A stretch of DNA of 62,826 bases. It comes from a virus. The position numbers were made by a program, and so were the translations under genes. The notes under the pieces were generated by a model. That model saw only the letters and a program-made list of their open reading frames with translations. It did not search any database and had not been told where the DNA came from. Of the stretch, positions 1 through 62,826 are shown piece by piece (position 1 is the first letter of the stretch; every line of letters starts with the position of its first letter). The stretch spans positions 1 through 62,826 of IMG/VR virus record IMGVR_UViG_3300023292_000010. One strand, 5' to 3'.

Positions 1-1054
1 CTCTTGTTGAACTACCTATAATTGCTTCGCGCGGTGGGGAAGCTATAACTATGCAATCTTTTCTCTGTGTTCCTGCAATTGCTGCTAGATCCGCTACCAC
101 TGTAATCTGATCCGCATTTGAAGTCATACCCGGGGCGATTAGGAAATCAACGGTTGTTGTTTCTTTATCCTCAAAGTGATCAAAAGCAGCTGCAAGTTCT
201 GAAGTTCCTAATGAACCAGAATTTACTCCACCGGAGAAGGTGAAAGATGTAGCTACTAGAGTTGAATCACCGTTGTAATTCTTAGGTGTTCCAGGGGTTA
301 GTGCAGTACCAGCTGCGCCAGTATTTGTGAAATCAGAATCAAATCCTACCATTTTAACATATTCTGATTTATTATTTATTACATCAATCGCATAATTACT
401 AGTTCCGTTACTATTTTTAGCATCGGTTGCAAGTGAGACAAAAGGATATTTTTCAAGAATAGTACCAACAGAACCTGTGATTTCTCCGGTTTTATCTATA
501 ACTACAACATGGGCTTCATCGTAAGTACCATTTCTATCTTCTGCATAAACTGATGTATATGGTCCTTCGTTAAATTCATCCTTATATGTCCATCCGTTCC
601 ATGTTCCGTGATCTGAGTCTGCTGGACAGATTTGAACCTCAATGCTATTACCAAGTGACCCTGGGAATTTAGCAATGTATGTGTGATCGCTATCACCCAG
701 AGCTGAAGTTTGATTATCAAAATCTTCTTCGTTTTTTACTATGGGTGCGTCAGCTGATGCATTTGCTCTAGAGTTTCTTGCAGCAGAGGTGACTTCTCTT
801 ACAACCATAAGGTTGTCTGAGTATCTTAGAAAGTATACTGATTGGTGAAAATCTACTGAATTGTTGTTGTCTGGTGTTCCGAATGTAGAAACCAATCCTG
901 CTTCATTAGCAGTGAGAATTGGTTCATCGACCGGACCCCAATTAAAGTTGCCTGCAATTACGCCAGTAGAAGATGCTATGTTAGCAATGCGACCTGAAAG
1001 ATCGATTTCTCTGTAGTTTACGGCAGGAGACGCTGAGGGAATGCCTAGAGTCAT
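1..1054 (-). CDS. 18: Tail sheath protein gp18, 5' part (cut by window edge)
   Basis: Contractile sheath subunit that polymerises around the tail tube. My own translation from the ATG at 1052-1054 gives about 351 uninterrupted codons to base 1; T4 gp18 has 659, so the C-terminal half lies outside. The N-terminus (MTLGIPSASPAVNYREIDLS) is typical of T4-like sheaths, followed by the 'STGVIAGNFNWGP' and 'NLMVVREV' segments and a later 'DFLIAPG' strand from the conserved core. It follows terminase gp17 in the usual T4 order and has its own late promoter 58 bp upstream. Incomplete only because of the window boundary. Confidence 0.93.
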   Translation of the reverse strand, partial: MTLGIPSASPAVNYREIDLSGRIANIASSTGVIAGNFNWGPVDEPILTANEAGLVSTFGTPDNNNSVDFHQSVYFLRYSDNLMVVREVTSAARNSRANASADAPIVKNEEDFDNQTSALGDSDHTYIAKFPGSLGNSIEVQICPADSDHGTWNGWTYKDEFNEGPYTSVYAEDRNGTYDEAHVVVIDKTGEITGSVGTILEKYPFVSLATDAKNSNGTSNYAIDVINNKSEYVKMVGFDSDFTNTGAAGTALTPGTPKNYNGDSTLVATSFTFSGGVNSGSLGTSELAAAFDHFEDKETTTVDFLIAPGMTSNADQITVVADLAAIAGTQRKDCIVIASPPREAIIGSSTR

Positions 1055-1111
1055 TTTATTCTCCTTGTGAAATTATACGGCTTATCATAATACGTTTATA
1101 TCAATCACATC

Positions 1112-1119
1112 TATTTATG
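1112..1119 (-). promoter_or_regulatory. T4-type late promoter for gp18
   Basis: Minus-strand CATAAATA lies in the 77-bp gap between the gp17 stop and the gp18 start, the right place for a late promoter read by a gp55/gp33-type sigma complex. It is a one-base variant of the TATAAATA box seen before other late genes here. Confidence 0.6.
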
Positions 1120-1131
1120 AATATTTTCGAT

Positions 1132-2754
1132 TTAAAAATCTGGTCCTAATGGTACTTCTGCGATTGCCCACGGATCATCAAACACATCAGGAACTTCTTT
1201 TCTCTCAAGTTCTTTGATGTAATCCTCACCATTATCAATATATCCAAACGCGGGCATTTCATTTTCTATTTCTAACATTCTATCCTCAAATAGCATTTTA
1301 CTGAGATCAATATCAGTAAGATCATTAAAGAAATTTGTACCGGCAAAATACCCAAGAAGAACAAAATTCATAACTAAATCGTCATGATTACCCTCTGATG
1401 CTTCGTATGATGAACCTTTTGCTACAAAGGTTGAAACTTCTAATATAGTATTCTCGTCGACAATATTTAGTTTATTTTCTTCAAGTAAATCCTTGAATGA
1501 CGAACATCCAATTCTCTTAACTTTTTTGCTCATGTTGAGACCTAGAGCAGATGCTTTAATTGCGGATTCGACGAACATATTTTCATATTCAAGATCGTAA
1601 TATAAACCGTTACACACAACTTGCCCAGCGTCATTTGCCTCAATTACAACTAGACACTCGTTATACATATTCGCATATTTGTATATTAGATTTGGGAACA
1701 ATAGTGGTGAGATCATATTAGATCTGTATGTGAACACCTGTTGCCACGGTGAGACGGTGAGATCAATAATGTTGAATGTTGAATAATCGAGACCCCTACC
1801 CTTCGCTACGTCAACCATCATTACATAATTATGTTTCTTATCGGGTTCTGCGTAAACCCTCATTATGTCATCTATAGTATGTAAGGGATCTTGTGCTCTT
1901 AATCCCATCAGGGTCATAGCATTAATTAATGTATCACCAGTACCAAAGAACGTATTACCAAATTCCTGCTCAAACTGTCTAACGGAGGTGTTAGCAATAG
2001 TCTCCTGTTTCCATTCTTCGTCGCGGCCGGGAACGTCCCACCAGTCAACACGGAAAGGTACATATGAGCTCGTACCCTGAATAGCCGATTCCCACAATTT
2101 CTGAAAGATGTTACCAATACCATTTGCTGTAGATGTAATGATAACCTTAGTAGATTTACCGGCAGAAATAACAGGATATGTTGATGTGTAGAATGTTGTT
2201 GCATCCTCAACGAATGCAAACTCATCTAAGTAAATTAAGTTAGCGGCGAAACCACGAACGGAAGATGATGAAGTACCTGCTGATAAAATACGAGAGTTGT
2301 TTGAAAATTCTATTGAACCTTTATTAAGAGATTTACACCCGGGTTGTAAGAAGAATGGGAGATTTTCTAACATCAGTGTAATTCTTGAAATCATCTCCCG
2401 CGCGATCAAACCTTTGTTGGCTAGAACCGCAACAGTCTTACTCTCATTAAAAATAGCATACCATAAAAGATATGCAACAGATGAGATAGATTTTCCACTC
2501 TGTCTACATGCAAGAACGATGTTAAATCGATTCTCATTAAAGTTTTTAAACATCTTTTCTTGGTAGGGATATAACTCAAATGGTACCAATCCCTCGTCAA
2601 GATTGATAATCATACAATATGTTTTTGCAAAGTACGCAGGATCAGCCATACATTTACCGTATTCTGTAACCTGTTCCATCGTCCATTTTTGTTCAACACC
2701 ATCGCGCTTTACTTTTATGTTACCGTTATATGAATCCTGATAATTATAATCCAT
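1132..2754 (-). CDS. 17: Terminase large subunit gp17 (packaging ATPase/nuclease)
   Basis: Motor that cuts concatemeric DNA and pumps it into the prohead. 540 aa (T4: 610). The ATPase domain has a Walker A-type motif CRQSGKS at about residues 83-89 and a Walker B LIYLDE at about 173-178. The C-terminal RNase H-fold nuclease shows VDVAKGRGLDYS at about 314-325, with a likely metal-binding Asp, and a later 'IEANDAG' strand. The start overlaps the gp16 stop by one base, so the two subunits are translationally coupled. Confidence 0.96.
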   Translation of the reverse strand: MDYNYQDSYNGNIKVKRDGVEQKWTMEQVTEYGKCMADPAYFAKTYCMIINLDEGLVPFELYPYQEKMFKNFNENRFNIVLACRQSGKSISSVAYLLWYAIFNESKTVAVLANKGLIAREMISRITLMLENLPFFLQPGCKSLNKGSIEFSNNSRILSAGTSSSSVRGFAANLIYLDEFAFVEDATTFYTSTYPVISAGKSTKVIITSTANGIGNIFQKLWESAIQGTSSYVPFRVDWWDVPGRDEEWKQETIANTSVRQFEQEFGNTFFGTGDTLINAMTLMGLRAQDPLHTIDDIMRVYAEPDKKHNYVMMVDVAKGRGLDYSTFNIIDLTVSPWQQVFTYRSNMISPLLFPNLIYKYANMYNECLVVIEANDAGQVVCNGLYYDLEYENMFVESAIKASALGLNMSKKVKRIGCSSFKDLLEENKLNIVDENTILEVSTFVAKGSSYEASEGNHDDLVMNFVLLGYFAGTNFFNDLTDIDLSKMLFEDRMLEIENEMPAFGYIDNGEDYIKELERKEVPDVFDDPWAIAEVPLGPDF

Positions 2755-3128
2755 TATGATTCTTCTGGGGTAACATCTATTACTTCCCCTTCTCGTTCAA
2801 GCTTGATTTTATTTGCTAAAACGGCTAATAGTTCAGAACTACTCCCGAGAAAAACTGTATCGTTTTTGGTGTCTTCTATGCCCGGGCGTGATTCGTTTTT
2901 AGTCGGGGCGGTAATTTCTTTATATTTTCTGTGCAATTCCATTGATTTATCATTGGTATTTGCAAGTGTAGTAAGGAGAGTAGCTAGTGCTTCAATCGAT
3001 CTGGGGTGTTCTGTAGACACAGCTATTCGCATAGTCAGCTCTAAAGCCTCTTGTCCCTTTTCTAATAGATCTTGGTATACCTTTCGGGCTTCTTCATAAT
3101 CTTCTTCTAAATCTTGTTCTTTTTTCAT
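2754..3128 (-). CDS. 16: Terminase small subunit gp16
   Basis: Regulator of gp17 that recognises DNA and stimulates its ATPase. 124 aa, mostly charged helix; the central stretch with SIEALATLLTTLANTND is the coiled-coil oligomerisation core expected of T4 gp16 (164 aa). Identified by position directly upstream of gp17 as well as by composition. The C-terminus is acidic (VIDVTPEES). Confidence 0.85.
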   Translation of the reverse strand: MKKEQDLEEDYEEARKVYQDLLEKGQEALELTMRIAVSTEHPRSIEALATLLTTLANTNDKSMELHRKYKEITAPTKNESRPGIEDTKNDTVFLGSSSELLAVLANKIKLEREGEVIDVTPEES

Positions 3129-3135
3129 ATCATTT

Positions 3136-3903
3136 CTATTCTATAAAATGTGTCCAAGTATCATTAAAGCCATAATCTGAATCTGGTCCTACACCTGGTG
3201 GTGTGGGTTCAACTTCTAGTCTACTGACATGACCATCAGAATCGGCGTTCTGTAAGTAAAAATCAACGATTGCTTTATTAATAATTGCTGTTTCTAATAT
3301 CGGTCCGTAAAAGCCTACTTTCATTTCAAATTCCATTGTATATACAATTGTTCTTCTATTCTCCATATCACCTTCAAAATCGTCATTAAACGTTACGGAT
3401 TGTAACGTTAACGGTACATCTTCAGAGAGATTAGGATATTCAGGAATTGGGATAATACTAACACTATACGCGGGTGGGAAATACGGAATGATTTGCTCTA
3501 CTACCTGTAATGCATCGTCCTGTGTTTTTGTATAAATGTTTAATGCAAAGTTTACAATATACGGAACACCAGGATAAACCCTATTACTTGATGTAGGAAC
3601 ATCAGTAGGTTGTTTAAATGTATTTTGATTTTGTAGCTGTCTAACTGAATCGTATGCTATATTTGTGATTTCAAATGACATTCTTGGAAGCTTAATAGCT
3701 ACCTGTGTATCTTCTTCAAGATCTGGATGTTCTCTGATTCTTTCAAGAAATTTTCTTTTAGCGCCATATGATAAAGGCACCTTTACTTGACTGATTACTT
3801 CACCAGCTGCATTTTTTCTTATGATGTGAATGTTATTGAATAATGCGCCAAAGGTTGACACAGATTTCATTATTCTACCGTGATAAAAGTGACCACTAAA
3901 CAT
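3136..3903 (-). CDS. 15: Tail sheath stabiliser / tail terminator gp15
   Basis: Caps the tail at its head-proximal end and joins it to the neck. 255 aa (T4: 272). The N-terminus 'MFSGHFYHGRIMKSVSTFGALFNNI' (first residues M-F-S-G-H-F-Y-H) is a recognisable T4-like gp15 start, and the central 'FNDDFEGDMENRRTIVYTMEF' strand pair is conserved in the family. It lies between gp14 and gp16 in canonical order, with its start overlapping the gp14 stop by one base. Confidence 0.92.
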   Translation of the reverse strand: MFSGHFYHGRIMKSVSTFGALFNNIHIIRKNAAGEVISQVKVPLSYGAKRKFLERIREHPDLEEDTQVAIKLPRMSFEITNIAYDSVRQLQNQNTFKQPTDVPTSSNRVYPGVPYIVNFALNIYTKTQDDALQVVEQIIPYFPPAYSVSIIPIPEYPNLSEDVPLTLQSVTFNDDFEGDMENRRTIVYTMEFEMKVGFYGPILETAIINKAIVDFYLQNADSDGHVSRLEVEPTPPGVGPDSDYGFNDTWTHFIE

Positions 3904-4778
3904 TAGTTATTCTCCGGTTCACCAAATGGATTTGACTCAGACCAATCTAACAATGTAGATGCTTGATCTTTAAAGTCTTCATTTTGGGAGTTTACTTGTG
4001 CAAGTTCATCGTCAACCGAAATTATGGTTCTTGTAATTAATGATTCGGATGCTGTGATACTACCTGCTATAAATTTATGATAAAGTCCATCGTCAGCGCC
4101 AATGTGTGCTAATTTAAGAATATTATCTGAATCGTTGTAATACGTAATCTTACCAGTAATAATAACACCGCCAGCTAATGATTGTGATACATTTTCACCA
4201 ATGATAAAGTCTGCTCCGTCTGAATCTGCAAGATTAAGTACTAACTCATATCCGCCCCGTTCAATGCTATCGATTTCAACAATACCTGTATCAAGATTCT
4301 CGTCGTTATATTCGAACAATTCACATTTAAGTTTATATGTCGGTAGATCAGATATTTTGAAGAACGGTTGCTCGTGTTCTACGTGCATAATCTCAAACAT
4401 AGAACCTGATAATGGGAGATATAAAAGATCACCCTCGTACGGTCGCGTGCCCGTGATTTCATTATCATTACTTCTAACTGTCTGTAGCCATCTTTTTCTA
4501 GAAACAATCATCGTTACTTGGTCGCGGATTTCCACTCCCCATTTAGCATAGACGTCTCCACCCTCGAATCCCTGTGGATTCTCAATATACATTTCTATTT
4601 TATGAGAGGAATTAAATGAGGAAGGTACGTCATCTCCAAATACTCGATTTTCGTTCACTATATCTCTCGGAAGATAATAAACATCTTGTCCATACAATTT
4701 TAGAGACTCTATGATAAGATCTTCATATAGATTCTGTTCGGATTTAACATTATCCGAGAAATAAAGGTTTCTAGCCAT
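3903..4778 (-). CDS. 14: Neck protein gp14
   Basis: Head-completion (neck) protein that binds gp13 at the portal vertex. 291 aa (T4: 256). N-terminal residues ARNLYFSDNVKSEQNLYEDL and the following 'YGQDVYYLPRDIV' match the well-conserved gp14 start in T4-like phages. It sits between gp13 and gp15. The C-terminal 'LLDWSESNPFGEPEN' is also family-typical. Confidence 0.94.
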   Translation of the reverse strand: MARNLYFSDNVKSEQNLYEDLIIESLKLYGQDVYYLPRDIVNENRVFGDDVPSSFNSSHKIEMYIENPQGFEGGDVYAKWGVEIRDQVTMIVSRKRWLQTVRSNDNEITGTRPYEGDLLYLPLSGSMFEIMHVEHEQPFFKISDLPTYKLKCELFEYNDENLDTGIVEIDSIERGGYELVLNLADSDGADFIIGENVSQSLAGGVIITGKITYYNDSDNILKLAHIGADDGLYHKFIAGSITASESLITRTIISVDDELAQVNSQNEDFKDQASTLLDWSESNPFGEPENN

Positions 4779-4781
4779 AAT

Positions 4782-5537
4782 TTATCCTACGTAAAATTCA
4801 GCAGGCATTTCGTGTTCATCCCTAAGATCTTGTTTAAGTTCTTTGAGTTTAACATCAGCCTCATCATATATAAATTGCCCGTTAATAACCACACCACCAG
4901 GAAGTTCCATATTACCAAACTTTTTCATATTTTGTCCCCATTGTCTTTTTATCAATTGTGTAGTGTATTCTTTTAACCATCTATCGTTATAAATTTTGGT
5001 GTAAGTTTCAGGATCTACAATTTGATACGTTTCAGCAACTAACCAATCACCTTCCTTAACATTTTGATCTGCGAAATCACCATGTAAATAAAGTCTATTT
5101 TGAGAATTCGAGAATGTTATTTGTGGCGTACCGTTTAATTTCATATCAAGAAGTGACATGTATTGTTGCATCTGCTCATAATAAGCAAAATCGCCCATGA
5201 AAGTGTTCATGTGGGCAAAATCCTGAAGTCTCATTTGATATTGAATGCTAAACATACCAGTTCCTGAAGATCCGCCGTCAGTTAATGGGAACAATTTTGT
5301 CACATATAGAACTGAATCGTTGAGAGGAATCCATTCATTTGTTACATCATCAGCAGTTACTAAATGCTTAAGGTATGTTCGCGCTGTGCCGTCATAATGG
5401 AATTCTTGAAATAATTCTAAAGCTTCGTCAACTCTATCGTCTACCTGGTCTTGGTCGACGTTAATCTCCATAACGGGTGCGCCTAATTCTCTTAAGCAAT
5501 ATTCTATTAGTGTTTCTCTTGAATTTGGATGTGCCAT
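4782..5537 (-). CDS. 13: Neck protein gp13
   Basis: Partner of gp14 in sealing the filled head and forming the tail docking site. 251 aa (T4: 309). Conserved features are the N-terminal 'LIEYCLRELGAPVMEINVD' helix, 'RVDEALELFQEFHYDG', and the C-terminal 'KRQWGQNMKKFGNMELPGG' block. It is the first gene of the neck-terminase run and has a late promoter immediately upstream. Confidence 0.94.
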   Translation of the reverse strand: MAHPNSRETLIEYCLRELGAPVMEINVDQDQVDDRVDEALELFQEFHYDGTARTYLKHLVTADDVTNEWIPLNDSVLYVTKLFPLTDGGSSGTGMFSIQYQMRLQDFAHMNTFMGDFAYYEQMQQYMSLLDMKLNGTPQITFSNSQNRLYLHGDFADQNVKEGDWLVAETYQIVDPETYTKIYNDRWLKEYTTQLIKRQWGQNMKKFGNMELPGGVVINGQFIYDEADVKLKELKQDLRDEHEMPAEFYVG

Positions 5538-5555
5538 GTTAATCCTTGTTTATTC

Positions 5556-5563
5556 TATTTATA
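5556..5563 (-). promoter_or_regulatory. T4-type late promoter for gp13
   Basis: A perfect TATAAATA on the minus strand about 20 bp upstream of the gp13 ATG, in the 38-bp gap after the preceding structural gene. It probably drives the neck and terminase run. Confidence 0.7.
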
Positions 5564-5575
5564 CCAAATCACATC

Positions 5576-6313
5576 TTATGTTAGGTATATATCATCAAGA
5601 TCAAAAATACCGTCTCTTCGTCCACCGGAATCTCTGCTTAGTGTGTATACACTAAAAAGTCCACCCACCGTTGCATCTGGAGAGCTTAAGTCAAGGCTTG
5701 ACTTGGGGATATCCCCAGCTTTTCTAAAATTGGCTTGTCCGCCTCTACCCGCTATGCTAGCGGTTAAAATGAAATTGTCACTGGAATCCCAGAATAAGGC
5801 ATCGCTGTTCCAGTTTCCTGGATTTTGCGTACTCCCGTCGAACTGAGCGGCGGCATAATACCCCTCATTAGAATCTAATGTTATTAGGGTTAACGTAGAA
5901 ACGGCATTAGCTGAGTTGGTGACGTCCTGAAAGGAACCAAACGTGGCAGTTGCATTTCTGAATGTAGATAACACGAAGGCAGCACCGCCACCAAATCCTG
6001 TAATATCTACATCGACCGTTCCGGTATCTTGACCTGTCCCCGTCCACGTCACGTGTGTACATGACGAGTTAACGAACGATCCATTTCTTCGGGAAGCGAG
6101 CGTAAAACCTGTTGGAGCTGTCGGTTGACCGGCAGCACTGTTTTCTAGCACAGTGCTGAGGATCATGAGGTCTTCCTTACGAGTTCCAGCCGGTAAAGAT
6201 ACATTTACCGTAGCGCTGGCCGTGTTTGTATCGGCATAGGTACTTCCGATGTACTCAATCTGTGGAAGATCCTTCACATTGTTGATCTTACCTATGAAAT
6301 TCCCCTGTAACAT
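5576..6313 (-). CDS. Virion structural protein, fibre/appendage-like
   Basis: 245 aa, rich in Gly, Ser, Thr, Ala and Asp, beta-strand-like throughout, with no catalytic motif or signal peptide. It resembles lectin-like or adhesin-like appendage proteins at the distal end of fibre clusters, but I do not recognise a named family. Its start overlaps the next gene's stop by one base and it is the last gene of the fibre run before the neck genes. Likely a host-range or decoration protein; function inferred from position and composition only. Confidence 0.6.
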   Translation of the reverse strand: MLQGNFIGKINNVKDLPQIEYIGSTYADTNTASATVNVSLPAGTRKEDLMILSTVLENSAAGQPTAPTGFTLASRRNGSFVNSSCTHVTWTGTGQDTGTVDVDITGFGGGAAFVLSTFRNATATFGSFQDVTNSANAVSTLTLITLDSNEGYYAAAQFDGSTQNPGNWNSDALFWDSSDNFILTASIAGRGGQANFRKAGDIPKSSLDLSSPDATVGGLFSVYTLSRDSGGRRDGIFDLDDIYLT

Positions 6314-6669
6314 TAAGAGATTTCCTCATATGAGCAAATACCCTCTAGAGAAGAAGCAACTGAAGCTGTAAGCCTAAGAGTGTCGCTCTCTTCTAAGTAT
6401 ATTGGATTATTTTTGGTGATAACGTTCAACGTCGATCCCGGTGAGACGCTTACACTTTTGACCACCCTATAAGCGGTCGCAGATCTATAAATATCCACCG
6501 TGACATCGGCAGAACTGGTGGTAATGTTTGAAATTAACAGTGTTCCTACTTTAAGTACCTTTCCTGATGCCGCGCTGTTTGTTGTAATTGCCGTAGCAGT
6601 TACACCTATCGCCTGAACATCGGTTTTACCTAAAATAGTGGTTACGTTTACAATATTTGGTGCTGCCAT
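6313..6669 (-). CDS. Small virion structural protein
   Basis: 118 aa, all-beta in character (alternating V/T/S strands such as VGTLLISNITTSSADVTVDI), with no transmembrane segment. The layout 'intensity strand - hydrophobic pair - YLEESDTLRLTAS' resembles small phage tail accessory proteins found next to fibre genes. Immediately followed by another structural gene with a one-base overlap. Function unknown. Confidence 0.6.
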   Translation of the reverse strand: MAAPNIVNVTTILGKTDVQAIGVTATAITTNSAASGKVLKVGTLLISNITTSSADVTVDIYRSATAYRVVKSVSVSPGSTLNVITKNNPIYLEESDTLRLTASVASSLEGICSYEEIS

Positions 6670-6681
6670 TTTATTTTCCTA

Positions 6682-7248
6682 TTATCCGAATACAATGGCC
6701 ATTGCAATGGCCTTTCCTGTTGTGACTCCACCACCTTGAAGTCCTTGAATTCCTTGAGGAATTCCGAAGTTAAAAATTGCAGACTCGGTGGTGCCTACAT
6801 TAACGACAGTTGCGGTGGCGTCAGAGTCGAGACTTGTTACTGTTCCGACCGCTATTTCTCCACCATCACCTTTAAGTCCCCTAATTCCTTGTGCAAGACC
6901 AAAGTCGAATGTGGCTGAATCGGTTGTTCCGGTGTTATTGACGGTTGGTGTTGAACTAGAATCGAGGCCGGTGACTATTCCTACTTGAATAGTTGCAGCA
7001 AGACCCTTAGGAATCCCGAAGTCGAAAATCGCCGCAGCGGCCGTGCCTATATTGGTGACGCTGGCATCCGAATCCGGCGCAAGCGTGGTTACAGTTCCTA
7101 CAGCGATCGTCGCGGCATCACCCTTTGGCGCGGCAGTGAAACCCGTAATATTCCAGACCTGCTTTGCAGCTGAATATGTATATGTTAGATCCCCAAAGGT
7201 ATATTCTTGGGCGTCTGAAGGTGAACCTGGAAAATTTAGTACTGCCAT
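6682..7248 (-). CDS. Collagen-like repeat tail fibre protein
   Basis: 188 aa. Three tandem repeats of roughly 43 aa follow an N-terminal module; each has a beta section (xTIxVGTVTxL...NxGTxxxAxFxFG) ending in a short collagen-like Gly run such as IPQGIQGLQG. The C-terminus (TTGKAIAMAIVFG) matches a tip sequence I associate with short fibres of marine T4-like phages. The repeat suggests a trimeric fibre whose length can change by recombination. Expressed with the neighbouring fibre genes. Confidence 0.75.
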   Translation of the reverse strand: MAVLNFPGSPSDAQEYTFGDLTYTYSAAKQVWNITGFTAAPKGDAATIAVGTVTTLAPDSDASVTNIGTAAAAIFDFGIPKGLAATIQVGIVTGLDSSSTPTVNNTGTTDSATFDFGLAQGIRGLKGDGGEIAVGTVTSLDSDATATVVNVGTTESAIFNFGIPQGIQGLQGGGVTTGKAIAMAIVFG

Positions 7249-7250
7249 TT

Positions 7251-7949
7251 TTAGACTCCTGCGCCATGGATCGTTTTAAGAGTGGATCCCGCCGAATTTT
7301 TTATAAGAAGGGTTGAGAGGGTTTTTAATTGGACGGAAGATACGGCGTCGTTTCCGATCTTTCCTTCCGTCACGGATAAATCTATTAATTGTATGGTTCC
7401 TACCGAGGCATTCGCCATGTGAACTTCTTCCACCGAGGAATCCGCGAGTCCTCCACCGCCTGGTACTGCCCCTACCCACTGAGATGTATCAGAGTCAGTG
7501 TAATAAATATATAAGAAACCGTCAGCTTTACTCCACCACTGGTCTGCGTGTGTTGGGGAAGCTGGAGGACCCTCCGAAATAGTAACGCCACCACTGCTCC
7601 CGGTAGATGATATGACACCAGTTCCAGAGTCATATGCAATACCCGTTCCGGCTGAAAGGTGAGTTCTTACCTCCGCTGGGGATGGTCCTGTATAAGATAT
7701 TACACCAGTAGAAGCGCTATACGTTAGAGAACCGTCACCACCAGTATTGGTCACGGATACGCTAGACCTAGCGGCGGATACGGTACCGCCTGAATCTAAA
7801 AACTTGACTATAGCATTCGAGGAATTCTTATAATGAATAACACCGTCTTCGTAATTGAGTGCTAATTCGCCATACTCAAGGTCACCAACTAAAGGGACTT
7901 TCGCCGCTACAGAGGATTTCTTAAGTATAATTTTTGCGTTAGTGACCAT
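7251..7949 (-). CDS. Tail fibre protein
   Basis: 232 aa. The N-terminus 'KIILKKSSVAAKVPLVGDLEYGELALNY' is the fibre start seen in many T4-like marine phages (KSS..., GELALNYEDG, IHYKN). The middle is Gly/Ser-rich and the C-terminus (LLIKNSAGSTLKTIHGAGV) is nearly identical to that of the fibre at 15591-16553, suggesting a shared trimerisation or tip module. Start chosen at the ATG preceding this N-terminus. Confidence 0.8.
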   Translation of the reverse strand: MVTNAKIILKKSSVAAKVPLVGDLEYGELALNYEDGVIHYKNSSNAIVKFLDSGGTVSAARSSVSVTNTGGDGSLTYSASTGVISYTGPSPAEVRTHLSAGTGIAYDSGTGVISSTGSSGGVTISEGPPASPTHADQWWSKADGFLYIYYTDSDTSQWVGAVPGGGGLADSSVEEVHMANASVGTIQLIDLSVTEGKIGNDAVSSVQLKTLSTLLIKNSAGSTLKTIHGAGV

Positions 7950-7965
7950 TATAGATTCCTTAGAA

Positions 7966-8043
7966 AAGGTAGTTTTTTACCCTATAAGATAAAAATCTTA
8001 GTTTTAGGGGGTAAAAATGGTTGTTTTTATCTTAAAAGATAAA
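7966..8043 (-). terminator. Structured intergenic segment with nested inverted repeats
   Basis: The 94-bp gap between two fibre genes holds an 8-bp hairpin (TTTATCTT/AAGATAAA, 2-nt loop, about 8024-8041), a second long-range stem (TTTACCC/GGGTAAA) and an inner AAGAT/ATCTT stem. On the minus strand it directly follows the stop at 8044, so it may terminate or slow transcription of the large fibre gene. A clean U-tract is not adjacent, so terminator activity is uncertain. Confidence 0.45.
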
Positions 8044-10041
8044 TTAGTATGTTCCGCCGTCGATGTTATATATGGTAGCTAGACCCGCGGTAAGTGTGAA
8101 CTGATCAGAGTCAAAGTTTGCTACACCCGGATTAGCAGTGGTTGCAAGTTCAGCAGATACAGTGAATGTATTTGAACCGTCATCGTAAACTAGATCGATA
8201 GCTTCGCCCGCTAGGAACAGTGAATTGATTCTATCATCTACACGTTCGTCTGTGAAGAATAGATTTGTAACTTCTGAAAAGTCTGAAGTGTCTAGAGTAA
8301 CTGATCCACCAAGTGCTGTAGCATTACCGTTTATTGTAATTGAATCATTGGCAAGTTTTGCGTTTGCAATAGAACCTGCAAGCATAGCGTTGGTAATACC
8401 AACCGCTTTTACTCGAAGTATATCACCTGAGATCTCAATAGATGAATCATCAACTCTTACTGAGAGTGTATTACCTGTTTTTAGAAGTCCGTCACCATCA
8501 GTGAATGATCCAGCACCAGAGAACTGAGCAACCGGAAGAGGTGTTGTTTCTAGTGTAGGTATACCATCGTGCGTGAAGACAAATCCTTGATCAGCGTTTT
8601 CTGTACCTTCTTCGACGAATACAAATGTACCACCGGTTAATTCTTCGGCTGTATCTGCATCGGTTGAACGTGATGCTGCGCCTGAAGCAACAACAATATA
8701 TATACCATTTTCTTCTGCAGCAGACTGATCTTTAAGTAGAACCCTATCACCAGTAACAAGTGTTACACTGTCAAGTGAATCGCCATTCTCTAATCCGTTA
8801 GCTAGAGAAACGTTAGAACCTGTAGAGGCTAATCTTACTGATCCTTTAACATCAAGTCCAGAGGTTGTAGCATCAACATATTCTTTTGTAACAAGTGAGT
8901 TGGCTGTAAATCCTGCTCTGTCTTTATATGACGCAGGAACTGTAACCGTACCTGTACCGTTAGGTGAGAGTGATAAATCACCATTACCATTGGTTGTTGA
9001 AATATCATTTCCGTCGATAGTAATATTATCAACGTCTACTGATGTTAGACCGTTAAGATCTGTTATTGTAGCGCCAAGAGCAACTGCATCTGTACCAATT
9101 GTGATATCATCATTAACAAGTTGTGCGTTGGATACACCAAGCGCTTTAATTGTAACTGCACCCGAGGCTACAGCAAAGTCGGCAGTTGCAAAGGATGCAA
9201 TACCCTTAGCTGAAATCGTTGCATCATCAACAGATATAGCAAGTTGATTATTTGTAATTGCTGTTTGAACAGGATCTGTACCAACGAAGGTAAGAGTATC
9301 TGTTCCAACTATAACATCATCTGTACCCGTATCACCAGCTAATGAAAGAGTGGATGAAATTGAGGCTGTTGTAGCATTGGTAATTCTACCTTGCTGATCA
9401 ATTGTAATAACTGGAATCGCAGTAGATGAACCATACGCTGCAGGTGTTACTCCGGTGTCGTCAAGATCAATAGTAATACCTACGCCCGAGGCGACAGTGC
9501 TAATACCAGTTAGACCCGTAATAGTAAGATCTGAGTTAGCTAAATCAACAGAACCTGAACCTGTATCACCAGCTGTATTTAGTACTGGCGAGGAACCTGT
9601 TGCAGTATCAACATACTGTTTTGTAGCTGCATCTTGTGGGTCTGAAGGATCTACAACATTTGTAATGACCGAGGTCGAAGCATTAATAACACCAGAACCA
9701 TCTGGTGATAGAATTAAATCCCCATCAGTGTCGGTCGTTGAAATTGTATTACCATTAATGTCGATATTATCAACAATTAAATGATCAATTTTAGAAGATG
9801 CATCGACTATAATTGCAGACGATGCAGTTAATACACCAGCTGTATGATCCAGCATATTTGTAAAAATCTCACCGCCTATGACTACGTGATTCGCTGCGTC
9901 TTCAGCGGTTTCCGTACCCATACCAACGTATAGTCTTTGTCCCCCAGCGCCAACTAGAGAGGAATAAGCCATCTCTCCCTGACGTAAAGTGGCTGGGTTA
10001 CCTGTAACCGCCGACCTCTTTATTCTAATTATTGCTGCCAT
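8044..10041 (-). CDS. Large tail fibre protein
   Basis: 665 aa. The N-terminus 'MAAIIRIKRSAVTGNPATLR' followed by QGEMAYSS is a recognisable fibre-attachment module. The rest is repeated beta-rich fibre modules of the type 'IDGNxISTTxxDGDLxLSPxGxG' (at least twice) and 'DTGTDDVIVGTDTL'. The latter module, with 'KGIASFATADF' and 'GAVTIKALGVS', recurs in the fibre at 15591-16553, so the two share ancestry. Likely a receptor-binding or long-fibre subunit. Confidence 0.82.
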   Translation of the reverse strand: MAAIIRIKRSAVTGNPATLRQGEMAYSSLVGAGGQRLYVGMGTETAEDAANHVVIGGEIFTNMLDHTAGVLTASSAIIVDASSKIDHLIVDNIDINGNTISTTDTDGDLILSPDGSGVINASTSVITNVVDPSDPQDAATKQYVDTATGSSPVLNTAGDTGSGSVDLANSDLTITGLTGISTVASGVGITIDLDDTGVTPAAYGSSTAIPVITIDQQGRITNATTASISSTLSLAGDTGTDDVIVGTDTLTFVGTDPVQTAITNNQLAISVDDATISAKGIASFATADFAVASGAVTIKALGVSNAQLVNDDITIGTDAVALGATITDLNGLTSVDVDNITIDGNDISTTNGNGDLSLSPNGTGTVTVPASYKDRAGFTANSLVTKEYVDATTSGLDVKGSVRLASTGSNVSLANGLENGDSLDSVTLVTGDRVLLKDQSAAEENGIYIVVASGAASRSTDADTAEELTGGTFVFVEEGTENADQGFVFTHDGIPTLETTPLPVAQFSGAGSFTDGDGLLKTGNTLSVRVDDSSIEISGDILRVKAVGITNAMLAGSIANAKLANDSITINGNATALGGSVTLDTSDFSEVTNLFFTDERVDDRINSLFLAGEAIDLVYDDGSNTFTVSAELATTANPGVANFDSDQFTLTAGLATIYNIDGGTY

Positions 10042-10301
10042 TAGTATTGGCCTCCGGTTATATTTTGTTTATCAAGTGTCAATTGAGACACCCATTTTTT
10101 GGTAGAATCATTGAAGACCAACACGCTCCCATCAATTAGGGATTGGGAATTTACATCTGTCAAATTGTTTAATTCGCCTGAGCTCCCATCAATAATTCTG
10201 ACTGGTGACCCAACTCTGATCTCTTTTACTTGGGTTGTATTACCAACCTTAATTACTGTTTTCGACTGTCGCGAGCCGTTATCGATTCTAATGGCCATCA
10301 T
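10041..10301 (-). CDS. Small fibre-associated structural protein
   Basis: 86 aa (two adjacent ATGs; the second, giving MAIRIDNG, is equally plausible). The central 'LTDVNSQSLIDGSVLVFNDSTKKWV' pattern (shown here as LTDVN, DGSVLVFN, KKWV) is a small module common in fibre proteins of T4-like marine phages. Its stop overlaps the start of the large fibre by one base. Probably a fibre connector or chaperone-like subunit. Confidence 0.6.
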   Translation of the reverse strand: MMAIRIDNGSRQSKTVIKVGNTTQVKEIRVGSPVRIIDGSSGELNNLTDVNSQSLIDGSVLVFNDSTKKWVSQLTLDKQNITGGQY

Positions 10302-10416
10302 AAATCCTTATTCTAAAGATTTCGATATAACCTGTTATGATTCTCTTTATGATAGTTACTTTTCCAGTTCTTATTAGAATCCTACTTTTGGAACTGGCGT
10401 TAAAATCTATCATAGT
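10302..10416. other. 115-bp intergenic gap with weak hairpin
   Basis: No gene seen. It contains CCAGTTC (10364-10370) and its complement GAACTGG (10391-10397), a 7-bp stem with a 20-nt loop, placed just after the stop at 10417 on the minus strand. Possibly a weak terminator. Confidence 0.35.
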
Positions 10417-10770
10417 CTATCTTGTTATTTGTGGAGTAACTTCTAGTTTCCCCTCTAGAATTCTCTCAATTATTGTATTCGCATCACTGTCAACATAAGA
10501 CAATTCAATGTCATAAAGATATCTACCGGCTTTCATTCCTCCAGTGGTAAGGTTGTCTAGCGATATAATCACTTTACCGTCTATAGTTGGGGTATCAATA
10601 ACAGTGACAAATGATGTAGCATCGGAATCTACCGTTGTATAATTCTTTCTAATCATCCCAGTAATAGTATGTCCCGCAAGTTCTTTTTTTGAACCGTTCT
10701 TATCCGTAAGATAGAGCTCTAGAGATGCATCTGACCCCTGGTCGACTATAAGATCTTCATATTGTGCCAT
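10417..10770 (-). CDS. Baseplate/fibre-region virion protein, Ig-like
   Basis: 117 aa. It begins 'MAQYEDLIVDQGSDASLELYL' (key residues DLIVDQGSD), continues with 'GHTITGMIRKNY' and 'GRYLYDIEL', and ends 'EGKLEVTPQITR'. This layout is familiar from small virion proteins in marine T4-like genomes and resembles a beta-sandwich. No enzymatic residues. Preceded by a late promoter, which supports virion expression. Confidence 0.65.
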   Translation of the reverse strand: MAQYEDLIVDQGSDASLELYLTDKNGSKKELAGHTITGMIRKNYTTVDSDATSFVTVIDTPTIDGKVIISLDNLTTGGMKAGRYLYDIELSYVDSDANTIIERILEGKLEVTPQITR

Positions 10771-10793
10771 TTTTTGTCCTTAAAGCTTTTTAT

Positions 10794-10801
10794 TATTTAT
10801 A
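10794..10801 (-). promoter_or_regulatory. T4-type late promoter
   Basis: A perfect TATAAATA on the minus strand, 23 bp upstream of the ATG at 10770. It separates the glycosyltransferase cassette from the downstream fibre genes and probably gives the fibre run its own late transcript. Confidence 0.68.
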
Positions 10802-10804
10802 TGA

Positions 10805-11530
10805 TTATTCGTCTACAAAATACTTATAATCTTCCCAATTATGAGGTTTATTTAAAGAATTTGTAAAATGAATGAACTTAATATCGGGATGGAATTCCCC
10901 ATCCATATAAAGATAGTCATTCCCTGTTTTTTCTTTATATAATTTGGTTATTTCATATTGCCAATCCTCATATGAGCCGCCCTCATATCTCAAAGGTCTT
11001 TCTACAACATCTGGTGTTGCCCATCTCGTGAACCAAGAATTAGGTAGAATTATCAATTCCATATTAGCATCTTTAACACCCATTTCTACAAAATGCTGTT
11101 CGCCGTTAACGGGTCCAGCTGTGGTGCCATCTTTTATAAATTTTTGCTGCCACATTTTTGGATTAGATACAAAAATGTTATAGAGATAATTCATATCACT
11201 TGGATAATATTTAAAAAATCCGCCATTAATTTTCCATTGATCGGCACCTAATCTACGCCACCAACCTGGCATTGCTAAAAATTGACCCCGGTTTATAGGA
11301 TAATCAAAAATCTCTTTATAGTTACCGGTTAGAATAATATCAATATCCATTACAACAACAGGTTCATCTATGTCCATTCCCATGACCTGCATTTTATTCC
11401 ATTGAAGAGCAACCCCTTTCATGAATGGTTTTCTTATCCAAACAAAATCATATTCAGGTAACTTTCGTTCAAGATACTCCTCATATTCTGGACCGTATTT
11501 TTCACCTATTCTTACACAAAATATTTTCAA
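10805..11530 (-). CDS. GT-A-like glycosyltransferase
   Basis: 241 aa. It carries a hydrophobic strand ending in a DxD motif (VVVMDIDIIL, about residues 72-81) expected to bind a nucleotide sugar through a divalent metal, followed by 'INGGFFKYYPSD' and 'NGEQHFV', typical of retaining GT-A enzymes. Cytoplasmic, with no membrane segment. Its start overlaps the stop of the next glycosyltransferase by 4 nt. The neighbourhood of fibre genes suggests virion glycosylation, but a host glycan target is equally possible. Confidence 0.7.
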   Translation of the reverse strand: MKIFCVRIGEKYGPEYEEYLERKLPEYDFVWIRKPFMKGVALQWNKMQVMGMDIDEPVVVMDIDIILTGNYKEIFDYPINRGQFLAMPGWWRRLGADQWKINGGFFKYYPSDMNYLYNIFVSNPKMWQQKFIKDGTTAGPVNGEQHFVEMGVKDANMELIILPNSWFTRWATPDVVERPLRYEGGSYEDWQYEITKLYKEKTGNDYLYMDGEFHPDIKFIHFTNSLNKPHNWEDYKYFVDE

Positions 11531-12384
11531 AAGAAATCCCCAAATCTTTTATTAATTACATGATACATCTTAGCATATTTATCATAATTTTTACCAACGA
11601 CAACACAATGCCAATCCCTTCCAATATAGTCTATTGGAACCCCCTTTGTCACAATGTTGTATGCGAAGATTGTTTCGTTGTCATAATTAAACACCCTTTG
11701 AATATTTTTAGGGTACATTGAATCGGGATCTTCTTTAAGATTTGTCATTAATTTTATAACATCGTCGAAGTTTTCGAAGTAATCTAACTGTTTAATAACG
11801 GCAGACGAGGCTACCATAATCCCAGTATTAAATACATCAGTATCAGGATCATACCCCTCTTCTAATAACATAGCATGGGCATTCCAATATTTGGTTGCTG
11901 GATTTCTTATACATGTATTATACCATTTATGTTCAATGGTTTTACCCCAAATAGCCTCAGAATTATTTTCAGCTATAGCAAATTTATCCTTATCAAATGC
12001 ATCGAATATATTTTCGTCGGTGTGTGGGATTACATCGAAGTCTAAATAACAAACGTTGTCATATAATGATGAAAGGGAATACATTAAATAATGCTTGTAA
12101 AAATTAACAATGTCATACACAGAGATCTGTGGATACATATTCTGGAATTTGAGTTTATATACCTGGAATTCTCGATCACCAAATAATCTATAATCAGCTC
12201 CTATACCGGTCGCGTAAAAGGATTGTTCAGCCGCAAGACTAGTGAAATATTTTTTAAATGATTCTTTTGCAATCGTGCTTTTTTTGCTTTTTTTCTGTAG
12301 CCCGGTTTTATTACTGAACCCTCCCGGGTTATCTAATTCCTCTTCTGGGATTTCAACATATACACTAAAAATTATATTTTTCAT
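11527..12384 (-). CDS. GT-A-like glycosyltransferase
   Basis: 285 aa. A nucleotide-diphospho-sugar transferase fold is suggested by the 'NVCYLDFDVIPHTDENIF' strand with its DxD (D-F-D), the acceptor-side 'NTGIMVASSAVIKQL', and a late 'WHCVVVG' segment. The N-terminal 'IIFSVYVEIP' is the first beta strand. Overlaps both neighbours by 1-4 nt, so it is co-translated with the methyltransferase and the other glycosyltransferase. Confidence 0.68.
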   Translation of the reverse strand: MKNIIFSVYVEIPEEELDNPGGFSNKTGLQKKSKKSTIAKESFKKYFTSLAAEQSFYATGIGADYRLFGDREFQVYKLKFQNMYPQISVYDIVNFYKHYLMYSLSSLYDNVCYLDFDVIPHTDENIFDAFDKDKFAIAENNSEAIWGKTIEHKWYNTCIRNPATKYWNAHAMLLEEGYDPDTDVFNTGIMVASSAVIKQLDYFENFDDVIKLMTNLKEDPDSMYPKNIQRVFNYDNETIFAYNIVTKGVPIDYIGRDWHCVVVGKNYDKYAKMYHVINKRFGDFF

Positions 12385-13049
12385 TATTGACCTATTATCA
12401 TGAATCGTTTAAAATCACCAAGATCTAGTTCACCCTTATACGCGATCCAATTCTTAGGTAAACACGGTTTAATATATTCTACAAATTCATCTAATGATTC
12501 CGAGCAATTTATATGAGAAGGGAGATCAAAAAAATTATTTGATTGTAATGCTATGAGAGCATCCGGATCTTTAGAAGCAACCCATGTGCAAAGATCCTCT
12601 CTGTCTATGTGTTCACAACTTGTAGAAATTACCAATCTGCTATCAAGAACATCATCATTTTTTAATGAGTCCTCAGTCTTAAATTGTAAATCTTCATTGG
12701 GAAATAATTTCTCGCCAAAATATTCTGCCATTGGGTCTATGTCAGAAGTAATAATATGAATTTCATTTGAAGGGTATTTTTCTCTAAATAAATGTGCGAG
12801 TAATCCATACCATCCGCCTGCGATAAATATTTTTCTATATTCGTCTGTGTCAGGATATAATTTAGTGTAGATTTTATGAAGCTCGTCTACAAGCCATTGT
12901 TTACTTTCCCAATGATTTTTATCGAGGGAATGTATAATATCTTTTATTCTGTAAAGATCATTTTGACCGTACATTGACTCATCATAAATTTCTTCGATAA
13001 TTTTAAGACTTCTATAATATATTTGCTCTTTCAAAATCACATTCCTCAT
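12384..13049 (-). CDS. Class I SAM-dependent methyltransferase-like protein
   Basis: 221 aa. The segment 'KIFIAGGWYGLLAHLF' with the following acidic strand 'IHIITSDIDP' fits motif I and the acidic loop of Rossmann-fold methyltransferases. A later 'LVISTSCEHID' fits motif IV. No target-recognition domain typical of DNA methylases, so a sugar or protein O-methyltransferase is more likely. The start overlaps the preceding glycosyltransferase gene by 38 nt, which is long but free of any conflict in frame. Confidence 0.6.
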   Translation of the reverse strand: MRNVILKEQIYYRSLKIIEEIYDESMYGQNDLYRIKDIIHSLDKNHWESKQWLVDELHKIYTKLYPDTDEYRKIFIAGGWYGLLAHLFREKYPSNEIHIITSDIDPMAEYFGEKLFPNEDLQFKTEDSLKNDDVLDSRLVISTSCEHIDREDLCTWVASKDPDALIALQSNNFFDLPSHINCSESLDEFVEYIKPCLPKNWIAYKGELDLGDFKRFMIIGQ

Positions 13050-13647
13050 AAGTTATTACAATTGCTTCTTTACTGTTATCCTCGAACATATACGAGAGTA
13101 TATAATCAGTATTAAAAGTGTCGTATTCAAAATTCTCGTGTACTAAATATCTATCTATCCCAACATATTTTCGAAGAAAATAATCCCGCTGCCCCGAATT
13201 TATAAACCAATCCCATATTTCATGTATGTCTGGGTTATCAGCATCCCACGCCATGACTGAAGAATTAATTCTTACATCATAATTTGTGGGTCTGTCGTAA
13301 ATTTTAGAATCTTTCCAATGACAATCTATTAGTGTTAATTTACTGAAATCATATTCCATCGTGAATGGATCACCAATTATCTTTGTATCAATATCAAAAT
13401 AAAGTGTATCACCTTCAAGAGGAAAATTCTTATCAAACATCGCAAGCTTATTCCACCAAACTTTAAGAGCAGGTTTAGTTGGAATAGGGATTACGGTTAT
13501 ATCTGGGTCGAGTCCGATAGGATCGTCGGTGTAGCAAAAATAATCTGCCTGATCAATAATCTCCTCATGCGCGCGTATGTCGCGATATAGATTATTAACC
13601 TGTTTACTGGAATACTTTGTACCCCATTTTACAAAAATTATATTCAT
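13012..13647 (-). CDS. GT-A-like glycosyltransferase
   Basis: 211 aa. It starts 'MNIIFVKWGTKY', has the 'LKVWWNKLAMF' helix and then 'DTLYFDIDTKIIGDP' with a DxD at about residues 104-106. A downstream 'INSSVMAWD' matches the acceptor loop of GT family-8-like enzymes. It belongs to the same broad family as the two downstream glycosyltransferases, suggesting sequential sugar additions by one cassette. Confidence 0.7.
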   Translation of the reverse strand: MNIIFVKWGTKYSSKQVNNLYRDIRAHEEIIDQADYFCYTDDPIGLDPDITVIPIPTKPALKVWWNKLAMFDKNFPLEGDTLYFDIDTKIIGDPFTMEYDFSKLTLIDCHWKDSKIYDRPTNYDVRINSSVMAWDADNPDIHEIWDWFINSGQRDYFLRKYVGIDRYLVHENFEYDTFNTDYILSYMFEDNSKEAIVITYEECDFERANIL

Positions 13648-14159
13648 TTTTTATATACTATCATCATTAAAGTTAATCGTGGTTCAATACTATCTATAGA
13701 GGAACCAAAATCGTGCCAAGTTTCATCTGTTCTTTTAAATACAAATGCGCGATTTGTTTTCCACTCTGATGACTTTACTAACGAATTTTTATTTTTACTT
13801 TTATACATTCTAGTACCGTCTCCTGTTTCAGAAACATATAAAATGCAGGTTAAAAGTTTTCGTCCATCATCACAATGAATTTTATTATGTTCATATCCGG
13901 GCTGAGCGCCAGCAAATTCTAAATCACAAGTGTGTATTTTTTCATCGTATTCTATATCAAATAATTTTAATATCTCTAAATGTTTAGAGATACATTTTTT
14001 ATAAAGTTTTGATTGTGGATCAAAATGTATTGAGGTCCGGTTTCTATGATTCAATTCAATTTTTTTTAAATGATATTGGATGTACGTAAAATCTTCTTCA
14101 GAAAAAGTATCATCTATTATCCAATAATCCCAAGGATCTGAATAGTGTGTAATATCCAT
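13644..14159 (-). CDS. 2-oxoglutarate/Fe(II)-dependent oxygenase
   Basis: 171 aa. The double-stranded beta-helix signature is visible: an HxD pair in KIHCDDGRKLLTCILYVS, then GDGTRMY, WKTNRAFVF, a distal His in TWHDF and an Arg in RLTLMMIV that would bind 2-oxoglutarate. This pattern fits prolyl-hydroxylase-like phage enzymes. The substrate could be a fibre protein (hydroxyl groups for glycosylation) or a sugar; the context next to glycosyltransferases and fibres favours virion modification, as inference. Confidence 0.78.
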   Translation of the reverse strand: MDITHYSDPWDYWIIDDTFSEEDFTYIQYHLKKIELNHRNRTSIHFDPQSKLYKKCISKHLEILKLFDIEYDEKIHTCDLEFAGAQPGYEHNKIHCDDGRKLLTCILYVSETGDGTRMYKSKNKNSLVKSSEWKTNRAFVFKRTDETWHDFGSSIDSIEPRLTLMMIVYKK

Positions 14160-14666
14160 TTAATCTTTCGATTTATAAATCCCATTTAATTGTGAAATTA
14201 ATTCTAACATACTCTTACATTTACGTATTGACATTTTTAAGTTTCTGTCTTTAGAATTTTTTATTTCATCAATTTCAAATATAGCCAATTTTGTTTTAAA
14301 TATTACTTCTTCATTGTCGTTTGATTCAAGTATTACTTTCAAAAGTTCACTTGTTGGGATTTCTGCCTCAATCATGTCTTTTTGACGAGCTGCAAATTTA
14401 TCTTTAACTTTTGCGACTTCGTCAGCAGCATGCCATTTTATAATATTTTTGTATGCTTGACTTTGCTCTTTATTATAACTTTTGGTAAATTCTTGGATTC
14501 GTTCAAGATCCCATCCAGCCTTTTCAAGATCTATAAAATCGGGGTGTTCAAAATCCACCTCTATATACATTGGGACTAATATTCCGTCTTCGTCGTATAC
14601 AATCTCAATTGTATCATAAGTTTCATTAGTAAAACGAGCTGAATGTATTTTATCAGTAAATTTCAT
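14160..14666 (-). CDS. Conserved hypothetical, possible fibre-assembly helper
   Basis: 168 aa, strongly charged and largely helical (AADEVAKVKDKFAARQKDMIEAEI), with a short beta N-terminus 'TIEIVYDEDG'. It is immediately downstream of a fibre gene and upstream of the oxygenase. Helical proteins at this position often act as fibre chaperones, but I see no diagnostic motif. Function unknown. Confidence 0.5.
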   Translation of the reverse strand: MKFTDKIHSARFTNETYDTIEIVYDEDGILVPMYIEVDFEHPDFIDLEKAGWDLERIQEFTKSYNKEQSQAYKNIIKWHAADEVAKVKDKFAARQKDMIEAEIPTSELLKVILESNDNEEVIFKTKLAIFEIDEIKNSKDRNLKMSIRKCKSMLELISQLNGIYKSKD

Positions 14667-14667
14667 A

Positions 14668-15588
14668 TTATGTTTGTCCTATTTTTAGATAAGTTGTTGA
14701 TACTGTCGGCGCAGTACCGTTTGGGAATTCTTGCGCGCGATAATCGTCTGTACCAACATATCGGGTTGTATAATTACCTGAACCGTTTAATTTGGTGTTA
14801 GCCATACCGGAACCCCTATTTGTACCGGTAGATTGAGAATATGTTATTTTAGAACCAGAAGTATTTTTAGCAGTATCTCTTATTGAATCAGCTAATGCTG
14901 TTCCTATTTCAGCACTACTATATTGACGAAGATCATTTGATCCATCTATATATAATGGAATAGGAATTGTTCCCGCTGCGGCGGGGTCAACGACATGTAA
15001 ATAATAAGATGTGTTAGTAAGGGGTTGGTCTAGTGTTTCTGGTATACCCCCTGATGTATATAAAGCGGTATTAGCTTGCGTATCAATAAAAACCGGTGTA
15101 CCGGATACTAGAGTTGCGCCACCTACTGAACTTGAAGTACTAATAAAATAAGTTCCGGCTTGTTGGTCTGTAGTAGAACCTGAACATAATGTATCAATTG
15201 CATCTAATGCAAATGTATCTCTCATGTCAGCAGCACTCATAGCCTGAATATCATTAGAACCGTCAAAATATACCGGGTTTACTTTATTACCAACATCCGG
15301 AGAAGTGGTTGCCTCGTATGCAGGAAGAATTTTATTATAATTAACAGTAACCGTTGACGGTTCAGCGGTAGTTGCCTCTGATGGATAAGTTGTCGTCCCG
15401 CTAGAATATGCTCCAGCTTGAAGTCTGGTATCTGCAATGATACCTAGAGATCCACTACCAACAGAGAGTAGTGATGATGGATTCAATCCATATTGTCTAA
15501 TCATTTCAATTTTAAGATTAGCAATGTCTGTTGAAGACATTTCTTTTAGATCAGTTCCGTCTAATTTTAGAGGAGTTCTTACGGCCAT
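14668..15588 (-). CDS. Structural protein with triplicated motif
   Basis: 306 aa. Three copies of a short module recur: PLKLDGTDLKEMSSTDI near residue 6, PVYFDGSNDIQAMSAADM near 105 and PLYIDGSNDLRQYSSAEI near 211. The spacing of about 100 residues suggests three homologous beta-rich domains built by duplication. Flanked by fibre genes with 2-3 nt gaps, so very likely a fibre or baseplate appendage. No enzymatic residues. Confidence 0.65.
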   Translation of the reverse strand: MAVRTPLKLDGTDLKEMSSTDIANLKIEMIRQYGLNPSSLLSVGSGSLGIIADTRLQAGAYSSGTTTYPSEATTAEPSTVTVNYNKILPAYEATTSPDVGNKVNPVYFDGSNDIQAMSAADMRDTFALDAIDTLCSGSTTDQQAGTYFISTSSSVGGATLVSGTPVFIDTQANTALYTSGGIPETLDQPLTNTSYYLHVVDPAAAGTIPIPLYIDGSNDLRQYSSAEIGTALADSIRDTAKNTSGSKITYSQSTGTNRGSGMANTKLNGSGNYTTRYVGTDDYRAQEFPNGTAPTVSTTYLKIGQT

Positions 15589-15590
15589 TA

Positions 15591-16553
15591 TTAAGCACCT
15601 GCAGTATACATGGTTTTCAGCGTAGATCCAGCTGAATTTTTTATGAGAAGTGTTTGAACAGTATCAAGTTCTGCGGAACCTACTGCATCATCAGCGATTT
15701 TAATCTGAGAGACAGCGTTTGTCCCTATTTTATCGATAGTGACAGAACCATCATTAATTTTATTCTCTGTCACCGCATTCGTATTTATCTGTCCTTCGGA
15801 GACGCCAAGAGCTTTAATTGTGACCGCTCCCGAAGATACCGAGAAGTCGGCAGTCGCAAATGATGCGATACCTTTATTCGATGTGGTTGCATTTTCACCT
15901 GCAATCGTAACGGTATTGTTTGTTATAGTCGTATCAACACCTTCACCACCGGTGAACGCTAATGTGTCAGTTCCTACTATAACATCATCCGTACCTGTAT
16001 CACCAGAAAGAGAAAGCGTTGAGGAAGTTGCGGCGGTAGTGACCAAGGTAATACGACCTTGTTGGTCGACGGTGATAACTGGGATTGAGCTTGCTGAACC
16101 ATATACTGCAGGGGTTACTGCAGTATCTTGTAATTTAGCAGGAGATATGGAATTAGCGAGAATGTTATCACTATCAACAGCATTTGCAGAGAGAGTCGTT
16201 GATAGAATAACATTACCTGTTCCATCAAACCCTACTATCGACGCGGTGACATCGCCCGTTATACTAAAATCTCTAGACGTTGCTAAGGCTGTTGCTGTAT
16301 CCGCATTACCCGTTACGTCACCCGTTACATTTCCGATTAAAGATCCAGTTAGAATCCCAAAAAATCCACTATCTGCTGTAACAGAATTAACGAGAAGATC
16401 TACTTCAGAACCTAAAGTGGAGTTGAAGGCGTCAACAAGATTTGAATCCCCTCCGATAAGAAGACTGATGTCACCAAAATCGTCTGATAGTTCATTAAAT
16501 TTACCTATCAGACCTTCGATTGAGGTGTTTACGCTTGTTTTAACTTTTGCCAT
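15591..16553 (-). CDS. Tail fibre protein
   Basis: 320 aa. The N-terminal half is unique (IEGLIGKFNELSDDFGDISLL). The middle shares 'VYGSASSIPVITVDQQGRITLVT', 'GDTGTDDVIVGTDTL' and 'KGIASFATADFSV' modules with the 665-aa fibre at 8044-10041. The tip (LLIKNSAGSTLKTMYTAGA) nearly repeats that of the fibre at 7251-7949. It is a mosaic of parts found in two other fibres of this window, consistent with recombination between fibre genes. Confidence 0.78.
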   Translation of the reverse strand: MAKVKTSVNTSIEGLIGKFNELSDDFGDISLLIGGDSNLVDAFNSTLGSEVDLLVNSVTADSGFFGILTGSLIGNVTGDVTGNADTATALATSRDFSITGDVTASIVGFDGTGNVILSTTLSANAVDSDNILANSISPAKLQDTAVTPAVYGSASSIPVITVDQQGRITLVTTAATSSTLSLSGDTGTDDVIVGTDTLAFTGGEGVDTTITNNTVTIAGENATTSNKGIASFATADFSVSSGAVTIKALGVSEGQINTNAVTENKINDGSVTIDKIGTNAVSQIKIADDAVGSAELDTVQTLLIKNSAGSTLKTMYTAGA

Positions 16554-16773
16554 TATTGTTCTCGACTATTTTGAGTAAGAGTGATTTAATTTCTACCATA
16601 TCTTTTGACAGATTTTCAACCTTGTCTTTAAGATTCCGGTCTTCTTCAAATTTCTTTTTTCTTCTTACCTTAGCTTCTTTTGCAGCTCTAATTTCACTTG
16701 TATTTATATTGATTATCGCGCCCGATTTAGCTCTCGCTAAATTCGGGCTAGATTTTACTTTTACTAATTCCAT
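16540..16773 (-). CDS. Small coiled-coil virion-region protein
   Basis: 77 aa. It opens 'MELVKVKSSPNLARAKSGAIININ' (key residues NLARAKSGAIIN), then a basic helix and a coiled coil 'LKDKVENLSKDMVEIKSLLLKI'. I recall similar short proteins beside large baseplate or fibre genes in marine T4-like phages. The start overlaps the stop of the 1719-aa gene by one base. Probable connector or chaperone; role unknown. Confidence 0.6.
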   Translation of the reverse strand: MELVKVKSSPNLARAKSGAIININTSEIRAAKEAKVRRKKKFEEDRNLKDKVENLSKDMVEIKSLLLKIVENNNGKS

Positions 16774-19700
16774 TAAACGCTCAGTGCGATAACTCTAAGA
16801 TCTCTGAACATTGGTACTTTAGATGAATTAGAAGATTTCATAACAATCTTAATTTGGAACGTTGTGAATGGGGATAGATAACCTCCAGGTCCACCTATTG
16901 TATATCTATATTCTCTAAAGACATTATTCTCGTCACTCTGAACAATATTGTCTAATACTGCAAGTACCCAATCTGTTGTTGAAAGCTCACCTTCATCAAT
17001 AGCTTTATAATATACGTCGAAGTTAGCCGCGTTCGGTCTTGTTGCCGCTAATATTACTTTAAGACCAACAGCATCTTCAGATAATGAGACGGGGACTGTA
17101 ACATATTTAGAAGCGGCCGCACCCGAGCTGTGATGTGTTTCATCTACATAAGTTAATGGAACATTATATCCAGTAGTTGGTGACCCGATAGGGTTATCAA
17201 TCATATTTGATATTGTTGTTAATGAAGCTCTGTTCATATGTATCATTGGTGACACTGCTGAGTTACCAGTAACCATATCAATTTTAACTGATGCAGATCT
17301 CACACCCCCACCTAATTCTGAAGTTTCAATTGATGGTGAAGCAATAACTCTAGGTGCATCAAAATGGTAATCTGATAATTTATTCAGATACGTATCATAT
17401 GAAGTATCCTTTGAATAAGGTGTTTCAGATCCAGCATAGCTTTTACCCGTTAGGAATTTAGCTGATAATGATGTATTAGTTGAGTTAGGAATAAACGTTT
17501 CAATTGAAGGTATTACAACGTCCATTAACATATTTTCAGATGCTATAGCTGTATCACCCCCGCCGCGCGCGTCAGATATAGCCGAGGAATCCCCAGCAAA
17601 TCTATAACCAGTAACGTCCTGAGAGGTAATCGTTCTAGCACCCATAATACTTGTTCCTAGAATACCACCAATAGTTCCTGAACTATCTAGTCCAGCAATA
17701 TTAACAATATCGTTTACGAACATACCGTGATTAGGATGAATTATTCTTACACTTGAACTACCACTATCTAGTAGAACTGGATCTGCAGGTAGAAGTCTTA
17801 TAGGAACATCTGCATTTTCAAGTACAGCAAAGCCGCCAGCAGTATCAAAATCTGCAGAATAAACCTGATATTTTAAATCCTGTAGCTGTGAAGGTTCCCA
17901 TACTGATCCATTCTGAGATTTATAGAATGACCCCATAGAAGGTTGTTTAGTAATTTTAACCTCTGTTGAGCCTAATACGAAATCACCAAGCGTAGCAATA
18001 AATACATTATAGCTATTACACTGTGATAAAAATACCACAGCATATTCTGTTTGTGGATCTAGATATATTGGGGAGTCTAATTCAAAGTCTGTAACCGCAG
18101 TACCATCAGAAGATATATTAACGTCTCCTGGGTACAAGAATTTAATACCGTTTCTAACAGCTTCTGTTGCAGAAGGATATCCATTTACCATAGGACGTAT
18201 CTGACATTGTACAGGTATTGAAGCATCTTTACTAGAGAAGTAAGCTCTAATTTTTGTGATGTAAGCACCTGATATTGTGTCAACGTAAAATGATTGTGCA
18301 ATAGGTTCATAACGTCTTAGTGCAACAGTACGTGATACGGTTATTGTTGTTCTTTCTTCAACACCGATCGCTGTATATTCTGCCGCTGCTTGAGATGAAG
18401 CCTCTGCTGTATTTGGAATACTAATATCGAAGAGAGCAAATTCTCTTATTCCTGTTGCAAATCTGTTGTTTGCATTATTTGGAATAAAGAATGAACCTTC
18501 TATTTTACCGTTCGCGTCACTCGTAAGAGTAGTTGAACCACCTGGATGGGAGGTTAATACTCTAGAAACATTTTCTGTAGGTAGAGTAGAGAATCTCTGG
18601 AAAGTTTCTGAAGGGGCAGATATACCACCGCGTACCCAATCACTTACATCTTTACCGTCAAAGAACGGGAAGTGACGTGAATTAGGTAGTAGACCTTCTG
18701 CTTTAAATCTAACTCTACGTGATCTAATGAATGGAATGGTTACGGTTGAGGTGGTTCTACTTGTCTCACTCGATCTTAAATCAACAGCAATACGCTTAAG
18801 AGCATATTGGAAATCGTTTTTAAGACTACCTGAAATAGAATTTATTCCCATTGAATTCAAGAATGTGTTACTTTGATAAGAGGAGGTTCTACCGATACGA
18901 CCAGCGTTATCTATTAGTCCCTGAGAACCCCACCATCCCCAATCCCACTGTCTCCAGTTAGGATCAACGCGCTCGAATGTTGTGATGAATCTAGAAGGAT
19001 CTAGTACATTCAAGCTGTCGAATGCAGGATTAGTGGAACCGGTAATTAAACCAGTGTTACCACGTTGTTCGCTGTTAACGAATTCTGCTGCACCGCCGTT
19101 GATTACGACAGGATTTGTTACAACGTCTTTCCATTCATCTGTTGATGGGGAAAGTACCATAGTACCAATAAAGTTTACTAGATTGAATGGGTTAACATTC
19201 TCTGTACCAGAAGCCTGTGGTTGATTAAGGAATAATATTTCGTCATATTTGACATAAACGTTATCACCTTTTACAATGGTGTTAGAAGAAAGATCTGAAT
19301 CATAAATTAATTTAATATTCTTTTCTCTAAATGATGGGCGAAGAACACCTTCAGTTATATCCATAGACGCTTTATATTCACCTGAGCTCATGTCTGAGGT
19401 TAAGTGATTAGTAAAGTTGTCTGTTAGGAATCCTGATTTGGTTCTATTAAGTCCTGATGAATCCAACACGTCTATTGTAGACGCTTCAAGATCCAGCATG
19501 CTCAATACAGCATATTCTTCTACCTTGTCGACTCTCTTTTCTAGTCGACCTATATCTCTCATTGTATATCTTTTGTTTTCAATATAATTAATACTTGCTT
19601 CTGTTGCATCTAGAGTATAAGCATTAATGGATACTGAATATAGACCCATTGCATCCTTTGGGATGTCAGGGAATATAGGGTTCGTTGACGAAACACCTTC

Positions 19701-21932
19701 TAGATATTCAAGTTCATTATTATCTTTTAGAATTAAATAGTCTCTGCGAGGCATGTAATAAGATGCATCAGCTGTAATAAGATCTGTATTCTGAGGTAAT
19801 TCATTAACTCGAGCAGTCGCAGCAGAGTATCCTGCGCCGGTATCGTCCTGGCGAGGTCTGAAGTCGAATACATTTCTGAGTGCTGTTACCGATCCATCCG
19901 CAAGTTTGTGATTTGGTATGTCTGAATAATCAATCTGACCGTCATAAGAAGTCTTATTAAAGAAATCCCCGACGGAGCTGTGTGCGAAATATTCAAATCT
20001 AGTGAACACGTTTCCTACTGGTGCTGTCTGTGATGCACCAAGAACCATACGACCAATGCCGTAATAGTTATCTCTTTGTCCATTGTCAAGATAGAATTTA
20101 GAAGATACGTCTGTACCATCACTATCAACAAGGGTTGTTCTTAAAACGGAGTAGATATCTGCTTTACCAAGATCTAAAAATTCAAGTCCATTACCATCAG
20201 AGTCTATAGTTGTTGTAATTGTATCTTCAGTTAGAGTTTTAACTCTAGGTGTAGGGGAGGCTTTGTTTACATAATGAGCAATACTAATATTACCACTAGT
20301 TAGACCCGTGCCTGAAATGGTTGATGATGTTGTACCAGAACCATTAATTGATGGGGATAGAACATCACCGTCGACGTCAGATGTTACTATCCAATCTGTA
20401 GTATTGGCAAAGGTTTCTCCACCAGCAGAAAGTGTAATAGTAGCCTCGCCGGAACCATTAACCGCAGCAGTTGTTTTTCTCTGAACTGTTAATGAGATGT
20501 CTGAAATCGTCGCCGGGCGAATCTCTGGAAAATCAAATAACGTATTGTTGTTACTTGTTTCTATTAGTGCAGCCTGACTTGCAACTAGAATGAGATCTCC
20601 ATAATCTATTGTTGATAGTCCTATAGATCTAGTGGATCTGAAACTAGATCCACTATTCATATTAATATCAAATAGATACATTCTGTAACCAGCGCCGTCT
20701 TCTTCTATTGCTCGCACGCGTGCGGTACCAATAGTAGATCCACCGTGTGTTACTGCAGATCTAAGGTTTACTAATCCAAAATCTATAAGATCTGGAAGAC
20801 CAAGGAGTGTGGAAATCTCAACATAGTTACCGTAATTGGCAGGAACTACTTCATTATTTTTTATGTATGTGCTTCTTGGTTTATTAACTGTAATTCTCTG
20901 AGCTGGAAGGTCTGCACGATATCCATTAACGTAGCCTATTCCTGCTGAAACATTAAGCTCCAGAATACTATCGTCGCTATCGTGATCTTCAAATTTAGCA
21001 ATAAATGAATTTACTGTATAGTTACCAGATTCTTCTTTTGTGCGCTCTGCAAGAATATCTAGAATTTTATTATATTCTGTTGATCCGTCATTTGTTCTAA
21101 GAACTTCACCATCAACGATACGCGCGACGTATATAAAGATCTGATCAGAATCAACTAGATCTTCTCTTGTAAGAATTAATTGAATTCTATATCTATCCGC
21201 ACCGGGTGCAGAAAGGTTAGGAACATCGCCCTGATTATCATAAAGGGATACGTCATCTGAAGCAGTAACAATATCTTCTTGTACTCTAAATCCTACATTG
21301 ATTGTAGGGTTGACTGAATACTTTTCAATAATAGTTGATTGTTCATCTGCTCGTATAAAGTGACCGTGGATAAAGAAATCACCTTCAGCAACGTGGGCTT
21401 TTGAAGCCAGACCGAAAGTAGGATTTTCTACGGTATCCGTAGTCTGAATTTCCAGTGTACCTAAACCACCACTGATAGTGATTGTCTCACCTGGTGTAAA
21501 CGTGATAGACTCTTCGCCAGATACCCCGGATGAAGTGTCGCTATATCTAACATATAGTGTACCCGGATCGGAACCATCTACATCTAATGCTTCAAGTATA
21601 ACACCTACCACTGAAGATGTATCACCTGTAGCGGTTTCACCAACTAATGTTGTGAGGTCTAGGGGTAAAGCATACGTTGTTGTGTTTAATTTCACAAATC
21701 TGTATTTGTTATCGATGTAAACGTTTGATACAGGGTTAACTGCTGCGCCATCTTTAAATATATTTCTTCCGAATTTTTCAATTTCAGCAGAAAGTATACT
21801 CTGTATTTGATTTAATTCTCTCCCTTGAAGAGCACGTCCTGCATTAAACAAGATCTTGCTGAAGTGTTTATCGTCGGCAAAGTCGTCTTTATAGACAGTA
21901 TTAAAAATGGATTTACTAAATTGAGTAGTCAT
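16773..21932 (-). CDS. Very large tail/baseplate structural protein, DUF4815-like
   Basis: 1719 aa, the largest gene in the window. The N-terminal block 'FSKILFNAGRALQGRELNQIQ' followed by FGRNIFKDGA matches the start of DUF4815-type virion proteins. The N-terminal part also carries 'LAERTKEESGNYTV'; the long middle is beta-rich, and the C-terminus repeats jelly-roll-like segments ('YYKAIDEG', 'TTFQIKIVMKSS'). It lies between gp8 and the fibre cluster where T4 has gp7/gp10, so it likely links the baseplate periphery to the fibres. No catalytic motif seen. Confidence 0.78.
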   Translation of the reverse strand: MTTQFSKSIFNTVYKDDFADDKHFSKILFNAGRALQGRELNQIQSILSAEIEKFGRNIFKDGAAVNPVSNVYIDNKYRFVKLNTTTYALPLDLTTLVGETATGDTSSVVGVILEALDVDGSDPGTLYVRYSDTSSGVSGEESITFTPGETITISGGLGTLEIQTTDTVENPTFGLASKAHVAEGDFFIHGHFIRADEQSTIIEKYSVNPTINVGFRVQEDIVTASDDVSLYDNQGDVPNLSAPGADRYRIQLILTREDLVDSDQIFIYVARIVDGEVLRTNDGSTEYNKILDILAERTKEESGNYTVNSFIAKFEDHDSDDSILELNVSAGIGYVNGYRADLPAQRITVNKPRSTYIKNNEVVPANYGNYVEISTLLGLPDLIDFGLVNLRSAVTHGGSTIGTARVRAIEEDGAGYRMYLFDINMNSGSSFRSTRSIGLSTIDYGDLILVASQAALIETSNNNTLFDFPEIRPATISDISLTVQRKTTAAVNGSGEATITLSAGGETFANTTDWIVTSDVDGDVLSPSINGSGTTSSTISGTGLTSGNISIAHYVNKASPTPRVKTLTEDTITTTIDSDGNGLEFLDLGKADIYSVLRTTLVDSDGTDVSSKFYLDNGQRDNYYGIGRMVLGASQTAPVGNVFTRFEYFAHSSVGDFFNKTSYDGQIDYSDIPNHKLADGSVTALRNVFDFRPRQDDTGAGYSAATARVNELPQNTDLITADASYYMPRRDYLILKDNNELEYLEGVSSTNPIFPDIPKDAMGLYSVSINAYTLDATEASINYIENKRYTMRDIGRLEKRVDKVEEYAVLSMLDLEASTIDVLDSSGLNRTKSGFLTDNFTNHLTSDMSSGEYKASMDITEGVLRPSFREKNIKLIYDSDLSSNTIVKGDNVYVKYDEILFLNQPQASGTENVNPFNLVNFIGTMVLSPSTDEWKDVVTNPVVINGGAAEFVNSEQRGNTGLITGSTNPAFDSLNVLDPSRFITTFERVDPNWRQWDWGWWGSQGLIDNAGRIGRTSSYQSNTFLNSMGINSISGSLKNDFQYALKRIAVDLRSSETSRTTSTVTIPFIRSRRVRFKAEGLLPNSRHFPFFDGKDVSDWVRGGISAPSETFQRFSTLPTENVSRVLTSHPGGSTTLTSDANGKIEGSFFIPNNANNRFATGIREFALFDISIPNTAEASSQAAAEYTAIGVEERTTITVSRTVALRRYEPIAQSFYVDTISGAYITKIRAYFSSKDASIPVQCQIRPMVNGYPSATEAVRNGIKFLYPGDVNISSDGTAVTDFELDSPIYLDPQTEYAVVFLSQCNSYNVFIATLGDFVLGSTEVKITKQPSMGSFYKSQNGSVWEPSQLQDLKYQVYSADFDTAGGFAVLENADVPIRLLPADPVLLDSGSSSVRIIHPNHGMFVNDIVNIAGLDSSGTIGGILGTSIMGARTITSQDVTGYRFAGDSSAISDARGGGDTAIASENMLMDVVIPSIETFIPNSTNTSLSAKFLTGKSYAGSETPYSKDTSYDTYLNKLSDYHFDAPRVIASPSIETSELGGGVRSASVKIDMVTGNSAVSPMIHMNRASLTTISNMIDNPIGSPTTGYNVPLTYVDETHHSSGAAASKYVTVPVSLSEDAVGLKVILAATRPNAANFDVYYKAIDEGELSTTDWVLAVLDNIVQSDENNVFREYRYTIGGPGGYLSPFTTFQIKIVMKSSNSSKVPMFRDLRVIALSV

Positions 21933-21940
21933 GTTTATCC

Positions 21941-23284
21941 TTAAAGTTTAATCAAAACTTTTATATCTTCGGTTTGTGACACTGATCTCTCGATAGCAGC
22001 TTTATTTTGTATGTATAATAGATCGCCAGAGAATATATTATTACCTGAGGAGTCTAAAGTCGAAATGGTACCTGAAGCACCTATAGCTGTTATTGTAGAT
22101 CCGATGTCAGAATCGAATTCACCAAATCCGGTGTCTTCATTCTGATGATAAAAAATTGTATCCGAATCAATGTAATCAATCATACCCTGAGAACCTGAAA
22201 TAGATCCTGTGAATACCTGATCAGCACTAAATGTTGTGGCGTCACCTACTAGAGTAAGCTGAATGTGATCTAAGAAATTTGCCGTAAGTGAATTAATTCT
22301 TGAACCACCAACCGTTTCAGGATTTCTAAGAAGAAGAACCTGTCTGAAATCATTACCAATAACGAAGTCACCATTCTCATCACCCGATGGTTTTGAATTG
22401 AACATGACTATAGAGGATCTTAGATCTACTCTTGGATCTTTTCCAACACCTCGATCATCACCCAGAACCGCTCTAGCTTCTGCACCAGAACCACCACCGC
22501 CTGTTAGATTAATCTTAGCATACTGATACCCAGTACCAAAGAATAATGATCCACCTGAATCATCCATTTCAATCTTTGTAACTGCGCCGGATGCTACCGT
22601 TGCAACTGCTCTAGCCCCAGAACCATTACCTTCAATCTCAACTGTTGGTGAACTTGTATAACCAGTACCAGAAGTTGTGACTACGATATTTAGTATCTCT
22701 GAACTATCAGCAGCATTTTGGATATCATACTGATCTCTGTCTGTAGCCGGATCGCCAACGCCAGCGGAATCAACAAACTTAACAGGCATATAGTTAGCGC
22801 TTAGATATTTTGTTGAATCGATCGCGCCAATTGTGTAAAGATATTTCCAAACATATCCGTCTGCCGTAATAAACGCTTCGGTGCTTGTACCGGAAGGTTT
22901 AGTAGTTGACGTAACACTTATGCCTGCGGTTGTTTTACCTTGACGTAAACAGATGTAAACGTTGTTTTCATCAGTCATAATATAATAAGAATTGGATGGG
23001 TAATCTGAAGAAGCATCATCAAACGATGTATATGTCGTACCAGAAGACCATTTATGTCTAGGAATTACATAAGAAACATCTGCTGCTGTCTTCATTGACT
23101 GCATTGATAGTCTAGCATTTCTTTGGTCACGCGTACTGTTGACCGGATTTACGAGAGTATCGGTCTCATCCCACTGTTCAGATTTACCAATAGCAATATA
23201 GTAATAGTCTGAATCGACAGTTACATTATTGATCAGATTATCAAATATCTGTTTCTTAATGTCGTTTGTAATTATAGCAGTCAT
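21941..23284 (-). CDS. 8: Baseplate wedge protein gp8-like
   Basis: 447 aa (T4 gp8: 334). Family features are the N-terminal 'YYYIAIGKSEQW' strand, 'VIPRHKWSSGTTY', and the diagnostic 'TADGYVWKYLYTI' (T4 has a DGYVWEYLFEI equivalent), followed by 'KYLSANYMPVKFV'. The C-terminal 150 residues are extra compared with T4, with Gly-rich strands. It sits where a wedge component is expected. Confidence 0.82.
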   Translation of the reverse strand: MTAIITNDIKKQIFDNLINNVTVDSDYYYIAIGKSEQWDETDTLVNPVNSTRDQRNARLSMQSMKTAADVSYVIPRHKWSSGTTYTSFDDASSDYPSNSYYIMTDENNVYICLRQGKTTAGISVTSTTKPSGTSTEAFITADGYVWKYLYTIGAIDSTKYLSANYMPVKFVDSAGVGDPATDRDQYDIQNAADSSEILNIVVTTSGTGYTSSPTVEIEGNGSGARAVATVASGAVTKIEMDDSGGSLFFGTGYQYAKINLTGGGGSGAEARAVLGDDRGVGKDPRVDLRSSIVMFNSKPSGDENGDFVIGNDFRQVLLLRNPETVGGSRINSLTANFLDHIQLTLVGDATTFSADQVFTGSISGSQGMIDYIDSDTIFYHQNEDTGFGEFDSDIGSTITAIGASGTISTLDSSGNNIFSGDLLYIQNKAAIERSVSQTEDIKVLIKL

Positions 23285-23296
23285 CTTTGTTTCCTA

Positions 23297-24286
23297 TTAA
23301 GCTACTGTTACTTCGCCTTGGTTACCAATAAGGTACCAATTTGTTCCATCCCAGATGACACTACATCCGTCGAATTGCGCAAGGGCAAATGTTGTTCCCT
23401 GTGCGAAGTTAGTTGGTGTGACAGTTGCAACACCAACACCTTTATTAGTGAATATTTTTTCTTCTCCATCTTCGGTGCCGTCTGCAAGGGATATAGCCAA
23501 GGCAGTTGCCTTATTACAAATGATGTATGATGCACTATTAGATGCTGCTCCGTTTGCCGTAATCGTAGATGGTGTGTTTGCTACCTTTGAAAGTTTTATA
23601 GATCCATTACCTTTGGCAACTAGATCTAAGCTTATATTTGTGTCGTCACCTGATGCAGTGATCGATGGATCATTTCCAATAGCGGCATTTGAAATATCGA
23701 TTTCATTTATCGCCGAACCAATTGCCGTAAGTTTAATAATCTCATTACCTGAGGCACCATTAATGGAACCTGTAATGCGTGGAGTAGTCAGTGTCTTGTT
23801 TGTTAGGGTAACACTGTGTGCGGCGAAAACGAATTCATCAGATGCACCTAATAGAGGTAGACTGATCGTTCTGTCTGCAGCTAACTCTGCCACGCCTATA
23901 GTATATCTATGGTCAGAACTCGTGTCAAATATATCTACATCGAACATGGTTGGTCGTGTGAGAACTGCGTCTATTAACGTTTTGTCCCAGAGACTTTGTG
24001 AGCTACTGTCTAGAATAACATCACCACTTGCATCAGGTAGAACGACTGTACGGTCTGCAGTAGGATTTACTACACCGAATATTGTTTCAAAGTCATCCGC
24101 AACTGAGCCTTCGAAGATCACATTGTCGTTTGTGAGAGTGACTCCAGTACTTAATATGTCTGAATCGCCACCGAGCGCGCGCCAAATTTCCACGAAATTA
24201 TCGTTGATCTTCGTACTAATCTGACGTAGAGAATCTCCAGTACCGTCGTTGGCACTTGCTCCGATGTATATATTTTGTCTAGTCAT
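23297..24286 (-). CDS. Fibre-like baseplate structural protein
   Basis: 329 aa. The N-terminus 'NIYIGASANDGTGDSLRQIS' then TKINDNFVEIW is a conserved attachment motif of baseplate/fibre proteins in marine T4-like phages. The middle has fibre repeats ('LPDASGDVILDSSSQSLWDKTL', 'VTLTNKTLTTPRI') shared by many trimeric fibres. The C-terminus 'SVIWDGTNWYLIGNQG' resembles a knob. Could correspond functionally to T4 gp9-gp12 components; no direct orthologue recognised. Confidence 0.7.
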   Translation of the reverse strand: MTRQNIYIGASANDGTGDSLRQISTKINDNFVEIWRALGGDSDILSTGVTLTNDNVIFEGSVADDFETIFGVVNPTADRTVVLPDASGDVILDSSSQSLWDKTLIDAVLTRPTMFDVDIFDTSSDHRYTIGVAELAADRTISLPLLGASDEFVFAAHSVTLTNKTLTTPRITGSINGASGNEIIKLTAIGSAINEIDISNAAIGNDPSITASGDDTNISLDLVAKGNGSIKLSKVANTPSTITANGAASNSASYIICNKATALAISLADGTEDGEEKIFTNKGVGVATVTPTNFAQGTTFALAQFDGCSVIWDGTNWYLIGNQGEVTVA

Positions 24287-24564
24287 TATTTCTTATATCC
24301 TGCTTTCAGTCTTTTCTGAATACCGGCTTCGATTTCCTTAGCCTTACCGACCTTTGAAGGATAGACTTTTGCGTTCCGATTATATCCTACGCTCTCAGGA
24401 GGATTCAGTTTAGCACGTCCTGTAGATTTAGCATGCGCTAGAGATCTACCTTTCTCCCGACTCTTTGAAAATGTTTTTGGTCCACGCTCACGATGTTGCT
24501 TAGACGTATATGAGTCTATGGTCTTCTGAGAAATTTCTGTAAGGTGTTGTTTAAAGGTCTTCAT
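24286..24564 (-). CDS. Basic protein with capsid-targeting-like N-terminus
   Basis: 92 aa, very Lys/Arg-rich. It begins MKTFKQHLTE, closely like the capsid-targeting peptide of T4 internal proteins (MKTYQEFIAE), ending in an L-x-E site that the prohead protease gp21 could cut. A following 'ISQKTIDSYTSKQ' resembles the motif repeated in the gene at 24874. It may be packed in the head and injected with DNA. Its start overlaps the upstream gene by 4 nt. Confidence 0.6.
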   Translation of the reverse strand: MKTFKQHLTEISQKTIDSYTSKQHRERGPKTFSKSREKGRSLAHAKSTGRAKLNPPESVGYNRNAKVYPSKVGKAKEIEAGIQKRLKAGYKK

Positions 24565-24872
24565 GAACCTCTCCCGTTTACTCTTTGGCGTTGTGTTCCA
24601 ACACGTCTGCTATAATCACCGCGCCCGAGCTTATCCTTGTGGTTCTGTGAGTGTGCATTATACGTTACAGGTTTGTTACTTGACGTTGCCTGTTTCTTTG
24701 CACCGGCTAAAGTTTTATGTGAACTGTTAATATAAGCGTGACCGGGTTTATATACGAGGAAACGTCTGTCGCCCTTATCTTTACCGTCGTCATGAATCGG
24801 GTGGTCGTTATGCGTCGCAACCTGTTTACCGAACTTCTGGGCTTCTGATAGGTGTTCTCTAAAGGTTTTCAT
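24561..24872 (-). CDS. Basic protein with capsid-targeting-like N-terminus
   Basis: 103 aa, basic and His/Lys-rich. N-terminus MKTFREHLSE followed by Ala fits the (L/I)-x-E cleavage consensus of T4 prohead protease substrates even better than its neighbour. The body (GDRRFLVYKPGHAYINSSHK) shows no enzymatic motif. Likely an internal head or core protein. Lies between two other basic proteins in one coupled block. Confidence 0.6.
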   Translation of the reverse strand: MKTFREHLSEAQKFGKQVATHNDHPIHDDGKDKGDRRFLVYKPGHAYINSSHKTLAGAKKQATSSNKPVTYNAHSQNHKDKLGRGDYSRRVGTQRQRVNGRGS

Positions 24873-24873
24873 A

Positions 24874-25350
24874 TTATCCTCGTGCCTTAGTACCAGTAAG
24901 CTTATCCACCGCTGTGTCGATACCCTTCAGACGTTTATTTGCTTTCTTATCTGTAGCAGATCGCCCCTTACTATCGCCTCGGTGATCTTGACGGACACTA
25001 TCTTTACCTAGAAATTTCACGTCGCGTGAAGCATCCTTCACATAAGACTTAAGAGTCTTCTTACTAAGTTCTAGTAGAGTGTCTGATATTTCTAGAGAAG
25101 GTGCTAGATCTTCTTTATACTGTGACTTAAGTCTCTTCTTCGCAATAGTAATTCCAGCATCTCTTTTATTTGAACGTTTGACCTGATTATTTATATCGCG
25201 GCGAGGCGCGCCGCGGTCATAGAGGGTGTCACCATATTTATCAGCCATGTCCCTATCAGGTTTTGCTGCTTTCACGTAGGACTTGAGAGTCTTCTTCGAG
25301 AGCTCCACGAGTTCTGTTGATATTCCCAGGGAGGTACTTAGTTCTGACAT
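24874..25350 (-). CDS. Basic protein with duplicated LSKKTLKSYVK motif
   Basis: 158 aa, basic. Two copies of the same segment occur: ELSKKTLKSYVKAAKPDRD near residue 17 and ELSKKTLKSYVKDASRDVK near residue 93, each followed by a short charged stretch. Similar 'SKKTLxSYxxKA' modules are frequent in small phage proteins of head or core type. It is first of the three basic genes and is preceded by a late promoter, consistent with a packaged protein. Function unknown. Confidence 0.6.
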   Translation of the reverse strand: MSELSTSLGISTELVELSKKTLKSYVKAAKPDRDMADKYGDTLYDRGAPRRDINNQVKRSNKRDAGITIAKKRLKSQYKEDLAPSLEISDTLLELSKKTLKSYVKDASRDVKFLGKDSVRQDHRGDSKGRSATDKKANKRLKGIDTAVDKLTGTKARG

Positions 25351-25375
25351 GTTTGTTTCCTATTGTTCTTTGTCT

Positions 25376-25383
25376 TATTTATG
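25376..25383 (-). promoter_or_regulatory. T4-type late promoter
   Basis: Minus-strand CATAAATA 25 bp upstream of the ATG at 25350, in the 39-bp gap after the preceding wedge gene. Matches the gp18 promoter variant. Confidence 0.58.
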
Positions 25384-25389
25384 ATGTTT

Positions 25390-26979
25390 TTACGGGAGAT
25401 ATGAAGAAACGTAGTTAATAGCATCACCCATTTCATTAGAGTCTGTGAAGAAGACTAGAGCGTACGCTCCGAATTCCCATGCATCAGAGTCATATGCGAA
25501 TCCTAGGGATGGTCCGTTTGAACCGGTAAGATTTACATTTCTGAAAGTCATGACGTTGTTAGCATGAACAGCATCATATAGTTGGTCTCTCGTCTTAGTA
25601 TTGTCGTAAGTTGTACCGGCGATTTCTACGGAAGATCCACCGTATGTTCCTATATCGATTTGTCCAGCACTATCATTCTGTTCCATAACACCTGCCTGAT
25701 CGGATAGACCATCATATAGTATATTCGAAATATCAGTATCTTTTGCATATGAACGATAAGCCAGAGCGATGTTCATTCCGCTATCTAACCAACCAGAGTA
25801 ACCTCTAATTGTCATACCACCATTGTAGCCGAACATGTGAATCGCGCCGTCAGAATCTACATGGTTACCCTGTGAGGCATCGAACGCCACGGATTCCAGA
25901 GCTATGTAGTTTCCGTTCGCACGATTATCATCCCACCACTGAACGCCGTAGGCATCGATATTATTTATTACTCCACTGTCGTATGAGTATACTCCGGTAG
26001 CTGATAGAGGTACGATTGCAGGCGCTACCACATCTGCAATCATATCACTGTCTATATAATCTTCGAATATACCTTGGTCACCTGTTTCGATAACGTTAGA
26101 AGCATCGATAGGTATAATAATTCCATCGCTGTCCATATCCATAGTAGGTGAAGTAGCTTTTTCTAAGTCTCTTACAGATCCATATAGATTTGCAAGTTCA
26201 CCAAGAGTAGTACCACTATCGTAATTACCCATAACTTTGTAAGATGCCATACGGAATTGAATATCTCCAGAATCGTATAGTACAGTCATTGGATCATCTG
26301 GTGCACTCATAATAGAAGAAACATCAAGAATAGTTTCCAGAATAATGTCATCTGCCAGACCAATAGAGAGAGGAGCACTATCCTCAAAACATGCAATACC
26401 TTCTGTGAGTACATCTCCCGCCAAGTGGAATCCTGCAGGATGTGCGAAAGCTTTATAGAGAGTTTGCCATTGCGCGATAGGTATTCCAGACTGTATGAGT
26501 ATAGAATAGATTTGGTATCTCTCATCATCAATAATAAAGCGTAAAGACTCATACCCTATTTGACTTTCTGAAACTATAAAAATATTTTCTTTGGGATATA
26601 CTATAGTAGGTGTCTCTCCAAAGAACATTCTGAAGAACCCCATTACAGAATATTCGGTCCCTTTTTTCCGTAAGAAAAAATTTATGACTTTTCCTACGAG
26701 TCGAGGGTCTTCAAAGAAACGGGAATTTGACCCATTTCCTATTTCGAAAAAAATTTTATCGAGGAGGGAAAGCGAAGTAGCATCGAGATCTCTTATGAGT
26801 AGGAGGTCGGTCCCGAGGATCTCTGTCCAGGAGCCCTTCTGGGCCATGTAGTCGTAGTACACATTCAGAAATTCGATAAAGGATGGATACTCCTCTATAA
26901 AATAACTAGGTAGCACATTCTCTATTGAAGGTCTACGAAGGCTCTCTGGTCTTCTATATTCTGAATGTATAATATTCAT
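25390..26979 (-). CDS. Baseplate wedge-associated structural protein
   Basis: 529 aa. The N-terminal 'LPSYFIEEYPSFIEFLNVYYDYM' helix pair and 'KVINFFLRKKGTEYSVMGFFRMFFGE', then 'PKENIFIVSESQIGY', mark a protein I associate with the gp6-gp8 interval of marine T4-like phages. The second half is Asp/Ser-rich and beta-like. In T4 this position holds gp7, but I cannot show orthology. Preceded by a 69-bp gap containing a 7-bp inverted repeat (AGTTTAG/CTAAACT). Confidence 0.65.
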   Translation of the reverse strand: MNIIHSEYRRPESLRRPSIENVLPSYFIEEYPSFIEFLNVYYDYMAQKGSWTEILGTDLLLIRDLDATSLSLLDKIFFEIGNGSNSRFFEDPRLVGKVINFFLRKKGTEYSVMGFFRMFFGETPTIVYPKENIFIVSESQIGYESLRFIIDDERYQIYSILIQSGIPIAQWQTLYKAFAHPAGFHLAGDVLTEGIACFEDSAPLSIGLADDIILETILDVSSIMSAPDDPMTVLYDSGDIQFRMASYKVMGNYDSGTTLGELANLYGSVRDLEKATSPTMDMDSDGIIIPIDASNVIETGDQGIFEDYIDSDMIADVVAPAIVPLSATGVYSYDSGVINNIDAYGVQWWDDNRANGNYIALESVAFDASQGNHVDSDGAIHMFGYNGGMTIRGYSGWLDSGMNIALAYRSYAKDTDISNILYDGLSDQAGVMEQNDSAGQIDIGTYGGSSVEIAGTTYDNTKTRDQLYDAVHANNVMTFRNVNLTGSNGPSLGFAYDSDAWEFGAYALVFFTDSNEMGDAINYVSSYLP

Positions 26980-27048
26980 TTTTATCTCTTATACTGAGTT
27001 TAGGGATGTATGTGGGGATGTCTCTATACTAGGCTAAACTGTCTAAAC

Positions 27049-28884
27049 TTATAATGTTGTTCTGATTGTTTGGTAATCTATTATACTATCTGCATAAGAT
27101 AGTTCATCTTCGTAGTTGAGTATGTATTTTCTCAACGGTTTGACTACAGATTGATCATGAGGTATTGCATTGATTTTGATATAAGATTTCCCTTCTAGTA
27201 TAGAAGTTGGTTCGAATCCTACTAAGGTAACTAGGCCCAGTCCTGCATCGTAAGAACCTACGTTGTCTACTATAACATCCCCAGCCTCATTAACAACCTC
27301 TAATTTGTTATGAGAAAGTTTATTGGATATAAGAGCTATCTGACCATTATGAACAAACTTAGAAGAACTAATAATATAATTCTTATCATCAGTTGGACTG
27401 AGTGTCACTGGGAAGGAAAGGGAATAAGCATTAGACTGACCGAGAGTTGGTGTGAATCTTTGTTGGACCTTAACAGTCATTCTACTAGAGAGAATTGCAT
27501 CGTCAAATTCATCTATTTCAGCAAGTAGTTTGGATCTTCTAAAGGATTTCCCAAACTTCTCTAAGTTGGTACTAACATGAGTTGAGATCAGATTAAGAAC
27601 GTTTGACTCCATAGTCTGAGCTGTAATAGATGTTAGATTTGGATTGAAATCGAAATTGGTTTCAAACACTATGTAAGTATCTTCTGGGTCAACGAACTCT
27701 GGGGTAATACTCATTATGCTAAGAACGTCTAGCAATTCAATTTTAATCTTAGACTTAAGAGCGGTTTGACTTGCATCGTCAGTACCATCTGGGAACTTAA
27801 GGCTGACGAATGCCTTACCGAATTCTCTTGGTACGTTCTCTTCACCTCCCCATGCTATAGCATCCTCTAATGATGCATAGTTGGAAAGTATTAAAGTTTT
27901 ATAATCTTGTGATGTTACTAATCTCTGTTGTGCTGCGTGGTTGAGTGGTGCTAACTGTCTAATAGATTCTATTGATTGTTTCTCACTGCCACCTACGCTC
28001 TTATTGATTGTTGTGACGCCATATTGGTACGTGTTGCTATTGATAGTATATGAAGACGTTGTAGCAAATACCGATGCTCCATTACCTTCTTCTCCATTCG
28101 ATGCTATGTACTCTACTACTATCTTGTTGCCTGCGATAGGTGCTACGCCGAGGATTGTGCCATCAGAGAATGATAGTTCGTAATTACCGTTTGGTGATTC
28201 TTTTAGAACGAAGTAAGTGCTTGTTGCGTCTACTGTAATGGAGTCAGCGATGTCTGTGTACGTTGCATAGTTTTGTGAGTTTGCTGTATCATAGACCTTT
28301 ACAGATAGTGTGTTCGAATCTAAATTACTGTCAGGAATAACGTACGTTGCTCTTTCGCTTGTCTCTCCCACATAGAACGTTTTGGTACGTAGAGCTCCTT
28401 CATACACTTGTATGTACTCATTACCGTTTGCGTCAAGATATGTGTACGAGCCGAAGCCGTCATCATATGCTGTAAAGGATTCTAATGTTCTATAAACGAA
28501 ATTGCTACCTTCAATAGATGATGTGAAGATTGTGCCTTTCGGTAATGTTAATAGTGCGGAGCGATCAGCCGGATCTGTTATGGAGATAGTTAATTTTATG
28601 TTAGCGAATGCCGATGTCTTAGAGTACGGTGTGTATCCTAATGACTGTGCGTGCGTTACTATTGATGATCGCAGTTGTGCTGTTTGCAGGAACGATTCGT
28701 TCAAAGACATATTTGCGAATAGGCCGTTGAAGTGTGTGTTGTGAGCTAATACGTCTAGGAGATTTGATAGGCCGGAACCCTCGAAGTCGTAGTCTGCGAA
28801 CTCATTGCTCTGAAGGAAATAAGTCTTTAGGTTCTCTTTTATGGCGTTGAAGTCTAAATCTGTGGACTGTATGTTCGTGGTCAT
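27049..28884 (-). CDS. 6: Baseplate wedge protein gp6
   Basis: 611 aa (T4: 660). Core wedge dimer that forms the inner baseplate ring. The N-terminal 'IKENLKTYFLQSNEFADYDFEGSG' region followed by 'NLLDVLAHNTHFN' is strongly conserved in gp6/gpJ-type proteins. The central 'GGSEKQSIESIRQLAPLNHAAQQRLVTSQDY' (shown by IRQLAPL and QRLVTSQDY) is the diagnostic block. Start abuts the gp25 stop with no gap. Confidence 0.95.
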   Translation of the reverse strand: MTTNIQSTDLDFNAIKENLKTYFLQSNEFADYDFEGSGLSNLLDVLAHNTHFNGLFANMSLNESFLQTAQLRSSIVTHAQSLGYTPYSKTSAFANIKLTISITDPADRSALLTLPKGTIFTSSIEGSNFVYRTLESFTAYDDGFGSYTYLDANGNEYIQVYEGALRTKTFYVGETSERATYVIPDSNLDSNTLSVKVYDTANSQNYATYTDIADSITVDATSTYFVLKESPNGNYELSFSDGTILGVAPIAGNKIVVEYIASNGEEGNGASVFATTSSYTINSNTYQYGVTTINKSVGGSEKQSIESIRQLAPLNHAAQQRLVTSQDYKTLILSNYASLEDAIAWGGEENVPREFGKAFVSLKFPDGTDDASQTALKSKIKIELLDVLSIMSITPEFVDPEDTYIVFETNFDFNPNLTSITAQTMESNVLNLISTHVSTNLEKFGKSFRRSKLLAEIDEFDDAILSSRMTVKVQQRFTPTLGQSNAYSLSFPVTLSPTDDKNYIISSSKFVHNGQIALISNKLSHNKLEVVNEAGDVIVDNVGSYDAGLGLVTLVGFEPTSILEGKSYIKINAIPHDQSVVKPLRKYILNYEDELSYADSIIDYQTIRTTL

Positions 28885-29331
28885 TTATCTTAACCTTTGT
28901 AGGAATACGGAGAGCTCTACCGGCTCATTGCTGTTTATAACTTTAAATATAATTGTTGCGGAGACGGCGTTACTGTCTGGTACATGTTGTGCTTCAATTC
29001 TTATGATTTGTGCACGTGGCTCGTTGTTCTCTATAGCCGTGAGGATACGTTGCTCTATAAGGAATGCTGTGTTGTCGTCTGCGAGTTCGAATAGCAGATC
29101 ACGTATAGAAGAGCCGAATGATGGAAGGAATGGCTTCTCGTTATAATTCGTGAGGATTATGTTCTTCACGGATTGCTTTACGGAAGCGGCGTCATACTTC
29201 TTGTAAACGTCTCCTGTCGTCTTCTTTGCGAATGACAGATCTATGTCTATGAACTGTCGTTGGCGACTGCCTACTATTATAGACGATGATAGATTTCTGT
29301 CTTCGTACGATAGAACTTTAGTAATAGCCAT
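28885..29331 (-). CDS. 25: Baseplate wedge protein gp25
   Basis: 148 aa (T4: 132). Lysozyme-like-fold wedge component that primes sheath assembly. Conserved residues include 'DIDLSFAKK', 'VKQSVKNIILTNYNEKPF', 'PSFGSSIRDLLFE' and the 'RILTAIENNEPRAQI' helix, the family's EPR core. Its own late promoter lies just upstream and gp6 follows directly, as in T4-like phages generally. Confidence 0.95.
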   Translation of the reverse strand: MAITKVLSYEDRNLSSSIIVGSRQRQFIDIDLSFAKKTTGDVYKKYDAASVKQSVKNIILTNYNEKPFLPSFGSSIRDLLFELADDNTAFLIEQRILTAIENNEPRAQIIRIEAQHVPDSNAVSATIIFKVINSNEPVELSVFLQRLR

Positions 29332-29353
29332 TATATTCTTTTCTTTTTCCTTT

Positions 29354-29361
29354 TATTTATA
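29354..29361 (-). promoter_or_regulatory. T4-type late promoter for gp25/gp6
   Basis: A perfect TATAAATA on the minus strand 23 bp upstream of the gp25 ATG, at the left end of the repeat-rich non-coding segment. Confidence 0.72.
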
Positions 29362-29683
29362 GACGAAACGGGTGGCTTAATGATCACTGAAATGTGTTAT
29401 TTTTAGTGTGACTCGAAGAAAAGGTGATTCGAGATTTCATTAGATATTATTGTGAAGTTGTGAAGTTCTATATAGTGTGAATTGTGAAGTTGTGAACATG
29501 AAATCTCGGTGATCATTTATGATCAATTATGAGGTGTTATGTGTGTTTGTATATCATAAATGATCGATTGTAATAGGCCGAACGTTGCCTCTTATAAGCC
29601 GTTTGGATGTATAATGGGTCATATGTGACCTGTTACGTGAGAACTGATTATTTCTTATGAGAACCGATTACTATGTGCAAGTA
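29362..29683. repeat. Non-coding segment with iteron-like direct repeats and nested inverted repeats
   Basis: The largest gene-free stretch of the window. Five TGTGAA repeats start at 29451, 29459, 29476, 29483 and 29491. They are bracketed by an 11-bp inverted repeat, CGAGATTTCAT (29430-29440) and ATGAAATCTCG (29498-29508). Outside lie a 7-bp pair TGATCAC/GTGATCA (29381, 29509) and a 13-bp pair GATCATTTATGAT (29511-29523)/ATCATAAATGATC (29553-29565). Further right are GGTCATATGTGACC-type palindromic sequence and a direct repeat GAGAAC(T/C)GATTA. No start-to-stop frame of interest. Possible origin, regulatory or recombination site. Confidence 0.75.
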
Positions 29684-32182
29684 TTATGCTACTGAGAAAC
29701 CTTTATTCCAAGTGTGTACTATTTGTATATCAGGACGTCTCCATTCGCTTTCATCATAGTGTATGAAGGTTGGATAGCCACCGATTCCTACTACTACATT
29801 CCGTTCGATTGCATTTGCTTTTAGAATAGACACATACTGATTATATAATGATGGATGTGTGTTCGGGAATAGACGCTCACCGCCAAGAACTAAATAGTGA
29901 TCTGCTGCGTGACCTGGTGGATGGTTTTGTGTTCCACTCGATCTTGGTGCACGTCCACCGTTTGGTGTTATTTGTACTGAATAGCCAGAACCTAATTGTG
30001 CTGCCGCAATTGATATCGCATCAATTATATTTTGATCAGGCATACCACTCGTTTCACCTTTTATAACTGGTGCTCCTGTTCCTTGTCCTGGTTCGGCAAG
30101 TAGATCTATTAGATCATTCGCCGTGGTTTGACCATTGAATTGTGTGGTTGCATTTCTAGAGAAACTACCAGTAAATTCTTCGCTCAACGTTGGCATTGTT
30201 AATATGATTCTCGCCACCATATTACCTGTTGGATCGTATGTATTATAATCTAGAATGATTGACTCATAATGATTGAACGATCTCCAGTATTGTGCAAGTT
30301 TAAATGTTTTGTATGGATCTATTGAGCCTGTTCGGTCTCTTAGAGAATAAACAATTGTTCTTCCTTCAAGTGATGATTCGGCAAGTGAGCCAGAACCGAT
30401 AGTCTCATTTGGATCTTTGCGATAGACACCTTCTTCAACTGTTAGTCTCCAACCCTCAAATCTCTCACCAAGATTATGGAATTGTGCTTGCAGATATAGA
30501 TGACGAGCAATATTATTCTTTTCTTCACGTGTGAATGTGTCGAGTGAAGCCGGATCATTACCTGCAAAGAATTGGCCGACTGTTACGCCAGGTCCGAGTG
30601 GTAATGATAATGTAATATTATTACCGGTTGGATCGTACTGATCAGGTATGAATTCTTTTCTAGTTGCTGGTTCACTATCATATAATGCTGCAACGCTGGA
30701 ACCACCGATTGGTGTGATACCTCTTACTCCTGCCGGTGCGCCAACATTAGATACTGATGTTGGGTTAACATTTACATATCCTGGATTCAATTTGCCTTCA
30801 GTGATTTGTGTATTGATAAACTCAGAAGAACCGGTTGCGTCTGTGTTCTTCATCTTCGAAGCAACTTGTTTTGGTGTTAGTGTTCTGTCTGTTATATCAC
30901 CGTTGTCAAAACCACGATCGATCATATTCTTAAGATTATCACCAACATCTACTTTAACTTTCTTGGTACCTTTACTACTCTTATTGAGATATGATTCCAT
31001 ATTAGCTGCAGTAGGTTTTGCAGATTCTGTTGTATCCACTGGTTCTACAGCTAAACCACCTGTATCATTATTAACAATAGACCAACCAGGATCGCTACCA
31101 AGTCCTGCTGTATAAGAACCAGGTGAAACACCTACACCAGATGACGTGACATACACACCATCATTATATGATTGGTGCAGTGATGTACCAGCAGTAATCG
31201 CCTCCTTCGCCAATCCATCAAGATCACCATTGAATGTTGGTGCATCAATATTATCTGTTGCAAGTACAACTTTAGCTCTGACTGCATCGGATGCCGTGAT
31301 TGTTTCTGAATATACTGTCTTGGATGCTTCCATTGTCTCAGCATATAATGTCTTTTCGAATCGTCCGTTGAAACCATAGAACTGAACGTTCTGTCCACCG
31401 ATCGTACCTTCATCACCAGCGAGAGTCATGTTAGCTGCTGCTATATTCATATTGGGTGATGTGATTACCATCTCACCTTCAGAAGTTGTTGATAGTATTC
31501 CTGAACTCGCAATGATCATATCACCTTCAGATACCATTCTTGATTTACCTTTAGTAATCAACGAATGTCCAGCAAGATTAGTACTTACATTAGCACCAAC
31601 TGTTGTTGAGTTGCGTGAGCCCTTTATGATTGATGTTAAAGAACCATCAACGAATTCTCTCGATGCCATTCCAACCTTTTCAAGTTTAGAACCTTTTACA
31701 TTAAGACTATAATTACCATCAACTGATACGTTGTGATCGCCCGTCACTTTGAGATCTAGATTACCCTTGTATATCATTGTGCCGTTGCCTTCAACGACTA
31801 GATTCTGATCACCCTTTGTGATTTCAATCTTATGATTTTTTGATACTAATACTATCGATCCATCAGGCTTAAATTCTATTCCTGCTCCAGAGGAATGCAT
31901 AATCAAATAACGTTCAGCACCTGGTGTATCGTCAGTTAGAACTACGTGTCCACCTGCTGTTTCTCTGACCTGTACTCGTGGATAATGAGAACCCATCACT
32001 TCAGGTATTTCAACTTGAACACCATCAGGTGCACCACCAGTATCTAAATAATAATTATTGACACCACGTGCAGCTCGATTGATAGATGATTTGTTTTCGT
32101 ATTCTTTTCTCGGGAACTCACCGGATGTACCTGCAAATCCGTCTGGATGAATACCTGTTGTTTCAATTTCTTCGGGTAACAT
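29684..32182 (-). CDS. Tail spike (gp5 C-terminal-like beta-helix) with M15-type peptidase domain
   Basis: 832 aa. The first 300 residues resemble the gp5C/VgrG spike: 'GGHVVLTDDTPGAERYLIMHSSG' then octad-like strands such as 'LDLKVTGDHNVSVDGNYSLNVKG'. The last 110 residues look like a peptidase M15 (D,D- or L,D-carboxypeptidase-like) domain with HPPGHAAD giving His754 and Asp761, and a later FIHYD His808; these would be the three zinc ligands. It would be a spike carrying a peptidoglycan peptidase. It follows two other peptidoglycan-related hub genes with 1-3 nt gaps. Start is the first ATG after a 345-bp gap. Confidence 0.8.
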   Translation of the reverse strand: MLPEEIETTGIHPDGFAGTSGEFPRKEYENKSSINRAARGVNNYYLDTGGAPDGVQVEIPEVMGSHYPRVQVRETAGGHVVLTDDTPGAERYLIMHSSGAGIEFKPDGSIVLVSKNHKIEITKGDQNLVVEGNGTMIYKGNLDLKVTGDHNVSVDGNYSLNVKGSKLEKVGMASREFVDGSLTSIIKGSRNSTTVGANVSTNLAGHSLITKGKSRMVSEGDMIIASSGILSTTSEGEMVITSPNMNIAAANMTLAGDEGTIGGQNVQFYGFNGRFEKTLYAETMEASKTVYSETITASDAVRAKVVLATDNIDAPTFNGDLDGLAKEAITAGTSLHQSYNDGVYVTSSGVGVSPGSYTAGLGSDPGWSIVNNDTGGLAVEPVDTTESAKPTAANMESYLNKSSKGTKKVKVDVGDNLKNMIDRGFDNGDITDRTLTPKQVASKMKNTDATGSSEFINTQITEGKLNPGYVNVNPTSVSNVGAPAGVRGITPIGGSSVAALYDSEPATRKEFIPDQYDPTGNNITLSLPLGPGVTVGQFFAGNDPASLDTFTREEKNNIARHLYLQAQFHNLGERFEGWRLTVEEGVYRKDPNETIGSGSLAESSLEGRTIVYSLRDRTGSIDPYKTFKLAQYWRSFNHYESIILDYNTYDPTGNMVARIILTMPTLSEEFTGSFSRNATTQFNGQTTANDLIDLLAEPGQGTGAPVIKGETSGMPDQNIIDAISIAAAQLGSGYSVQITPNGGRAPRSSGTQNHPPGHAADHYLVLGGERLFPNTHPSLYNQYVSILKANAIERNVVVGIGGYPTFIHYDESEWRRPDIQIVHTWNKGFSVA

Positions 32183-32183
32183 A

Positions 32184-33386
32184 TTAACCTCTTGACTGTA
32201 TTAATTCTGTAGGAGACAAAGATGCTAAATCAAATCCTATTTGAATATTATCTTTATTGAATTTTGTTTTGACATATCTTGATACTGAAAATCCCGGCTC
32301 AATTTGATCTGCTTCGACCTCATTCAAACCAAATGCTTGACCACCAGGCCAAACTGTAAAGTATGCTGACATCAGCAGTTGAAATGATTTCAATTGTGCA
32401 TTTGTTAATGACTCAGAAGCTAGATAGAAATCTGAATTAGATGTACCGGTTGGACAATTATATCCACCAACAAATGCAACCGATATAGAATATTGATCTC
32501 TGTTCTGTGTGTGATCGGCCACCTTATACATTTCTAAGCCACGTTGTATCGTACCATCTTTGCGAATAACTAAATGATATTTTAATCTATTATCTTGGGC
32601 TTCAATATCTTCGACACCGATCAGTCCTTGATCGCTATAATGTCTTGTCCAATGAAACATTACCTCTGTTATATCTCGAGATGTTGCTCTGAACTCAGCT
32701 TCCAATTCTTGTTTAGATCCTATAATCGTATAGTTATTTGACACACCCAATTTAAGTATATTAGATCTAGTGATAGGATTGCTGTCAATGAAATCATCCA
32801 ATAGACTAGACAATGAGGCAAAGTTGGATAATGTACTAGACAATGATGATATGAACCCACCGAGTTCTGAATTGAATAGGGTTGATGTTATTCCTGGCAC
32901 TATGTTAGATATAGCCGACGAAACATATTGTGTTACTTGATCAGGTGATACCGCTTCTAAAGCATTTTGTATTTCTTCCTGACCTTTACCTGTTACCTCA
33001 GTTAAAGCATCATTAATAGCTGAAGGTGTAACAGCACCAAATACTTCATTCAATGCACCATCAACAATACCACCACCTGTTATCGCATTAAGATCTGTTT
33101 CATCACCACCAATAACTGTGGTTAGAATATCTTGTACATCGGGAACGTTTGGTGTTATTGCACCAACTACAATATTTCTAAATTCTTCTGGAAGATTGAT
33201 TGCGTCATTGCCGTCTGTTAATGCTTCGAAGCCACCAATTATCTCACCAATCTCAGAACCCAATTGAGTACCATAGAATGCGAGTCTCTCGTTTATAGCT
33301 TCAGTTGCTGTGCTTCTGATCTTAGATATATCATCAAGCGATGATGCTTGTTTTAAGAATGAGTTGATATCGTTTAAGTCTGCCAT
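32184..33386 (-). CDS. Hub-associated protein with amidase_2/PGRP-like domain (possibly degenerate)
   Basis: 400 aa. The N-terminal 200 residues are low-complexity helical/Gly-Ala-rich. The C-terminal 195 residues match N-acetylmuramoyl-L-alanine amidase/PGRP folds: 'EVMFHWTRHYSDQ' (His245), 'LKYHLVIRKDGTIQRG', 'DQYSISVAFVGGYN', 'LTNAQLKSFQLL'. The usual second zinc-ligand site 'G-H-N-E' reads G-L-N-E (GLNEVEADQIEPGF), so one ligand seems lost and the domain may bind rather than cut the wall. Sits between lysozyme and spike genes. Confidence 0.75.
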   Translation of the reverse strand: MADLNDINSFLKQASSLDDISKIRSTATEAINERLAFYGTQLGSEIGEIIGGFEALTDGNDAINLPEEFRNIVVGAITPNVPDVQDILTTVIGGDETDLNAITGGGIVDGALNEVFGAVTPSAINDALTEVTGKGQEEIQNALEAVSPDQVTQYVSSAISNIVPGITSTLFNSELGGFISSLSSTLSNFASLSSLLDDFIDSNPITRSNILKLGVSNNYTIIGSKQELEAEFRATSRDITEVMFHWTRHYSDQGLIGVEDIEAQDNRLKYHLVIRKDGTIQRGLEMYKVADHTQNRDQYSISVAFVGGYNCPTGTSNSDFYLASESLTNAQLKSFQLLMSAYFTVWPGGQAFGLNEVEADQIEPGFSVSRYVKTKFNKDNIQIGFDLASLSPTELIQSRG

Positions 33387-33389
33387 GAT

Positions 33390-34301
33390 TTATCCATATT
33401 GTGTTAAGATCTGTTTAGCGCGATCAATTCTTTCTGTGATGTTACCCGTACCGGCTGGACGTTCAAATTGATCTTTGAATACTGTAGTTGCTGTCTCGAC
33501 ATTCATTGATCGTGTGAGTGGACCGAGACCGAGAAACTCTTGTGTTGTTAGTTCATACATTAAATATAATAATTGTGCTTTCATTTCATCCCATGGTAAA
33601 CTATGATTTGAAGCAAACTTTTGTAGCTTCTGTAATCTACCAATTGATGGATTCCATTGAGCAATACCTCGTGATCGTTCTGATCCTCCTGCTTCAGCTT
33701 TAGGATTCATAAATGGTGGCGTGCCACCTAACGATACTCCCGACTCAACCGAGAGATTACCTACGATTCCTGCCGCTTGCCAATCAGTAAATCCAGCCTC
33801 AATAAAGAAATTGAAAGCAATCTCATTATTGTTGTTACCGGTGAGTCCGATCGACGATAGTTCATTGTAGTTTTCAAGTTCTGCTAACGTGATATCCGAC
33901 AAATCGTATTCAATTATACCATCAGGACCAACCTCACCGTATCCAGTTGTTCCTTGATTTATTGAGTTGGTTGAGAATACGTTTGGTCCTTCATATCTAG
34001 GTATCGTACCTAATACAATAGGAATCTGTGAACTCTTACCATCAGCAAATATACCTATTACTGTAGCGGTCTCTTCAATTTGTGAATTAGCACCAATACC
34101 GGATACGCCACCTTCAGTTGGCGGTAATACTATACTCGCCCAAGGCAAATCTGCATCAGGTATATCAGCTCTATTGCCTGTGTGTATACCATGAATTCTT
34201 ACTTGAACGCGGCTTATCATTAATGGATCACGAGTACTAATTACAACACCCATCCACCACCTTGTATTATCACCGTAGAACTTATTTTCTATAATCTTCA
34301 T
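33390..34301 (-). CDS. 5: Baseplate hub protein gp5 N-terminal part: OB-fold plus tail lysozyme
   Basis: 303 aa. Residues about 10-115 form the gp5 OB domain ('WWMGVVISTRDPLMISRVQVRI', 'DLPWASIVLPPTEGG', 'VIGIFADGKSSQIPIVLGTI'). Residues about 155-300 match the phage tail lysozyme domain ('FFIEAGFTDWQAAGIVGNLSVESG', with Glu in NLSVESG as candidate catalytic acid, then 'GIAQWNPSIGRLQ'). T4 gp5 has OB, lysozyme and spike in one 575-aa chain cleaved at maturation; here the spike is encoded separately. Start overlaps gp27 by 4 nt. Confidence 0.88.
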   Translation of the reverse strand: MKIIENKFYGDNTRWWMGVVISTRDPLMISRVQVRIHGIHTGNRADIPDADLPWASIVLPPTEGGVSGIGANSQIEETATVIGIFADGKSSQIPIVLGTIPRYEGPNVFSTNSINQGTTGYGEVGPDGIIEYDLSDITLAELENYNELSSIGLTGNNNNEIAFNFFIEAGFTDWQAAGIVGNLSVESGVSLGGTPPFMNPKAEAGGSERSRGIAQWNPSIGRLQKLQKFASNHSLPWDEMKAQLLYLMYELTTQEFLGLGPLTRSMNVETATTVFKDQFERPAGTGNITERIDRAKQILTQYG

Positions 34302-35665
34302 ACACCAATATCCACTCTAGGTTTTCCCCGTGGTCTCGTTGTACCTTCGAGATTGGTAAGTTTAACACCAGTAACGCCTACATCATATCGTTCAGAGCTG
34401 AATGTGTGTCGCGCTGAATATATTAAATATTCTCCTGATTTCTTAATATCAATTGAATCGTCCATATCTTTATGACCATCTGGTTGTATATTTTTAAGGA
34501 ATCGTACCGGGATTGTTCGACCAACGCAATTACTACCTTTACCATTACTCATTAATAGTGCACCAGGTATTTCAAAATCCATTGGGGATTTAGTAATAAA
34601 TTGTCTCATGGATTTACTTATTGATTTGTTGTGATGATTTGAAGAATCAAATATATTATTTACTAATGGATCTGTGTATATACCATTAGAGTATATCTGA
34701 GATGTGTGCGTCGAAGCAACATTATGTAGTCCATCCATAAACTCTTCATCATATAACGGCGCATCCTGTGGTTTGATAGTACCAAAGTTTTTAATATTAT
34801 TATATTGTTTATTGATATCAAATCTATATGTTGTATTGGCTGATGGTTTAATTAGATTTATGAATTGATAATCAGCACCGATTGATCCATTCTTTATAAA
34901 TTTAATTAGCTCTTCACTACGACTTACACGATATTTAGATATTATTCTACTCTGCTTTTCAAGTGATAATGCTCTAGTTTTAGCTGCTGCTGCTTGAGTA
35001 TAAATGAAGGGCGAATTGTTATTAATTAGAATGTTTGAATCGTTAAGGATCTCAGATAGATTAGTAAGTTTCAATCTTTTCTCATCACCGAAACTAGAAT
35101 ACAAATAATATGGCATACCATTAGTATCAGTCAATCGATCTTTAATAAAGAACATAGCTTCCATTGGTGTGAGATATGGAACAATTATTCTAAAATCCTT
35201 TTGAAATATATCACCGTCATAATCTAATGTTCTATCAAGCTCTCCATCATTTATTATATTCTCGAGGATAATGTTAGGTACGTTAGTGTACGATTTACTA
35301 ATAGTTTTTGTTTCACTTTGAAAGTATGAATCTTCAATAAGATTCAACCCTATAACTTCTGTGTTATCGTTAGTCTTGACAGCACCACCAATGCTGTGTA
35401 TATTAAATCTTCTCTTGAATGATTTATTATCATCACTAGGTATTGAGATCTCAAGATCTATAAACTCTGCGCCAAGAAAATCAACACTATTGAATATATC
35501 ATACGTATCAATAAATGTTAAATCGCCGGTTAAATATAGTTTGTCGATGCTCTCATATATATTGATCTGTACTATCATATCAGATATAGAATAAGGCTCA
35601 ACTAATCTATCAGACGAGATGAGGGCTTTCTCAATTACATAGTCAAATGGTGTAAATTCTGGCAT
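34298..35665 (-). CDS. 27: Baseplate central hub protein gp27
   Basis: 455 aa (T4: 391). Trimeric hub that holds gp5. The N-terminal 'YVIEKALISSDRLVEPYSISDMIVQINIYESIDKLYLTGDLTFID' block (key residues VQINIYESID, LTGDL) is the tube-like domain 1. The C-terminal 'SGEYLIYSARHTFSSERYDVGVTGVKL' is the conserved domain shared with VgrG-type proteins. Overlaps gp5 by 4 nt and gp53 by one base. Confidence 0.92.
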   Translation of the reverse strand: MPEFTPFDYVIEKALISSDRLVEPYSISDMIVQINIYESIDKLYLTGDLTFIDTYDIFNSVDFLGAEFIDLEISIPSDDNKSFKRRFNIHSIGGAVKTNDNTEVIGLNLIEDSYFQSETKTISKSYTNVPNIILENIINDGELDRTLDYDGDIFQKDFRIIVPYLTPMEAMFFIKDRLTDTNGMPYYLYSSFGDEKRLKLTNLSEILNDSNILINNNSPFIYTQAAAAKTRALSLEKQSRIISKYRVSRSEELIKFIKNGSIGADYQFINLIKPSANTTYRFDINKQYNNIKNFGTIKPQDAPLYDEEFMDGLHNVASTHTSQIYSNGIYTDPLVNNIFDSSNHHNKSISKSMRQFITKSPMDFEIPGALLMSNGKGSNCVGRTIPVRFLKNIQPDGHKDMDDSIDIKKSGEYLIYSARHTFSSERYDVGVTGVKLTNLEGTTRPRGKPRVDIGV

Positions 35666-36390
35666 TACTTAGCTTTCATAACTTTCTGAAATTCAGAGAA
35701 TACACTGATAACACTATCAGCTTTAAGAATCTTTATATCTCTTAGCGCATCATTATCTTCGGTATAATGTTCAGTGTGCGTCTTAGGTATATCAAAGATG
35801 CCTGGAGTACCGTGTGGATCTATATCAATATAAGTCCCATCGCTGTCTTCATAATGATGAATCGCGTTGATCTCTTCAACCTGTGCAGCTAATTGAATTG
35901 AATTGAAATCCACGCCTTCGGTCGCCGTAATAACTTCTGTAGCTAGAAATGATTTTGTTCCTGATATTACCAATTGACCTAGATCTAGATTCCTACTAAG
36001 GATCGTACCGGTCTCACCACTCGTTGAACCTGTAATCTCTGCACCAATTTTAAATACACCAGTCAAATCGTCTTGAGTAGTTAATACCGTATTTGGATGA
36101 TTATATAATATAAGATCGGTTAATTTACTTTGTGTTAATGGCCATCCGGATTCACGAATATGATCGTTGAGTAAGAAGAATGTCCAATAGTATTTTACAT
36201 CACCATATAGCTCATTCGAGAGCGTATCTGGTCTATCATGTTGAAGAATATGAATCTCCTCATAAAAACTAACATCATCAATTATAAGATCAATTATATC
36301 AGAATATGCAGACAAATCTTGAATCGAAGTGTTAAATGTCTCGTTACCAAATTTATAGTTTACATAAGGGAAGTTTTTAAAATATGACAT
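35665..36390 (-). CDS. 53: Baseplate wedge protein gp53
   Basis: 241 aa (T4: 196). Wedge clamp of the inner baseplate. Conserved 'MSYFKNFPYVNYKFGNE' start, 'HILQHDRPDTLSNELYGDVKYYWTFFLLND' (PDTLSNELYGD, YYWTFFLLN) and a C-terminal 'VISVFSEFQKVMKAK' helix. Slightly longer than T4 because of an inserted beta region in the middle. Coupled to gp48 and gp27 by one-base overlaps. Confidence 0.93.
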   Translation of the reverse strand: MSYFKNFPYVNYKFGNETFNTSIQDLSAYSDIIDLIIDDVSFYEEIHILQHDRPDTLSNELYGDVKYYWTFFLLNDHIRESGWPLTQSKLTDLILYNHPNTVLTTQDDLTGVFKIGAEITGSTSGETGTILSRNLDLGQLVISGTKSFLATEVITATEGVDFNSIQLAAQVEEINAIHHYEDSDGTYIDIDPHGTPGIFDIPKTHTEHYTEDNDALRDIKILKADSVISVFSEFQKVMKAK

Positions 36391-37256
36391 TAGTAACCCT
36401 CCTCTACATCAGATCTGTTGAGTGTTTCGATCTCGGTGAAACTGATAGTCATTTCAGTTTGAACTGGATTACCATCTTCGTGAAATGCCATTGAATTACT
36501 GTTATAGGTTGTATTTACACCAGAGAGTTGACAGAGTTTAAATTGATTAGCAAATCTTTGACCCTTTGCAACTACGTGGATTTTAAATACGTTTGGAAAA
36601 TTGTACCCTCCTGGGGTTTCAACACCACTGGCAGATAATAATGATGGGTATAATTCTGTTCTAAACATATTAATAATTTGTTTAATTCTTGTTGCCTCTT
36701 GTGAGGAAGTAGGTATCATGATAAAGGAGAATGTAAACACCCTAGTGTTAACTCTATCAAATAGTGCAACGGTATATGGGTTTCTTGTTGCTCGAGCACC
36801 TGCTTGAACACCACCACGTTGACCCTGTTTGGTTTCTAAGAATGCTGCTGCTGCTTTAGATAATTCCCTAGTGTTACTGTTACCATCAAAAATAGATTTC
36901 ATTATTGTGCTGCCGTCATCGAGAATCCCAGCCGCGACATCTCTTAATACGCCGAGACTCGATGTTCCTGCCTCCACACCAACTTTAGTAATCATACCAA
37001 GTTTACCTAGATCACCATTAGTATATGAGACTGCATCAGCTACCTGAAAGCCCTGGGGTAGATATAATGAAGCGGCTTTACCTTCTGGGAACGCATTACC
37101 ATTCTCTATTTTATGAACATCAAATATTACAGAAGCACCGTTTCTTTGATTGTGGCCCATATTGTCATCAATAGGATAACTCAACATAGAAGTTCTATGC
37201 TTAGAAGATCTTACTTCAGATAGGGATCTTCCCTTATTACCGGTTGAAATTACCAT
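36390..37256 (-). CDS. 48: Tail-tube cap / baseplate gp48
   Basis: 288 aa (T4: 364). Connects hub to tail tube. Recognised by 'GKAASLYLPQGFQVADAVSYTN', a Gly/Ala-rich helix (AAAAFLETKQGQRGGVQAGARATRNPYT, key QRGG...NPYT), 'VFTFSFIMIPTSSQEATRIKQIIN' and 'GGYNFPNVFKIHVVAKG'. It is the first gene of the minus-strand virion block, diverging from gp4, with a late promoter upstream. Confidence 0.88.
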   Translation of the reverse strand: MVISTGNKGRSLSEVRSSKHRTSMLSYPIDDNMGHNQRNGASVIFDVHKIENGNAFPEGKAASLYLPQGFQVADAVSYTNGDLGKLGMITKVGVEAGTSSLGVLRDVAAGILDDGSTIMKSIFDGNSNTRELSKAAAAFLETKQGQRGGVQAGARATRNPYTVALFDRVNTRVFTFSFIMIPTSSQEATRIKQIINMFRTELYPSLLSASGVETPGGYNFPNVFKIHVVAKGQRFANQFKLCQLSGVNTTYNSNSMAFHEDGNPVQTEMTISFTEIETLNRSDVEEGY

Positions 37257-37290
37257 GACTTTCCTTAATATATAGTAGTATACTTTAGAC

Positions 37291-37298
37291 TATTTATA
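37291..37298 (-). promoter_or_regulatory. T4-type late promoter for gp48
   Basis: A perfect TATAAATA on the minus strand, 35 bp upstream of the gp48 ATG in the 51-bp divergent gap with gp4. It likely starts the hub and wedge transcript. The plus-strand side of the gap holds no TATAAATA box; a TATACT at about 37280 might serve gp4. Confidence 0.7.
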
Positions 37299-37307
37299 GG
37301 AATTCTA

Positions 37308-37817
37308 ATGGCTTATTCTGGACCATACAAGGTTAAAAACAGAGAGAAATATGAGGGAGATCCAGATACTATCACATATAGATCTGGTTGGGAGATGTAC
37401 GCGTTCAAATGGTGCGATGATAGTAAGAGTATTAAGAAGTGGTCGAGCGAAGAGGTAGTTGTACCATACATTTATGATGTTGATAAACGTAGGCACAGAT
37501 ATTATACAGATCTTAAGATTACATTCACCAACGGTAGAACAATACTCGTTGAGATCAAACCAGCTAAACAGACAATTAAACCTAAATTCCCAGGCAAACG
37601 TACTAAGCATTATATAGTTGAAGCGCACACCTATATTAAGAATCAAAACAAATGGGATGCGGCAAAGCTTTATGCAGAGAATCGTGGTTGGCAATTTGAG
37701 ATCTGGACTGAGCACGATCTATATAAAATGGGCATCATGAAGAAACCAATCAAACCTCTAAAAAAGCTCAAACCTTTAAAACCATTAAGAGTTAAAAAGC
37801 CGAAGAAAAAGGTATAA
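37308..37817 (+). CDS. 4: Head completion protein gp4 (TnsA-like nuclease fold)
   Basis: 169 aa (T4: 150). Stabilises DNA-filled heads and enables tail joining. Family hallmarks are 'SGPYKVKNREKYEGDPDTITYRSGWE', 'KWSSEEVVVPYIYDVDKRRHRYYTDL' and 'TILVEIKPAKQT' (E-x-K like the nuclease fold's catalytic strand). The Lys/Pro-rich tail (KPLKKLKPLKPLRVKKPKKK) is an extension absent from the core family. First gene of the plus-strand block. Confidence 0.93.
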   Translation: MAYSGPYKVKNREKYEGDPDTITYRSGWEMYAFKWCDDSKSIKKWSSEEVVVPYIYDVDKRRHRYYTDLKITFTNGRTILVEIKPAKQTIKPKFPGKRTKHYIVEAHTYIKNQNKWDAAKLYAENRGWQFEIWTEHDLYKMGIMKKPIKPLKKLKPLKPLRVKKPKKKV

Positions 37818-37825
37818 ATAGAACT

Positions 37826-38407
37826 ATGAATTTGTTCCAAAAATTACAGTTTGAGGCCTTCCGTGCCGGTATTAAACCACGATCTCGAGAGTCGAGAATT
37901 TGGTTCAGGAAGAAGGTAGGCGGTCTTACCAACATCAACAGATCTAGCCTGATGAATGAAGATCCGATCGAGAAGAGATCTAAATACATCGCGGGAAATA
38001 TGTTTATGTTCTTCTACGATCCTAAGCATAAGGGTACGTTACCATATTATGATAAGTTCCCTCTCGTTGTTGTCGTTGGACCTGCGAAAGGTGGATTCTA
38101 TGGTTTGAATCTACATTATCTCCCACCACCGCTTCGAGCTAAGTTTCTCGATTCATTATTGGATATTCTAAACAATAAGAAGTATGACGAGAGTACACGA
38201 TTCAAGGCATCCTATCGATTGCTGCTTAGTGTGTCAGAACTCAAATACTTTAAACCATGCTTCAAGCATTATCTACACGATCATGTTAAAAGCCAATTTG
38301 CTTATGTACCTCCACCTGAATGGGAGATTGCAATATTTTTAGAAACAGCAGACTTTGCAAAAGCAAGTAAGAGCAAAGTATATAAAGACTCAAGAGGTAA
38401 GATCTAA
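37826..38407 (+). CDS. Conserved T4-like virion/assembly protein (perhaps DNA end protector gp2-like)
   Basis: 193 aa. It has 'GNMFMFFYDPKHKGTLPYYDKFPLVVVVGPAKGGFYGLNLHYLPPPLRA' (key blocks LPYYDKFPLV, GFYGLNLHYLPP) and a basic N-terminus. I have the impression such proteins next to gp4 are annotated as DNA end protectors in marine T4-like phages (T4 order is gp3-gp2-gp4), but I cannot verify that. Stop overlaps the next start by one base. No catalytic motif. Confidence 0.6.
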   Translation: MNLFQKLQFEAFRAGIKPRSRESRIWFRKKVGGLTNINRSSLMNEDPIEKRSKYIAGNMFMFFYDPKHKGTLPYYDKFPLVVVVGPAKGGFYGLNLHYLPPPLRAKFLDSLLDILNNKKYDESTRFKASYRLLLSVSELKYFKPCFKHYLHDHVKSQFAYVPPPEWEIAIFLETADFAKASKSKVYKDSRGKI

Positions 38408-38946
38408 TGCCACACAATGTAGATCTATTAAAATCAGCATTAAAGAGACACAGAGGCTTATCGAAGTCTAATCAGTATTTGGTGTGTCTACCAGATATAC
38501 CGGGTTCTACGTTAAGTGGCGCGGATCGTGATATACTATGCAAAGCTACTAAAGTGCCAGGCATACAAAATATGTCACACAACCGAGCAATAGGTATGGA
38601 GATCGAGAAGGTCGCATGGGGTTATGCAGTACAAGATATGGACCTAACGTTCCATGTAACACAGGATCAAAAGATTCGAGAATACTTTGCTTTGTGGTCA
38701 AGATTGGCTGTTGATCATAATGCTAATACTATTGGATATAAGAAAGATTATCAAAAGGAAATAAAGATCCTTACTAAATATTATGATACAGAGATAATAG
38801 GCTCAAGAGCCTGGTCTTCTGAGATTATACTTGAGGATTCATTCCCGACAACAATTAACGCTATAGAATTAAATAATGAGATTGATGGATTAATGGATTT
38901 GAACGTTCAGATCTCATATACAAAATGGAGAACTAGATACAAATGA
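38407..38946 (+). CDS. Tail-tube-fold protein (gp54/gp19-like)
   Basis: 179 aa, close in size to tube protein gp19 (163). Features are 'SNQYLVCLPDIPGSTLSGADRDILCKATKVPGIQ' (beta core) and 'YAVQDMDLTFHVTQDQKIREYFALWSRL', then 'IILEDSFPTTINAIELNNEID' ending in a 'VQISYTKWR' strand. True gp19 should lie next to gp18 beyond the left edge, so this copy beside gp26 is more likely the tube initiator gp54 in shortened form. Assignment between gp54 and gp19 is uncertain. Confidence 0.72.
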   Translation: MPHNVDLLKSALKRHRGLSKSNQYLVCLPDIPGSTLSGADRDILCKATKVPGIQNMSHNRAIGMEIEKVAWGYAVQDMDLTFHVTQDQKIREYFALWSRLAVDHNANTIGYKKDYQKEIKILTKYYDTEIIGSRAWSSEIILEDSFPTTINAIELNNEIDGLMDLNVQISYTKWRTRYK

Positions 38947-39653
38947 GCTTACCTAAATTAAATGACACACCCAAACATAGTGTAATAATACCATCAACAG
39001 GACAGAAAGTTAGATTCAGACCGTTTCTTGTTAAAGAGGAAAAGATCCTCATGATGGCCATTGAGTCCGAGAATCAAACCAATGCCTTGAATGCTGTAGC
39101 TGAAACGATTGATATGTGTATTAGTGAAAATATTGACAGAGATGCTTTAAAGATCTTTGATATAGAATATCTATTCACTAAGATTAGATCGAAATCGGTC
39201 GGGGAATCAATCCCATTAATTATCGGATGTTCAGAATGTAAACACCAAAATCCTGTTGATGTAGATATTAGCAATATTGAGATTGAAGTACCTAAGGTTG
39301 ATAATATTATCAGATTAAATAGTGAAATTTCTATTGAAGTTGAATGGCCAAATTATGAAAAGGTAATTAACAATAAGAATATAACTAATAGTGAATCAGA
39401 CATTGGTCTTATTGTAGATATGGCAGCAGATTCAATAGTAGCCATAATGACTGAAGACGATAGAACAATTGCAAAAGATCAAAAGAGATCAGATATTATT
39501 GATTTCGTTGAATCTATGGATACGGATCAATTTGTCTTGGTCCAAAAGTATTTAGAGAAAATGCCTAGAGTGACAAAAGAGATCAAATTCAAATGTAATG
39601 AGTGTGAAACCGATAATAAAATTAGTTTAGAGAATATAAACGATTTTTTTTAA
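38943..39653 (+). CDS. 26: Baseplate hub assembly protein gp26 / tail assembly chaperone (0 frame)
   Basis: 236 aa (T4 gp26: 208). Conserved start 'SLPKLNDTPKHSVIIPSTGQ' with 'VRFRPFLVKEEKILMMAIES', and two CxxC zinc-like pairs, CSECKHQNPVDVDIS (about residue 99) and CNECETDNKISL near the C-terminus. It ends at a slippery run with NDFF then TAA. An alternative product arises by -1 frameshift (see next entries). Followed by the probable tape measure, matching the chaperone-before-tape-measure order of other tailed phages. Overlaps the tube-fold gene by 4 nt. Confidence 0.85.
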   Translation: MSLPKLNDTPKHSVIIPSTGQKVRFRPFLVKEEKILMMAIESENQTNALNAVAETIDMCISENIDRDALKIFDIEYLFTKIRSKSVGESIPLIIGCSECKHQNPVDVDISNIEIEVPKVDNIIRLNSEISIEVEWPNYEKVINNKNITNSESDIGLIVDMAADSIVAIMTEDDRTIAKDQKRSDIIDFVESMDTDQFVLVQKYLEKMPRVTKEIKFKCNECETDNKISLENINDFF

Positions 39654-39694
39654 TATGGTCTTCTGGGGAGAACCTGGTATCTCACTATAAGACC
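39644..39694 (+). promoter_or_regulatory. Programmed -1 frameshift signal (T8 slippery run plus stem-loop)
   Basis: Eight consecutive T (39644-39651) directly before the gp26 stop allow tandem slippage on TTT TTT. Six nt downstream, GGTCTT (39657-39662) pairs with AAGACC (39689-39694), and inside it GAGA (39668) can pair with TCTC (39680). Spacer and stem geometry match known -1 frameshift elements. Confidence 0.75.
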
Positions 39695-39820
39695 AACTTC
39701 GCACTTATGATACACCACGGATTTAGTTTAACTGAATTAAATGAAATGTTCCCCTTTGAGCGCGAACTTTATATGATATTATTAGTTCAGCATATCGAAG
39801 AGAGAGAAAAAGATGAGTAG
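39650..39820 (+). CDS. gp26 frameshift extension (C-terminal 56 aa of the fusion product)
   Basis: Read in the -1 frame from the slip site, the chain continues LIWSSGENLVSHYKTNFALM, IHHGFSLTELNEMFPFEREL, YMILLVQHIEEREKDE and stops at 39818-39820, overlapping the next gene's ATG at 39813. The result is a 292-aa fusion. The extension is helical with hydrophobic 'YMILLVQHIEE', like the T part of G/GT-type tail chaperones. It has no good independent start near the slip site; the first internal ATG (39707) gives only 36 residues. Confidence 0.78.
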   Translation, partial: LIWSSGENLVSHYKTNFALMIHHGFSLTELNEMFPFERELYMILLVQHIEEREKDE

Positions 39821-41234
39821 TATAAAAGACCTAATAGATGTGATGGAAAATCACAATAAAGAGACTAATTCTAAACTCCAAAAGATATCGGATACTTTAG
39901 CAAACGGATCTTCTTCCGGTGGTGTAAGTAAATTCGCATCTAGAATAAGATCTGGGATTATGTCACCTATTACAAAAGTTAAAAGTGCTTATAATAATAT
40001 AACAGCTGCGCCAGGCAGAATGATAAGTGGTATTAAGTCTAAGATTACAAGCCCGTTTAAAGGTCTTGGCGGGATATTAAACGTATTCTCTAATAGTAAT
40101 GATAAGGCTTTAAGTAAATATAATAAACCTATTCTGAAAGAATTGATTGATATTAATAAAAAATTAGCAGGTATTATCAACACTCGTAAAAGAGGTGCTC
40201 TTGATAATCTTGAAGAAACTATTGAAACCAGAAGAAATAAAGGCCGCACATTAGCAATGGGTGGGCTATTGGCTGCTAATGCAAATAATGCCCCAGGCGC
40301 GCCGCCTAAAGAAGAATCCTGGTGGAAAAAGATCTTACCTCTTGCAGCTGCTTTTGATCTAGGTAATCTTAAAACTGGCGTTACCGGTATGATTGGAGGA
40401 GCTCTTGCGTTTGTTGGAAAACAATCGTGGCGTTTAACAAAATCTGTTGCCAAAGGTCTGTGGTCAGCTACTAAGGGTGCGGGTACTTTACTAAGAGGAA
40501 CTGGCGCAGGATTGGCTTCTTTGTCAACGAGATTGAGAGGTGCATTGCCAGGATTATTAAAGGGTGGGTCAAAACTTGGCGGAAGACTCCTTCCTGGAGT
40601 TGGATGGGCTCTTTTAGCAGCGGACGCAAAATTGCTTATGAATAGAATGACTTCATTTGGTAGTACTCTTCCCCCTAATGCTGAGAATTTAAACTACTTC
40701 GATCCAGGGAAGCGTGAAGACGAAGCTACTGAAACCGGTCCAGGTACCTGGGACGAACGTATGTGGGCAACAGGACAACACGAAGAACAACTAAGACCTC
40801 GCGACCCAAATTCAGGGATAGATGTAATACCAGGGTTTGGTGCAGCATATCCAAGTCAGGGTTGGGGCGCTGAAGTCAATATGCCGAATGAACAAACCCG
40901 TATATACCGTGCGCCAAATCCCTCAAGGTTGTTTAATGGGGATCCTATGATGGATGCAGATCCAATATTAATGAACGGTGGACCTTTATTTATTAAATCT
41001 GATAAAGAAATAATAGTAGATAGACCACTAATAAAGATCAACGTAGGATCTGTTAGTAGAATTGGGGAGATATTAAGTGATCCAGCTACCTTCCGAGAAG
41101 GTAGTCCTATCTCAACAATTGTTATGCCTTCAGATAATAGTGTTACCACTAATAATATTGTAGACGGTAGTGGTGGTTCCAATAATAATATGCAACCAAC
41201 AAGACAGGACTTGGAAGCAGCAGGCGCACACTAA
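39813..41234 (+). CDS. Probable tape measure / tail length protein (gp29-like position)
   Basis: 473 aa (T4 gp29: 590). N-terminal charged helix 'IKDLIDVMENHNKETNSKLQKISDTL', then a Gly/Ala/Leu-rich amphipathic region (about residues 190-285: 'IGGALAFVGKQSWRLTKSVAKGLW', 'GAGLASLSTRLRGALPGLLKGG') as in tape measure proteins, then a Pro/Asn-rich tail. It follows the chaperone frameshift pair, the standard spot for a tape measure. No sequence-level orthology to gp29 recognised, so the call is by context and composition. Confidence 0.68.
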   Translation: MSSIKDLIDVMENHNKETNSKLQKISDTLANGSSSGGVSKFASRIRSGIMSPITKVKSAYNNITAAPGRMISGIKSKITSPFKGLGGILNVFSNSNDKALSKYNKPILKELIDINKKLAGIINTRKRGALDNLEETIETRRNKGRTLAMGGLLAANANNAPGAPPKEESWWKKILPLAAAFDLGNLKTGVTGMIGGALAFVGKQSWRLTKSVAKGLWSATKGAGTLLRGTGAGLASLSTRLRGALPGLLKGGSKLGGRLLPGVGWALLAADAKLLMNRMTSFGSTLPPNAENLNYFDPGKREDEATETGPGTWDERMWATGQHEEQLRPRDPNSGIDVIPGFGAAYPSQGWGAEVNMPNEQTRIYRAPNPSRLFNGDPMMDADPILMNGGPLFIKSDKEIIVDRPLIKINVGSVSRIGEILSDPATFREGSPISTIVMPSDNSVTTNNIVDGSGGSNNNMQPTRQDLEAAGAH

Positions 41235-41235
41235 A

Positions 41236-41255
41236 AAGGGAGCCGAAGCTCCCTT
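41236..41255. terminator. Bidirectional Rho-independent terminator
   Basis: AAGGGAGC/GCTCCCTT with a 4-nt loop (CGAA on plus, TTCG on minus), giving an 8-bp stem. On the minus strand it is followed by five T, ending the gp32 transcript with a very stable UUCG loop. On the plus strand it ends the tape measure transcript, overlapping near its stop. It separates the two convergent operons. Confidence 0.85.
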
Positions 41256-41275
41256 AAGTTGGTATTAGACTTAAC

Positions 41276-42196
41276 TTAGTCCTCTTCGATCATATTCTCG
41301 AAGTAAGACATATCATCCCCACCAGCATCATCAGAACTCAGTTCTTCAGCAGTGTTTTTAGGTGGCTCGGATTTCATAGTAGTTGCCTGAGTTTCCTCAC
41401 CCAACTGATTATCCTCATTCATGGTACGATCGCCCATTCCTGCGGTTTCACCAAGCACAGTCATCAAACGAGCTTTAAGGTCGTCATATGACTTATAAGT
41501 CTTTGGATCGATAAACTCACCAATATTATACATCTTATTGTAAACTTCTTCTAGAGCAGCTTCATCTCCACCAAGCAATGGTGCTGGTGTGTCAAATTCT
41601 GAACTATCATAGTTCACCCAATCATCTACGATACGAACTTTGATTTTGAAGTCTGCACCATTCCACATATCGAATGGATCGATAGGTGTTTTGTCTGGGA
41701 ACTTAGGATCCCATGCATCTTCCAATTTATCAAAAATCTTCTTACCATATTCGTACAACCACACCTTACCTTCACGCTCAGGATTTTGTGGATCGCTTAC
41801 AACGTAAATGTTCGAGACATAATGCAGACGACGCTTTTGATCGCGAGCCTGTTGACGCTCAGGTGTTTTGTCGCCAGTATTCCATAGTCGAGAGTTAATC
41901 TCTCCTACAGGATCTTTGACGCCTTGTCCTAGTGATGTTAGGGATTTTTCGATGTACCATTGACCGGTACTTTTGCCTTGAAATCCATGGTCCCAATAGC
42001 GGACGTATGGATTCGCAGAGTCTTCACCAGCAGGTAAGAAACGAATGATGGCGAATCCATTACCAGCTTTATCGCGGGTAGGTTTCCAGATACGTTCATC
42101 AACGTAGTTCTTATTGCCGCCCTGTTCTTCGGCTACAGCTTTTAGTTTATCTATGGCGCCCTTTCGGCCACCTCTCTTGAGTTTTGCAAAAGACAT
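41276..42196 (-). CDS. 32: Single-stranded DNA-binding protein gp32
   Basis: 306 aa (T4: 301). Coats ssDNA in replication and recombination. The basic N-terminus 'SFAKLKRGGRKGAIDKLKA' supports cooperativity. The core has 'GNGFAIIRFLPAGED', 'HYVSNIYVVSDPQNPEREGKVWLYEYGKKIFDKL' (key VVSDPQNPEREGKV) and 'YDSSEFDTPAPL'. The acidic C-terminus (DDAGGDDMSYFENMIEED) would recruit partners. No cysteine occurs anywhere, so the zinc site of T4 gp32 is absent. Confidence 0.95.
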   Translation of the reverse strand: MSFAKLKRGGRKGAIDKLKAVAEEQGGNKNYVDERIWKPTRDKAGNGFAIIRFLPAGEDSANPYVRYWDHGFQGKSTGQWYIEKSLTSLGQGVKDPVGEINSRLWNTGDKTPERQQARDQKRRLHYVSNIYVVSDPQNPEREGKVWLYEYGKKIFDKLEDAWDPKFPDKTPIDPFDMWNGADFKIKVRIVDDWVNYDSSEFDTPAPLLGGDEAALEEVYNKMYNIGEFIDPKTYKSYDDLKARLMTVLGETAGMGDRTMNEDNQLGEETQATTMKSEPPKNTAEELSSDDAGGDDMSYFENMIEED

Positions 42197-42246
42197 TTAT
42201 GTATTTCCTTGTATTGCAATGTGTTTAAATGTATTCATAATATAAA

Positions 42247-42480
42247 TTACTCGAGTGTCAAAGTATCATGCTTCTCAATGAAATTAAGTTCCATTGCTTC
42301 AGCCTCAAGTTTTCCTCGAATCACAATAGATACGAATTTCTTCACATCCTGTGGGTCGATTTCTTCCTGGTCGCAAACAAAAATGATTGCTTCCAAATAA
42401 CTCATTTTGTTCCCGAAGACAGCTTTTTCAACTGCCTTCGAGAATATCGCACGGTTCATAAATTTAGCTTCTACATTCAT
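42247..42480 (-). CDS. 33: Late transcription co-activator gp33-like
   Basis: 77 aa (T4: 112). Connects RNA polymerase to the sliding clamp for late genes. The helix 'MSYLEAIIFVCDQEEIDPQDVKKFVS' followed by 'IRGKLEAEAMELNFI' (key YLEAI, EIDPQDV, KLEAEAMELN) matches short gp33 proteins of marine T4-like phages. Its start overlaps the stop of the preceding gene by 4 nt. Agrees with the TATAAATA late promoters found in the window. Confidence 0.82.
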   Translation of the reverse strand: MNVEAKFMNRAIFSKAVEKAVFGNKMSYLEAIIFVCDQEEIDPQDVKKFVSIVIRGKLEAEAMELNFIEKHDTLTLE

Positions 42481-43640
42481 TTATCTAGAGCTCTCAATAT
42501 GATCGTATCTTTATTTATACGTCCTGTAAACTTCGCTTCGACGGTTGTCAATTCTTTCCATCCTTTATCAATCTGCTTCACAGTTTTCTTTAGGACAATT
42601 GGTAAGAACTCTTCAGGCTTACGTAGTCGAATAGAACGTGATACATCCTTATCTATACCGCGAATAGTCGTCCCGGTAATCTCAAAGCCGCCTGCGCGAC
42701 GTGACACAAGTTCGCGAAGCATACGCTCTTTGGTGTGGAATAGATACACACGCTTAGCGCCAACAACATTTGCTGGATCGATTGATGTTACCTTATGATC
42801 AGGTGAGGATTTCTGGTATGTAACCTTCGATACCTGCGAATCAGCAGACTTAGGTTTCTTACCATACACCTTGCGAACAGCCTTTTTACTGTTCATATAC
42901 ATCTCAGTGTCAGTTACGATCTTGGCAACGAAGTCTCTATACTTTGTGCGCTGACGAGGTTTTAACCATGCGTAAGCCTCCACCAAGTCTTCATCCTTCT
43001 TAACCAATTGATTTAGTTCTTCAAGCAGTGGCTCGTAGTAATCGTATACTAATTTTGAACCGTTGTACGATAGATCAACTTTCACGAGTTCATTGAAGAC
43101 GGAATACTCCATCATGTGCTCGTGTGTATCAACTGTATAAAGGTCAAGAACCTCTTCAACATTAGCAATGAAGTCCTGACCACGTTCACGCATGATTTGC
43201 TGAACAGGTTTCTTAGGAGCTTCTGGTGGTGTGTCTGCACGATCTTTAAGAGCAGCCTTACCAGACTCAATGACAGCGTTAAGCTTATCGATTGTTCGGG
43301 TCTTCAGTTTAGTGCCAATCTTAGCACCTCTACCTTCCATCTTTAGAACAGCACCAAGTTGCATATCAGTCTTCCACGACTCAGCAGCTTTATAATACTT
43401 AAGATCTTCCTTGCGATTGATACGCATCCATTTCTCTACCCACTTGATGGCATCGCCATTAGAATAGAAATAGTTATAATGTCGCATACCATCGTAAAAT
43501 TTTGAATCGGATAATACTTCATCATCTGCAAAGATTGGTTCAATACCGACATGTTTCTCCTCCATGCTTCGTGGTAGCCTAACCGATAACGGTTTAGTCT
43601 TCTTCTTCTGTGTTACTCTACGACGTGTGGTAGTAGCCAT
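42477..43640 (-). CDS. Conserved hypothetical next to gp33
   Basis: 387 aa, basic. N-terminus Lys/Arg/Thr-rich (TRRRVTQKKKTKP). The middle is helical ('VEEVLDLYTVDTHEHMMEYSVFNELV'), and the C-terminal third is beta-alpha with 'GFEITGTTIRGIDKDVSRSIRLR'. No catalytic triad or Walker motif noted. It lies between membrane peptide 43640 and gp33, tightly coupled, so it may serve DNA metabolism or virion maturation. I do not recognise the family. Confidence 0.6.
   Translation of the reverse strand: MATTTRRRVTQKKKTKPLSVRLPRSMEEKHVGIEPIFADDEVLSDSKFYDGMRHYNYFYSNGDAIKWVEKWMRINRKEDLKYYKAAESWKTDMQLGAVLKMEGRGAKIGTKLKTRTIDKLNAVIESGKAALKDRADTPPEAPKKPVQQIMRERGQDFIANVEEVLDLYTVDTHEHMMEYSVFNELVKVDLSYNGSKLVYDYYEPLLEELNQLVKKDEDLVEAYAWLKPRQRTKYRDFVAKIVTDTEMYMNSKKAVRKVYGKKPKSADSQVSKVTYQKSSPDHKVTSIDPANVVGAKRVYLFHTKERMLRELVSRRAGGFEITGTTIRGIDKDVSRSIRLRKPEEFLPIVLKKTVKQIDKGWKELTTVEAKFTGRINKDTIILRALDK
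42512..42519 (-). promoter_or_regulatory. Possible late promoter for gp33/gp32
   Basis: A perfect TATAAATA on the minus strand 31 bp upstream of gp33, but inside the 3' end of the preceding gene. Position is right for a late promoter; chance occurrence in coding sequence cannot be excluded. Confidence 0.4.
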
Positions 43641-43804
43641 TATACATCCTCCAATTTCGTGAGATAGTGTGTACCATTTCGAATATTATAATGAATGTAA
43701 CCCTTTTCACAAAGGTATTCGATAGCTTTAGTAATGGCAAAACGCCAGGTTACAATTGAACCAACAGTTATACCCAAAACTATACCATAGAAAAATTCAA
43801 TCAT
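43640..43804 (-). CDS. Small membrane-anchored protein, 54 aa
   Basis: ATG at 43802-43804, preceded by AAGGAG 5-6 nt upstream, and TAA overlapping the next ATG by one base. The N-terminus (FFYGIVLGITVGSIVTWRFAI) is one hydrophobic segment, then a cytoplasmic 'AIEYLCEKGYIHY' tail. Driven by the TTTACA-17-TATAAT promoter 20 bp upstream. Function unknown; single-pass inner membrane peptide by composition. Confidence 0.72.
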   Translation of the reverse strand: MIEFFYGIVLGITVGSIVTWRFAITKAIEYLCEKGYIHYNIRNGTHYLTKLEDV

Positions 43805-43822
43805 TATTTTCTCCTTAAGTAC

Positions 43823-43851
43823 ATTATATACTATTCACGCTTGCTTGTAAA
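43823..43851 (-). promoter_or_regulatory. Sigma70-like promoter
   Basis: Minus strand -35 TTTACA (43846-43851), 17-bp spacer, -10 TATAAT (43823-43828). An essentially ideal host-type promoter for the membrane peptide and the gene behind it, overlapping the 3' end of the upstream gene. Confidence 0.8.
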
Positions 43852-44125
43852 CCCCATTGGGGGCAGGAATAAAAGTATTAATTCGTGTAATGCGATCAAG
43901 ACGGAATGAGCGCCAACCATTGGCGTCTATATCCCAGCAGTTAACAACATTCTCATACCCTTCGCGGACGTCAACTGCTTTAGTCTCGTCCTGCTCGGGT
44001 AGATATCCAGACTGAAGTGTACATTTCATTACACGAGTATCACCATTCATTTTTGTAAATGATACCACACAAATCCCATTGCGTAGAGATTCCATTACAT
44101 CTTCTTTTTCGTATACTTCTTCCAC
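43835..44125 (-). CDS. WYL_2-like SH3-barrel phage protein
   Basis: 96 aa if started at the GTG (44123-44125), which has AGGAG 6 nt upstream and leaves only 1 nt after the preceding stop. A longer reading from ATG upstream overlaps the previous gene by 77 nt and lacks a good ribosome site. The body 'ICVVSFTKMNGDTRVMKCTL', 'GYLPEQDE', 'VNCWDIDANGWRSFRLDRI' is the short SH3-like beta-barrel (WYL_2) common in T4-like phages. Role unknown; may bind nucleic acid. Confidence 0.75.
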   Translation of the reverse strand: MEEVYEKEDVMESLRNGICVVSFTKMNGDTRVMKCTLQSGYLPEQDETKAVDVREGYENVVNCWDIDANGWRSFRLDRITRINTFIPAPNGVYKQA

Positions 44126-44126
44126 T

Positions 44127-44321
44127 TTATTCTCCTGTTGTGTATACACCATTTTCAACTTGATGTTTTCCGATATCAAAACCAACGCCAATAGGCCAAG
44201 CAATAACTCGACCTATTTGGTTTGAACTACTTTCACTAGCAAGTGGATGATAAGTCATTATGGATTCATTATATCCAAGTCCTACCATCAAATATGCTAT
44301 TACGAATAATGTTTTAGCCAT
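44127..44321 (-). CDS. Small protein with N-terminal membrane/signal segment
   Basis: 64 aa. N-terminus MAKTLFVIAYLMVGLGY is hydrophobic with a lone Lys, like a signal peptide or a membrane anchor. The rest is polar (SSNQIGRVIAWPIGVGFDIG). Lies between the SpoT-like gene and the WYL_2-like gene in one run. Could be exported to the periplasm or membrane. Function unknown. Confidence 0.55.
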   Translation of the reverse strand: MAKTLFVIAYLMVGLGYNESIMTYHPLASESSSNQIGRVIAWPIGVGFDIGKHQVENGVYTTGE

Positions 44322-44326
44322 ATTGA

Positions 44327-44821
44327 TTACCTTTTTATGTTTCGTTGAACTGCTGCAGTTTGTAGTGCAGCATTAAGCATTTTGATGCTCATTTCATATT
44401 GATCGATCAAACGAGTGCGGCGATCTTCAGACATCTGAGATTTGTCACCATTTAGATTGATTGTATTATCAGCCAATTTAACTCTCATTGCGCTGACATT
44501 TTTTGAATCGATAATACGTTGAATGTTTTGACGATAATCAAGGGTTTTATCCTTGCTTAAAAGTCTAACGATTTCTGCGACTGATGCTCCGAAATTTACT
44601 TCAATTTCTATTAGTGTTACGGGTGTATCTTCTACAGTATCGTGTAGGAGAGCTGCAACAACTTCTACTGCATCAGGTAACCAGATTTCTTGAGCTACCA
44701 TAATAGGATGTTGGAAATAATCCATATCACCATATTGTTGACCTTCGTGAGCTTTGATCATAGTTTTCAAAGCTAATGAAATTTGGAAGGTTTCGTAACT
44801 ATTAAATCTTCGGTCGAACAT
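44327..44821 (-). CDS. SpoT/MESH1-like (p)ppGpp hydrolase, HD-type
   Basis: 164 aa. HD-domain metal ligands are visible: His in 'IKAHEGQQYGD', 'DYFQHPIMVAQE', the HD pair in ALLHDTVEDT (about residues 58-67) and Asp in KLADNTIN. This order is the signature of standalone (p)ppGpp hydrolases. It lacks a synthetase domain. Cytoplasmic; expected to remove stringent-response alarmones during infection. Preceded by one copy of the repeated stem-loop cassette with an AGGAGA ribosome site. Confidence 0.82.
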   Translation of the reverse strand: MFDRRFNSYETFQISLALKTMIKAHEGQQYGDMDYFQHPIMVAQEIWLPDAVEVVAALLHDTVEDTPVTLIEIEVNFGASVAEIVRLLSKDKTLDYRQNIQRIIDSKNVSAMRVKLADNTINLNGDKSQMSEDRRTRLIDQYEMSIKMLNAALQTAAVQRNIKR

Positions 44822-44824
44822 CTT

Positions 44825-44882
44825 TATCTCCTTTTGATACTATATAAGTAAGGGTTTATTTTTGAATTTAAACCCCCTTACA
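44825..44882 (-). promoter_or_regulatory. Repeated intergenic stem-loop/promoter cassette, copy 1
   Basis: Minus strand: AGGGGGTTTAAA, about 11 nt, TAAACCCTTACTTATATA, then GTATCAAA and AGGAGA before the ATG at 44821. GGGTTTA pairs with TAAACCC; outer GTAAGGG pairs with CCCTTAC. A TATAGT hexamer downstream could be a -10. Shared with copies at 45125, 47889 and 62591. Confidence 0.7.
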
Positions 44883-44886
44883 GAAA

Positions 44887-45120
44887 TTAATATGCTCCCC
44901 AATCGTCATCAATGAAGTTATCATGGCGAGTAGTCTCGCGATAAACTTCACCGTAAAACTCTTCGGCATATTTGTTAGCATCGCTGTAGTGGATTGAGTC
45001 TTCCTCGAATGCGTCACCAGCTCCAGTCTTCTTACTTGACTGAGATACGTCTAGGCCGATACGCTTAAGATTAGCAGCGGCTTGGCGAATTGTTTCTATA
45101 CGGTTAATTTGAGTAGTCAT
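44887..45120 (-). CDS. Hypothetical protein, 77 aa
   Basis: Helical N-terminal half (NRIETIRQAAANLKRIGLDV), acidic C-terminus with 'DNFIDDDWGAY'. No known motif. It has its own cassette copy upstream and another downstream, so it forms a single-gene unit. Probably a small host-directed protein; function unknown. Confidence 0.6.
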   Translation of the reverse strand: MTTQINRIETIRQAAANLKRIGLDVSQSSKKTGAGDAFEEDSIHYSDANKYAEEFYGEVYRETTRHDNFIDDDWGAY

Positions 45121-45124
45121 AGTT

Positions 45125-45178
45125 ATCTCCTTTTGATACTATATAAGTAAGGGTTAAATACCAAATTTAAACCCCCTA
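45125..45178 (-). promoter_or_regulatory. Repeated intergenic stem-loop/promoter cassette, copy 2
   Basis: Same layout as copy 1 with different loop sequence: AGGGGGTTTAAA, then TTTGGTA, TTTAACCCTTACTTATATAG and TATCAAAAGGAG. The arms remain complementary (GGGTT...AAAT against ATTTAACCC) although the sequence between differs, pointing to conserved structure. Confidence 0.7.
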
Positions 45179-45189
45179 TGACAAATTAA

Positions 45190-45642
45190 TTATGGATGCA
45201 TTTCGATTGCACGTAGGGCTTTTTTGAATTCATCCCAATTTGGTTCGTTTTCACTTGTACCACTGACAAACAAGAAGGCACCAGTACACTGAGGTTCAAC
45301 AAATAGTTTGCCATAATAGTTTCTATATGGATACGAACCATCTTGTGTGAATCCACGCAATGTTAATGTTTCATCCCAATCTGGTTCACAGAGTAAACTG
45401 AATAGTTCTTGTATTTCGTCAAAGGTTGCAAGCTTAGTGATAGTTCGACCAAAGTTGCGATCGCCTTTCCATTCTAGAATATTGTTGATTAACCCTTCAT
45501 CCCCAATAGTATTCCCGTTAATCACTTCAGCAACAACTTCATCGAAGTCAGCTTGGATATGACCTGACTGAGCCATACCCTTACCTGGATTCATATCTGC
45601 GATATCACTTCTCATTAGGAAGTATAGTGTTGGTTGTGTCAT
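45190..45642 (-). CDS. Pth2-like (peptidyl-tRNA hydrolase 2 fold) protein
   Basis: 150 aa. The first strand and helix 'LYFLMRSDIADMNPGKGMAQSGHIQADF' (key MNPGKGMAQSGH) resemble the Pth2 pattern of strand, then GK-x-aaQ-x-sHa. The 'TITKLATFDEIQELFSLL' segment fits the second strand and helix. If active it would free tRNA from peptidyl-tRNA. An alternative is a conserved phage family with a Pth2-like fold of other use. Coupled by a 4-nt overlap to the phosphoesterase upstream. Confidence 0.6.
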   Translation of the reverse strand: MTQPTLYFLMRSDIADMNPGKGMAQSGHIQADFDEVVAEVINGNTIGDEGLINNILEWKGDRNFGRTITKLATFDEIQELFSLLCEPDWDETLTLRGFTQDGSYPYRNYYGKLFVEPQCTGAFLFVSGTSENEPNWDEFKKALRAIEMHP

Positions 45643-46271
45643 AGTTCAATATCCATATAGGAGAGTTCATTAAGACATATGAACTCGGTTCCTTTAATTG
45701 TTTCGGTGATGTCACCATGCCAATGACCATAAATCCACACATCAGGTTGGTGTATTTCAAACATGTGCTGAAGTGCATTACCGGTCATTGTCATGATCTG
45801 TTTATTGTCACCCATCCCGAGACCTTTATCAAGGAACATTTTTTTAGATGCTTCTAGTGGCGCATCGTGGGTAATCATGATTTTTGGTTTGATATCAATA
45901 TAGCCCTGGGTCATGTTAACGAACTGCTCTTCTGAACATTCTTCATCCCTCCACCAGCTAATACCTTCATGGCGATTTAAATAATCAATGGACCATGCGC
46001 CGCCAATGAACATCGTTTTGTTCTCTACGGTACCATCTTCAACGAAGTTACTGACTTCACGACAGCGTGCCGGATCATCATGGTTACCACGAATGAAGCG
46101 ATGTTGCGGATTCTTATCAAAGAATTCGTGAACGCTTCTTTCATGGTAGGAACCACGATCGAAGAAACCAAAGCCAAAATCACCAATCTGAATTGATTTT
46201 TCTGACTCATCAGCAATTGCAGCATAAGAAGCTACTTTGCCGTGGATGTCTCCAATAATACGAGTTTTCAT
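45639..46271 (-). CDS. Calcineurin-like metallophosphoesterase
   Basis: 210 aa using MKTRIIGDIHG, whose ATG overlaps the upstream stop (ATGA). All family blocks are present: GDIHG (about residue 7), QIGDFGFG, RGNHDD, 'KIMITHDAP' and GHWHG near the C-terminus. Dinuclear metal enzyme; substrate could be a nucleotide, such as an alarmone or a cyclic signalling nucleotide, or protein phosphate. Located among other nucleotide- and RNA-related accessory genes. Confidence 0.88.
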   Translation of the reverse strand: MKTRIIGDIHGKVASYAAIADESEKSIQIGDFGFGFFDRGSYHERSVHEFFDKNPQHRFIRGNHDDPARCREVSNFVEDGTVENKTMFIGGAWSIDYLNRHEGISWWRDEECSEEQFVNMTQGYIDIKPKIMITHDAPLEASKKMFLDKGLGMGDNKQIMTMTGNALQHMFEIHQPDVWIYGHWHGDITETIKGTEFICLNELSYMDIEL

Positions 46272-46519
46272 GGTATGCATACTTTCTTCATTAAGAGATC
46301 CCATTCAAGATCTCGTTCTTCTTCACTTTCAAATGACCAAGTTCTTTGGAGGCCAAGAAATTCTATTCCGGGATGTTCAATAACATCTTGGATATACAAT
46401 AAACGTTCAATAGGGTCTATTTTAATCATACCAACGATTTTATCTACATTAACAGATGGTAAATGTTTACCTAAATGTGTGTCATTTTTTCTTCTACTCG
46501 GTCTAACGAACGTCTTCAT
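46268..46519 (-). CDS. Hypothetical protein, 83 aa
   Basis: Basic N-terminus (TFVRPSRRKNDTHLGKHL) and a central 'IDPIERLLYIQDVIEHPGIEFL' helix, acidic 'SEEERDLEWDLL' tail. No recognised motif. Overlaps the macro-domain-like gene by 17 nt and the phosphoesterase by 4 nt, so all three are co-translated. Confidence 0.58.
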   Translation of the reverse strand: MKTFVRPSRRKNDTHLGKHLPSVNVDKIVGMIKIDPIERLLYIQDVIEHPGIEFLGLQRTWSFESEEERDLEWDLLMKKVCIP

Positions 46520-46865
46520 AATCTTTTATCCATTCTCTCGTTAAATATACATTTGTTGGGATATACATTTGATTGAGTAATCTAACTATATCCCTTTTCT
46601 TATACCCGGCAAGACCTGTCCCGATTGGTGTCAATCCAAACTCTTCGTTTGGATTACTTTCGGCATACTCAAGAAAATCCCTCAAATATCCTTTTATGAA
46701 TATCAAGTGAAGGATCTTCATCTTACCATTTTTAGTAGGAATGGCATACGAATTGCCTTGTCTTCCTACACCTTGTCCATAGATCGCTCCATGATTTTCG
46801 AGAGCAAACAGTGCCGCCCCCTTCCCATGTCTTCCAGCTTCATTCGATCCAAATACGAATATCAT
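46503..46865 (-). CDS. Macro-domain-like protein (ADP-ribose binding fold)
   Basis: 120 aa. Strong family blocks: 'IFVFGSNEAGRHGKGAALFAL', 'GQGVGRQGNSYAIPTKNGKM' and 'FGLTPIGTGLAGYKKRDI' (key GSNxAGxHGxGAA, SYAIPTK, IGTGLAGY). Widespread phage and bacterial small macro-like family that likely binds ADP-ribose or removes it, possibly countering ADP-ribosylation-based defence. Cytoplasmic. Confidence 0.85.
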   Translation of the reverse strand: MIFVFGSNEAGRHGKGAALFALENHGAIYGQGVGRQGNSYAIPTKNGKMKILHLIFIKGYLRDFLEYAESNPNEEFGLTPIGTGLAGYKKRDIVRLLNQMYIPTNVYLTREWIKDYEDVR

Positions 46866-46867
46866 GT

Positions 46868-47281
46868 TTACACCACCGTTCCAATTGCAATTAATATTGA
46901 CGCAGCAGATATAACTATTGCACCAAACATATACAGTTGAAATCGTTCTTTTTGAGCTCTTTTTTCTACTATTAATTTTTTTCTTTTTTCCTTGTAATAA
47001 TCAGCCATTCCCTCAGCTTTAATAACCTCTTTGATTAGAATCGTCTTTTGCTTTTCTAGAGACATATTATTGCGATATGCTTTTTGACCTTTTACGAACC
47101 AATATTCAGCATCATGACCCTGGTAATTATACATGGTTGGATCAGTAGTTATTTTATTGCTTCCGGTACCGGATCCGGTCCACGTTTTAGTACTGCGTTT
47201 ACGAGCCATCAGAAAGCAGGAGATCGCCTCAGGTTCTTGAGGTGTACTCATCGCTTTTGCAATTAGTTGATCAACTGACAT
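46868..47281 (-). CDS. Hypothetical protein with C-terminal membrane anchor
   Basis: 137 aa. Soluble, Lys/Glu-rich helix in the middle (EVIKAEGMADYYKEKRKKLIVEKR), then a C-terminal hydrophobic segment 'LYMFGAIVISAASILIAIG', giving a tail-anchored topology. N-terminus 'SVDQLIAKAMSTPQEPEAIS'. Ends 3 bp before the macro-domain-like gene. Function unknown. Confidence 0.6.
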   Translation of the reverse strand: MSVDQLIAKAMSTPQEPEAISCFLMARKRSTKTWTGSGTGSNKITTDPTMYNYQGHDAEYWFVKGQKAYRNNMSLEKQKTILIKEVIKAEGMADYYKEKRKKLIVEKRAQKERFQLYMFGAIVISAASILIAIGTVV

Positions 47282-47283
47282 CT

Positions 47284-47463
47284 TTAAATTCCGAAAAGAG
47301 CTAGACCGAAACTAACCCATACGCTATAAGTGATTATAGCAGCAAAGATATTTTGCCTACGTACCTTACGAGTTCCCCATCCATTAGTGAAAGCGACAGC
47401 CGAAAAAAGAAGCGCCCATCCACTAGATAAGATAAACCCTATCCATAATATAATTGTAAACAT
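47284..47463 (-). CDS. Small two-pass membrane protein, 59 aa
   Basis: ATG at 47461-47463 with AGGAGAG about 5 nt upstream, TAA at 47284. Two hydrophobic segments (MFTIILWIGFILSSGWALLF and IFAAIITYSVWVSFGLALFG) separated by a short basic loop 'GTRKVRRQN', suggesting a hairpin in the inner membrane with the loop inside. No known family. Confidence 0.68.
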   Translation of the reverse strand: MFTIILWIGFILSSGWALLFSAVAFTNGWGTRKVRRQNIFAAIITYSVWVSFGLALFGI

Positions 47464-47478
47464 TTTAACTCTCCTTTA

Positions 47479-47670
47479 TTATAAAAGATTTTCAATTTTG
47501 CCATATAGTTTCGAACAACGATCTCTATTATAAGATCTGAAGCCACCACTACCATCACCCGATGAACTTACACTAACAATGAAGTCACCCGACATCGTAG
47601 CTCTATAAATCTTATCATCTATAATAACAATAGCCTTTTCAGCATCTCTGAAGTGTAAACGATTAGTCAT
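47479..47670 (-). CDS. Hypothetical protein, 63 aa
   Basis: Started at MTNRLHFRDAEK, whose ATG overlaps the upstream stop (TAATG); a slightly longer start exists but overlaps the previous gene more. Mixed alpha/beta with 'AIVIIDDKIYRATMSGDFIV'. No motif recognised. Coupled to the gene at 47670-47870. Confidence 0.5.
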   Translation of the reverse strand: MTNRLHFRDAEKAIVIIDDKIYRATMSGDFIVSVSSSGDGSGGFRSYNRDRCSKLYGKIENLL

Positions 47671-47870
47671 TATTCTACGTCCCAACGTTCTACATCTGAC
47701 TGCAAAGAACTACCATAGAAGAACCAAACGAAATCGCTTTCAAGATCTTCATTAATGATTTTATCATTCTGATTTACATATTCACGAGCACGAACAATAG
47801 CTTTCTTTTTGCTAGAGTAAATACCAATTGTTCCATCTTCTGAGCCTCGAACTGCGTAAACCGTTTTCAT
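47670..47870 (-). CDS. Hypothetical protein, 66 aa
   Basis: A short beta-alpha-beta protein: 'VYAVRGSEDGTIGIYSSKKKAIVRAREYV' then 'FVWFFYGSSLQ'. Conserved small phage proteins of this look are common, but no function is known to me. Preceded by cassette copy 3, so it is probably expressed early or middle. Confidence 0.58.
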   Translation of the reverse strand: MKTVYAVRGSEDGTIGIYSSKKKAIVRAREYVNQNDKIINEDLESDFVWFFYGSSLQSDVERWDVE

Positions 47871-47888
47871 TTTGTAATCCTTTGTTTG

Positions 47889-47939
47889 TCTCTTTGATAG
47901 TATATAAGTAAGGGTTAAATCTAGGTTTTAAACCCCCTA
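47889..47939 (-). promoter_or_regulatory. Repeated intergenic stem-loop/promoter cassette, copy 3
   Basis: Minus strand AGGGGGTTTAAAACC, TAGATTTAACCC, TTACTTATATACTATCAAAGAGA. GGGTT.AAA pairs with TTTAACCC. A TATACT hexamer could serve as -10 but a normal -35 is not seen. Confidence 0.7.
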
Positions 47940-47946
47940 TATCAAA

Positions 47947-48132
47947 TTATTTTGATTTATTTTGAAAATAATTACATAAAGACTCTTTAGACGTTCGGAA
48001 ATTGAATTTACCACAATGATCAAAATTATAGGAACCATTGACTGGTTCAACAGAAGATGTGGTTGGGGTTACATCGTGAAAATGGTGGCACCTTTCACAT
48101 TTAGGTGCCACCATCTGAAATTTAATCCTCAT
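47947..48132 (-). CDS. Small Cys/His-rich protein
   Basis: 61 aa. CERCHHFHDV and a later DHCGKFNF plus SLCNYF give several Cys/His that could bind zinc. N-terminus RIKFQMVAPK. Start overlaps the YkuK-like stop by 4 nt. Possibly a small nucleic-acid-binding zinc ribbon; function unknown. Confidence 0.5.
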   Translation of the reverse strand: MRIKFQMVAPKCERCHHFHDVTPTTSSVEPVNGSYNFDHCGKFNFRTSKESLCNYFQNKSK

Positions 48133-48614
48133 CGTATAGCTTTACCATTAGCGATATGATCCGCACCGAATGATGCAGCGAATGATTCAGGCTTAAGCTT
48201 AGCTCTAATACCTGTGTAACCCATAACGTGGTTAGCAGCTTCTTTAGCCGCAACACTAGAACCGTGCTTTGGGTCTGTGTTGATATCTAGGTGGATTTCA
48301 ACACCGAATTCATCGATAAGAGGTAGAAGCTGCATTGCAAGGTCTGTAACCAAATGCGCTTCTCTCATCATTCTCATTCGTGGCTGATTGATTTTCTTCT
48401 CGAAAATCGGCTCACTAGATGTGTGACTGAAAAGTCTGCAACCTACACCTCTTCCAGCACGATGTATGTGTATGATACACACAGTTGCATATCTAGCCCA
48501 CGGCTTACCATTTCTCTTGAATCTTACAGAATCGCAACCCAAATAGATCTTGGTTTCAGGTTCTGAAACCAATAGTACTTCAACAATTGATTCAACCTGT
48601 TCGTCAGTGAACAT
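48129..48614 (-). CDS. YkuK-like RNase H-fold protein (DUF458)
   Basis: 161 aa. Family blocks: 'KIYLGCDSVRFKRNG', 'ARYATVCIIHIHRAGRGVG', 'RMRMMREAHLVTDLAMQLLPLI', 'VEIHLDINTDPKHGSS' and 'KLKPESFAASFGADH'. Candidate acidic residues Asp27 and the Asp in HLDIN would support an RNase H-type nuclease. Preceded by an ideal sigma70-like promoter, so likely expressed early. Confidence 0.8.
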   Translation of the reverse strand: MFTDEQVESIVEVLLVSEPETKIYLGCDSVRFKRNGKPWARYATVCIIHIHRAGRGVGCRLFSHTSSEPIFEKKINQPRMRMMREAHLVTDLAMQLLPLIDEFGVEIHLDINTDPKHGSSVAAKEAANHVMGYTGIRAKLKPESFAASFGADHIANGKAIR

Positions 48615-48644
48615 ATCACATCCTCCATAATTAAATAATAATTC

Positions 48645-48673
48645 ATTATACTATAATAGTGCTAAGAAGTAAA
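48645..48673 (-). promoter_or_regulatory. Sigma70-like promoter for the YkuK-like gene
   Basis: Minus strand -35 TTTACT (48668-48673), 17-bp spacer, -10 TATAAT (48645-48650), 31 bp upstream of the ATG. Located in the gap after the end of the radical-SAM array. Confidence 0.8.
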
Positions 48674-48677
48674 TCCC

Positions 48678-49586
48678 CTACATGAAGTTTCTTTTTAATT
48701 TACTTAATTCTAATTGCAATGTAGATAATTCGTGCATATGATGTAGATATGATGGGGGAGCATTAAGAGTAACATTTTGCTCGTGATCGTATTGAGTTAT
48801 TCGAGCTCTATTCACTCCAACTGCACCCCAATAAGATTTCTCGGTATCAGAATAAAGGAGGTCACCAGTTAAATAATCATGATATGAATATCTCACGGTA
48901 TTTTTATTAAAATATGGCGCTAATCCGTAAGTTTTGAGATTAATCATTGCGGCGAAATAATATGTCGAACCACAATAAGTAAAATGAGCATCTGAACCGA
49001 GTAGGGTTTCATACATCTCTTGGTATGGCATCGTGTAATCTATATACTTTATTTCAACCCCTATATCGTGTGCCCACTCTTCCACCTTTTTCATATATTT
49101 AGGAACCTCATTATAGGTCCACGATTTTTTACTACCACCAATACCCTTCTCGAGTTTTTGCATAGTAATATATTCACCCTTAGGTTTATTCTGTTCTTTC
49201 ATAGTCCAAAATTCATTCAATGCCCACGGTTCTACTACATGGCATACTGTTTTGGGTGCATGATAAAATGAAACCGTCATACCACAAGGGGGTATTCTCA
49301 TATTGTCTACTATCCAAACAAATCTATCAAATATAGGTTCGGCATCTGATTTTTTTCGTTTAAAATCTAAATCATACGGATACGTTACGGCGACATGATA
49401 CGGCTTATCAAGTGATCCTTCCTGGTAAAGGAGCTGTGCTTTATTAAAGGGTTTTGACAATAACGCCACAACTGTACCCCAGGAATACATTGTAGCATGT
49501 GAGAATCTAATAGGATGTGATCTATCAATAGTCGCTACATCATCTGTATTATTATGACCGAGATGAAGAGTTTTAACTAATTTCAT
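48678..49586 (-). CDS. Glycosyltransferase-like protein (paralogue A)
   Basis: 302 aa, related to the protein at 52201-53106. Shared blocks are 'VALLSKPFNKAQLLYQEG', 'FDRFVWIVDNMRIPPCG', 'IKYIDYTMPYQEMYETLLGSDAHFTYCGSTYYFAAMINL'. The last part resembles the C-terminal Rossmann half of GT-B enzymes such as the GT9 heptosyltransferases (helix, a-x-ig-dS-x-x-HLAaa). It is the last gene of the radical-SAM array. Donor and acceptor unknown; a Kdo- or heptose-like donor would suit the context. Confidence 0.55.
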   Translation of the reverse strand: MKLVKTLHLGHNNTDDVATIDRSHPIRFSHATMYSWGTVVALLSKPFNKAQLLYQEGSLDKPYHVAVTYPYDLDFKRKKSDAEPIFDRFVWIVDNMRIPPCGMTVSFYHAPKTVCHVVEPWALNEFWTMKEQNKPKGEYITMQKLEKGIGGSKKSWTYNEVPKYMKKVEEWAHDIGVEIKYIDYTMPYQEMYETLLGSDAHFTYCGSTYYFAAMINLKTYGLAPYFNKNTVRYSYHDYLTGDLLYSDTEKSYWGAVGVNRARITQYDHEQNVTLNAPPSYLHHMHELSTLQLELSKLKRNFM

Positions 49587-51109
49587 AATACTCTTACATC
49601 CATATATTCATCTGGTTCACATGCCCAAATGCTTTTCTTACGATGTTCTATATTTTCGTTTCCTGTTCCGGCATATTTTTTATAAAATTCTCTATCATAA
49701 ATTCTCTCCACATCTTTGTTGCGTATGATTTCCCACTTCTCCTCCCTGAAAAAACAATAATATTTGAATGTTTCTGCGAGTTCTGTAATTTCATCGCGTT
49801 GTAGATATCCATCTGCCATGGATAGAGCTGATCCACCAAGCAGGTAGCCATCACTTGAGATCCATTTTTCATCTAATAATCCATTCTCTACTGAGTATTT
49901 GTGTAGTTCTGTTCCTCGGTACGGGATGAAGATTCCGATGCCGATGCCGTCGTATCCTCCGAATCGCTTAACCAGGTCAACAGTTTTAAAAACCATTTCT
50001 CTCGTTTCGTGCGGAAGACCGATAATAACATTAAGACCGTAAGGAATACCAGAACCATTAATGGCATCAATTTTTTTATTATAGTCAGCATCTGTTACAT
50101 TTCTTTTTAGTATATTTTTGCGATATTCTTCATCGCCACATTCAATGCCAAACTGTATACGATCACAATAACCGTCTTTCATCACTTTGAGAATTTCTTC
50201 ATCAACATTCTCTATTCGAGTATTGCACCACCAGGGTATTTTGTATTCTGCTAATAATTCACAGAGATCAATTATCTCGTGTCTAGGTCTGGCGAGAAAT
50301 GAATCATCTACGAAGAACAAATAATCTGGATTATATAGCTCTACATAGTAATCAAGCTCTTCGCGCATATGTTCAATACTCTTGCGTCGTAGATAGTGTT
50401 TATCTAAGTATCTAGTCATAGGACTATTGCAAAATGTGCACGAATATGGGCATCCTCTATATGATTCAATGTTTATTGATTTTACAATGTTACCGCCCAC
50501 AGCGCGATTAAAACGGTTAGGATGGTATAGACTGTAATCTGGAATCGTCTCTTCGAGTACTGCGAGCGCCTGAGGAGGATTTCTTTTCTCTTTCGTCCAT
50601 GTTCCTCGTACGTCATTCCAAGGTTGGCTGGATCTATATCGTTCAATGATGTCTCTGACAACATATTCTCCTTCAAATCTACATATCATATTGATACTAG
50701 GATGGTTGATACATAATTCTGGTTCTGCAATAGGAAACACCCCGCCAACAATATGAGGGATGTTTAAATGTTCTATTGCATCTAACATTAGAATTGTATC
50801 TTTGAATGTGTCTTCTACTGTAGAAAACAGAATTATATCCGGGTTGTATTCTTCAACATAATTCACAAAATCTGGAATCATTACATTTGTCGGTTTGAGT
50901 TCCATTCCAAGATCCTCGGGAGTATAAGATCTACCGGCACCAATCTTAGATTTATATAACATTCCTTGATTGGCATCGTCAGAGTATGCCGTAGTCTCAA
51001 ATAATCGGACTTCAACACCATTCTCTTTACAAATCGCAGTGAAAATACCAACAGCAACTGCTGGTATCAACATCATGGGAAGATTAGGATACGCTATCAG
51101 AACTTTCAC
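49583..51109 (-). CDS. Radical SAM protein with B12-binding-type N-terminus
   Basis: 508 aa, GTG start (51107-51109). The N-terminal domain (about residues 1-150: 'KVLIAYPNLPMMLIPAVAVGIFT', 'IVGGVFPIAEPELCINHPS') is the Rossmann-like fold typical of B12-dependent radical SAM enzymes, but the DxHxxG His-ligand motif is not seen. The core motif is CPYSCTFC (CxxxCxxC) near residue 215, followed by 'YLFFVDDSFLARPRHEIIDL' and 'IQFGIECGDEEYRKNILKR'. Likely a methyl transfer or rearrangement on a sugar or peptide; substrate unknown. Confidence 0.85.
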   Translation of the reverse strand: MKVLIAYPNLPMMLIPAVAVGIFTAICKENGVEVRLFETTAYSDDANQGMLYKSKIGAGRSYTPEDLGMELKPTNVMIPDFVNYVEEYNPDIILFSTVEDTFKDTILMLDAIEHLNIPHIVGGVFPIAEPELCINHPSINMICRFEGEYVVRDIIERYRSSQPWNDVRGTWTKEKRNPPQALAVLEETIPDYSLYHPNRFNRAVGGNIVKSINIESYRGCPYSCTFCNSPMTRYLDKHYLRRKSIEHMREELDYYVELYNPDYLFFVDDSFLARPRHEIIDLCELLAEYKIPWWCNTRIENVDEEILKVMKDGYCDRIQFGIECGDEEYRKNILKRNVTDADYNKKIDAINGSGIPYGLNVIIGLPHETREMVFKTVDLVKRFGGYDGIGIGIFIPYRGTELHKYSVENGLLDEKWISSDGYLLGGSALSMADGYLQRDEITELAETFKYYCFFREEKWEIIRNKDVERIYDREFYKKYAGTGNENIEHRKKSIWACEPDEYMDVRVL

Positions 51110-51208
51110 TTATAATCTCTCGATCTTCATTTTAGATAGATCATTATCAATAATAGTAATTTTAACAGGAAACGTCACCCCATCAAAATCTGTATAATTT
51201 CCAAACAT
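51110..51208 (-). CDS. Short open frame of 32 aa between two radical SAM genes
   Basis: ATG at 51206-51208, TAA at 51110-51112 with the next GTG start directly after it. The sequence (MFGNYTDFDGVTFPVKITII then DNDLSKMKIERL) has no Cys and is too short for a family match; I sense a faint likeness to a beta strand of lipoprotein-sorting proteins. No strong ribosome site is visible. Either a tiny peptide product or an untranslated spacer. Confidence 0.35.
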   Translation of the reverse strand: MFGNYTDFDGVTFPVKITIIDNDLSKMKIERL

Positions 51209-51229
51209 TATCATTTGTAATCCTTCAAT

Positions 51230-52204
51230 TTAAATTCTATATTGCTCCATAGTGAAGTCGCCTGCTGTTAATTTATTATAATCGGCTTCAAAATTTGACC
51301 AAACTAAACTATCGGGAGCATCATATAACATATCACAATTCTTACAATAATCGACTTCATCAAATCGGTGTTCCTTATGCATTTTTCGTAAATGATTATA
51401 TGGTTCACCGTTCCAAATTTCATCAATGGTTTGGTCTGATAAATGACCCATTACAGCTTTAGAATCCTGTCCTAGAACTAAACAACAAGGTACTACTGCG
51501 CCTGTTTTCCCATCATTACCACCAGCTCGAACGATAAGATCTGGGGAGAATGGTCGACCGCACGATCTTTTTTCTGGTTTCTCGCGCCATGTTACCTCAT
51601 CATAAATGCCGCTCCAATTGTGCATTTTCCATATTGACGATTTAATACCTGGGACATGATCAATCCAATTTTTTCTATATTTATCAACATCATTCCACGC
51701 CTCATCATTATTAAGAATAAGGTGATATGACCCTAATGTAGTTTTTGCACCAACATCTTCTATATATTTAGTCATAGCAATGGCATTATCTCGAACGGAT
51801 ATAAAGTTGTCTTCGCTCATCCATTTATGATATGTCTCAGGATCGTATCCGGTAACTGAAAATCTAACAAAATGTAATCCGTGATCAACAAGACCTTTCA
51901 TTACATCACCCTCAATAAGAGATCCGTTAGAAATAAAACTCATCTTAAATCCTCGATCAATACCGGCTGTAATAAATTGATTTAATCGTTTATGCATTGT
52001 CGGTTCACCAGATCCCTCAAGGAAGATCTCTTTAACTTCAGAATCCATTAGTTGATCAAGAGTGTCTTTAAATAGTTCGAGCTTCATCATTCGTTTAAAT
52101 GATTTTTCGCGACCTCCCATAACCTCTGCTTGTGGACAAAATGCGCACGAATAATTACAAGATCCGCACACCTCTATAACTGCTTTTTTGATTGGTAATG
52201 TCAT
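51230..52204 (-). CDS. Radical SAM protein with C-terminal SPASM-like domain
   Basis: 324 aa. Core motif CNYSCAFC at residues 16-23, then 'FLEGSGEPTMHKRLNQFI' and 'SFISNGSL', with 'HFVRFSVTGYDPETYHKWM' as later strands. C-terminal Cys pairs in SCGRPF, VVPCCLVLG and DYCKNCDML fit SPASM auxiliary iron-sulfur clusters, found in peptide- and sugar-modifying enzymes. Overlaps the glycosyltransferase-like gene by 4 nt. Confidence 0.88.
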   Translation of the reverse strand: MTLPIKKAVIEVCGSCNYSCAFCPQAEVMGGREKSFKRMMKLELFKDTLDQLMDSEVKEIFLEGSGEPTMHKRLNQFITAGIDRGFKMSFISNGSLIEGDVMKGLVDHGLHFVRFSVTGYDPETYHKWMSEDNFISVRDNAIAMTKYIEDVGAKTTLGSYHLILNNDEAWNDVDKYRKNWIDHVPGIKSSIWKMHNWSGIYDEVTWREKPEKRSCGRPFSPDLIVRAGGNDGKTGAVVPCCLVLGQDSKAVMGHLSDQTIDEIWNGEPYNHLRKMHKEHRFDEVDYCKNCDMLYDAPDSLVWSNFEADYNKLTAGDFTMEQYRI

Positions 52205-53106
52205 TTTAATAAGATCTCTTTAGTTCTTTCTATAATTTCGTCATTAGTAAAAACCGGATAATGAAATCTTGGTTCATCTAAATACATTCGTTTATGCTTA
52301 TAATTATACATTAGGGTTTTGCCAACTGGTGTACCCACCTTATTCCATATACTAGATTTTATAGTCTCGGTAGCAGGTGCATCAATTGATGCAATAGGAT
52401 TACGATCTACATATTCATGGTGAACTTTTTTACCAAATTGAACTGTTGGGGTATTTGTAATCGCTGCTAAATAATACGTAGAACCTAAATATCCAAAATG
52501 TGCTTTTGCATTGATCATTAGTTCATATACCTCTGATATTGGGGTAGTATAATCTATCTCTTTTATATCATATCCCAATTCAGTAGCCTTGAATTTTATC
52601 AAAGATACTGATGATGGTAAATTTATTCTATGCCCATCCTTAGGACTATGTTGTATTTCCCCATGGGATTGAAGGGTAATGTAATCACTATCTGTACCAT
52701 TATTTATTTTTTTCGTATTCCATAAAGAGTAAAAACCATATGGTGAATCCATTCTAGATCTCATTTTAAGTGATTCATAAACAGATACTACAACACCACC
52801 ATCAGGGTCTCTAAAGTTTTCGACAATCCACAGAATGCGATCTAGCATCGTCTCAGGGTCTTCATCTTTAACTTTTAAATAAGCTGATTCACTAACAACA
52901 ACTGAGATCTTATATGGCCTATCAGTAATTTTTTCTTCGTTATACATTTGGGCCTTTGAGAATGTGTGACTAAGTAAAGCTATTATTGGGGCATAGGCAC
53001 TTGCATCATCTTTAGATATTCTAATTATTTCTGAATTATTAGGATCAACTATACCACAAGGATTACACCCTTTATAAAACGTTTTAATATGCTTTATATC
53101 ACTCAT
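52201..53106 (-). CDS. Glycosyltransferase-like protein (paralogue B)
   Basis: 301 aa, paralogue of 48678-49586 (shared 'IALLSHTFSKAQMYNEE', 'LDRILWIVENFRDPDGG', 'IKEIDYTTPISEVYELMINAKAHFGYLGSTYYLAAITNTPTVQFG'). The second copy ends with 'TPTVQFG', even closer to GT-B glycosyltransferases of the heptosyltransferase type. Positioned between two radical SAM genes with 4-nt overlaps on both sides. Function inferred from fold resemblance only. Confidence 0.55.
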   Translation of the reverse strand: MSDIKHIKTFYKGCNPCGIVDPNNSEIIRISKDDASAYAPIIALLSHTFSKAQMYNEEKITDRPYKISVVVSESAYLKVKDEDPETMLDRILWIVENFRDPDGGVVVSVYESLKMRSRMDSPYGFYSLWNTKKINNGTDSDYITLQSHGEIQHSPKDGHRINLPSSVSLIKFKATELGYDIKEIDYTTPISEVYELMINAKAHFGYLGSTYYLAAITNTPTVQFGKKVHHEYVDRNPIASIDAPATETIKSSIWNKVGTPVGKTLMYNYKHKRMYLDEPRFHYPVFTNDEIIERTKEILLK

Positions 53107-54317
53107 AGAAATTCTTTTAATTCTTTTAATTCTGGTACATATTCAAGAAGGTCAAATCCCCGAACCTCATTCATTTTCTCTATCCATCTAAAGGATCTTT
53201 TAAGATTTTCAAAATCACCTATTTTTGGATCTACGTCAGTTAATACAGGTCTAAATTGTACGTTTGGGTATTCCTTAAATGCATATTTATATTTTTGTTG
53301 TTGAAATTCGATGATGTCTTTAGGTAAATTCTGAATTTTAATATAATTTGGCCAATAAGAAATATTTGTTATGTTGATACCTCTTACGTATTCTTTATCA
53401 TAAAAATATTCTACAATCTTTTCTAATGAAAAGAAATTAAACATAGAAACAAATGGTATTATAAGCACCTTTCGTCCTGTAACATCATAATATTTTTCCA
53501 TGTTAGCAACGGTTTTTTCAAAATTGCCACCTCGAATCCAATCATATTCCTTACCTATTCCATCTATAGATGCTGAGATGTTAAAACAAGCTTTTGCAGG
53601 TTTTACCTTTTCTAGCATTTTAAATGTACTTTGTGATATGGTCTGCATATTAGAAACTATTTCAGTCATACATTGGGGATTTACATCAATCATTCTCTCG
53701 AGAATTTTTAAATTGTTTTTATCTGCAAAAGGTTCGCCACCTTTAACGGTTAAAATATCCAGTCCAGGTAGAACTTCTAATATTTTATCTATGTCACTCT
53801 TACCTAATCTAACAATGTCATGAATCGTATTTTTAGAAAAATCATCCTTCTCACTTTTCGTAAACGTTTTATTAAGATCTCTCCATTTCGAACTAAAAAA
53901 ACTACCACATGAAACACATGTTTGATTACACATATTAGAACAAGTATATTCTAAATATCTAACAGGTCTATTAACATTCAGTTTTCGATTTTTCCAATCT
54001 TCATCAAAATGGTTTTCAGAATACTTATAAAAATCAAATATGCCCATCATACTTTGTTTGTGATTTATGAACATTTTGGCACAGTTATTACAAGCAGGTA
54101 GATCTGATATTTTACCGGCTTCCATCTTTTCTCTAACGTGTTCCATTTCTGCGCTATTATATATTTCTTCTAAAGAAGAGACTTCAGAGATGTGTGCAAT
54201 AGTGTCATTCGTGGAATTACAACACAAAACAATATACCCTCTTGGATTTATTGTAATACCGCTAAATGGTGCTTTACATATAACTTTTCGTCTAGATAAA
54301 TATTCTTCATGTGACAT
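53103..54317 (-). CDS. Radical SAM protein with N-terminal twitch/SPASM-like domain
   Basis: 404 aa. Unusually, the auxiliary-cluster-like Cys residues come first ('VICKAPFSGITINPRGYIVLCCN', 'LPACNNCAKM', about residues 12-80), then the radical SAM core CNQTCVSC at about 131-138 and 'ILTVKGGEPFADKNNLKIL'. This N-terminal twitch plus core layout occurs in a known subset of radical SAM proteins. Overlaps both neighbours. Confidence 0.86.
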   Translation of the reverse strand: MSHEEYLSRRKVICKAPFSGITINPRGYIVLCCNSTNDTIAHISEVSSLEEIYNSAEMEHVREKMEAGKISDLPACNNCAKMFINHKQSMMGIFDFYKYSENHFDEDWKNRKLNVNRPVRYLEYTCSNMCNQTCVSCGSFFSSKWRDLNKTFTKSEKDDFSKNTIHDIVRLGKSDIDKILEVLPGLDILTVKGGEPFADKNNLKILERMIDVNPQCMTEIVSNMQTISQSTFKMLEKVKPAKACFNISASIDGIGKEYDWIRGGNFEKTVANMEKYYDVTGRKVLIIPFVSMFNFFSLEKIVEYFYDKEYVRGINITNISYWPNYIKIQNLPKDIIEFQQQKYKYAFKEYPNVQFRPVLTDVDPKIGDFENLKRSFRWIEKMNEVRGFDLLEYVPELKELKEFL

Positions 54318-55326
54318 CTTCGTCTACCAATCTATCTAATAGCCAATTTGAGAATTGATTATTAATCAAATGATTTACTGTTTCATAATTAGTTGAACCA
54401 ATTTTTATATCTAATAATTCACCATTAAGAGTGTCTATTATATTTTTAATTTCTTTTGATGGGAGATTCCATATTGCCAAATGCTCTGGGTATCTAATAG
54501 TGTTATACCACAGCGTGTTCTTATTTTTTCCTGTCCATTTTGCAAAATTTACCATTTCATCCCAATTATTTCTCATTGGGTTTACCATGATGGAAATTCT
54601 CTTACCTTTATCAATATGATATTGATTAAAGATTTCATAGTTCTTCATTAACTTATCAAACTTACCATTAATTCTAATAGCTTCATATCTCTCTGGGATG
54701 AGACTATCAATACTGATATTTAGAACAACATTACATTCTTCGAGAAGTTTTATTACATTTTTGTTATATACTGTACCATTAGTTGCAAGACTCACAACTA
54801 GATCTGGATTTAATATCTTTACTCTTTCACAGATATCATATACGATTTTCTGGGATAAAGGTTCCCCTCCATTAAATCTGAGTTCTTTAAGGTGCGGTAT
54901 AAACTCATCCATTTGTCTAACGAAACTATCACCATAAATTTGTTTGAGCGGTGGGAGCTTTTCTCTATTTTTTCTAATCCCAGAACTTAATAATCCCTGA
55001 CACATAGTACATTCAAGGTTACATTTGTTACTCAATTCAAGTTCCATTAGTGAGGGATATTCTTGAATGGGAAAATTGTCATAAGCTTTAGCTAAAGGCC
55101 AAACGCCCTCGTCAGATTCCTTTTTACAAAGCTGACATTTAGGGTTATTATATACCTGATTGTTATGATCTTCTCTGAGTTTTTTGTAACCTTCCCCAAA
55201 CCAAATATCTCTTATGGAATTCTCTTCTGACCAATCACTAATATACCCAGGGGTTAACCAGCACGGGGCTGCGTGACCCAGAACAGTAAAATACATATTA
55301 TTAAAGGGTGCTTTACACTTCATCAT
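54307..55326 (-). CDS. Radical SAM protein with N-terminal twitch/SPASM-like domain
   Basis: 339 aa. Same layout as the previous gene: N-terminal 'KCKAPFNNMYFTVLGHAAPCW', 'PKCQLCKKES', then the core CNLECTMC at about residues 100-107, 'LRFNGGEPLSQKIVYDI' and 'VVLNISIDSLIPERYEAIRIN'. The start overlaps the SPASM-like gene by 14 nt. The two enzymes may be a duplicated pair acting in sequence. Confidence 0.86.
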   Translation of the reverse strand: MMKCKAPFNNMYFTVLGHAAPCWLTPGYISDWSEENSIRDIWFGEGYKKLREDHNNQVYNNPKCQLCKKESDEGVWPLAKAYDNFPIQEYPSLMELELSNKCNLECTMCQGLLSSGIRKNREKLPPLKQIYGDSFVRQMDEFIPHLKELRFNGGEPLSQKIVYDICERVKILNPDLVVSLATNGTVYNKNVIKLLEECNVVLNISIDSLIPERYEAIRINGKFDKLMKNYEIFNQYHIDKGKRISIMVNPMRNNWDEMVNFAKWTGKNKNTLWYNTIRYPEHLAIWNLPSKEIKNIIDTLNGELLDIKIGSTNYETVNHLINNQFSNWLLDRLVDEDVT

Positions 55327-55735
55327 CTTCTTCTATTTTAATAAGGGGATTAAATGGATTCTCGACAGTACAATGTTTTGTACATATGGAAGATATTTTA
55401 TCCGAATCGTCCCACGAATCATATAATTCTTGAAACCATTTATGATCCAATATATCTTCAATATCATTATTAAATATATTGAGATCTTTTTCGTTGTCTA
55501 TATATGATTTTAAAATAGGGTCGTGCACGGTTTTACGAGCGCTAGAAGGATAATTAACTAGAGCATATTCTAATGGATATTCATCGGGTTTTTCGTATGT
55601 ATCTGGATAACCAAACTGCTTACTAACAAATATATTATTAGCAAAATAACAGCATGGAATGACCTGACCGTCGGGGTTAATAACTATTCGTTTTCTGTTC
55701 ATCCATTCACATGATATACATGGACTATTACTCAT
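55313..55735 (-). CDS. Freestanding SPASM-like iron-sulfur protein
   Basis: 140 aa with no radical SAM core. Cys groups: SPCISCEW at the N-terminus, 'INPDGQVIPCCYF' and 'SSICTKHCTVENP' at the C-terminus. Pattern matches SPASM auxiliary-cluster modules with the catalytic barrel deleted. Could supply an accessory cluster or bind substrate for a neighbouring radical SAM enzyme. Overlaps both flanking genes. Confidence 0.68.
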   Translation of the reverse strand: MSNSPCISCEWMNRKRIVINPDGQVIPCCYFANNIFVSKQFGYPDTYEKPDEYPLEYALVNYPSSARKTVHDPILKSYIDNEKDLNIFNNDIEDILDHKWFQELYDSWDDSDKISSICTKHCTVENPFNPLIKIEEDDEV

Positions 55736-57053
55736 TCTTGAAATCCTTTATTCTTTTGAGGTCTTTTTCATTATTTAAATAAAGATCTCTCCAAAAAATA
55801 TCACCAAATTCATCAAATGTGCTTTGTTCTAAACTGTCGTCTTTACTGTCTTCGTTGATGAACTTAAATTTATTTGATTCACCGCCACTATGATGAAATC
55901 TATTAGAAGGAACAAAGAAGACAGTTTCAGCACCATTTTCTTTTGCAAGAAGGGCTATTTCATATAAGTCATCCTGATTGTGTTTAAATACTACAGTAAA
56001 AACTCTAGTTTTTGTTTTTGTACTAGAGATGGTTATAAGATTATCAAGTACCAATGACAATGACGTTTTTCTTCTATATTTACTATGTTGCTCTTGATTA
56101 ATACCGTCTATATCAAACGTTACATTTAATCTATCACCACACAGTATACCTAAATCCCACCACCAATCCGGTGTTCTGATACTCCCGTTTGTGTTGATCA
56201 TAATTTTACAATTACTATTTTGTATTACATATTTAATAATCTTAAAGATATCCTTATTCATTATAGGATCTCCCCAAGTACCACATAGCTCAAATTTAGA
56301 GAATCTTTTCATAGATTCAACGGGAAATGATTTCTTGAAATATTCAAAAGACCACTGTATTAATGGTAACCAATTTGACTTGTCTAATCCATCAGGATTT
56401 GTACGATGACATTGTGGACATGCCGCATTACAATATGTGGATAAATCTACCCACATAATTAAATCTTTATTGGTATAATGATCTTTATATTTCTTTAATT
56501 TTGATAATGACAATGCTTTATCCACAATGGTTTCTATTTTATCCTCATCAATAATATCTTCAAAATAGAATATATGATCAAAATTAAAAGTTTTTAAAGA
56601 TCTAGAATTTATTTCTTTAAAATGATTTGCTTTTTCAATAATATCTACATCACTGGGATAATATTCCTCGAATTTTAATTCTTCTCGAACTAGTTTAGAA
56701 CCCCACCCATAAGATGATAAGGTTCCCCAGTAATTATTGTGTATTGCTATTAAATCGGATTCTGCCTGCGCGTCAAGATCTCTTCTTTTTAATAATATAA
56801 AAACGTCAAAGTGTTCTTTTAGATCTAGTCCGGATCTACAAAGTTTCTCATACATATCCAAATTACATTTTATAATTAAAGGGTCTATATGTGAGTATTT
56901 ATCGAAATATTCAATCAATGATATTGATCTTTTTTGATGATCGTGGAATAATTCCCGAGGAATTTTATTGTTTATTCCCCACCGTTCTCTAAGTTTAAAT
57001 GTAAAATAGTGTGATGCAGTTCTGTTGCTATAGATTATTAAAATTTTAGCCAT
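55728..57053 (-). CDS. Sulfotransferase-like domain fused to a radical SAM domain
   Basis: 441 aa. Residues about 1-190 look like a sulfotransferase-type P-loop fold: 'ILIIYSNRTASHYFTFKL' (5' phosphosulfate loop) and 'FILLKRRDLDAQAESDLIA' (3' loop). Residues about 205-420 have the radical SAM motif CNAACPQC and 'FELCGTWGDPIMNKDIFKII', 'NVTFDIDGINQEQHSKYRR'. Fusion of these two activities is unusual. The first radical SAM gene in transcription order. Confidence 0.72.
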   Translation of the reverse strand: MAKILIIYSNRTASHYFTFKLRERWGINNKIPRELFHDHQKRSISLIEYFDKYSHIDPLIIKCNLDMYEKLCRSGLDLKEHFDVFILLKRRDLDAQAESDLIAIHNNYWGTLSSYGWGSKLVREELKFEEYYPSDVDIIEKANHFKEINSRSLKTFNFDHIFYFEDIIDEDKIETIVDKALSLSKLKKYKDHYTNKDLIMWVDLSTYCNAACPQCHRTNPDGLDKSNWLPLIQWSFEYFKKSFPVESMKRFSKFELCGTWGDPIMNKDIFKIIKYVIQNSNCKIMINTNGSIRTPDWWWDLGILCGDRLNVTFDIDGINQEQHSKYRRKTSLSLVLDNLITISSTKTKTRVFTVVFKHNQDDLYEIALLAKENGAETVFFVPSNRFHHSGGESNKFKFINEDSKDDSLEQSTFDEFGDIFWRDLYLNNEKDLKRIKDFKNE

Positions 57054-57055
57054 AT

Positions 57056-57193
57056 TTACAAAAAATATTCAATTTCGCCACAATGCTTACATACAGGAGC
57101 ACCAGTTACTTCAGGGAACGGTTTACCTTTTAGATACCCAACTTCTTTACCAAAGTCATGAAAACCTAACCAGCATAAAATCTTATTAAGCAT
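57056..57193 (-). CDS. Small zinc-ribbon-like protein, 45 aa
   Basis: ATG at 57191-57193 overlapping the cupin stop by 8 nt, TAA at 57056. Contains 'ILCWLGFHDFG' and a C-terminal CKHCGEIEYF, so two CxxC-like groups with His. Short Cys-pair proteins like this may bind zinc. No other clue to function. Confidence 0.6.
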   Translation of the reverse strand: MLNKILCWLGFHDFGKEVGYLKGKPFPEVTGAPVCKHCGEIEYFL

Positions 57194-57530
57194 GTCCTAC
57201 ATTCTCTCTTTTGATGTCATTGTGATTAAATTCAGCCCAATACAATTCAAATGCTACTGAGTCTTCAATACATTCAAATTGGTGATATACACCCGGCTTT
57301 ACCTTACAAAAATCGCCTGGACGGAGAATAGTTTCATCAACAAGGTCGTAATCATTCTGCCAAACCCGTATTAGAAGTACGCCAGATTCAACATAAAATC
57401 CATTCCATTTGAATTCGTGAAGATGCTTTGAACATACCCCTCCAGCATTAGTCTCAATACGATGGAATTCAAGAACACCGTTTGCTTCTAGGAGTTCTGT
57501 GACTCCCCACACTTTTCCTGCTTTTGACAT
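57186..57530 (-). CDS. Cupin, sugar-phosphate-isomerase-like
   Basis: 114 aa from MSKAGKVWG; a GTG 12 nt upstream is possible but overlaps the previous gene. Metal-site cupin pattern: CSKHLHEFKWNGFYVESG (H-x-H, then E) and 'RPGDFCKVKPGVYHQFE' (distal His). Resembles the C-terminal cupin of mannose-6-phosphate isomerase/GDP-mannose enzymes. Likely epimerises or binds a sugar or sugar nucleotide in the surrounding pathway. Confidence 0.72.
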   Translation of the reverse strand: MSKAGKVWGVTELLEANGVLEFHRIETNAGGVCSKHLHEFKWNGFYVESGVLLIRVWQNDYDLVDETILRPGDFCKVKPGVYHQFECIEDSVAFELYWAEFNHNDIKRENVGHA

Positions 57531-57531
57531 G

Positions 57532-57792
57532 TTAATTTCCACTCCAATGTCGTTGGGTTATATCTAGATCCATCGATGGATCAATTTCAATGCACATACT
57601 ACAGTCACACGGAAAGCTTAATGCACCATGTCTTATGGCGACCTGGACAGCAAGATCTAATTGTTTTTCCAGTCCTGCACATTTTTCAGTTAATCCCTCA
57701 ATCATAGCATCTTTGACTATATCAAACATTTCCGGTGTCATTTTTTCCATAGCGCCGGCTAAGTCTATTACTATCTTTTGTGGTTCGTTCAT
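57532..57792 (-). CDS. Hypothetical protein, 86 aa
   Basis: Helical ('MTPEMFDIVKDAMIEGLTEKCAGLEKQLDLAV'), with CDCSMC near the C-terminus that could bind a metal. Overlaps the HAD gene upstream by 4 nt and ends 1 nt before the cupin. Function unknown; part of the same operon. Confidence 0.55.
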   Translation of the reverse strand: MNEPQKIVIDLAGAMEKMTPEMFDIVKDAMIEGLTEKCAGLEKQLDLAVQVAIRHGALSFPCDCSMCIEIDPSMDLDITQRHWSGN

Positions 57793-58376
57793 AGATATAA
57801 AAAATCCCTATAGTTTAAATATTGCGCGCAATGATTATACGCTTCGATACCAATTCCATCGTCGTAGCTGACTGTATACGCACGCTTATGTGGTATATAG
57901 ACGTCATCTAGGGCAACCCATAGCATCTGGTCAGTCTTATATTTTTCTAACCAAGAGAGGATAGCAGCCATTCTTGGGTGATGTTCGGGTGATTGGTGCC
58001 GAGATGCACATTCACTTAGATCGATATTATATTGATCGAACAGATCGTGGTTGAATCCAGTATACCCGATTTGAGGGTATTCGGTCGATACTGATGGATG
58101 AATGTCACCATTGAATCCAGCCTTAATGAACTGATCAACAAGACCGGGCCATACAACTTCACCCGTAGTCTTATTCTTAGTCAACTCCAACATATTGGAA
58201 TGCGTGCTGTTAAAGACGATTTGGGCATCAGATTTCTCAATGATCTTCTTAAGCACCATTACGCATCTCTCATCAAGATTCTGATTGAAAGATGCCATTC
58301 TGTCGTCTAGATATTTCGTTGCTGGAATCATTGGTCCATCAATATCTAGAAAAATAATTTTATCGGGTTTACCCAT
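57789..58376 (-). CDS. HAD-like phosphatase
   Basis: 195 aa. HAD motif I in FLDIDGPMIP (about residues 9-18), a likely motif II in 'QIVFNSTHSN', and an acidic C-terminal block in 'WVALDDVYIP' (DD of motif IV). Positioned right after kdsB, it may dephosphorylate Kdo-8-phosphate in place of KdsC, but the sequence is more like generic HAD phosphatases, so the substrate is inferred. Overlaps kdsB by 8 nt. Confidence 0.68.
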   Translation of the reverse strand: MGKPDKIIFLDIDGPMIPATKYLDDRMASFNQNLDERCVMVLKKIIEKSDAQIVFNSTHSNMLELTKNKTTGEVVWPGLVDQFIKAGFNGDIHPSVSTEYPQIGYTGFNHDLFDQYNIDLSECASRHQSPEHHPRMAAILSWLEKYKTDQMLWVALDDVYIPHKRAYTVSYDDGIGIEAYNHCAQYLNYRDFLYL

Positions 58377-59094
58377 CGTTGAATTCCTCTAAGTCAAATT
58401 TTGTATCAATTTCAGAAACCGCTTCAGGGTCAATAAGATTTGTTATATTGAAAGATCCGACGACTTCATTGCAATTCCCTAACCATCTTAATTGTTCTAA
58501 GCCCTCTTTTGCTTCACAATTGGTTACGGAATAGTTTAAGTATTTAGCTAATGCTTCTTTTGTGTATCCATAAATCCCATGATGTTTATGACCATCCCAA
58601 TGTGGTAATCTAGTAAACCAATTAACAGAAGGGATTTTCTCATTCGCTCTTATCACTGTACCGTCATATTCACCAATTATTGCTTTAACAACGTTTGGAT
58701 TTTCGACAGAATCTGGATCCAGATCTGAATGTGCTGTAACAACATGTGCGTCCCAAGCGACCCAACTTGCAAGTTCGGCAATGATTTGTTCTGTAACACC
58801 TACAAAATCACCTTGAACATTAATGATGTTCTCGTAGTTCATTTTGGCAGCAACTTCAGCGCATCGCTCTGTACCATTCATACACCATGATGACGTCTTA
58901 ATAACATTATATGGAATTACGTCTCCAATCAGCTCAGAGTCCGTAATGACGTAAACATCAAAATCGGTTTCTGCTTGAACCTTGTCAAACATATATCTAA
59001 TAAGGGGTTTGCCGCGACAATTCGCAAGCATCTTATTAGGAAATCTAATGCTCTCTAGTCGAGCGGGTATAAAAACTGCTGTATTATTTGTCAT
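58369..59094 (-). CDS. kdsB: CMP-Kdo synthetase KdsB-like (3-deoxy-manno-octulosonate cytidylyltransferase)
   Basis: 241 aa from the ATG at 59092-59094, which has GGAGG 5-9 nt upstream; a longer frame has no ribosome site. Activates Kdo with CTP. Motifs: 'FIPARLESIRFPNKML', 'MNGTERCAEVA', 'IINVQGDFVG', 'NPNVVKAI', 'HGIYGYTKEALAKYL', 'EGLEQLRWL'. Residues after QGD differ from E. coli (QGDEPM), so substrate preference may have shifted. Its ATG overlaps a small membrane peptide. Confidence 0.85.
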   Translation of the reverse strand: MTNNTAVFIPARLESIRFPNKMLANCRGKPLIRYMFDKVQAETDFDVYVITDSELIGDVIPYNVIKTSSWCMNGTERCAEVAAKMNYENIINVQGDFVGVTEQIIAELASWVAWDAHVVTAHSDLDPDSVENPNVVKAIIGEYDGTVIRANEKIPSVNWFTRLPHWDGHKHHGIYGYTKEALAKYLNYSVTNCEAKEGLEQLRWLGNCNEVVGSFNITNLIDPEAVSEIDTKFDLEEFNDG

Positions 59095-59173
59095 CACTTC
59101 CTCCAAAATAAAAGAGCCCAAAGAATAGAAGACCTATTCCTATAGCCCACAATGAAATTACAAAATCATCCAT
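59084..59173 (-). CDS. Tiny membrane peptide, 29 aa
   Basis: ATG at 59171-59173, overlapping the upstream gene's stop, TAA at 59084-59086, with kdsB starting inside its last codons. One hydrophobic segment (FVISLWAIGIGLLFFGLFYF) and a polar C-terminus. The GGAGG for kdsB lies within it, so its translation may couple to kdsB. Confidence 0.5.
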   Translation of the reverse strand: MDDFVISLWAIGIGLLFFGLFYFGGSDDK

Positions 59174-59366
59174 TCATCTTTGCCTCATGGCCATTTTCAC
59201 GTTCACAGCAACAACCACTCATTTCTGGGCTATCGTTACATATAGGTTGGTAATCCCAATCTGGGCACCAATGAATACCGGGACAAATGTCGAACGGTAT
59301 TGGTATTGGTAGTTTACCACTTTTGTCTGCTTCTGTAAGAATTTTCATTTGCTCTTTAGACAACAT
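59166..59366 (-). CDS. Cys-rich hypothetical protein, 66 aa
   Basis: N-terminal helix (MLSKEQMKILTEADK) then a Cys-rich tail with CPGIHWCPDW, ICNDS and GCCCEREN, which could hold a metal or iron-sulfur centre. Overlaps kdsA by 11 nt. No family recognised. Confidence 0.5.
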   Translation of the reverse strand: MLSKEQMKILTEADKSGKLPIPIPFDICPGIHWCPDWDYQPICNDSPEMSGCCCERENGHEAKMNG

Positions 59367-60132
59367 CGTTTATCCTCACTAATTCTTCCACCATCATCTC
59401 AAAGTCATTAAGATACAATGAATTTGGTCCATCAGATAACGCATTATCTGGATCTTTATGTACTTCCATAAAGAATGAGCGTACACCCATTGCTGCAGCA
59501 GCTCTGAGGAGTCCTGGCGCATAGTCTCGAGGTGCGCATGGCACACCTAAATCTAATAGCTGTGGTGGGCATTTTTGAACCGCATGTGTTGCATCAAATA
59601 CAAAATTATGTTTGTAATAAAATTGTAGATAATCCATACCCATAAAATCTACTACAAGGTTGGAATATCCAAATGATGTACCTCTGTCAGTAACCCAAAC
59701 TTCACTTGCGCCTTCAGCTTTTTCTACTGCCGAGTGAATATCCCAAGGGGTCATAAATTGACCTTTCTTAATATTCACGATTTTACCTGTTCTAGCAGCT
59801 TCCATGATAAGATCTGTTTGGCGTGACAAAAATGCTGGTATCTGATAAACGTCAATAACATCGACCATTTCAACGACTATAAGTTCGGATGGTGAATGAA
59901 CATCAGTTAAGATTTTAAGATCTGGGATTTCCTTCTTCATTTTTCGAAAATCGATTAAAGCAAATAATCCCTGACCTCGAGGTGAATCACTCTTTGTACG
60001 ATTTGCTTTATCGTATGAAGCCTTAAAATAGTATTCAATTTCAAATTTATCACATACACGTTTACACTCTTTTGCAATTTCAAGTGATTGCTCTAAAGAT
60101 TCGTGTTGACATGGTCCTGCTATAATTCTCAT
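59356..60132 (-). CDS. kdsA: Kdo-8-phosphate synthase KdsA
   Basis: 258 aa (E. coli: 284). Joins phosphoenolpyruvate and arabinose-5-phosphate. All hallmark blocks are present: IAGPCQHES at the N-terminus, 'FKASYDKANRTKSDSPRGQG', 'LTDVHSPSE', 'QIPAFLSRQTDL', 'VNIKKGQFMTPWD', 'TDRGTSFGYSNLVVD', 'DATHAVQ' and 'EVHKDPDNALSDGPNS'. The Cys in AGPC marks the metal-dependent class (E. coli has Asn there). First enzyme of the pathway; ATG overlaps the upstream stop by 4 nt. Confidence 0.95.
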   Translation of the reverse strand: MRIIAGPCQHESLEQSLEIAKECKRVCDKFEIEYYFKASYDKANRTKSDSPRGQGLFALIDFRKMKKEIPDLKILTDVHSPSELIVVEMVDVIDVYQIPAFLSRQTDLIMEAARTGKIVNIKKGQFMTPWDIHSAVEKAEGASEVWVTDRGTSFGYSNLVVDFMGMDYLQFYYKHNFVFDATHAVQKCPPQLLDLGVPCAPRDYAPGLLRAAAAMGVRSFFMEVHKDPDNALSDGPNSLYLNDFEMMVEELVRINDVV

Positions 60133-60275
60133 GTGTTAATTGCCCATCCTATTAGCCAGAAAAATAATAAGGCTCCGGTTTCACCGTCACCCCCCGAAAA
60201 AAGATCAACAGCCACAATAAAGGTTAATGCCGTGGATCCTGTTATTCCTACTATCTGACCTTTAGTTAATTTCAT
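60129..60275 (-). CDS. Small two-segment membrane protein, 48 aa
   Basis: ATG at 60273-60275 with AAGGAC upstream, TGA overlapping the kdsA start. Hydrophobic segments GIVGITGSTALTFIVAVDLF (in part) and 'ALLFFWLIGWAI' flank a short acidic loop 'SGGDGETG'. First gene after the ideal sigma70-like promoter, leading into the Kdo genes. Confidence 0.62.
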   Translation of the reverse strand: MKLTKGQIVGITGSTALTFIVAVDLFSGGDGETGALLFFWLIGWAINT

Positions 60276-60294
60276 TTTATGTCCTTAAAATCTT

Positions 60295-60323
60295 ATTATA
60301 TCGCAACTATGGTGTGATGTAAA
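60295..60323 (-). promoter_or_regulatory. Sigma70-like promoter for the Kdo/radical-SAM array
   Basis: Minus strand -35 TTTACA (60318-60323), 17-bp spacer, -10 TATAAT (60295-60300). The only strong promoter seen between here and 48.7 kb on this strand, so it may drive the whole array. Confidence 0.78.
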
Positions 60324-60325
60324 CC

Positions 60326-60649
60326 CTAATAATTCTCCAATTTCAAACTTGACATGTAGGAATCAGAACCATTATACCAAACACTTGAATACGCTTTTAT
60401 GGAATTTTGGACTTTTACCTTCATGCGCGATAACTCGGTTACAAACATATTGAACGACCCACTATCAAAGAATTGTACGCCGGTGATATCACTACTACCA
60501 CCATCATCTGAATATACAATAGTTCCTTCGTAATTTACTTCTAAATTACTTTTTGATAGGAGTACTTCAGAAACTTCATCCCTAAGATCTTTAGGAATTG
60601 GTGTTTGTAGTACGGCCATAAACCCATAACTTAGTACATTATCACTCAT
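60326..60649 (-). CDS. Hypothetical protein, 107 aa
   Basis: Started at MSDNVLSYGF, whose ATG overlaps the upstream stop (TAATG). Alpha/beta: 'MAVLQTPIPKDLRDEVSEVLL', 'YEGTIVYSDDGGSS', 'FDSGSFNMFVTELSRM'. No recognised motif. Coupled to the 71-aa gene. Function unknown. Confidence 0.58.
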   Translation of the reverse strand: MSDNVLSYGFMAVLQTPIPKDLRDEVSEVLLSKSNLEVNYEGTIVYSDDGGSSDITGVQFFDSGSFNMFVTELSRMKVKVQNSIKAYSSVWYNGSDSYMSSLKLENY

Positions 60650-60864
60650 TATTTTATACCTCTCATTGTAGAAAACCAAGATGGTTTTGGTCGTTCTGCT
60701 TTTGCCAATGCCACTTTAGTTTCTATGTGGAGTTTCTGCTCTTTGTTTAATTTATGAAAGAATTCCACATTCATGGTAATAGCTTCTTGAGCTGTACTCA
60801 GTAATTCAATAGGGGACATTTCATGTAGATCTTTCCCCATCCAACGATAAATTTTATCGGGCAT
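60649..60864 (-). CDS. Hypothetical protein, 71 aa
   Basis: Mostly one helix: 'WMGKDLHEMSPIELLSTAQEAI' and 'FFHKLNKEQKLHIETKVALAKAE'. The start 'PDKIYRWMGK' is a short beta lead. Ends one base into the next gene. Small phage proteins of this build are common next to ligase; no function known. Confidence 0.55.
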   Translation of the reverse strand: MPDKIYRWMGKDLHEMSPIELLSTAQEAITMNVEFFHKLNKEQKLHIETKVALAKAERPKPSWFSTMRGIK

Positions 60865-60865
60865 A

Positions 60866-62221
60866 TTAACCTCCTAGACTCATAGCCATTTCTTTGAGCT
60901 CCATAGCTCTTTCCAATGTGTCAGTGTCATCTTTATCAAGTCGAAGTTCGATAAATCTTGGATGGGATAAAGCATGATAGTCGTTTCCTCTTGCTTGAGT
61001 AAGATCGTTACATTGAACGCTCATTACCGAGCCGATTAATTCTTCTCTTCGGGAGTTGAAATCCTCCAGATATTTGTCTGGTATTCCACCCGCATAACCC
61101 TTAATTGTACCATCATCGTTAGCAAACTGAATAGACCCAAACGTCTTTTCCCTTTTAGTACCAGGAGTTCCTTCTTTAAATCCTGTAATACGGACGTCAA
61201 CGTCAATCTCCAATTTCAGTTTGAGCTGTTGAGGGGAAGTACCATCGCGGAACACTGCATCAGCATCTTTAATAATTGCACCTTCAAGTCCTTCTTCCAT
61301 CCAACCGACTGTAAGTTTCATTGCATCTTTAATGTTTGTTACTCGGTGTGAAAGGATCGTTCTTACACGTAAATCATGATTTGGTTTCTGTCCAAAAATA
61401 CTTTGAACATAGTGAAAGCGTTCATGATAAGGTCTGATATTTTTAATGCGAGCTTTCGCGTTCCCATACTCTTTAAGAGTAATATGGTCCCATACATCTA
61501 GAACGATATCACCGTGGGGCGGGTTATCGGAATTGATTAAGCCATTTCCAAGTGCTCGGTTCATTACTTCGCCATCTTCAGGGTGTACAGTAAGTTCACC
61601 AATATAGTGACCATCAGCAAGACCCTCTAATTCTTCGAAAAGTTCTGGGTATTTATATTCTTCACCTTGACGGGAGATACACGAGACTTCGCCATCTACC
61701 ACCTTGAATTCACGATATGTACCATCAGCCTTTAATTGTACAAAAGGTCGATTATCAAAATTAATCTTTGATGCAGTCTTCGCTGTGTAAATCCCACAGC
61801 GCATGTAAACAGGTTTAACAATCAAGTTTTTGAATACTTTGTTAATATTAGAGCGACCCATATTGATCTTAAGATCGCGATCAATCACCTTTCTGATAAT
61901 AAACGAATCTTGAGGGTGCATATACAATAACAGATTTTCGATTGTTGCTATAGCTGCATGACCTGTAGATTTTCTGGTTACTAATTCATTCTCTAATATG
62001 TCTAACGCATGTGATAGAGTAAACATATCTTCGCCAACAAATTCCTGATTTTCATCTACGTTCTTCATTGTAACGCCATAAGTGAATACAACATTATCAT
62101 ATGTCATCTTCAACACACGCTGTAAAAGTTCATTGTCGGAATGTTTTCGAAGCACGTCCATCTTATAGTTTGAGCCGTTGTTCTCATTTAGTTCTTGAAT
62201 AATTTCATAAACTGTACTCAT
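60866..62221 (-). CDS. 30: ATP-dependent DNA ligase gp30
   Basis: 451 aa (T4: 487). Seals nicks in replication. The nucleotidyl-transferase motif I is QLKADGTYRE, with Lys164 as the AMP acceptor, then 'EEYKYPELFEELEGLADGHYIGELTV' (motif III region), 'EGAIIKDADAVF' (motif IV) and 'QQLKLKLEID' (motif V). The N-terminal helical part has 'FIIRKVIDRDLKINMG', typical of T4-type ligases. Start overlaps the HAD gene by 4 nt. Confidence 0.95.
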   Translation of the reverse strand: MSTVYEIIQELNENNGSNYKMDVLRKHSDNELLQRVLKMTYDNVVFTYGVTMKNVDENQEFVGEDMFTLSHALDILENELVTRKSTGHAAIATIENLLLYMHPQDSFIIRKVIDRDLKINMGRSNINKVFKNLIVKPVYMRCGIYTAKTASKINFDNRPFVQLKADGTYREFKVVDGEVSCISRQGEEYKYPELFEELEGLADGHYIGELTVHPEDGEVMNRALGNGLINSDNPPHGDIVLDVWDHITLKEYGNAKARIKNIRPYHERFHYVQSIFGQKPNHDLRVRTILSHRVTNIKDAMKLTVGWMEEGLEGAIIKDADAVFRDGTSPQQLKLKLEIDVDVRITGFKEGTPGTKREKTFGSIQFANDDGTIKGYAGGIPDKYLEDFNSRREELIGSVMSVQCNDLTQARGNDYHALSHPRFIELRLDKDDTDTLERAMELKEMAMSLGG

Positions 62222-62577
62222 TGGATTTGTCGCCCTGTGTTGAATTCAACCTGAACTGCTCGATCATCCCAAAGTTCAATCATTCCAAAATCTTTGATAT
62301 TTGTAATTTCGAGAACCTGATCAAACTCCCTCATTGAGAATTCCTCAATAGGACCTTTGACATCCTTTTCAAGAGCGCCTGCAGATCTGTCACCAATTAT
62401 ATTGCGATTAATTCCTGCTATTCGTGCGGTAAAAATTTTAACAGTTTTACCTTGTGATAACCAAAGCCGAACACGATCACACATAGGTTTAATAGGTTCA
62501 CCAACATGTGAAATACCTTTCCAACCATCATAATGTGCAATAGTTCCGTCTAGGTCTACGCCAATCCATCCATTCAT
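62218..62577 (-). CDS. Small HAD-superfamily phosphatase
   Basis: 119 aa. Motif I VDLDGTIAH (about residues 7-15), then motif II as 'TVKIFTARI' and a C-terminal 'MIELWDDRAVQ' (motif IV DD). A minimal HAD lacking a cap, similar to small phosphatases next to nucleic-acid genes in T4-like phages. Together with the ligase it may act on DNA or RNA ends, or on nucleotides; substrate unknown. Preceded by cassette copy 4. Confidence 0.78.
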   Translation of the reverse strand: MNGWIGVDLDGTIAHYDGWKGISHVGEPIKPMCDRVRLWLSQGKTVKIFTARIAGINRNIIGDRSAGALEKDVKGPIEEFSMREFDQVLEITNIKDFGMIELWDDRAVQVEFNTGRQIQ

Positions 62578-62590
62578 TTTAATTTCCTTT

Positions 62591-62643
62591 TATCTCTTTG
62601 ATAGTATATAAGTAAGGGTTTATTTTTGAATTTAAACCCCCTA
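62591..62643 (-). promoter_or_regulatory. Repeated intergenic stem-loop/promoter cassette, copy 4
   Basis: Minus strand AGGGGGTTTAAA, TTCAAAAATAAACCC, TTACTTATATACTATCAAAGAGA. Stem GGGTTTA/TAAACCC. Nearly the same loop as copy 1, 17.7 kb away, while its TATACT side matches copy 3, so parts of the cassette assort separately. Confidence 0.7.
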
Positions 62644-62651
62644 TTTCGATT

Positions 62652-62826
62652 TTACATATCCGGGTGCATATCATTAAATTGCTTAGTCTTAGCTTGTTCA
62701 ATCGCGTTTGCAAACCAACCAAGCATTAAACTCTCGTCCACAAATTTGTTTTCATTTACGACGATTTCCTGAAATGCTCCCGCCCATTTCTGAGCATCAG
62801 CTCCTAGAACACCCGCTAACAGATGC
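62652..62826 (-). CDS. Partial phage protein, C-terminal 57 aa (cut by window edge)
   Basis: My own reading in one frame gives HLLAGVLGADAQKWAGAFQE and continues to a TAA at 62652-62654, ending QFNDMHPDM. Helical and unremarkable. The N-terminus lies beyond the right edge. Function unknown. Confidence 0.6.
   Translation of the reverse strand, partial: HLLAGVLGADAQKWAGAFQEIVVNENKFVDESLMLGWFANAIEQAKTKQFNDMHPDM

Follow-up and report, generated by a model that had tools for sequence, protein, structure and literature searches.

It is common for a phage tail to carry two or three peptidoglycan hydrolase folds, each of which is usually assumed to cut a different bond. The locus analysed here raises the question of how much cutting is needed for entry, and of the purpose of the remaining folds. 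The window, by which the whole stretch of 62,826 nucleotides is meant, is a 62.8-kb fragment of an uncultured T4-like virus of bacteria and matches IMG/VR contig 3300035698_016083. Relatives of terminase, gp2, gp19, gp26, gp32, gp53, gp25 and gp6 are encoded in it, and no tRNA gene was found. The minus-strand order is gp53, gp27, 33390, 32184, 29684, gp25 and gp6, in which 33390-34301, 32184-33386 and 29684-32182 form three intact, abutting open reading frames. The first-pass annotation had described a hub spike split over three genes with three wall-directed folds, and both the reading frames and the domain matches bear this out. The features are as follows.

34298-35665, minus strand: gp27-like hub protein, context, adjoining the three hub genes (PHROG_350, E 2e-33)
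33390-34301, minus strand: gp5-like hub gene, OB adaptor plus Phage_lysozyme2, 303 aa (PHROG_430, E 4e-30; PF18013, E 1.8e-26)
33954-34274, minus strand: OB-fold domain of 33390, residues 10-116 (phmmer to T4-type gp5 chain 9f4a, E 3e-12)
33396-33830, minus strand: Phage_lysozyme2 domain of 33390, residues 158-302 (PF18013; clade alignment)
32184-33386, minus strand: hub-slot amidase-fold gene, 400 aa, predicted non-catalytic (PF01510, E 3.6e-7)
32721-33386, minus strand: N-terminal region of 32184, residues 1-222, no fold assigned, much longer in relatives
32262-32678, minus strand: Amidase_2/T7-lysozyme-like domain of 32184, residues 237-375 (alignments to T7 lysozyme and phage endolysins)
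29684-32182, minus strand: spike gene, 832 aa (PHROG_430, E 9e-32; PDB T4 gp5, E 7.5e-16)
31268-31999, minus strand: gp5C-type beta-helix of 29684, residues about 62-305 (PHROG_430; octapeptide repeats)
30083-30655, minus strand: zinc-less pseudo-M15 (M15_3-like) of 29684, residues about 510-700 (clade profile against phage M15_3 profile)
29687-30049, minus strand: extra MepK-like M15 domain of 29684, residues 712-832 (zinc motif H754, D761, H808)
28885-29331, minus strand: gp25 baseplate wedge, context (PF04965, E 7.5e-12)

Between the spike gene and gp25, a 350-bp stretch without an evident gene (29332-29683) contains repeated CACAACTTCACAA-like stretches. Divergent from the hub operon, gp2-like, gp19-like and gp26-like genes and their neighbours occupy 37308-41234 on the plus strand. 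Further along, at least four radical-SAM-like proteins, recognised by PHROG matches only, lie consecutively at 51230-52204, 53103-54317, 54307-55326 and 55728-57053.

Gene 33390 had been read as a gp5 OB domain joined to a lysozyme-like domain, and the family matches listed above agree with this. The Pfam Gp5_OB model scores 23.4 bits, slightly under its 25-bit cut-off, and the PF18013 lysozyme domain reaches 93.4 bits against a cut-off of 28.2. The PDB chains matched by the protein are T4 gp5 and phi29 gp13. The catalytic Glu186 (33744-33746) is intact and aligns opposite E45 of phi29 gp13, and the GIAQW motif is likewise intact. This lysozyme remains a plausible cutter, predicted to act on the glycan strand.

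The amidase/PGRP-like domain that had been noted in gene 32184 is also present, with a PF01510 score of 31 bits against a cut-off of 26, which places it in the family by descent. Its active site is another matter, since the zinc triad and catalytic Lys expected of an Amidase_2 enzyme are not retained. The first zinc His (H245) and the equivalent of Tyr46 (Y270) are kept. In the alignment with T7 lysozyme, H122 corresponds to L354 (or Asn355), K128 to Q361 and C130 to E363, a position held by Asp in the amidases of relatives. The triad H-H-C has thus become H-L-E, with both the second and third ligands and the catalytic Lys lost. No His is found in 32184 past residue 292, which leaves no simple substitute zinc ligand. 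With two of the three ligands and the Lys gone, the muramoyl-alanine bond is probably left uncut, and the amidase is probably silent in this phage. In PGRP-LB, loss of the zinc Cys ligand abolishes zinc binding, and animal PGRPs without zinc are non-catalytic, binding peptidoglycan without cutting it (PMC8124813). As for the region upstream of the domain, the whole protein ranges from 400 to 912 aa among relatives, with a median of 623. In one of them (L078, 7864-9822) the N-terminal part matches tape-measure PHROGs 305 and 58, which hints at contact of the amidase protein with the lumen or the tape measure.

The third gene, 29684, had been described as a beta-helix spike ending in an M15-type peptidase. 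Residues 63-171 match residues 384-492 of T4 gp5, and five consecutive gp5C-type VxGxxxxx octapeptides are located at residues 130-169. The beta-helix carries a 500-residue extension, in which two M15-like domains of different kinds can be distinguished. The first is degenerate. In an hhalign comparison its clade profile matches (E 6e-6, probability 85%) that of the phage M15_3 domain with which gp5 ends in Cr30, pf16 and Melnitz, and which further phages carry fused to PAAR. The zinc motif is in register in 0 of 215 clade copies. This pseudo-M15 is common to the whole clade, within the spike in 56 loci and as its own gene in 123 (about two thirds), and its search against 50,697 named phage records gave no match. 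The second domain, at the very end, keeps the M15 zinc motif, H754-x6-D761 and H808 following the order of E. coli MepK. A profile built from eight relatives aligns with MepK (hhalign E 7e-5, probability 63%), and the corresponding extension of the spike is recognised as Peptidase_M15_3 in the relatives L183, L186 and L188 (PF08291, 26.5 bits against a cut-off of 23.2). The M15 assignment comes from these profiles of relatives: the end of the window's own spike gave no match by Pfam (E 10), BLAST, phmmer, PF05951 or PF08291, and aligned pairwise with MepK on its own it gives a weak result (shuffle p 0.03). A single-sequence AlphaFold model of the spike C-terminus was poor (pLDDT 38.7) and was not interpreted. 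The terminal domain remains a plausible cutter, which probably cleaves stem peptides. Its identification with the M15_3 tip of Cr30 was considered and rejected, as the counterpart of that tip is the preceding zinc-less domain.

About 230 environmental relatives were gathered in three scans; the beta-helix alignment from named phages was too variable for use as a scan query. OB domain and spike are encoded in separate genes in 133 of 134 distinct loci, and in 128 of the 134 an amidase gene separates OB-lysozyme from spike. A sequencing frameshift as the source of the split is thereby rejected, and the split hub is a trait of the clade, not a peculiarity of this phage. This clade-wide split had escaped the first-pass annotation, as had the degenerate M15-like domain and the lost amidase zinc site. 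The survey also reveals traffic of modules. A homologue of the window's extra M15, 52% identical and found only in the hub of a related phage, is fused to the amidase protein in L095, and L039 has a VanY there. Together with the M15 copies on the spikes of L183, L186 and L188, this indicates that M15 modules move between the ends of the spike and amidase proteins. The lysozyme slot itself varies. In L095 (6992-7867) and L201 (2456-3310) a different, Pfam-unassigned domain follows the OB domain; it carries AEG/KSEG and GPFQL motifs and is possibly another lysozyme type. A CHAP domain (Pfam) fills the slot in Ochrobactrum phage ORM_20 (L006, 7001-7912), and an apparent VanY-like M15, recognised by motif, fills it in Melnitz (L009, 1422-2462). 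The last two cases suggest that the OB gene is a cassette for varied wall hydrolases.

The states of the two catalytic sites were then compared in 125 distinct loci, scored by the lysozyme Glu and by the amidase zinc triad (H, H, C/D). L095, L201 and L204, with a different slot domain, and L206, L169 and L052, which are truncated, were left out of the counts. Both sites are kept in 35 loci, the lysozyme site only in 38 (the window included) and the amidase site only in 50. Only two loci, L051 and L100, keep neither, compared with about 17 expected under independence. The first 53 loci had given 10, 17, 24 and 2 in the same order (both, lysozyme only, amidase only, neither; Fisher p 3e-5, uncorrected for kinship). 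Kinship inflates such locus counts, and the losses were therefore placed on a tree of gp27, gp53, gp25 and gp6 with 100 dereplicated rows, in an event test whose premise is an ancestor that had both sites and no regain of a lost one. The amidase site was lost 12 times, once on a lysozyme-dead background that makes up 39% of the eligible branch length (p 0.024). The lysozyme site was lost 13 times, never on an amidase-dead background (34% of eligible length, p 0.0045). Under a strict lysozyme call, for which both Glu and Gln are considered, five lysozyme losses remain (p 0.087) and the amidase side gives p 0.003. Over 25 random rootings the amidase-side p stays within 0.0001-0.027, and support is weaker on a tree of the spike gene (p 0.012-0.06 and 0.06-0.3). 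The direction of loss is alike in all variants, and the strength on the lysozyme side varies with the tree and the site definition. Site states cluster strongly on the tree, and too few pairs were informative in independent-pair sign tests. Second residues follow the first: many Glu-less lysozymes also lack the Gln of GIAQW, and many dead amidases lack Tyr46. The dead domains are nevertheless under purifying selection and not decaying, with a median dN/dS of 0.098 for the amidase and 0.068 for the lysozyme, compared with 0.063 and 0.095, respectively, in intact domains. The loss pattern suggests that one cutter suffices.

These results bear directly on how the three folds could work. The first-pass annotation had proposed an attack on three different bonds, in which active enzymes hit the glycan strand, the muramoyl-alanine bond and the stem peptide in one entry event. 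The presence of all three folds speaks for such an attack, as do the 35 relatives that keep both scored sites, among which L183, L186, L188 and L039 also have an M15, so that other members of the clade may have triple-active hubs. For this phage it is distinctly improbable in view of the missing equivalents of H122, K128 and C130 in 32184 and of the zinc-less first M15 domain. Another reading is that the altered amidase is still active through other ligands, namely Glu363, Asn355 or the lone Cys311, an idea that draws on the kept H245 and Y270 and on the Asp that replaces Cys130 in relatives. With Leu or Asn at the H122 position, Gln at that of Lys128, no C-terminal His and the precedent of PGRP-LB, this is hardly credible. 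The alternative suggested by the same annotation, that one domain serves for binding only, fits better in kind, although the count must be raised to two, the amidase and the clade-wide zinc-less M15-like domain.

A different objection concerns whether 32184 belongs to the tail at all. Its domain is nearest to T7-type endolysins, and it could be a lysis amidase that lies in the hub operon by chance and stays outside the virion. This is improbable given its fixed slot in 128 of 134 loci, its long N-terminal region, the M15 modules common to the amidase protein and the spike, and the repeated loss of its active site under purifying selection. An amidase that is dead in about 12 lineages is not the working endolysin of those phages, which argues for a role in the virion. 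The exclusion between the two sites might, on the other hand, reflect kinship or cassette swapping, through a few old losses, block exchange of hubs or host-wall preference, with no redundancy involved. The strong clustering of states on the tree, the weaker event test under other trees and definitions, and the swapping of the OB-slot hydrolase among phages all point that way. Such an origin is nonetheless rather unlikely, as at least five lysozyme and about 12 amidase losses fall on separate branches, and each of the 25 random rootings has at most one amidase loss on a lysozyme-dead background.

The best explanation, to which we assign a probability of about 0.68, is a T4-like hub and spike whose folds are kept as building or peptidoglycan-contact parts, with about one of the two enzymes, lysozyme or amidase, having to be catalytic. 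Gene order, domain assignments, the residue losses with their reciprocal pattern and the purifying selection are observed, and the presence of the proteins in virions, their enzymatic activities and a binding role of the silent domains are inferred. The gp27-like protein and the OB domains would form the hub and the beta-helix the needle, and the pseudo-M15 end would contribute to the tip, no PAAR having been found across the window. During entry the lysozyme would cleave glycan strands and the extra M15 possibly stem peptides. The amidase, being silent, would be retained as a wall-contact or structural part; together with the first M15 domain it is a predicted pseudoenzyme, either binding the wall or holding the spike together. 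In sister lineages the roles would be exchanged, the amidase cutting and the lysozyme being silent. Whether the whole clade follows one rule, by which about one wall-cutting activity is needed, sites are switched off reciprocally, folds are kept and fresh M15 modules are added at the spike and amidase ends, we regard as evenly poised. The unusual cell wall whose entry the first-pass annotation had thought the three folds might explain is not needed, since phages that infect ordinary Gram-negatives, such as Cr30 and RHph_I1_18, have hubs with at least two hydrolase folds. More than 100 natural hubs with the lysozyme or amidase site broken, almost never both, make the opening question testable. 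If the clade-wide rule is true, tail-tip hydrolases would be scaffold first and enzyme second. Labels such as "tail amidase" or "tail peptidase" need a check of metal ligands, which is relevant to phage-derived antibacterials.

Precedents exist for split hubs, M15 tips and multi-enzyme hubs. Reciprocal loss is apparently new: the pattern was not found described in the open-access literature on inactive tail hydrolases, which is weak evidence of absence. The amidase fold of 32184 is that of T7 lysozyme and the non-catalytic PGRPs, here placed in a hub operon with its site lost many times over. In the last domain of the spike, the H-x6-D, GxG-YP and F-H-x-D motifs are those of E. coli MepK (YcbK, DUF882, Peptidase_M15_2), although the window's domain is below the Pfam score. 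The hub gp15 of Anabaena phage A-1(L) contains lysozyme, endoglucanase and peptidase folds, two of which are reported to be active (PMC10966104); it likewise has three hydrolase folds, but these are united in a single hub protein, in a myophage of a different kind, and without a comparative loss pattern. Nearer to the window is Rhizobium phage RHph_I1_18 (MN988519), with an OB plus Phage_lysozyme2 gene, an intervening gene and a helix spike with an M15_3-like end. Its intervening gene, however, encodes 116 aa without an amidase, and its M15 keeps the zinc motif. Methylophilales phage Melnitz also has its OB gene split from the spike gene and an M15_3 tip; its OB gene differs in apparently holding the VanY-like M15 instead of a lysozyme, and no amidase gene intervenes. 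In Caulobacter phage Cr30, gp5 unites OB, Phage_lysozyme2, beta-helix and an M15_3-like end in a single polypeptide, without an amidase. T4 gp5-gp27 has the same order of OB adaptor, lysozyme and trimeric VxGxxxxx beta-helix beside gp27, in one gp5 chain, which is cleaved after assembly at a point that separates lysozyme from helix (PMC3004832). Its lysozyme is of the T4L type, whereas that of the window is of the phi29 gp13 type (PF18013), and the window adds the amidase-fold gene in between and the M15-like domains at the end. Where T4 gp5 is cut at Ser351/Ala352, the window has separate genes, and in the clade this cut is in effect encoded by the split genes. The protein that T4 matures by cutting thus exists, already split into genes, in a widespread environmental clade.

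Follow-up and report, generated by a model that had tools for sequence, protein, structure and literature searches.

Eight co-directional genes occupy positions 48678-57053 on the minus strand of the window, by which we mean the whole 62,826-nucleotide stretch that was analysed (Table 1; genes are named by their lower coordinate), and all of their open reading frames were confirmed. Five of the eight encode a CxxxCxxC motif, namely CPYSCTFC at residue 220 in 49583, CNYSCAFC at residue 16 in 51230, CNQTCVSC at residue 130 in 53103, CNLECTMC at residue 102 in 54307 and CNAACPQC at residue 208 in 55728. The Pfam Radical_SAM profile (PF04055) scored above its curated cut-off in four of these, and 53103 enters the superfamily through the NCBIfam model NF033640 (twitch domain-containing radical SAM protein, curated cut-off 170 bits). 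SPASM is the only Pfam domain in 55313. Motifs, profiles and gene calls agree with an initial sequence-only reading of five radical SAM genes and a SPASM-only gene on one strand of a T4-like phage. With a terminase 65% identical to that of the Kyanoviridae phage C48C1, the window is a fragment of a T4-like, Kyanoviridae-related phage. The gene overlaps of 4-14 nt described in that reading hold at six junctions (4, 4, 4, 11, 14 and 8 nt), but a single gap of 120 nt separates the gene ending at 51109 from 51230.

The array comes after a run of KdsA-like, KdsB-like and cupin genes (57186-60132). The product of 59356 scores above the NF003543 cut-off for KdsA (PRK05198) and reaches 280.4 bits against TIGR01362, below the cut-off of 314, while the best NCBIfam match of 58369 is Kdo cytidylyltransferase (149 bits, below the cut-off of 193). 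A 45-aa Cys-rich ORF (57056-57193) precedes 55728 and belongs to no recurring small-ORF family. A second sugar-gene site in the window is the GT8-like cassette at 10805-14159. Homologues of 10805 in relatives lie directly upstream of the radical SAM array, the position of the methyltransferase-like gene 12384 is kept in relatives, and a homologue of 13644 (38%) adjoins a 51230-type gene in contig L100. For 11527, PF01501 matched 7 of 12 relatives (best 1.7e-8), and the 11527 product stands at 37.5% to its counterpart in Pelagibacter phage Mosig.

Table 1. Features of the radical SAM array, the Kdo gene run and the GT8-like cassette
Feature	Coordinates	Strand	Basis
GT8-like glycosyltransferase	10805..11530	-	Invariant DxD in A6; top PDB hit is a GT8 (E 0.0067)
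GT8-like glycosyltransferase	11527..12384	-	PF01501 18.2 bits, below cut-off 24.3; invariant DxD
Putative methyltransferase	12384..13049	-	Weak match; Mosig homologue annotated methyltransferase
GT8-like glycosyltransferase	13012..13647	-	A6 alignment, DxD; relatives
2OG-Fe(II) oxygenase-like protein	13644..14159	-	PF13640 21.6 bits, below cut-off 27
GT-like paralogue a (GTa)	48678..49586	-	32% identical to 52201 product; family A4
B12-binding radical SAM protein, GTG start	49583..51109	-	PF04055 66.5 bits; B12-binding 34.7 bits
Radical SAM/SPASM protein	51230..52204	-	PF04055 53.1 bits; SPASM 45.1 bits; family A8
GT-like paralogue b (GTb)	52201..53106	-	No family match; weak GT-B structure matches
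Twitch-domain radical SAM protein (N_Twi_rSAM)	53103..54317	-	NF033640 213.8 bits; CNQTCVSC
Radical SAM, N-terminal SPASM/twitch domain	54307..55326	-	PF04055 57.7 bits; SPASM 27.6 bits
SPASM-only protein, auxiliary Fe-S domain	55313..55735	-	PF13186 24.8 bits
Radical SAM core (CNAACPQC) without own SPASM	55728..57053	-	PF04055 30.8 bits
Cupin between Kdo genes and array	57186..57542	-	PF07883 31.7 bits
KdsB-like (CMP-Kdo synthetase)	58369..59121	-	PF02348 75 bits
KdsA-like (Kdo-8-phosphate synthase)	59356..60132	-	NF003543 287.1 bits, cut-off 242

Enzymes encoded in the array

Short radical SAM cores have a SPASM gene directly after them in 74 of 88 cases and none (0/88) contains the domain itself, whereas all 12 long cores carry SPASM inside the same protein, as do the bacterial relatives. 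Based on this adjacency and fusion distribution, 55728 and 55313 appear to be two halves of one enzyme. Five Cys are invariant across 15 relatives of 55313. A sequencing frameshift was ruled out as the source of the split because dozens of contigs have the two genes apart. The 55728 core is modelled as a radical SAM barrel (pLDDT 87.7) with Foldseek matches to SkfB, BlsE, anSME, NifB and MoaA, a fold shared by sugar-acting and peptide-acting enzymes alike, which in this respect counts against the glycan role proposed below. Its N-terminal extension of 185 aa was seen only here and had no relatives in PDB and phage searches; because its sulfotransferase-like motifs were spotted by eye only and those searches were empty, a sulfotransferase identity is not claimed. 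A literature search for standalone SPASM proteins found none.

Single-protein viral scans returned no relatives of 49583, 53103 or GTb, and alignments of other genes were required instead. By profile, the nearest solved structures are BtrN, BlsE and DesII for 51230 and AprD4 and OxsB for 49583, with the BtrN twitch domain also among the nearest structures by profile. The closest solved relatives of 51230 and 49583 are sugar, cyclitol or nucleoside enzymes. HpnJ, PhpK and AprD4 are the NCBIfam families nearest to 49583, and in the synthesis of hopanoid cyclitol ethers HpnJ acts once a glycosyltransferase has done its step (PMC12583986). BtrN, BlsE, DesII, AprD4 and HpnJ are thus the closest solved or named relatives of the two proteins, although family scores lie far below the equivalog cut-offs (for 49583, 96.1 against 500 bits for AprD4 and 124.1 against 577.6 bits for HpnJ). 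Counting against a glycan role, the best NCBIfam match of 51230 is a tungsten-enzyme maturase rather than a sugar enzyme, and the best PDB matches of 53103, which are weak, are the peptide maturases SkfB and SuiB. The product of 54307 scores 141.1 bits against NF033640, under the cut-off; of its 23 relatives in viruses, 21 stand at 52-65%.

GTa and GTb, previously described as paralogous GT-B-like genes, are indeed true paralogues, at 32% identity. Their GT-B likeness is weakly supported: an AF2 model of GTb (pLDDT 81.5) had POMGNT2, TibC and WaaC as top Foldseek matches, at E > 1e-3 and TM < 0.4. Neither protein matched a family, and no GTb was found in named phages.

Gene order in related viruses and earlier reports

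Related viral contigs carry the array, so it is not accidental. Contig L096 has the whole array with its gene order almost unchanged, immediately following the GT8-like cassette and inside the tail-fibre cluster (three GT8-like genes and a methyltransferase gene, radical SAM, SPASM, twitch radical SAM genes, GTb-like and, further on, radical SAM/SPASM, B12-radical SAM and GTb-like). The GT-like paralogues are almost confined to records with a 51230-type gene (relatives 45-71% identical), which they adjoin; families A4 and A8 occur together in 6 records, A8 alone in 2, A4 alone in 1 and neither in 15 (p = 0.001). Even in C48C1, which keeps only the 51230-type gene, the neighbour is a very divergent A4 member (E 8e-4). 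That the array behaves as one unit with its GT-like genes is supported by the gene order in L096 and by the position of the GT-like genes beside the 51230-type gene in lineages with both. For the array as a whole, we found neither single radical SAM genes scattered without GT-like partners nor separate host operons, with C48C1 as a partial exception. Capture of the whole array from a host operon is unsupported; a bacterial scan with one query gave lone fused relatives only and no operon resembling the array.

A GT8-like cassette lies within 10 kb of the radical SAM core in 34 of 59 distinct loci, whereas of 20 control stretches, each 20 kb long, a single one has it (p = 2e-5). Some glycan-type gene is near the core in 52/59 loci versus 8/20 controls, a comparison biased upward because the non-GT8 glycan families were defined from radical SAM loci. 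The KdsA(-KdsB)-cupin run is kept in L154, L157 and L161. Array composition differs among relatives and the array moves between sites.

Radical SAM arrays in T4-like phages have already been published, and the view that none was described in this phage group did not hold. Campylobacter phages CP220/CPt10, which are T4-related, have cassettes of five one-strand radical SAM genes with two nucleotide-diphospho-sugar-transferase-like genes (PMC2853527). These differ from the present array in resembling it little at the sequence level (32% across some 150 aa), in lacking the SPASM-only gene and family A4, and in encoding a glycine amidinotransferase, which Pfam did not detect in 48678-57053. A marine T4-like Tara genome carries 12 radical SAM genes, which the available part of the report reads as Fe-S metabolism, with no discussion there of gene order or a glycosyltransferase link (PMC5332604). 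Also comparable are the pelagimyophage host-recognition clusters, where a T4-like marine phage carries GT8-like, methyltransferase and radical SAM genes in a tail-fibre island; a split radical SAM/SPASM pair is not mentioned in the portion of the report available (PMC7029224). The GT cassette fits this layout, as in the many relatives where it lies inside the tail-fibre block, but the array in this window, unlike that of many relatives, stands away from the tail-fibre site. Mosig (EXVC030M), from the same group, has homologues of 10805-13049 but lacks the 51230-type, GTa/GTb and KdsA families. Among the open papers searched, we found no description of either the split radical SAM-SPASM enzyme or the co-conserved radical SAM/GT unit.

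Proposed function and alternatives

Our best reading is that the array is a mobile island for making glycans that would decorate either the tail fibres or the surface of the host, and an unusual sugar coat for virus or host is most likely because the set recurs beside tail-fibre and sugar genes. Kdo-type and other activated sugars, from KdsA/KdsB here and from the UDP-glucose dehydrogenase, epimerase and carbamoyltransferase found in relatives, would feed the GT8-like transferases. The radical SAM enzymes would carry out oxidation, dehydration or rearrangement at carbons of the sugar, either while it is nucleotide-bound or once the glycan is assembled, 49583 being likened to AprD4/HpnJ and 51230 to BtrN/BlsE/DesII. 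GTa and GTb would transfer the product, and the 55728 barrel and 55313 may act as a two-protein complex. Tail fibres are favoured as the destination, since the home site of the cassette in relatives is the tail-fibre gene block, with a host surface glycan as a close alternative. We consider it fairly probable that the array provides the radical-chemistry part of a phage glycan pathway, with a 55728-55313 complex and tail fibres as the likeliest target; that radical SAM sugar chemistry, including a two-subunit enzyme derived by gene fission, builds an unusual tail-fibre glycan is offered tentatively. Against this reading, GTa and GTb have no family match and weak fold matches, the array in this window lies away from the tail-fibre site with no late promoter found at its start, no more than 5 of the 25 other records have KdsA, and the arrays of some relatives lie near recombination genes rather than tail genes.

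The same pathway could act on the LPS or capsule of the infected host, the altered surface excluding competing phages, which we regard as possible but not likely. O-chain modification by GT8 genes of host-recognition clusters is proposed in PMC7029224, a lock-out hypothesis for phage LPS genes including KdsA is described in PMC5332604, Kdo is an LPS sugar whose genes here precede the array, and no late promoter was found in the window at the array start. In favour of the tail-fibre reading, a possible T4-type late promoter, TATAAATA, occurs at 16708, upstream of the tail-fibre/GT block. Virion modification is nevertheless the simpler reading of a GT cassette that sits among tail-fibre genes, and the array showed no gene for a membrane flippase, a polymerase or a ligase.

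Decoration of phage DNA bases by the radical SAM and GT-like enzymes is improbable. Of 12 relatives, 5 encode short proteins resembling thymidylate synthase that are possible dCMP/dUMP hydroxymethylases, in G014 and G015 within a KdsA/UGD/epimerase operon, a sixth relative (G023) has a full-length thymidylate synthase, and C48C1 has a TET/JBP-like gene. However, the near-complete G005, with 10 radical SAM matches, and the isolate Mosig have neither gene type, and the GT cassette is grouped with tail-fibre rather than DNA-modification genes. Equally doubtful is that the radical SAM genes are unrelated cargo, each with a separate function, gathered in a variable region: the changing composition and site would suit this, as would the judgement that the CP220/CPt10 cassettes are exchangeable and probably non-essential (PMC2853527), but the colinear order in L096, the overlapping genes, the paired radical SAM and SPASM genes and the A4/A8 co-occurrence argue otherwise. 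Peptide (RiPP-type) modification, in which SPASM/twitch enzymes would act on a small precursor that the GT-like proteins then glycosylate, is very unlikely: SPASM enzymes often act on peptides, the weak best PDB matches of 53103 are SkfB and SuiB, and the gap at 51110-51229 contains an ORF of 34 aa preceded by a plausible ribosome-binding site, but this ORF is missing from relatives whose genes there overlap or leave 13 nt, no conserved precursor was found among the small ORFs of array loci (the largest family to recur, present in 8 loci, is that of a structural protein), and Pfam found no PqqD/RRE domain in the array genes.

The sequence-only reading is in sum partly supported: between the peptide and complex-sugar options it had left, the profiles and GT8 neighbours favour sugar. 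To our knowledge, phage radical SAM cassettes have been known since 2010 with no function assigned. As a simple system of two proteins, the split pair would allow the contribution of the auxiliary cluster domain to be probed by supplying or omitting one of the 55728/55313 subunits. The co-conserved radical SAM/GT unit, with its home among tail-fibre genes, leads to the concrete hypothesis that virions or hosts may bear radical-modified glycans.

Domain layouts and the split enzyme

In this 62.8-kb T4-like virus record, whose terminase is 65% identical to that of the Kyanoviridae phage C48C1 and about 45% identical to those of cyanophages, eight minus-strand ORFs span 57053-48678; neighbours overlap by 4-14 nt, apart from a single 120-nt gap. 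Five of them carry a CxxxCxxC motif, and four of the proteins exceed the Pfam Radical_SAM cut-off. Pfam also places a B12-binding domain in the product of 49583 (genes are named by their lower coordinate) and SPASM domains in those of 51230, 53103, 54307 and 55313, and the 53103 product exceeds the NF033640 cut-off. Two small ORFs occupy the sole gaps of the array region (Table); neither was found again in relatives' arrays. Residues 1-185 of the protein encoded at 55728-57053 form an N-terminal extension unique to this phage, with motifs resembling a Stf0-type sulfotransferase by eye and no database support.

Viral contigs were scanned with the 55728 radical SAM (rSAM) core, yielding 265 relatives (80 retained), and with 54307, yielding 23. 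In the fetched loci, 100 core copies were counted, forming 59 groups at 90% identity. All 12 long cores contain a SPASM domain and none has a separate SPASM gene beside it, whereas a SPASM domain lies inside 0/88 short cores and a SPASM-only gene comes directly after 74 of these. The remaining 14 short cores lie at a contig end (5), are tandem duplicates (6) or have a different neighbour (3). The SPASM-only proteins have five invariant cysteines. A second rSAM family (clusters c19/c14; examples in the Table) pairs likewise, its SPASM-only gene following a motif-bearing rSAM in 7/8 cases and a contig-truncated copy in the eighth. The domain layouts and the split pair therefore indicate that the array uses three arrangements to combine a barrel with its auxiliary domain; the predicted auxiliary domain is C-terminal in 51230, N-terminal in 53103 and 54307, and a separate protein in 55728 plus 55313.

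Bacterial relatives carry the SPASM domain within the rSAM protein itself. Phage and bacterial copies separate in the tree (support 100/99), and over all groups the split and fused states require three changes. The simplest reading of a tree whose root is not independently fixed would be a fused ancestor followed by fission in phages. T4-like phages rich in rSAM genes appear in Timms et al. 2010 (PMC2853527), Nishimura et al. 2017 (PMC5332604) and a 2020 pelagimyophage study (PMC7029224); no account of a split rSAM-SPASM pair or an rSAM/glycosyltransferase (GT) unit was found among the open-licence papers searched.

Features and their coordinates
Feature	Record	Position
Second rSAM + SPASM-only pair (c19/c14)	L029	8146-9172
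Second rSAM + SPASM-only pair (c19/c14)	L104	6798-7743
TET/JBP-like dioxygenase gene	W01 (phage C48C1)	50309-50755
Gap ORF, 34 aa	window	51110-51214
Gap ORF, 45 aa	window	57056-57193
Small HD-type RelA/SpoT-like protein	window	44327-44821
Intein/Hint-like stretch	L007	2-4546

Genomic setting in relatives

In L005, L007, L012, L015, L106 and other viral loci, rSAM genes lie between tail-fibre genes 14160 and 10417, behind homologues of window genes 13012, 12384, 11527 and 10805. The window keeps this GT8-like cassette at the tail-fibre site; its rSAM array lies instead behind a KdsA-KdsB-cupin run which, with UDP-glucose dehydrogenase, epimerase and cytidylyltransferase, is shared by L154, L157 and L161 and partly by L150. 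In L154, L157 and L161 (controls from G005, G014 and G015), the KdsA(-KdsB)-cupin sugar-nucleotide run is near UvsX, and in the latter two it includes a short thymidylate-synthase-like gene. The whole array set recurs nearly in window order in L096 (a contig shared with L063), L100 has the same components, and L064 and L066 hold fused variants and several GT-like genes. C48C1 retains the flanking tail-fibre genes and lacks the cassette between them; elsewhere it has a 51230-type gene (43% identical), which immediately follows a GT-like gene that has diverged strongly.

The GT8-like cassette, picked independently of the array, lies within 10 kb of an rSAM core in 34/59 loci; among control stretches taken from genomes of this kind, 1/20 has it (p = 2e-5). 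For any glycan-type gene the counts are 52/59 and 8/20, most such families having been defined from rSAM loci. Co-occurrence of the GT-like family (A4) with the 51230-type family (A8) gave p = 0.001 over 24 records; because these were partly selected as carriers, adjacency of the two is the stronger evidence.

The RelA/SpoT-like protein of the window (Table) scores 61.8 bits to TIGR00691, below cut-off, and is possibly a phage (p)ppGpp hydrolase. The Intein/Hint-like stretch of L007 (SCFVAGTQVTMADG...) lies within a large baseplate/tail protein. L112 and L113 are phage-like contigs placed in a Rhodobacteraceae genome bin, a hint that some carriers may have alphaproteobacterial hosts.

Predicted role of the array

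Profile searches of solved structures matched 51230 to BtrN, BlsE and DesII, 49583 to AprD4 and OxsB, 54307 to the BtrN twitch domain and MoaA, and 53103 weakly to SkfB/SuiB; 55728 had no match, and no array rSAM reached an equivalog cut-off. The 55728 core is modelled with confidence as an rSAM barrel, and peptide as well as sugar enzymes are among its structural matches. The model of the GT-like 52201 product (pLDDT 81.5) weakly matches GT-B transferases, among them POMGNT2 and TibC, which have protein substrates. A precursor peptide was looked for across arrays and not found.

That the array enzymes modify DNA is improbable: some relatives encode thymidylate-synthase-like proteins (short in 5/6) and C48C1 has a TET/JBP-like gene, but G005 and the Pelagibacter phage Mosig, near-complete or complete and rSAM-rich, have neither. 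A putative glycan pathway, whose target may be the virion or the host, is suggested by the tail-fibre location, the GT8-like genes, the genes for Kdo and other sugars, and the affinities of the rSAM enzymes.
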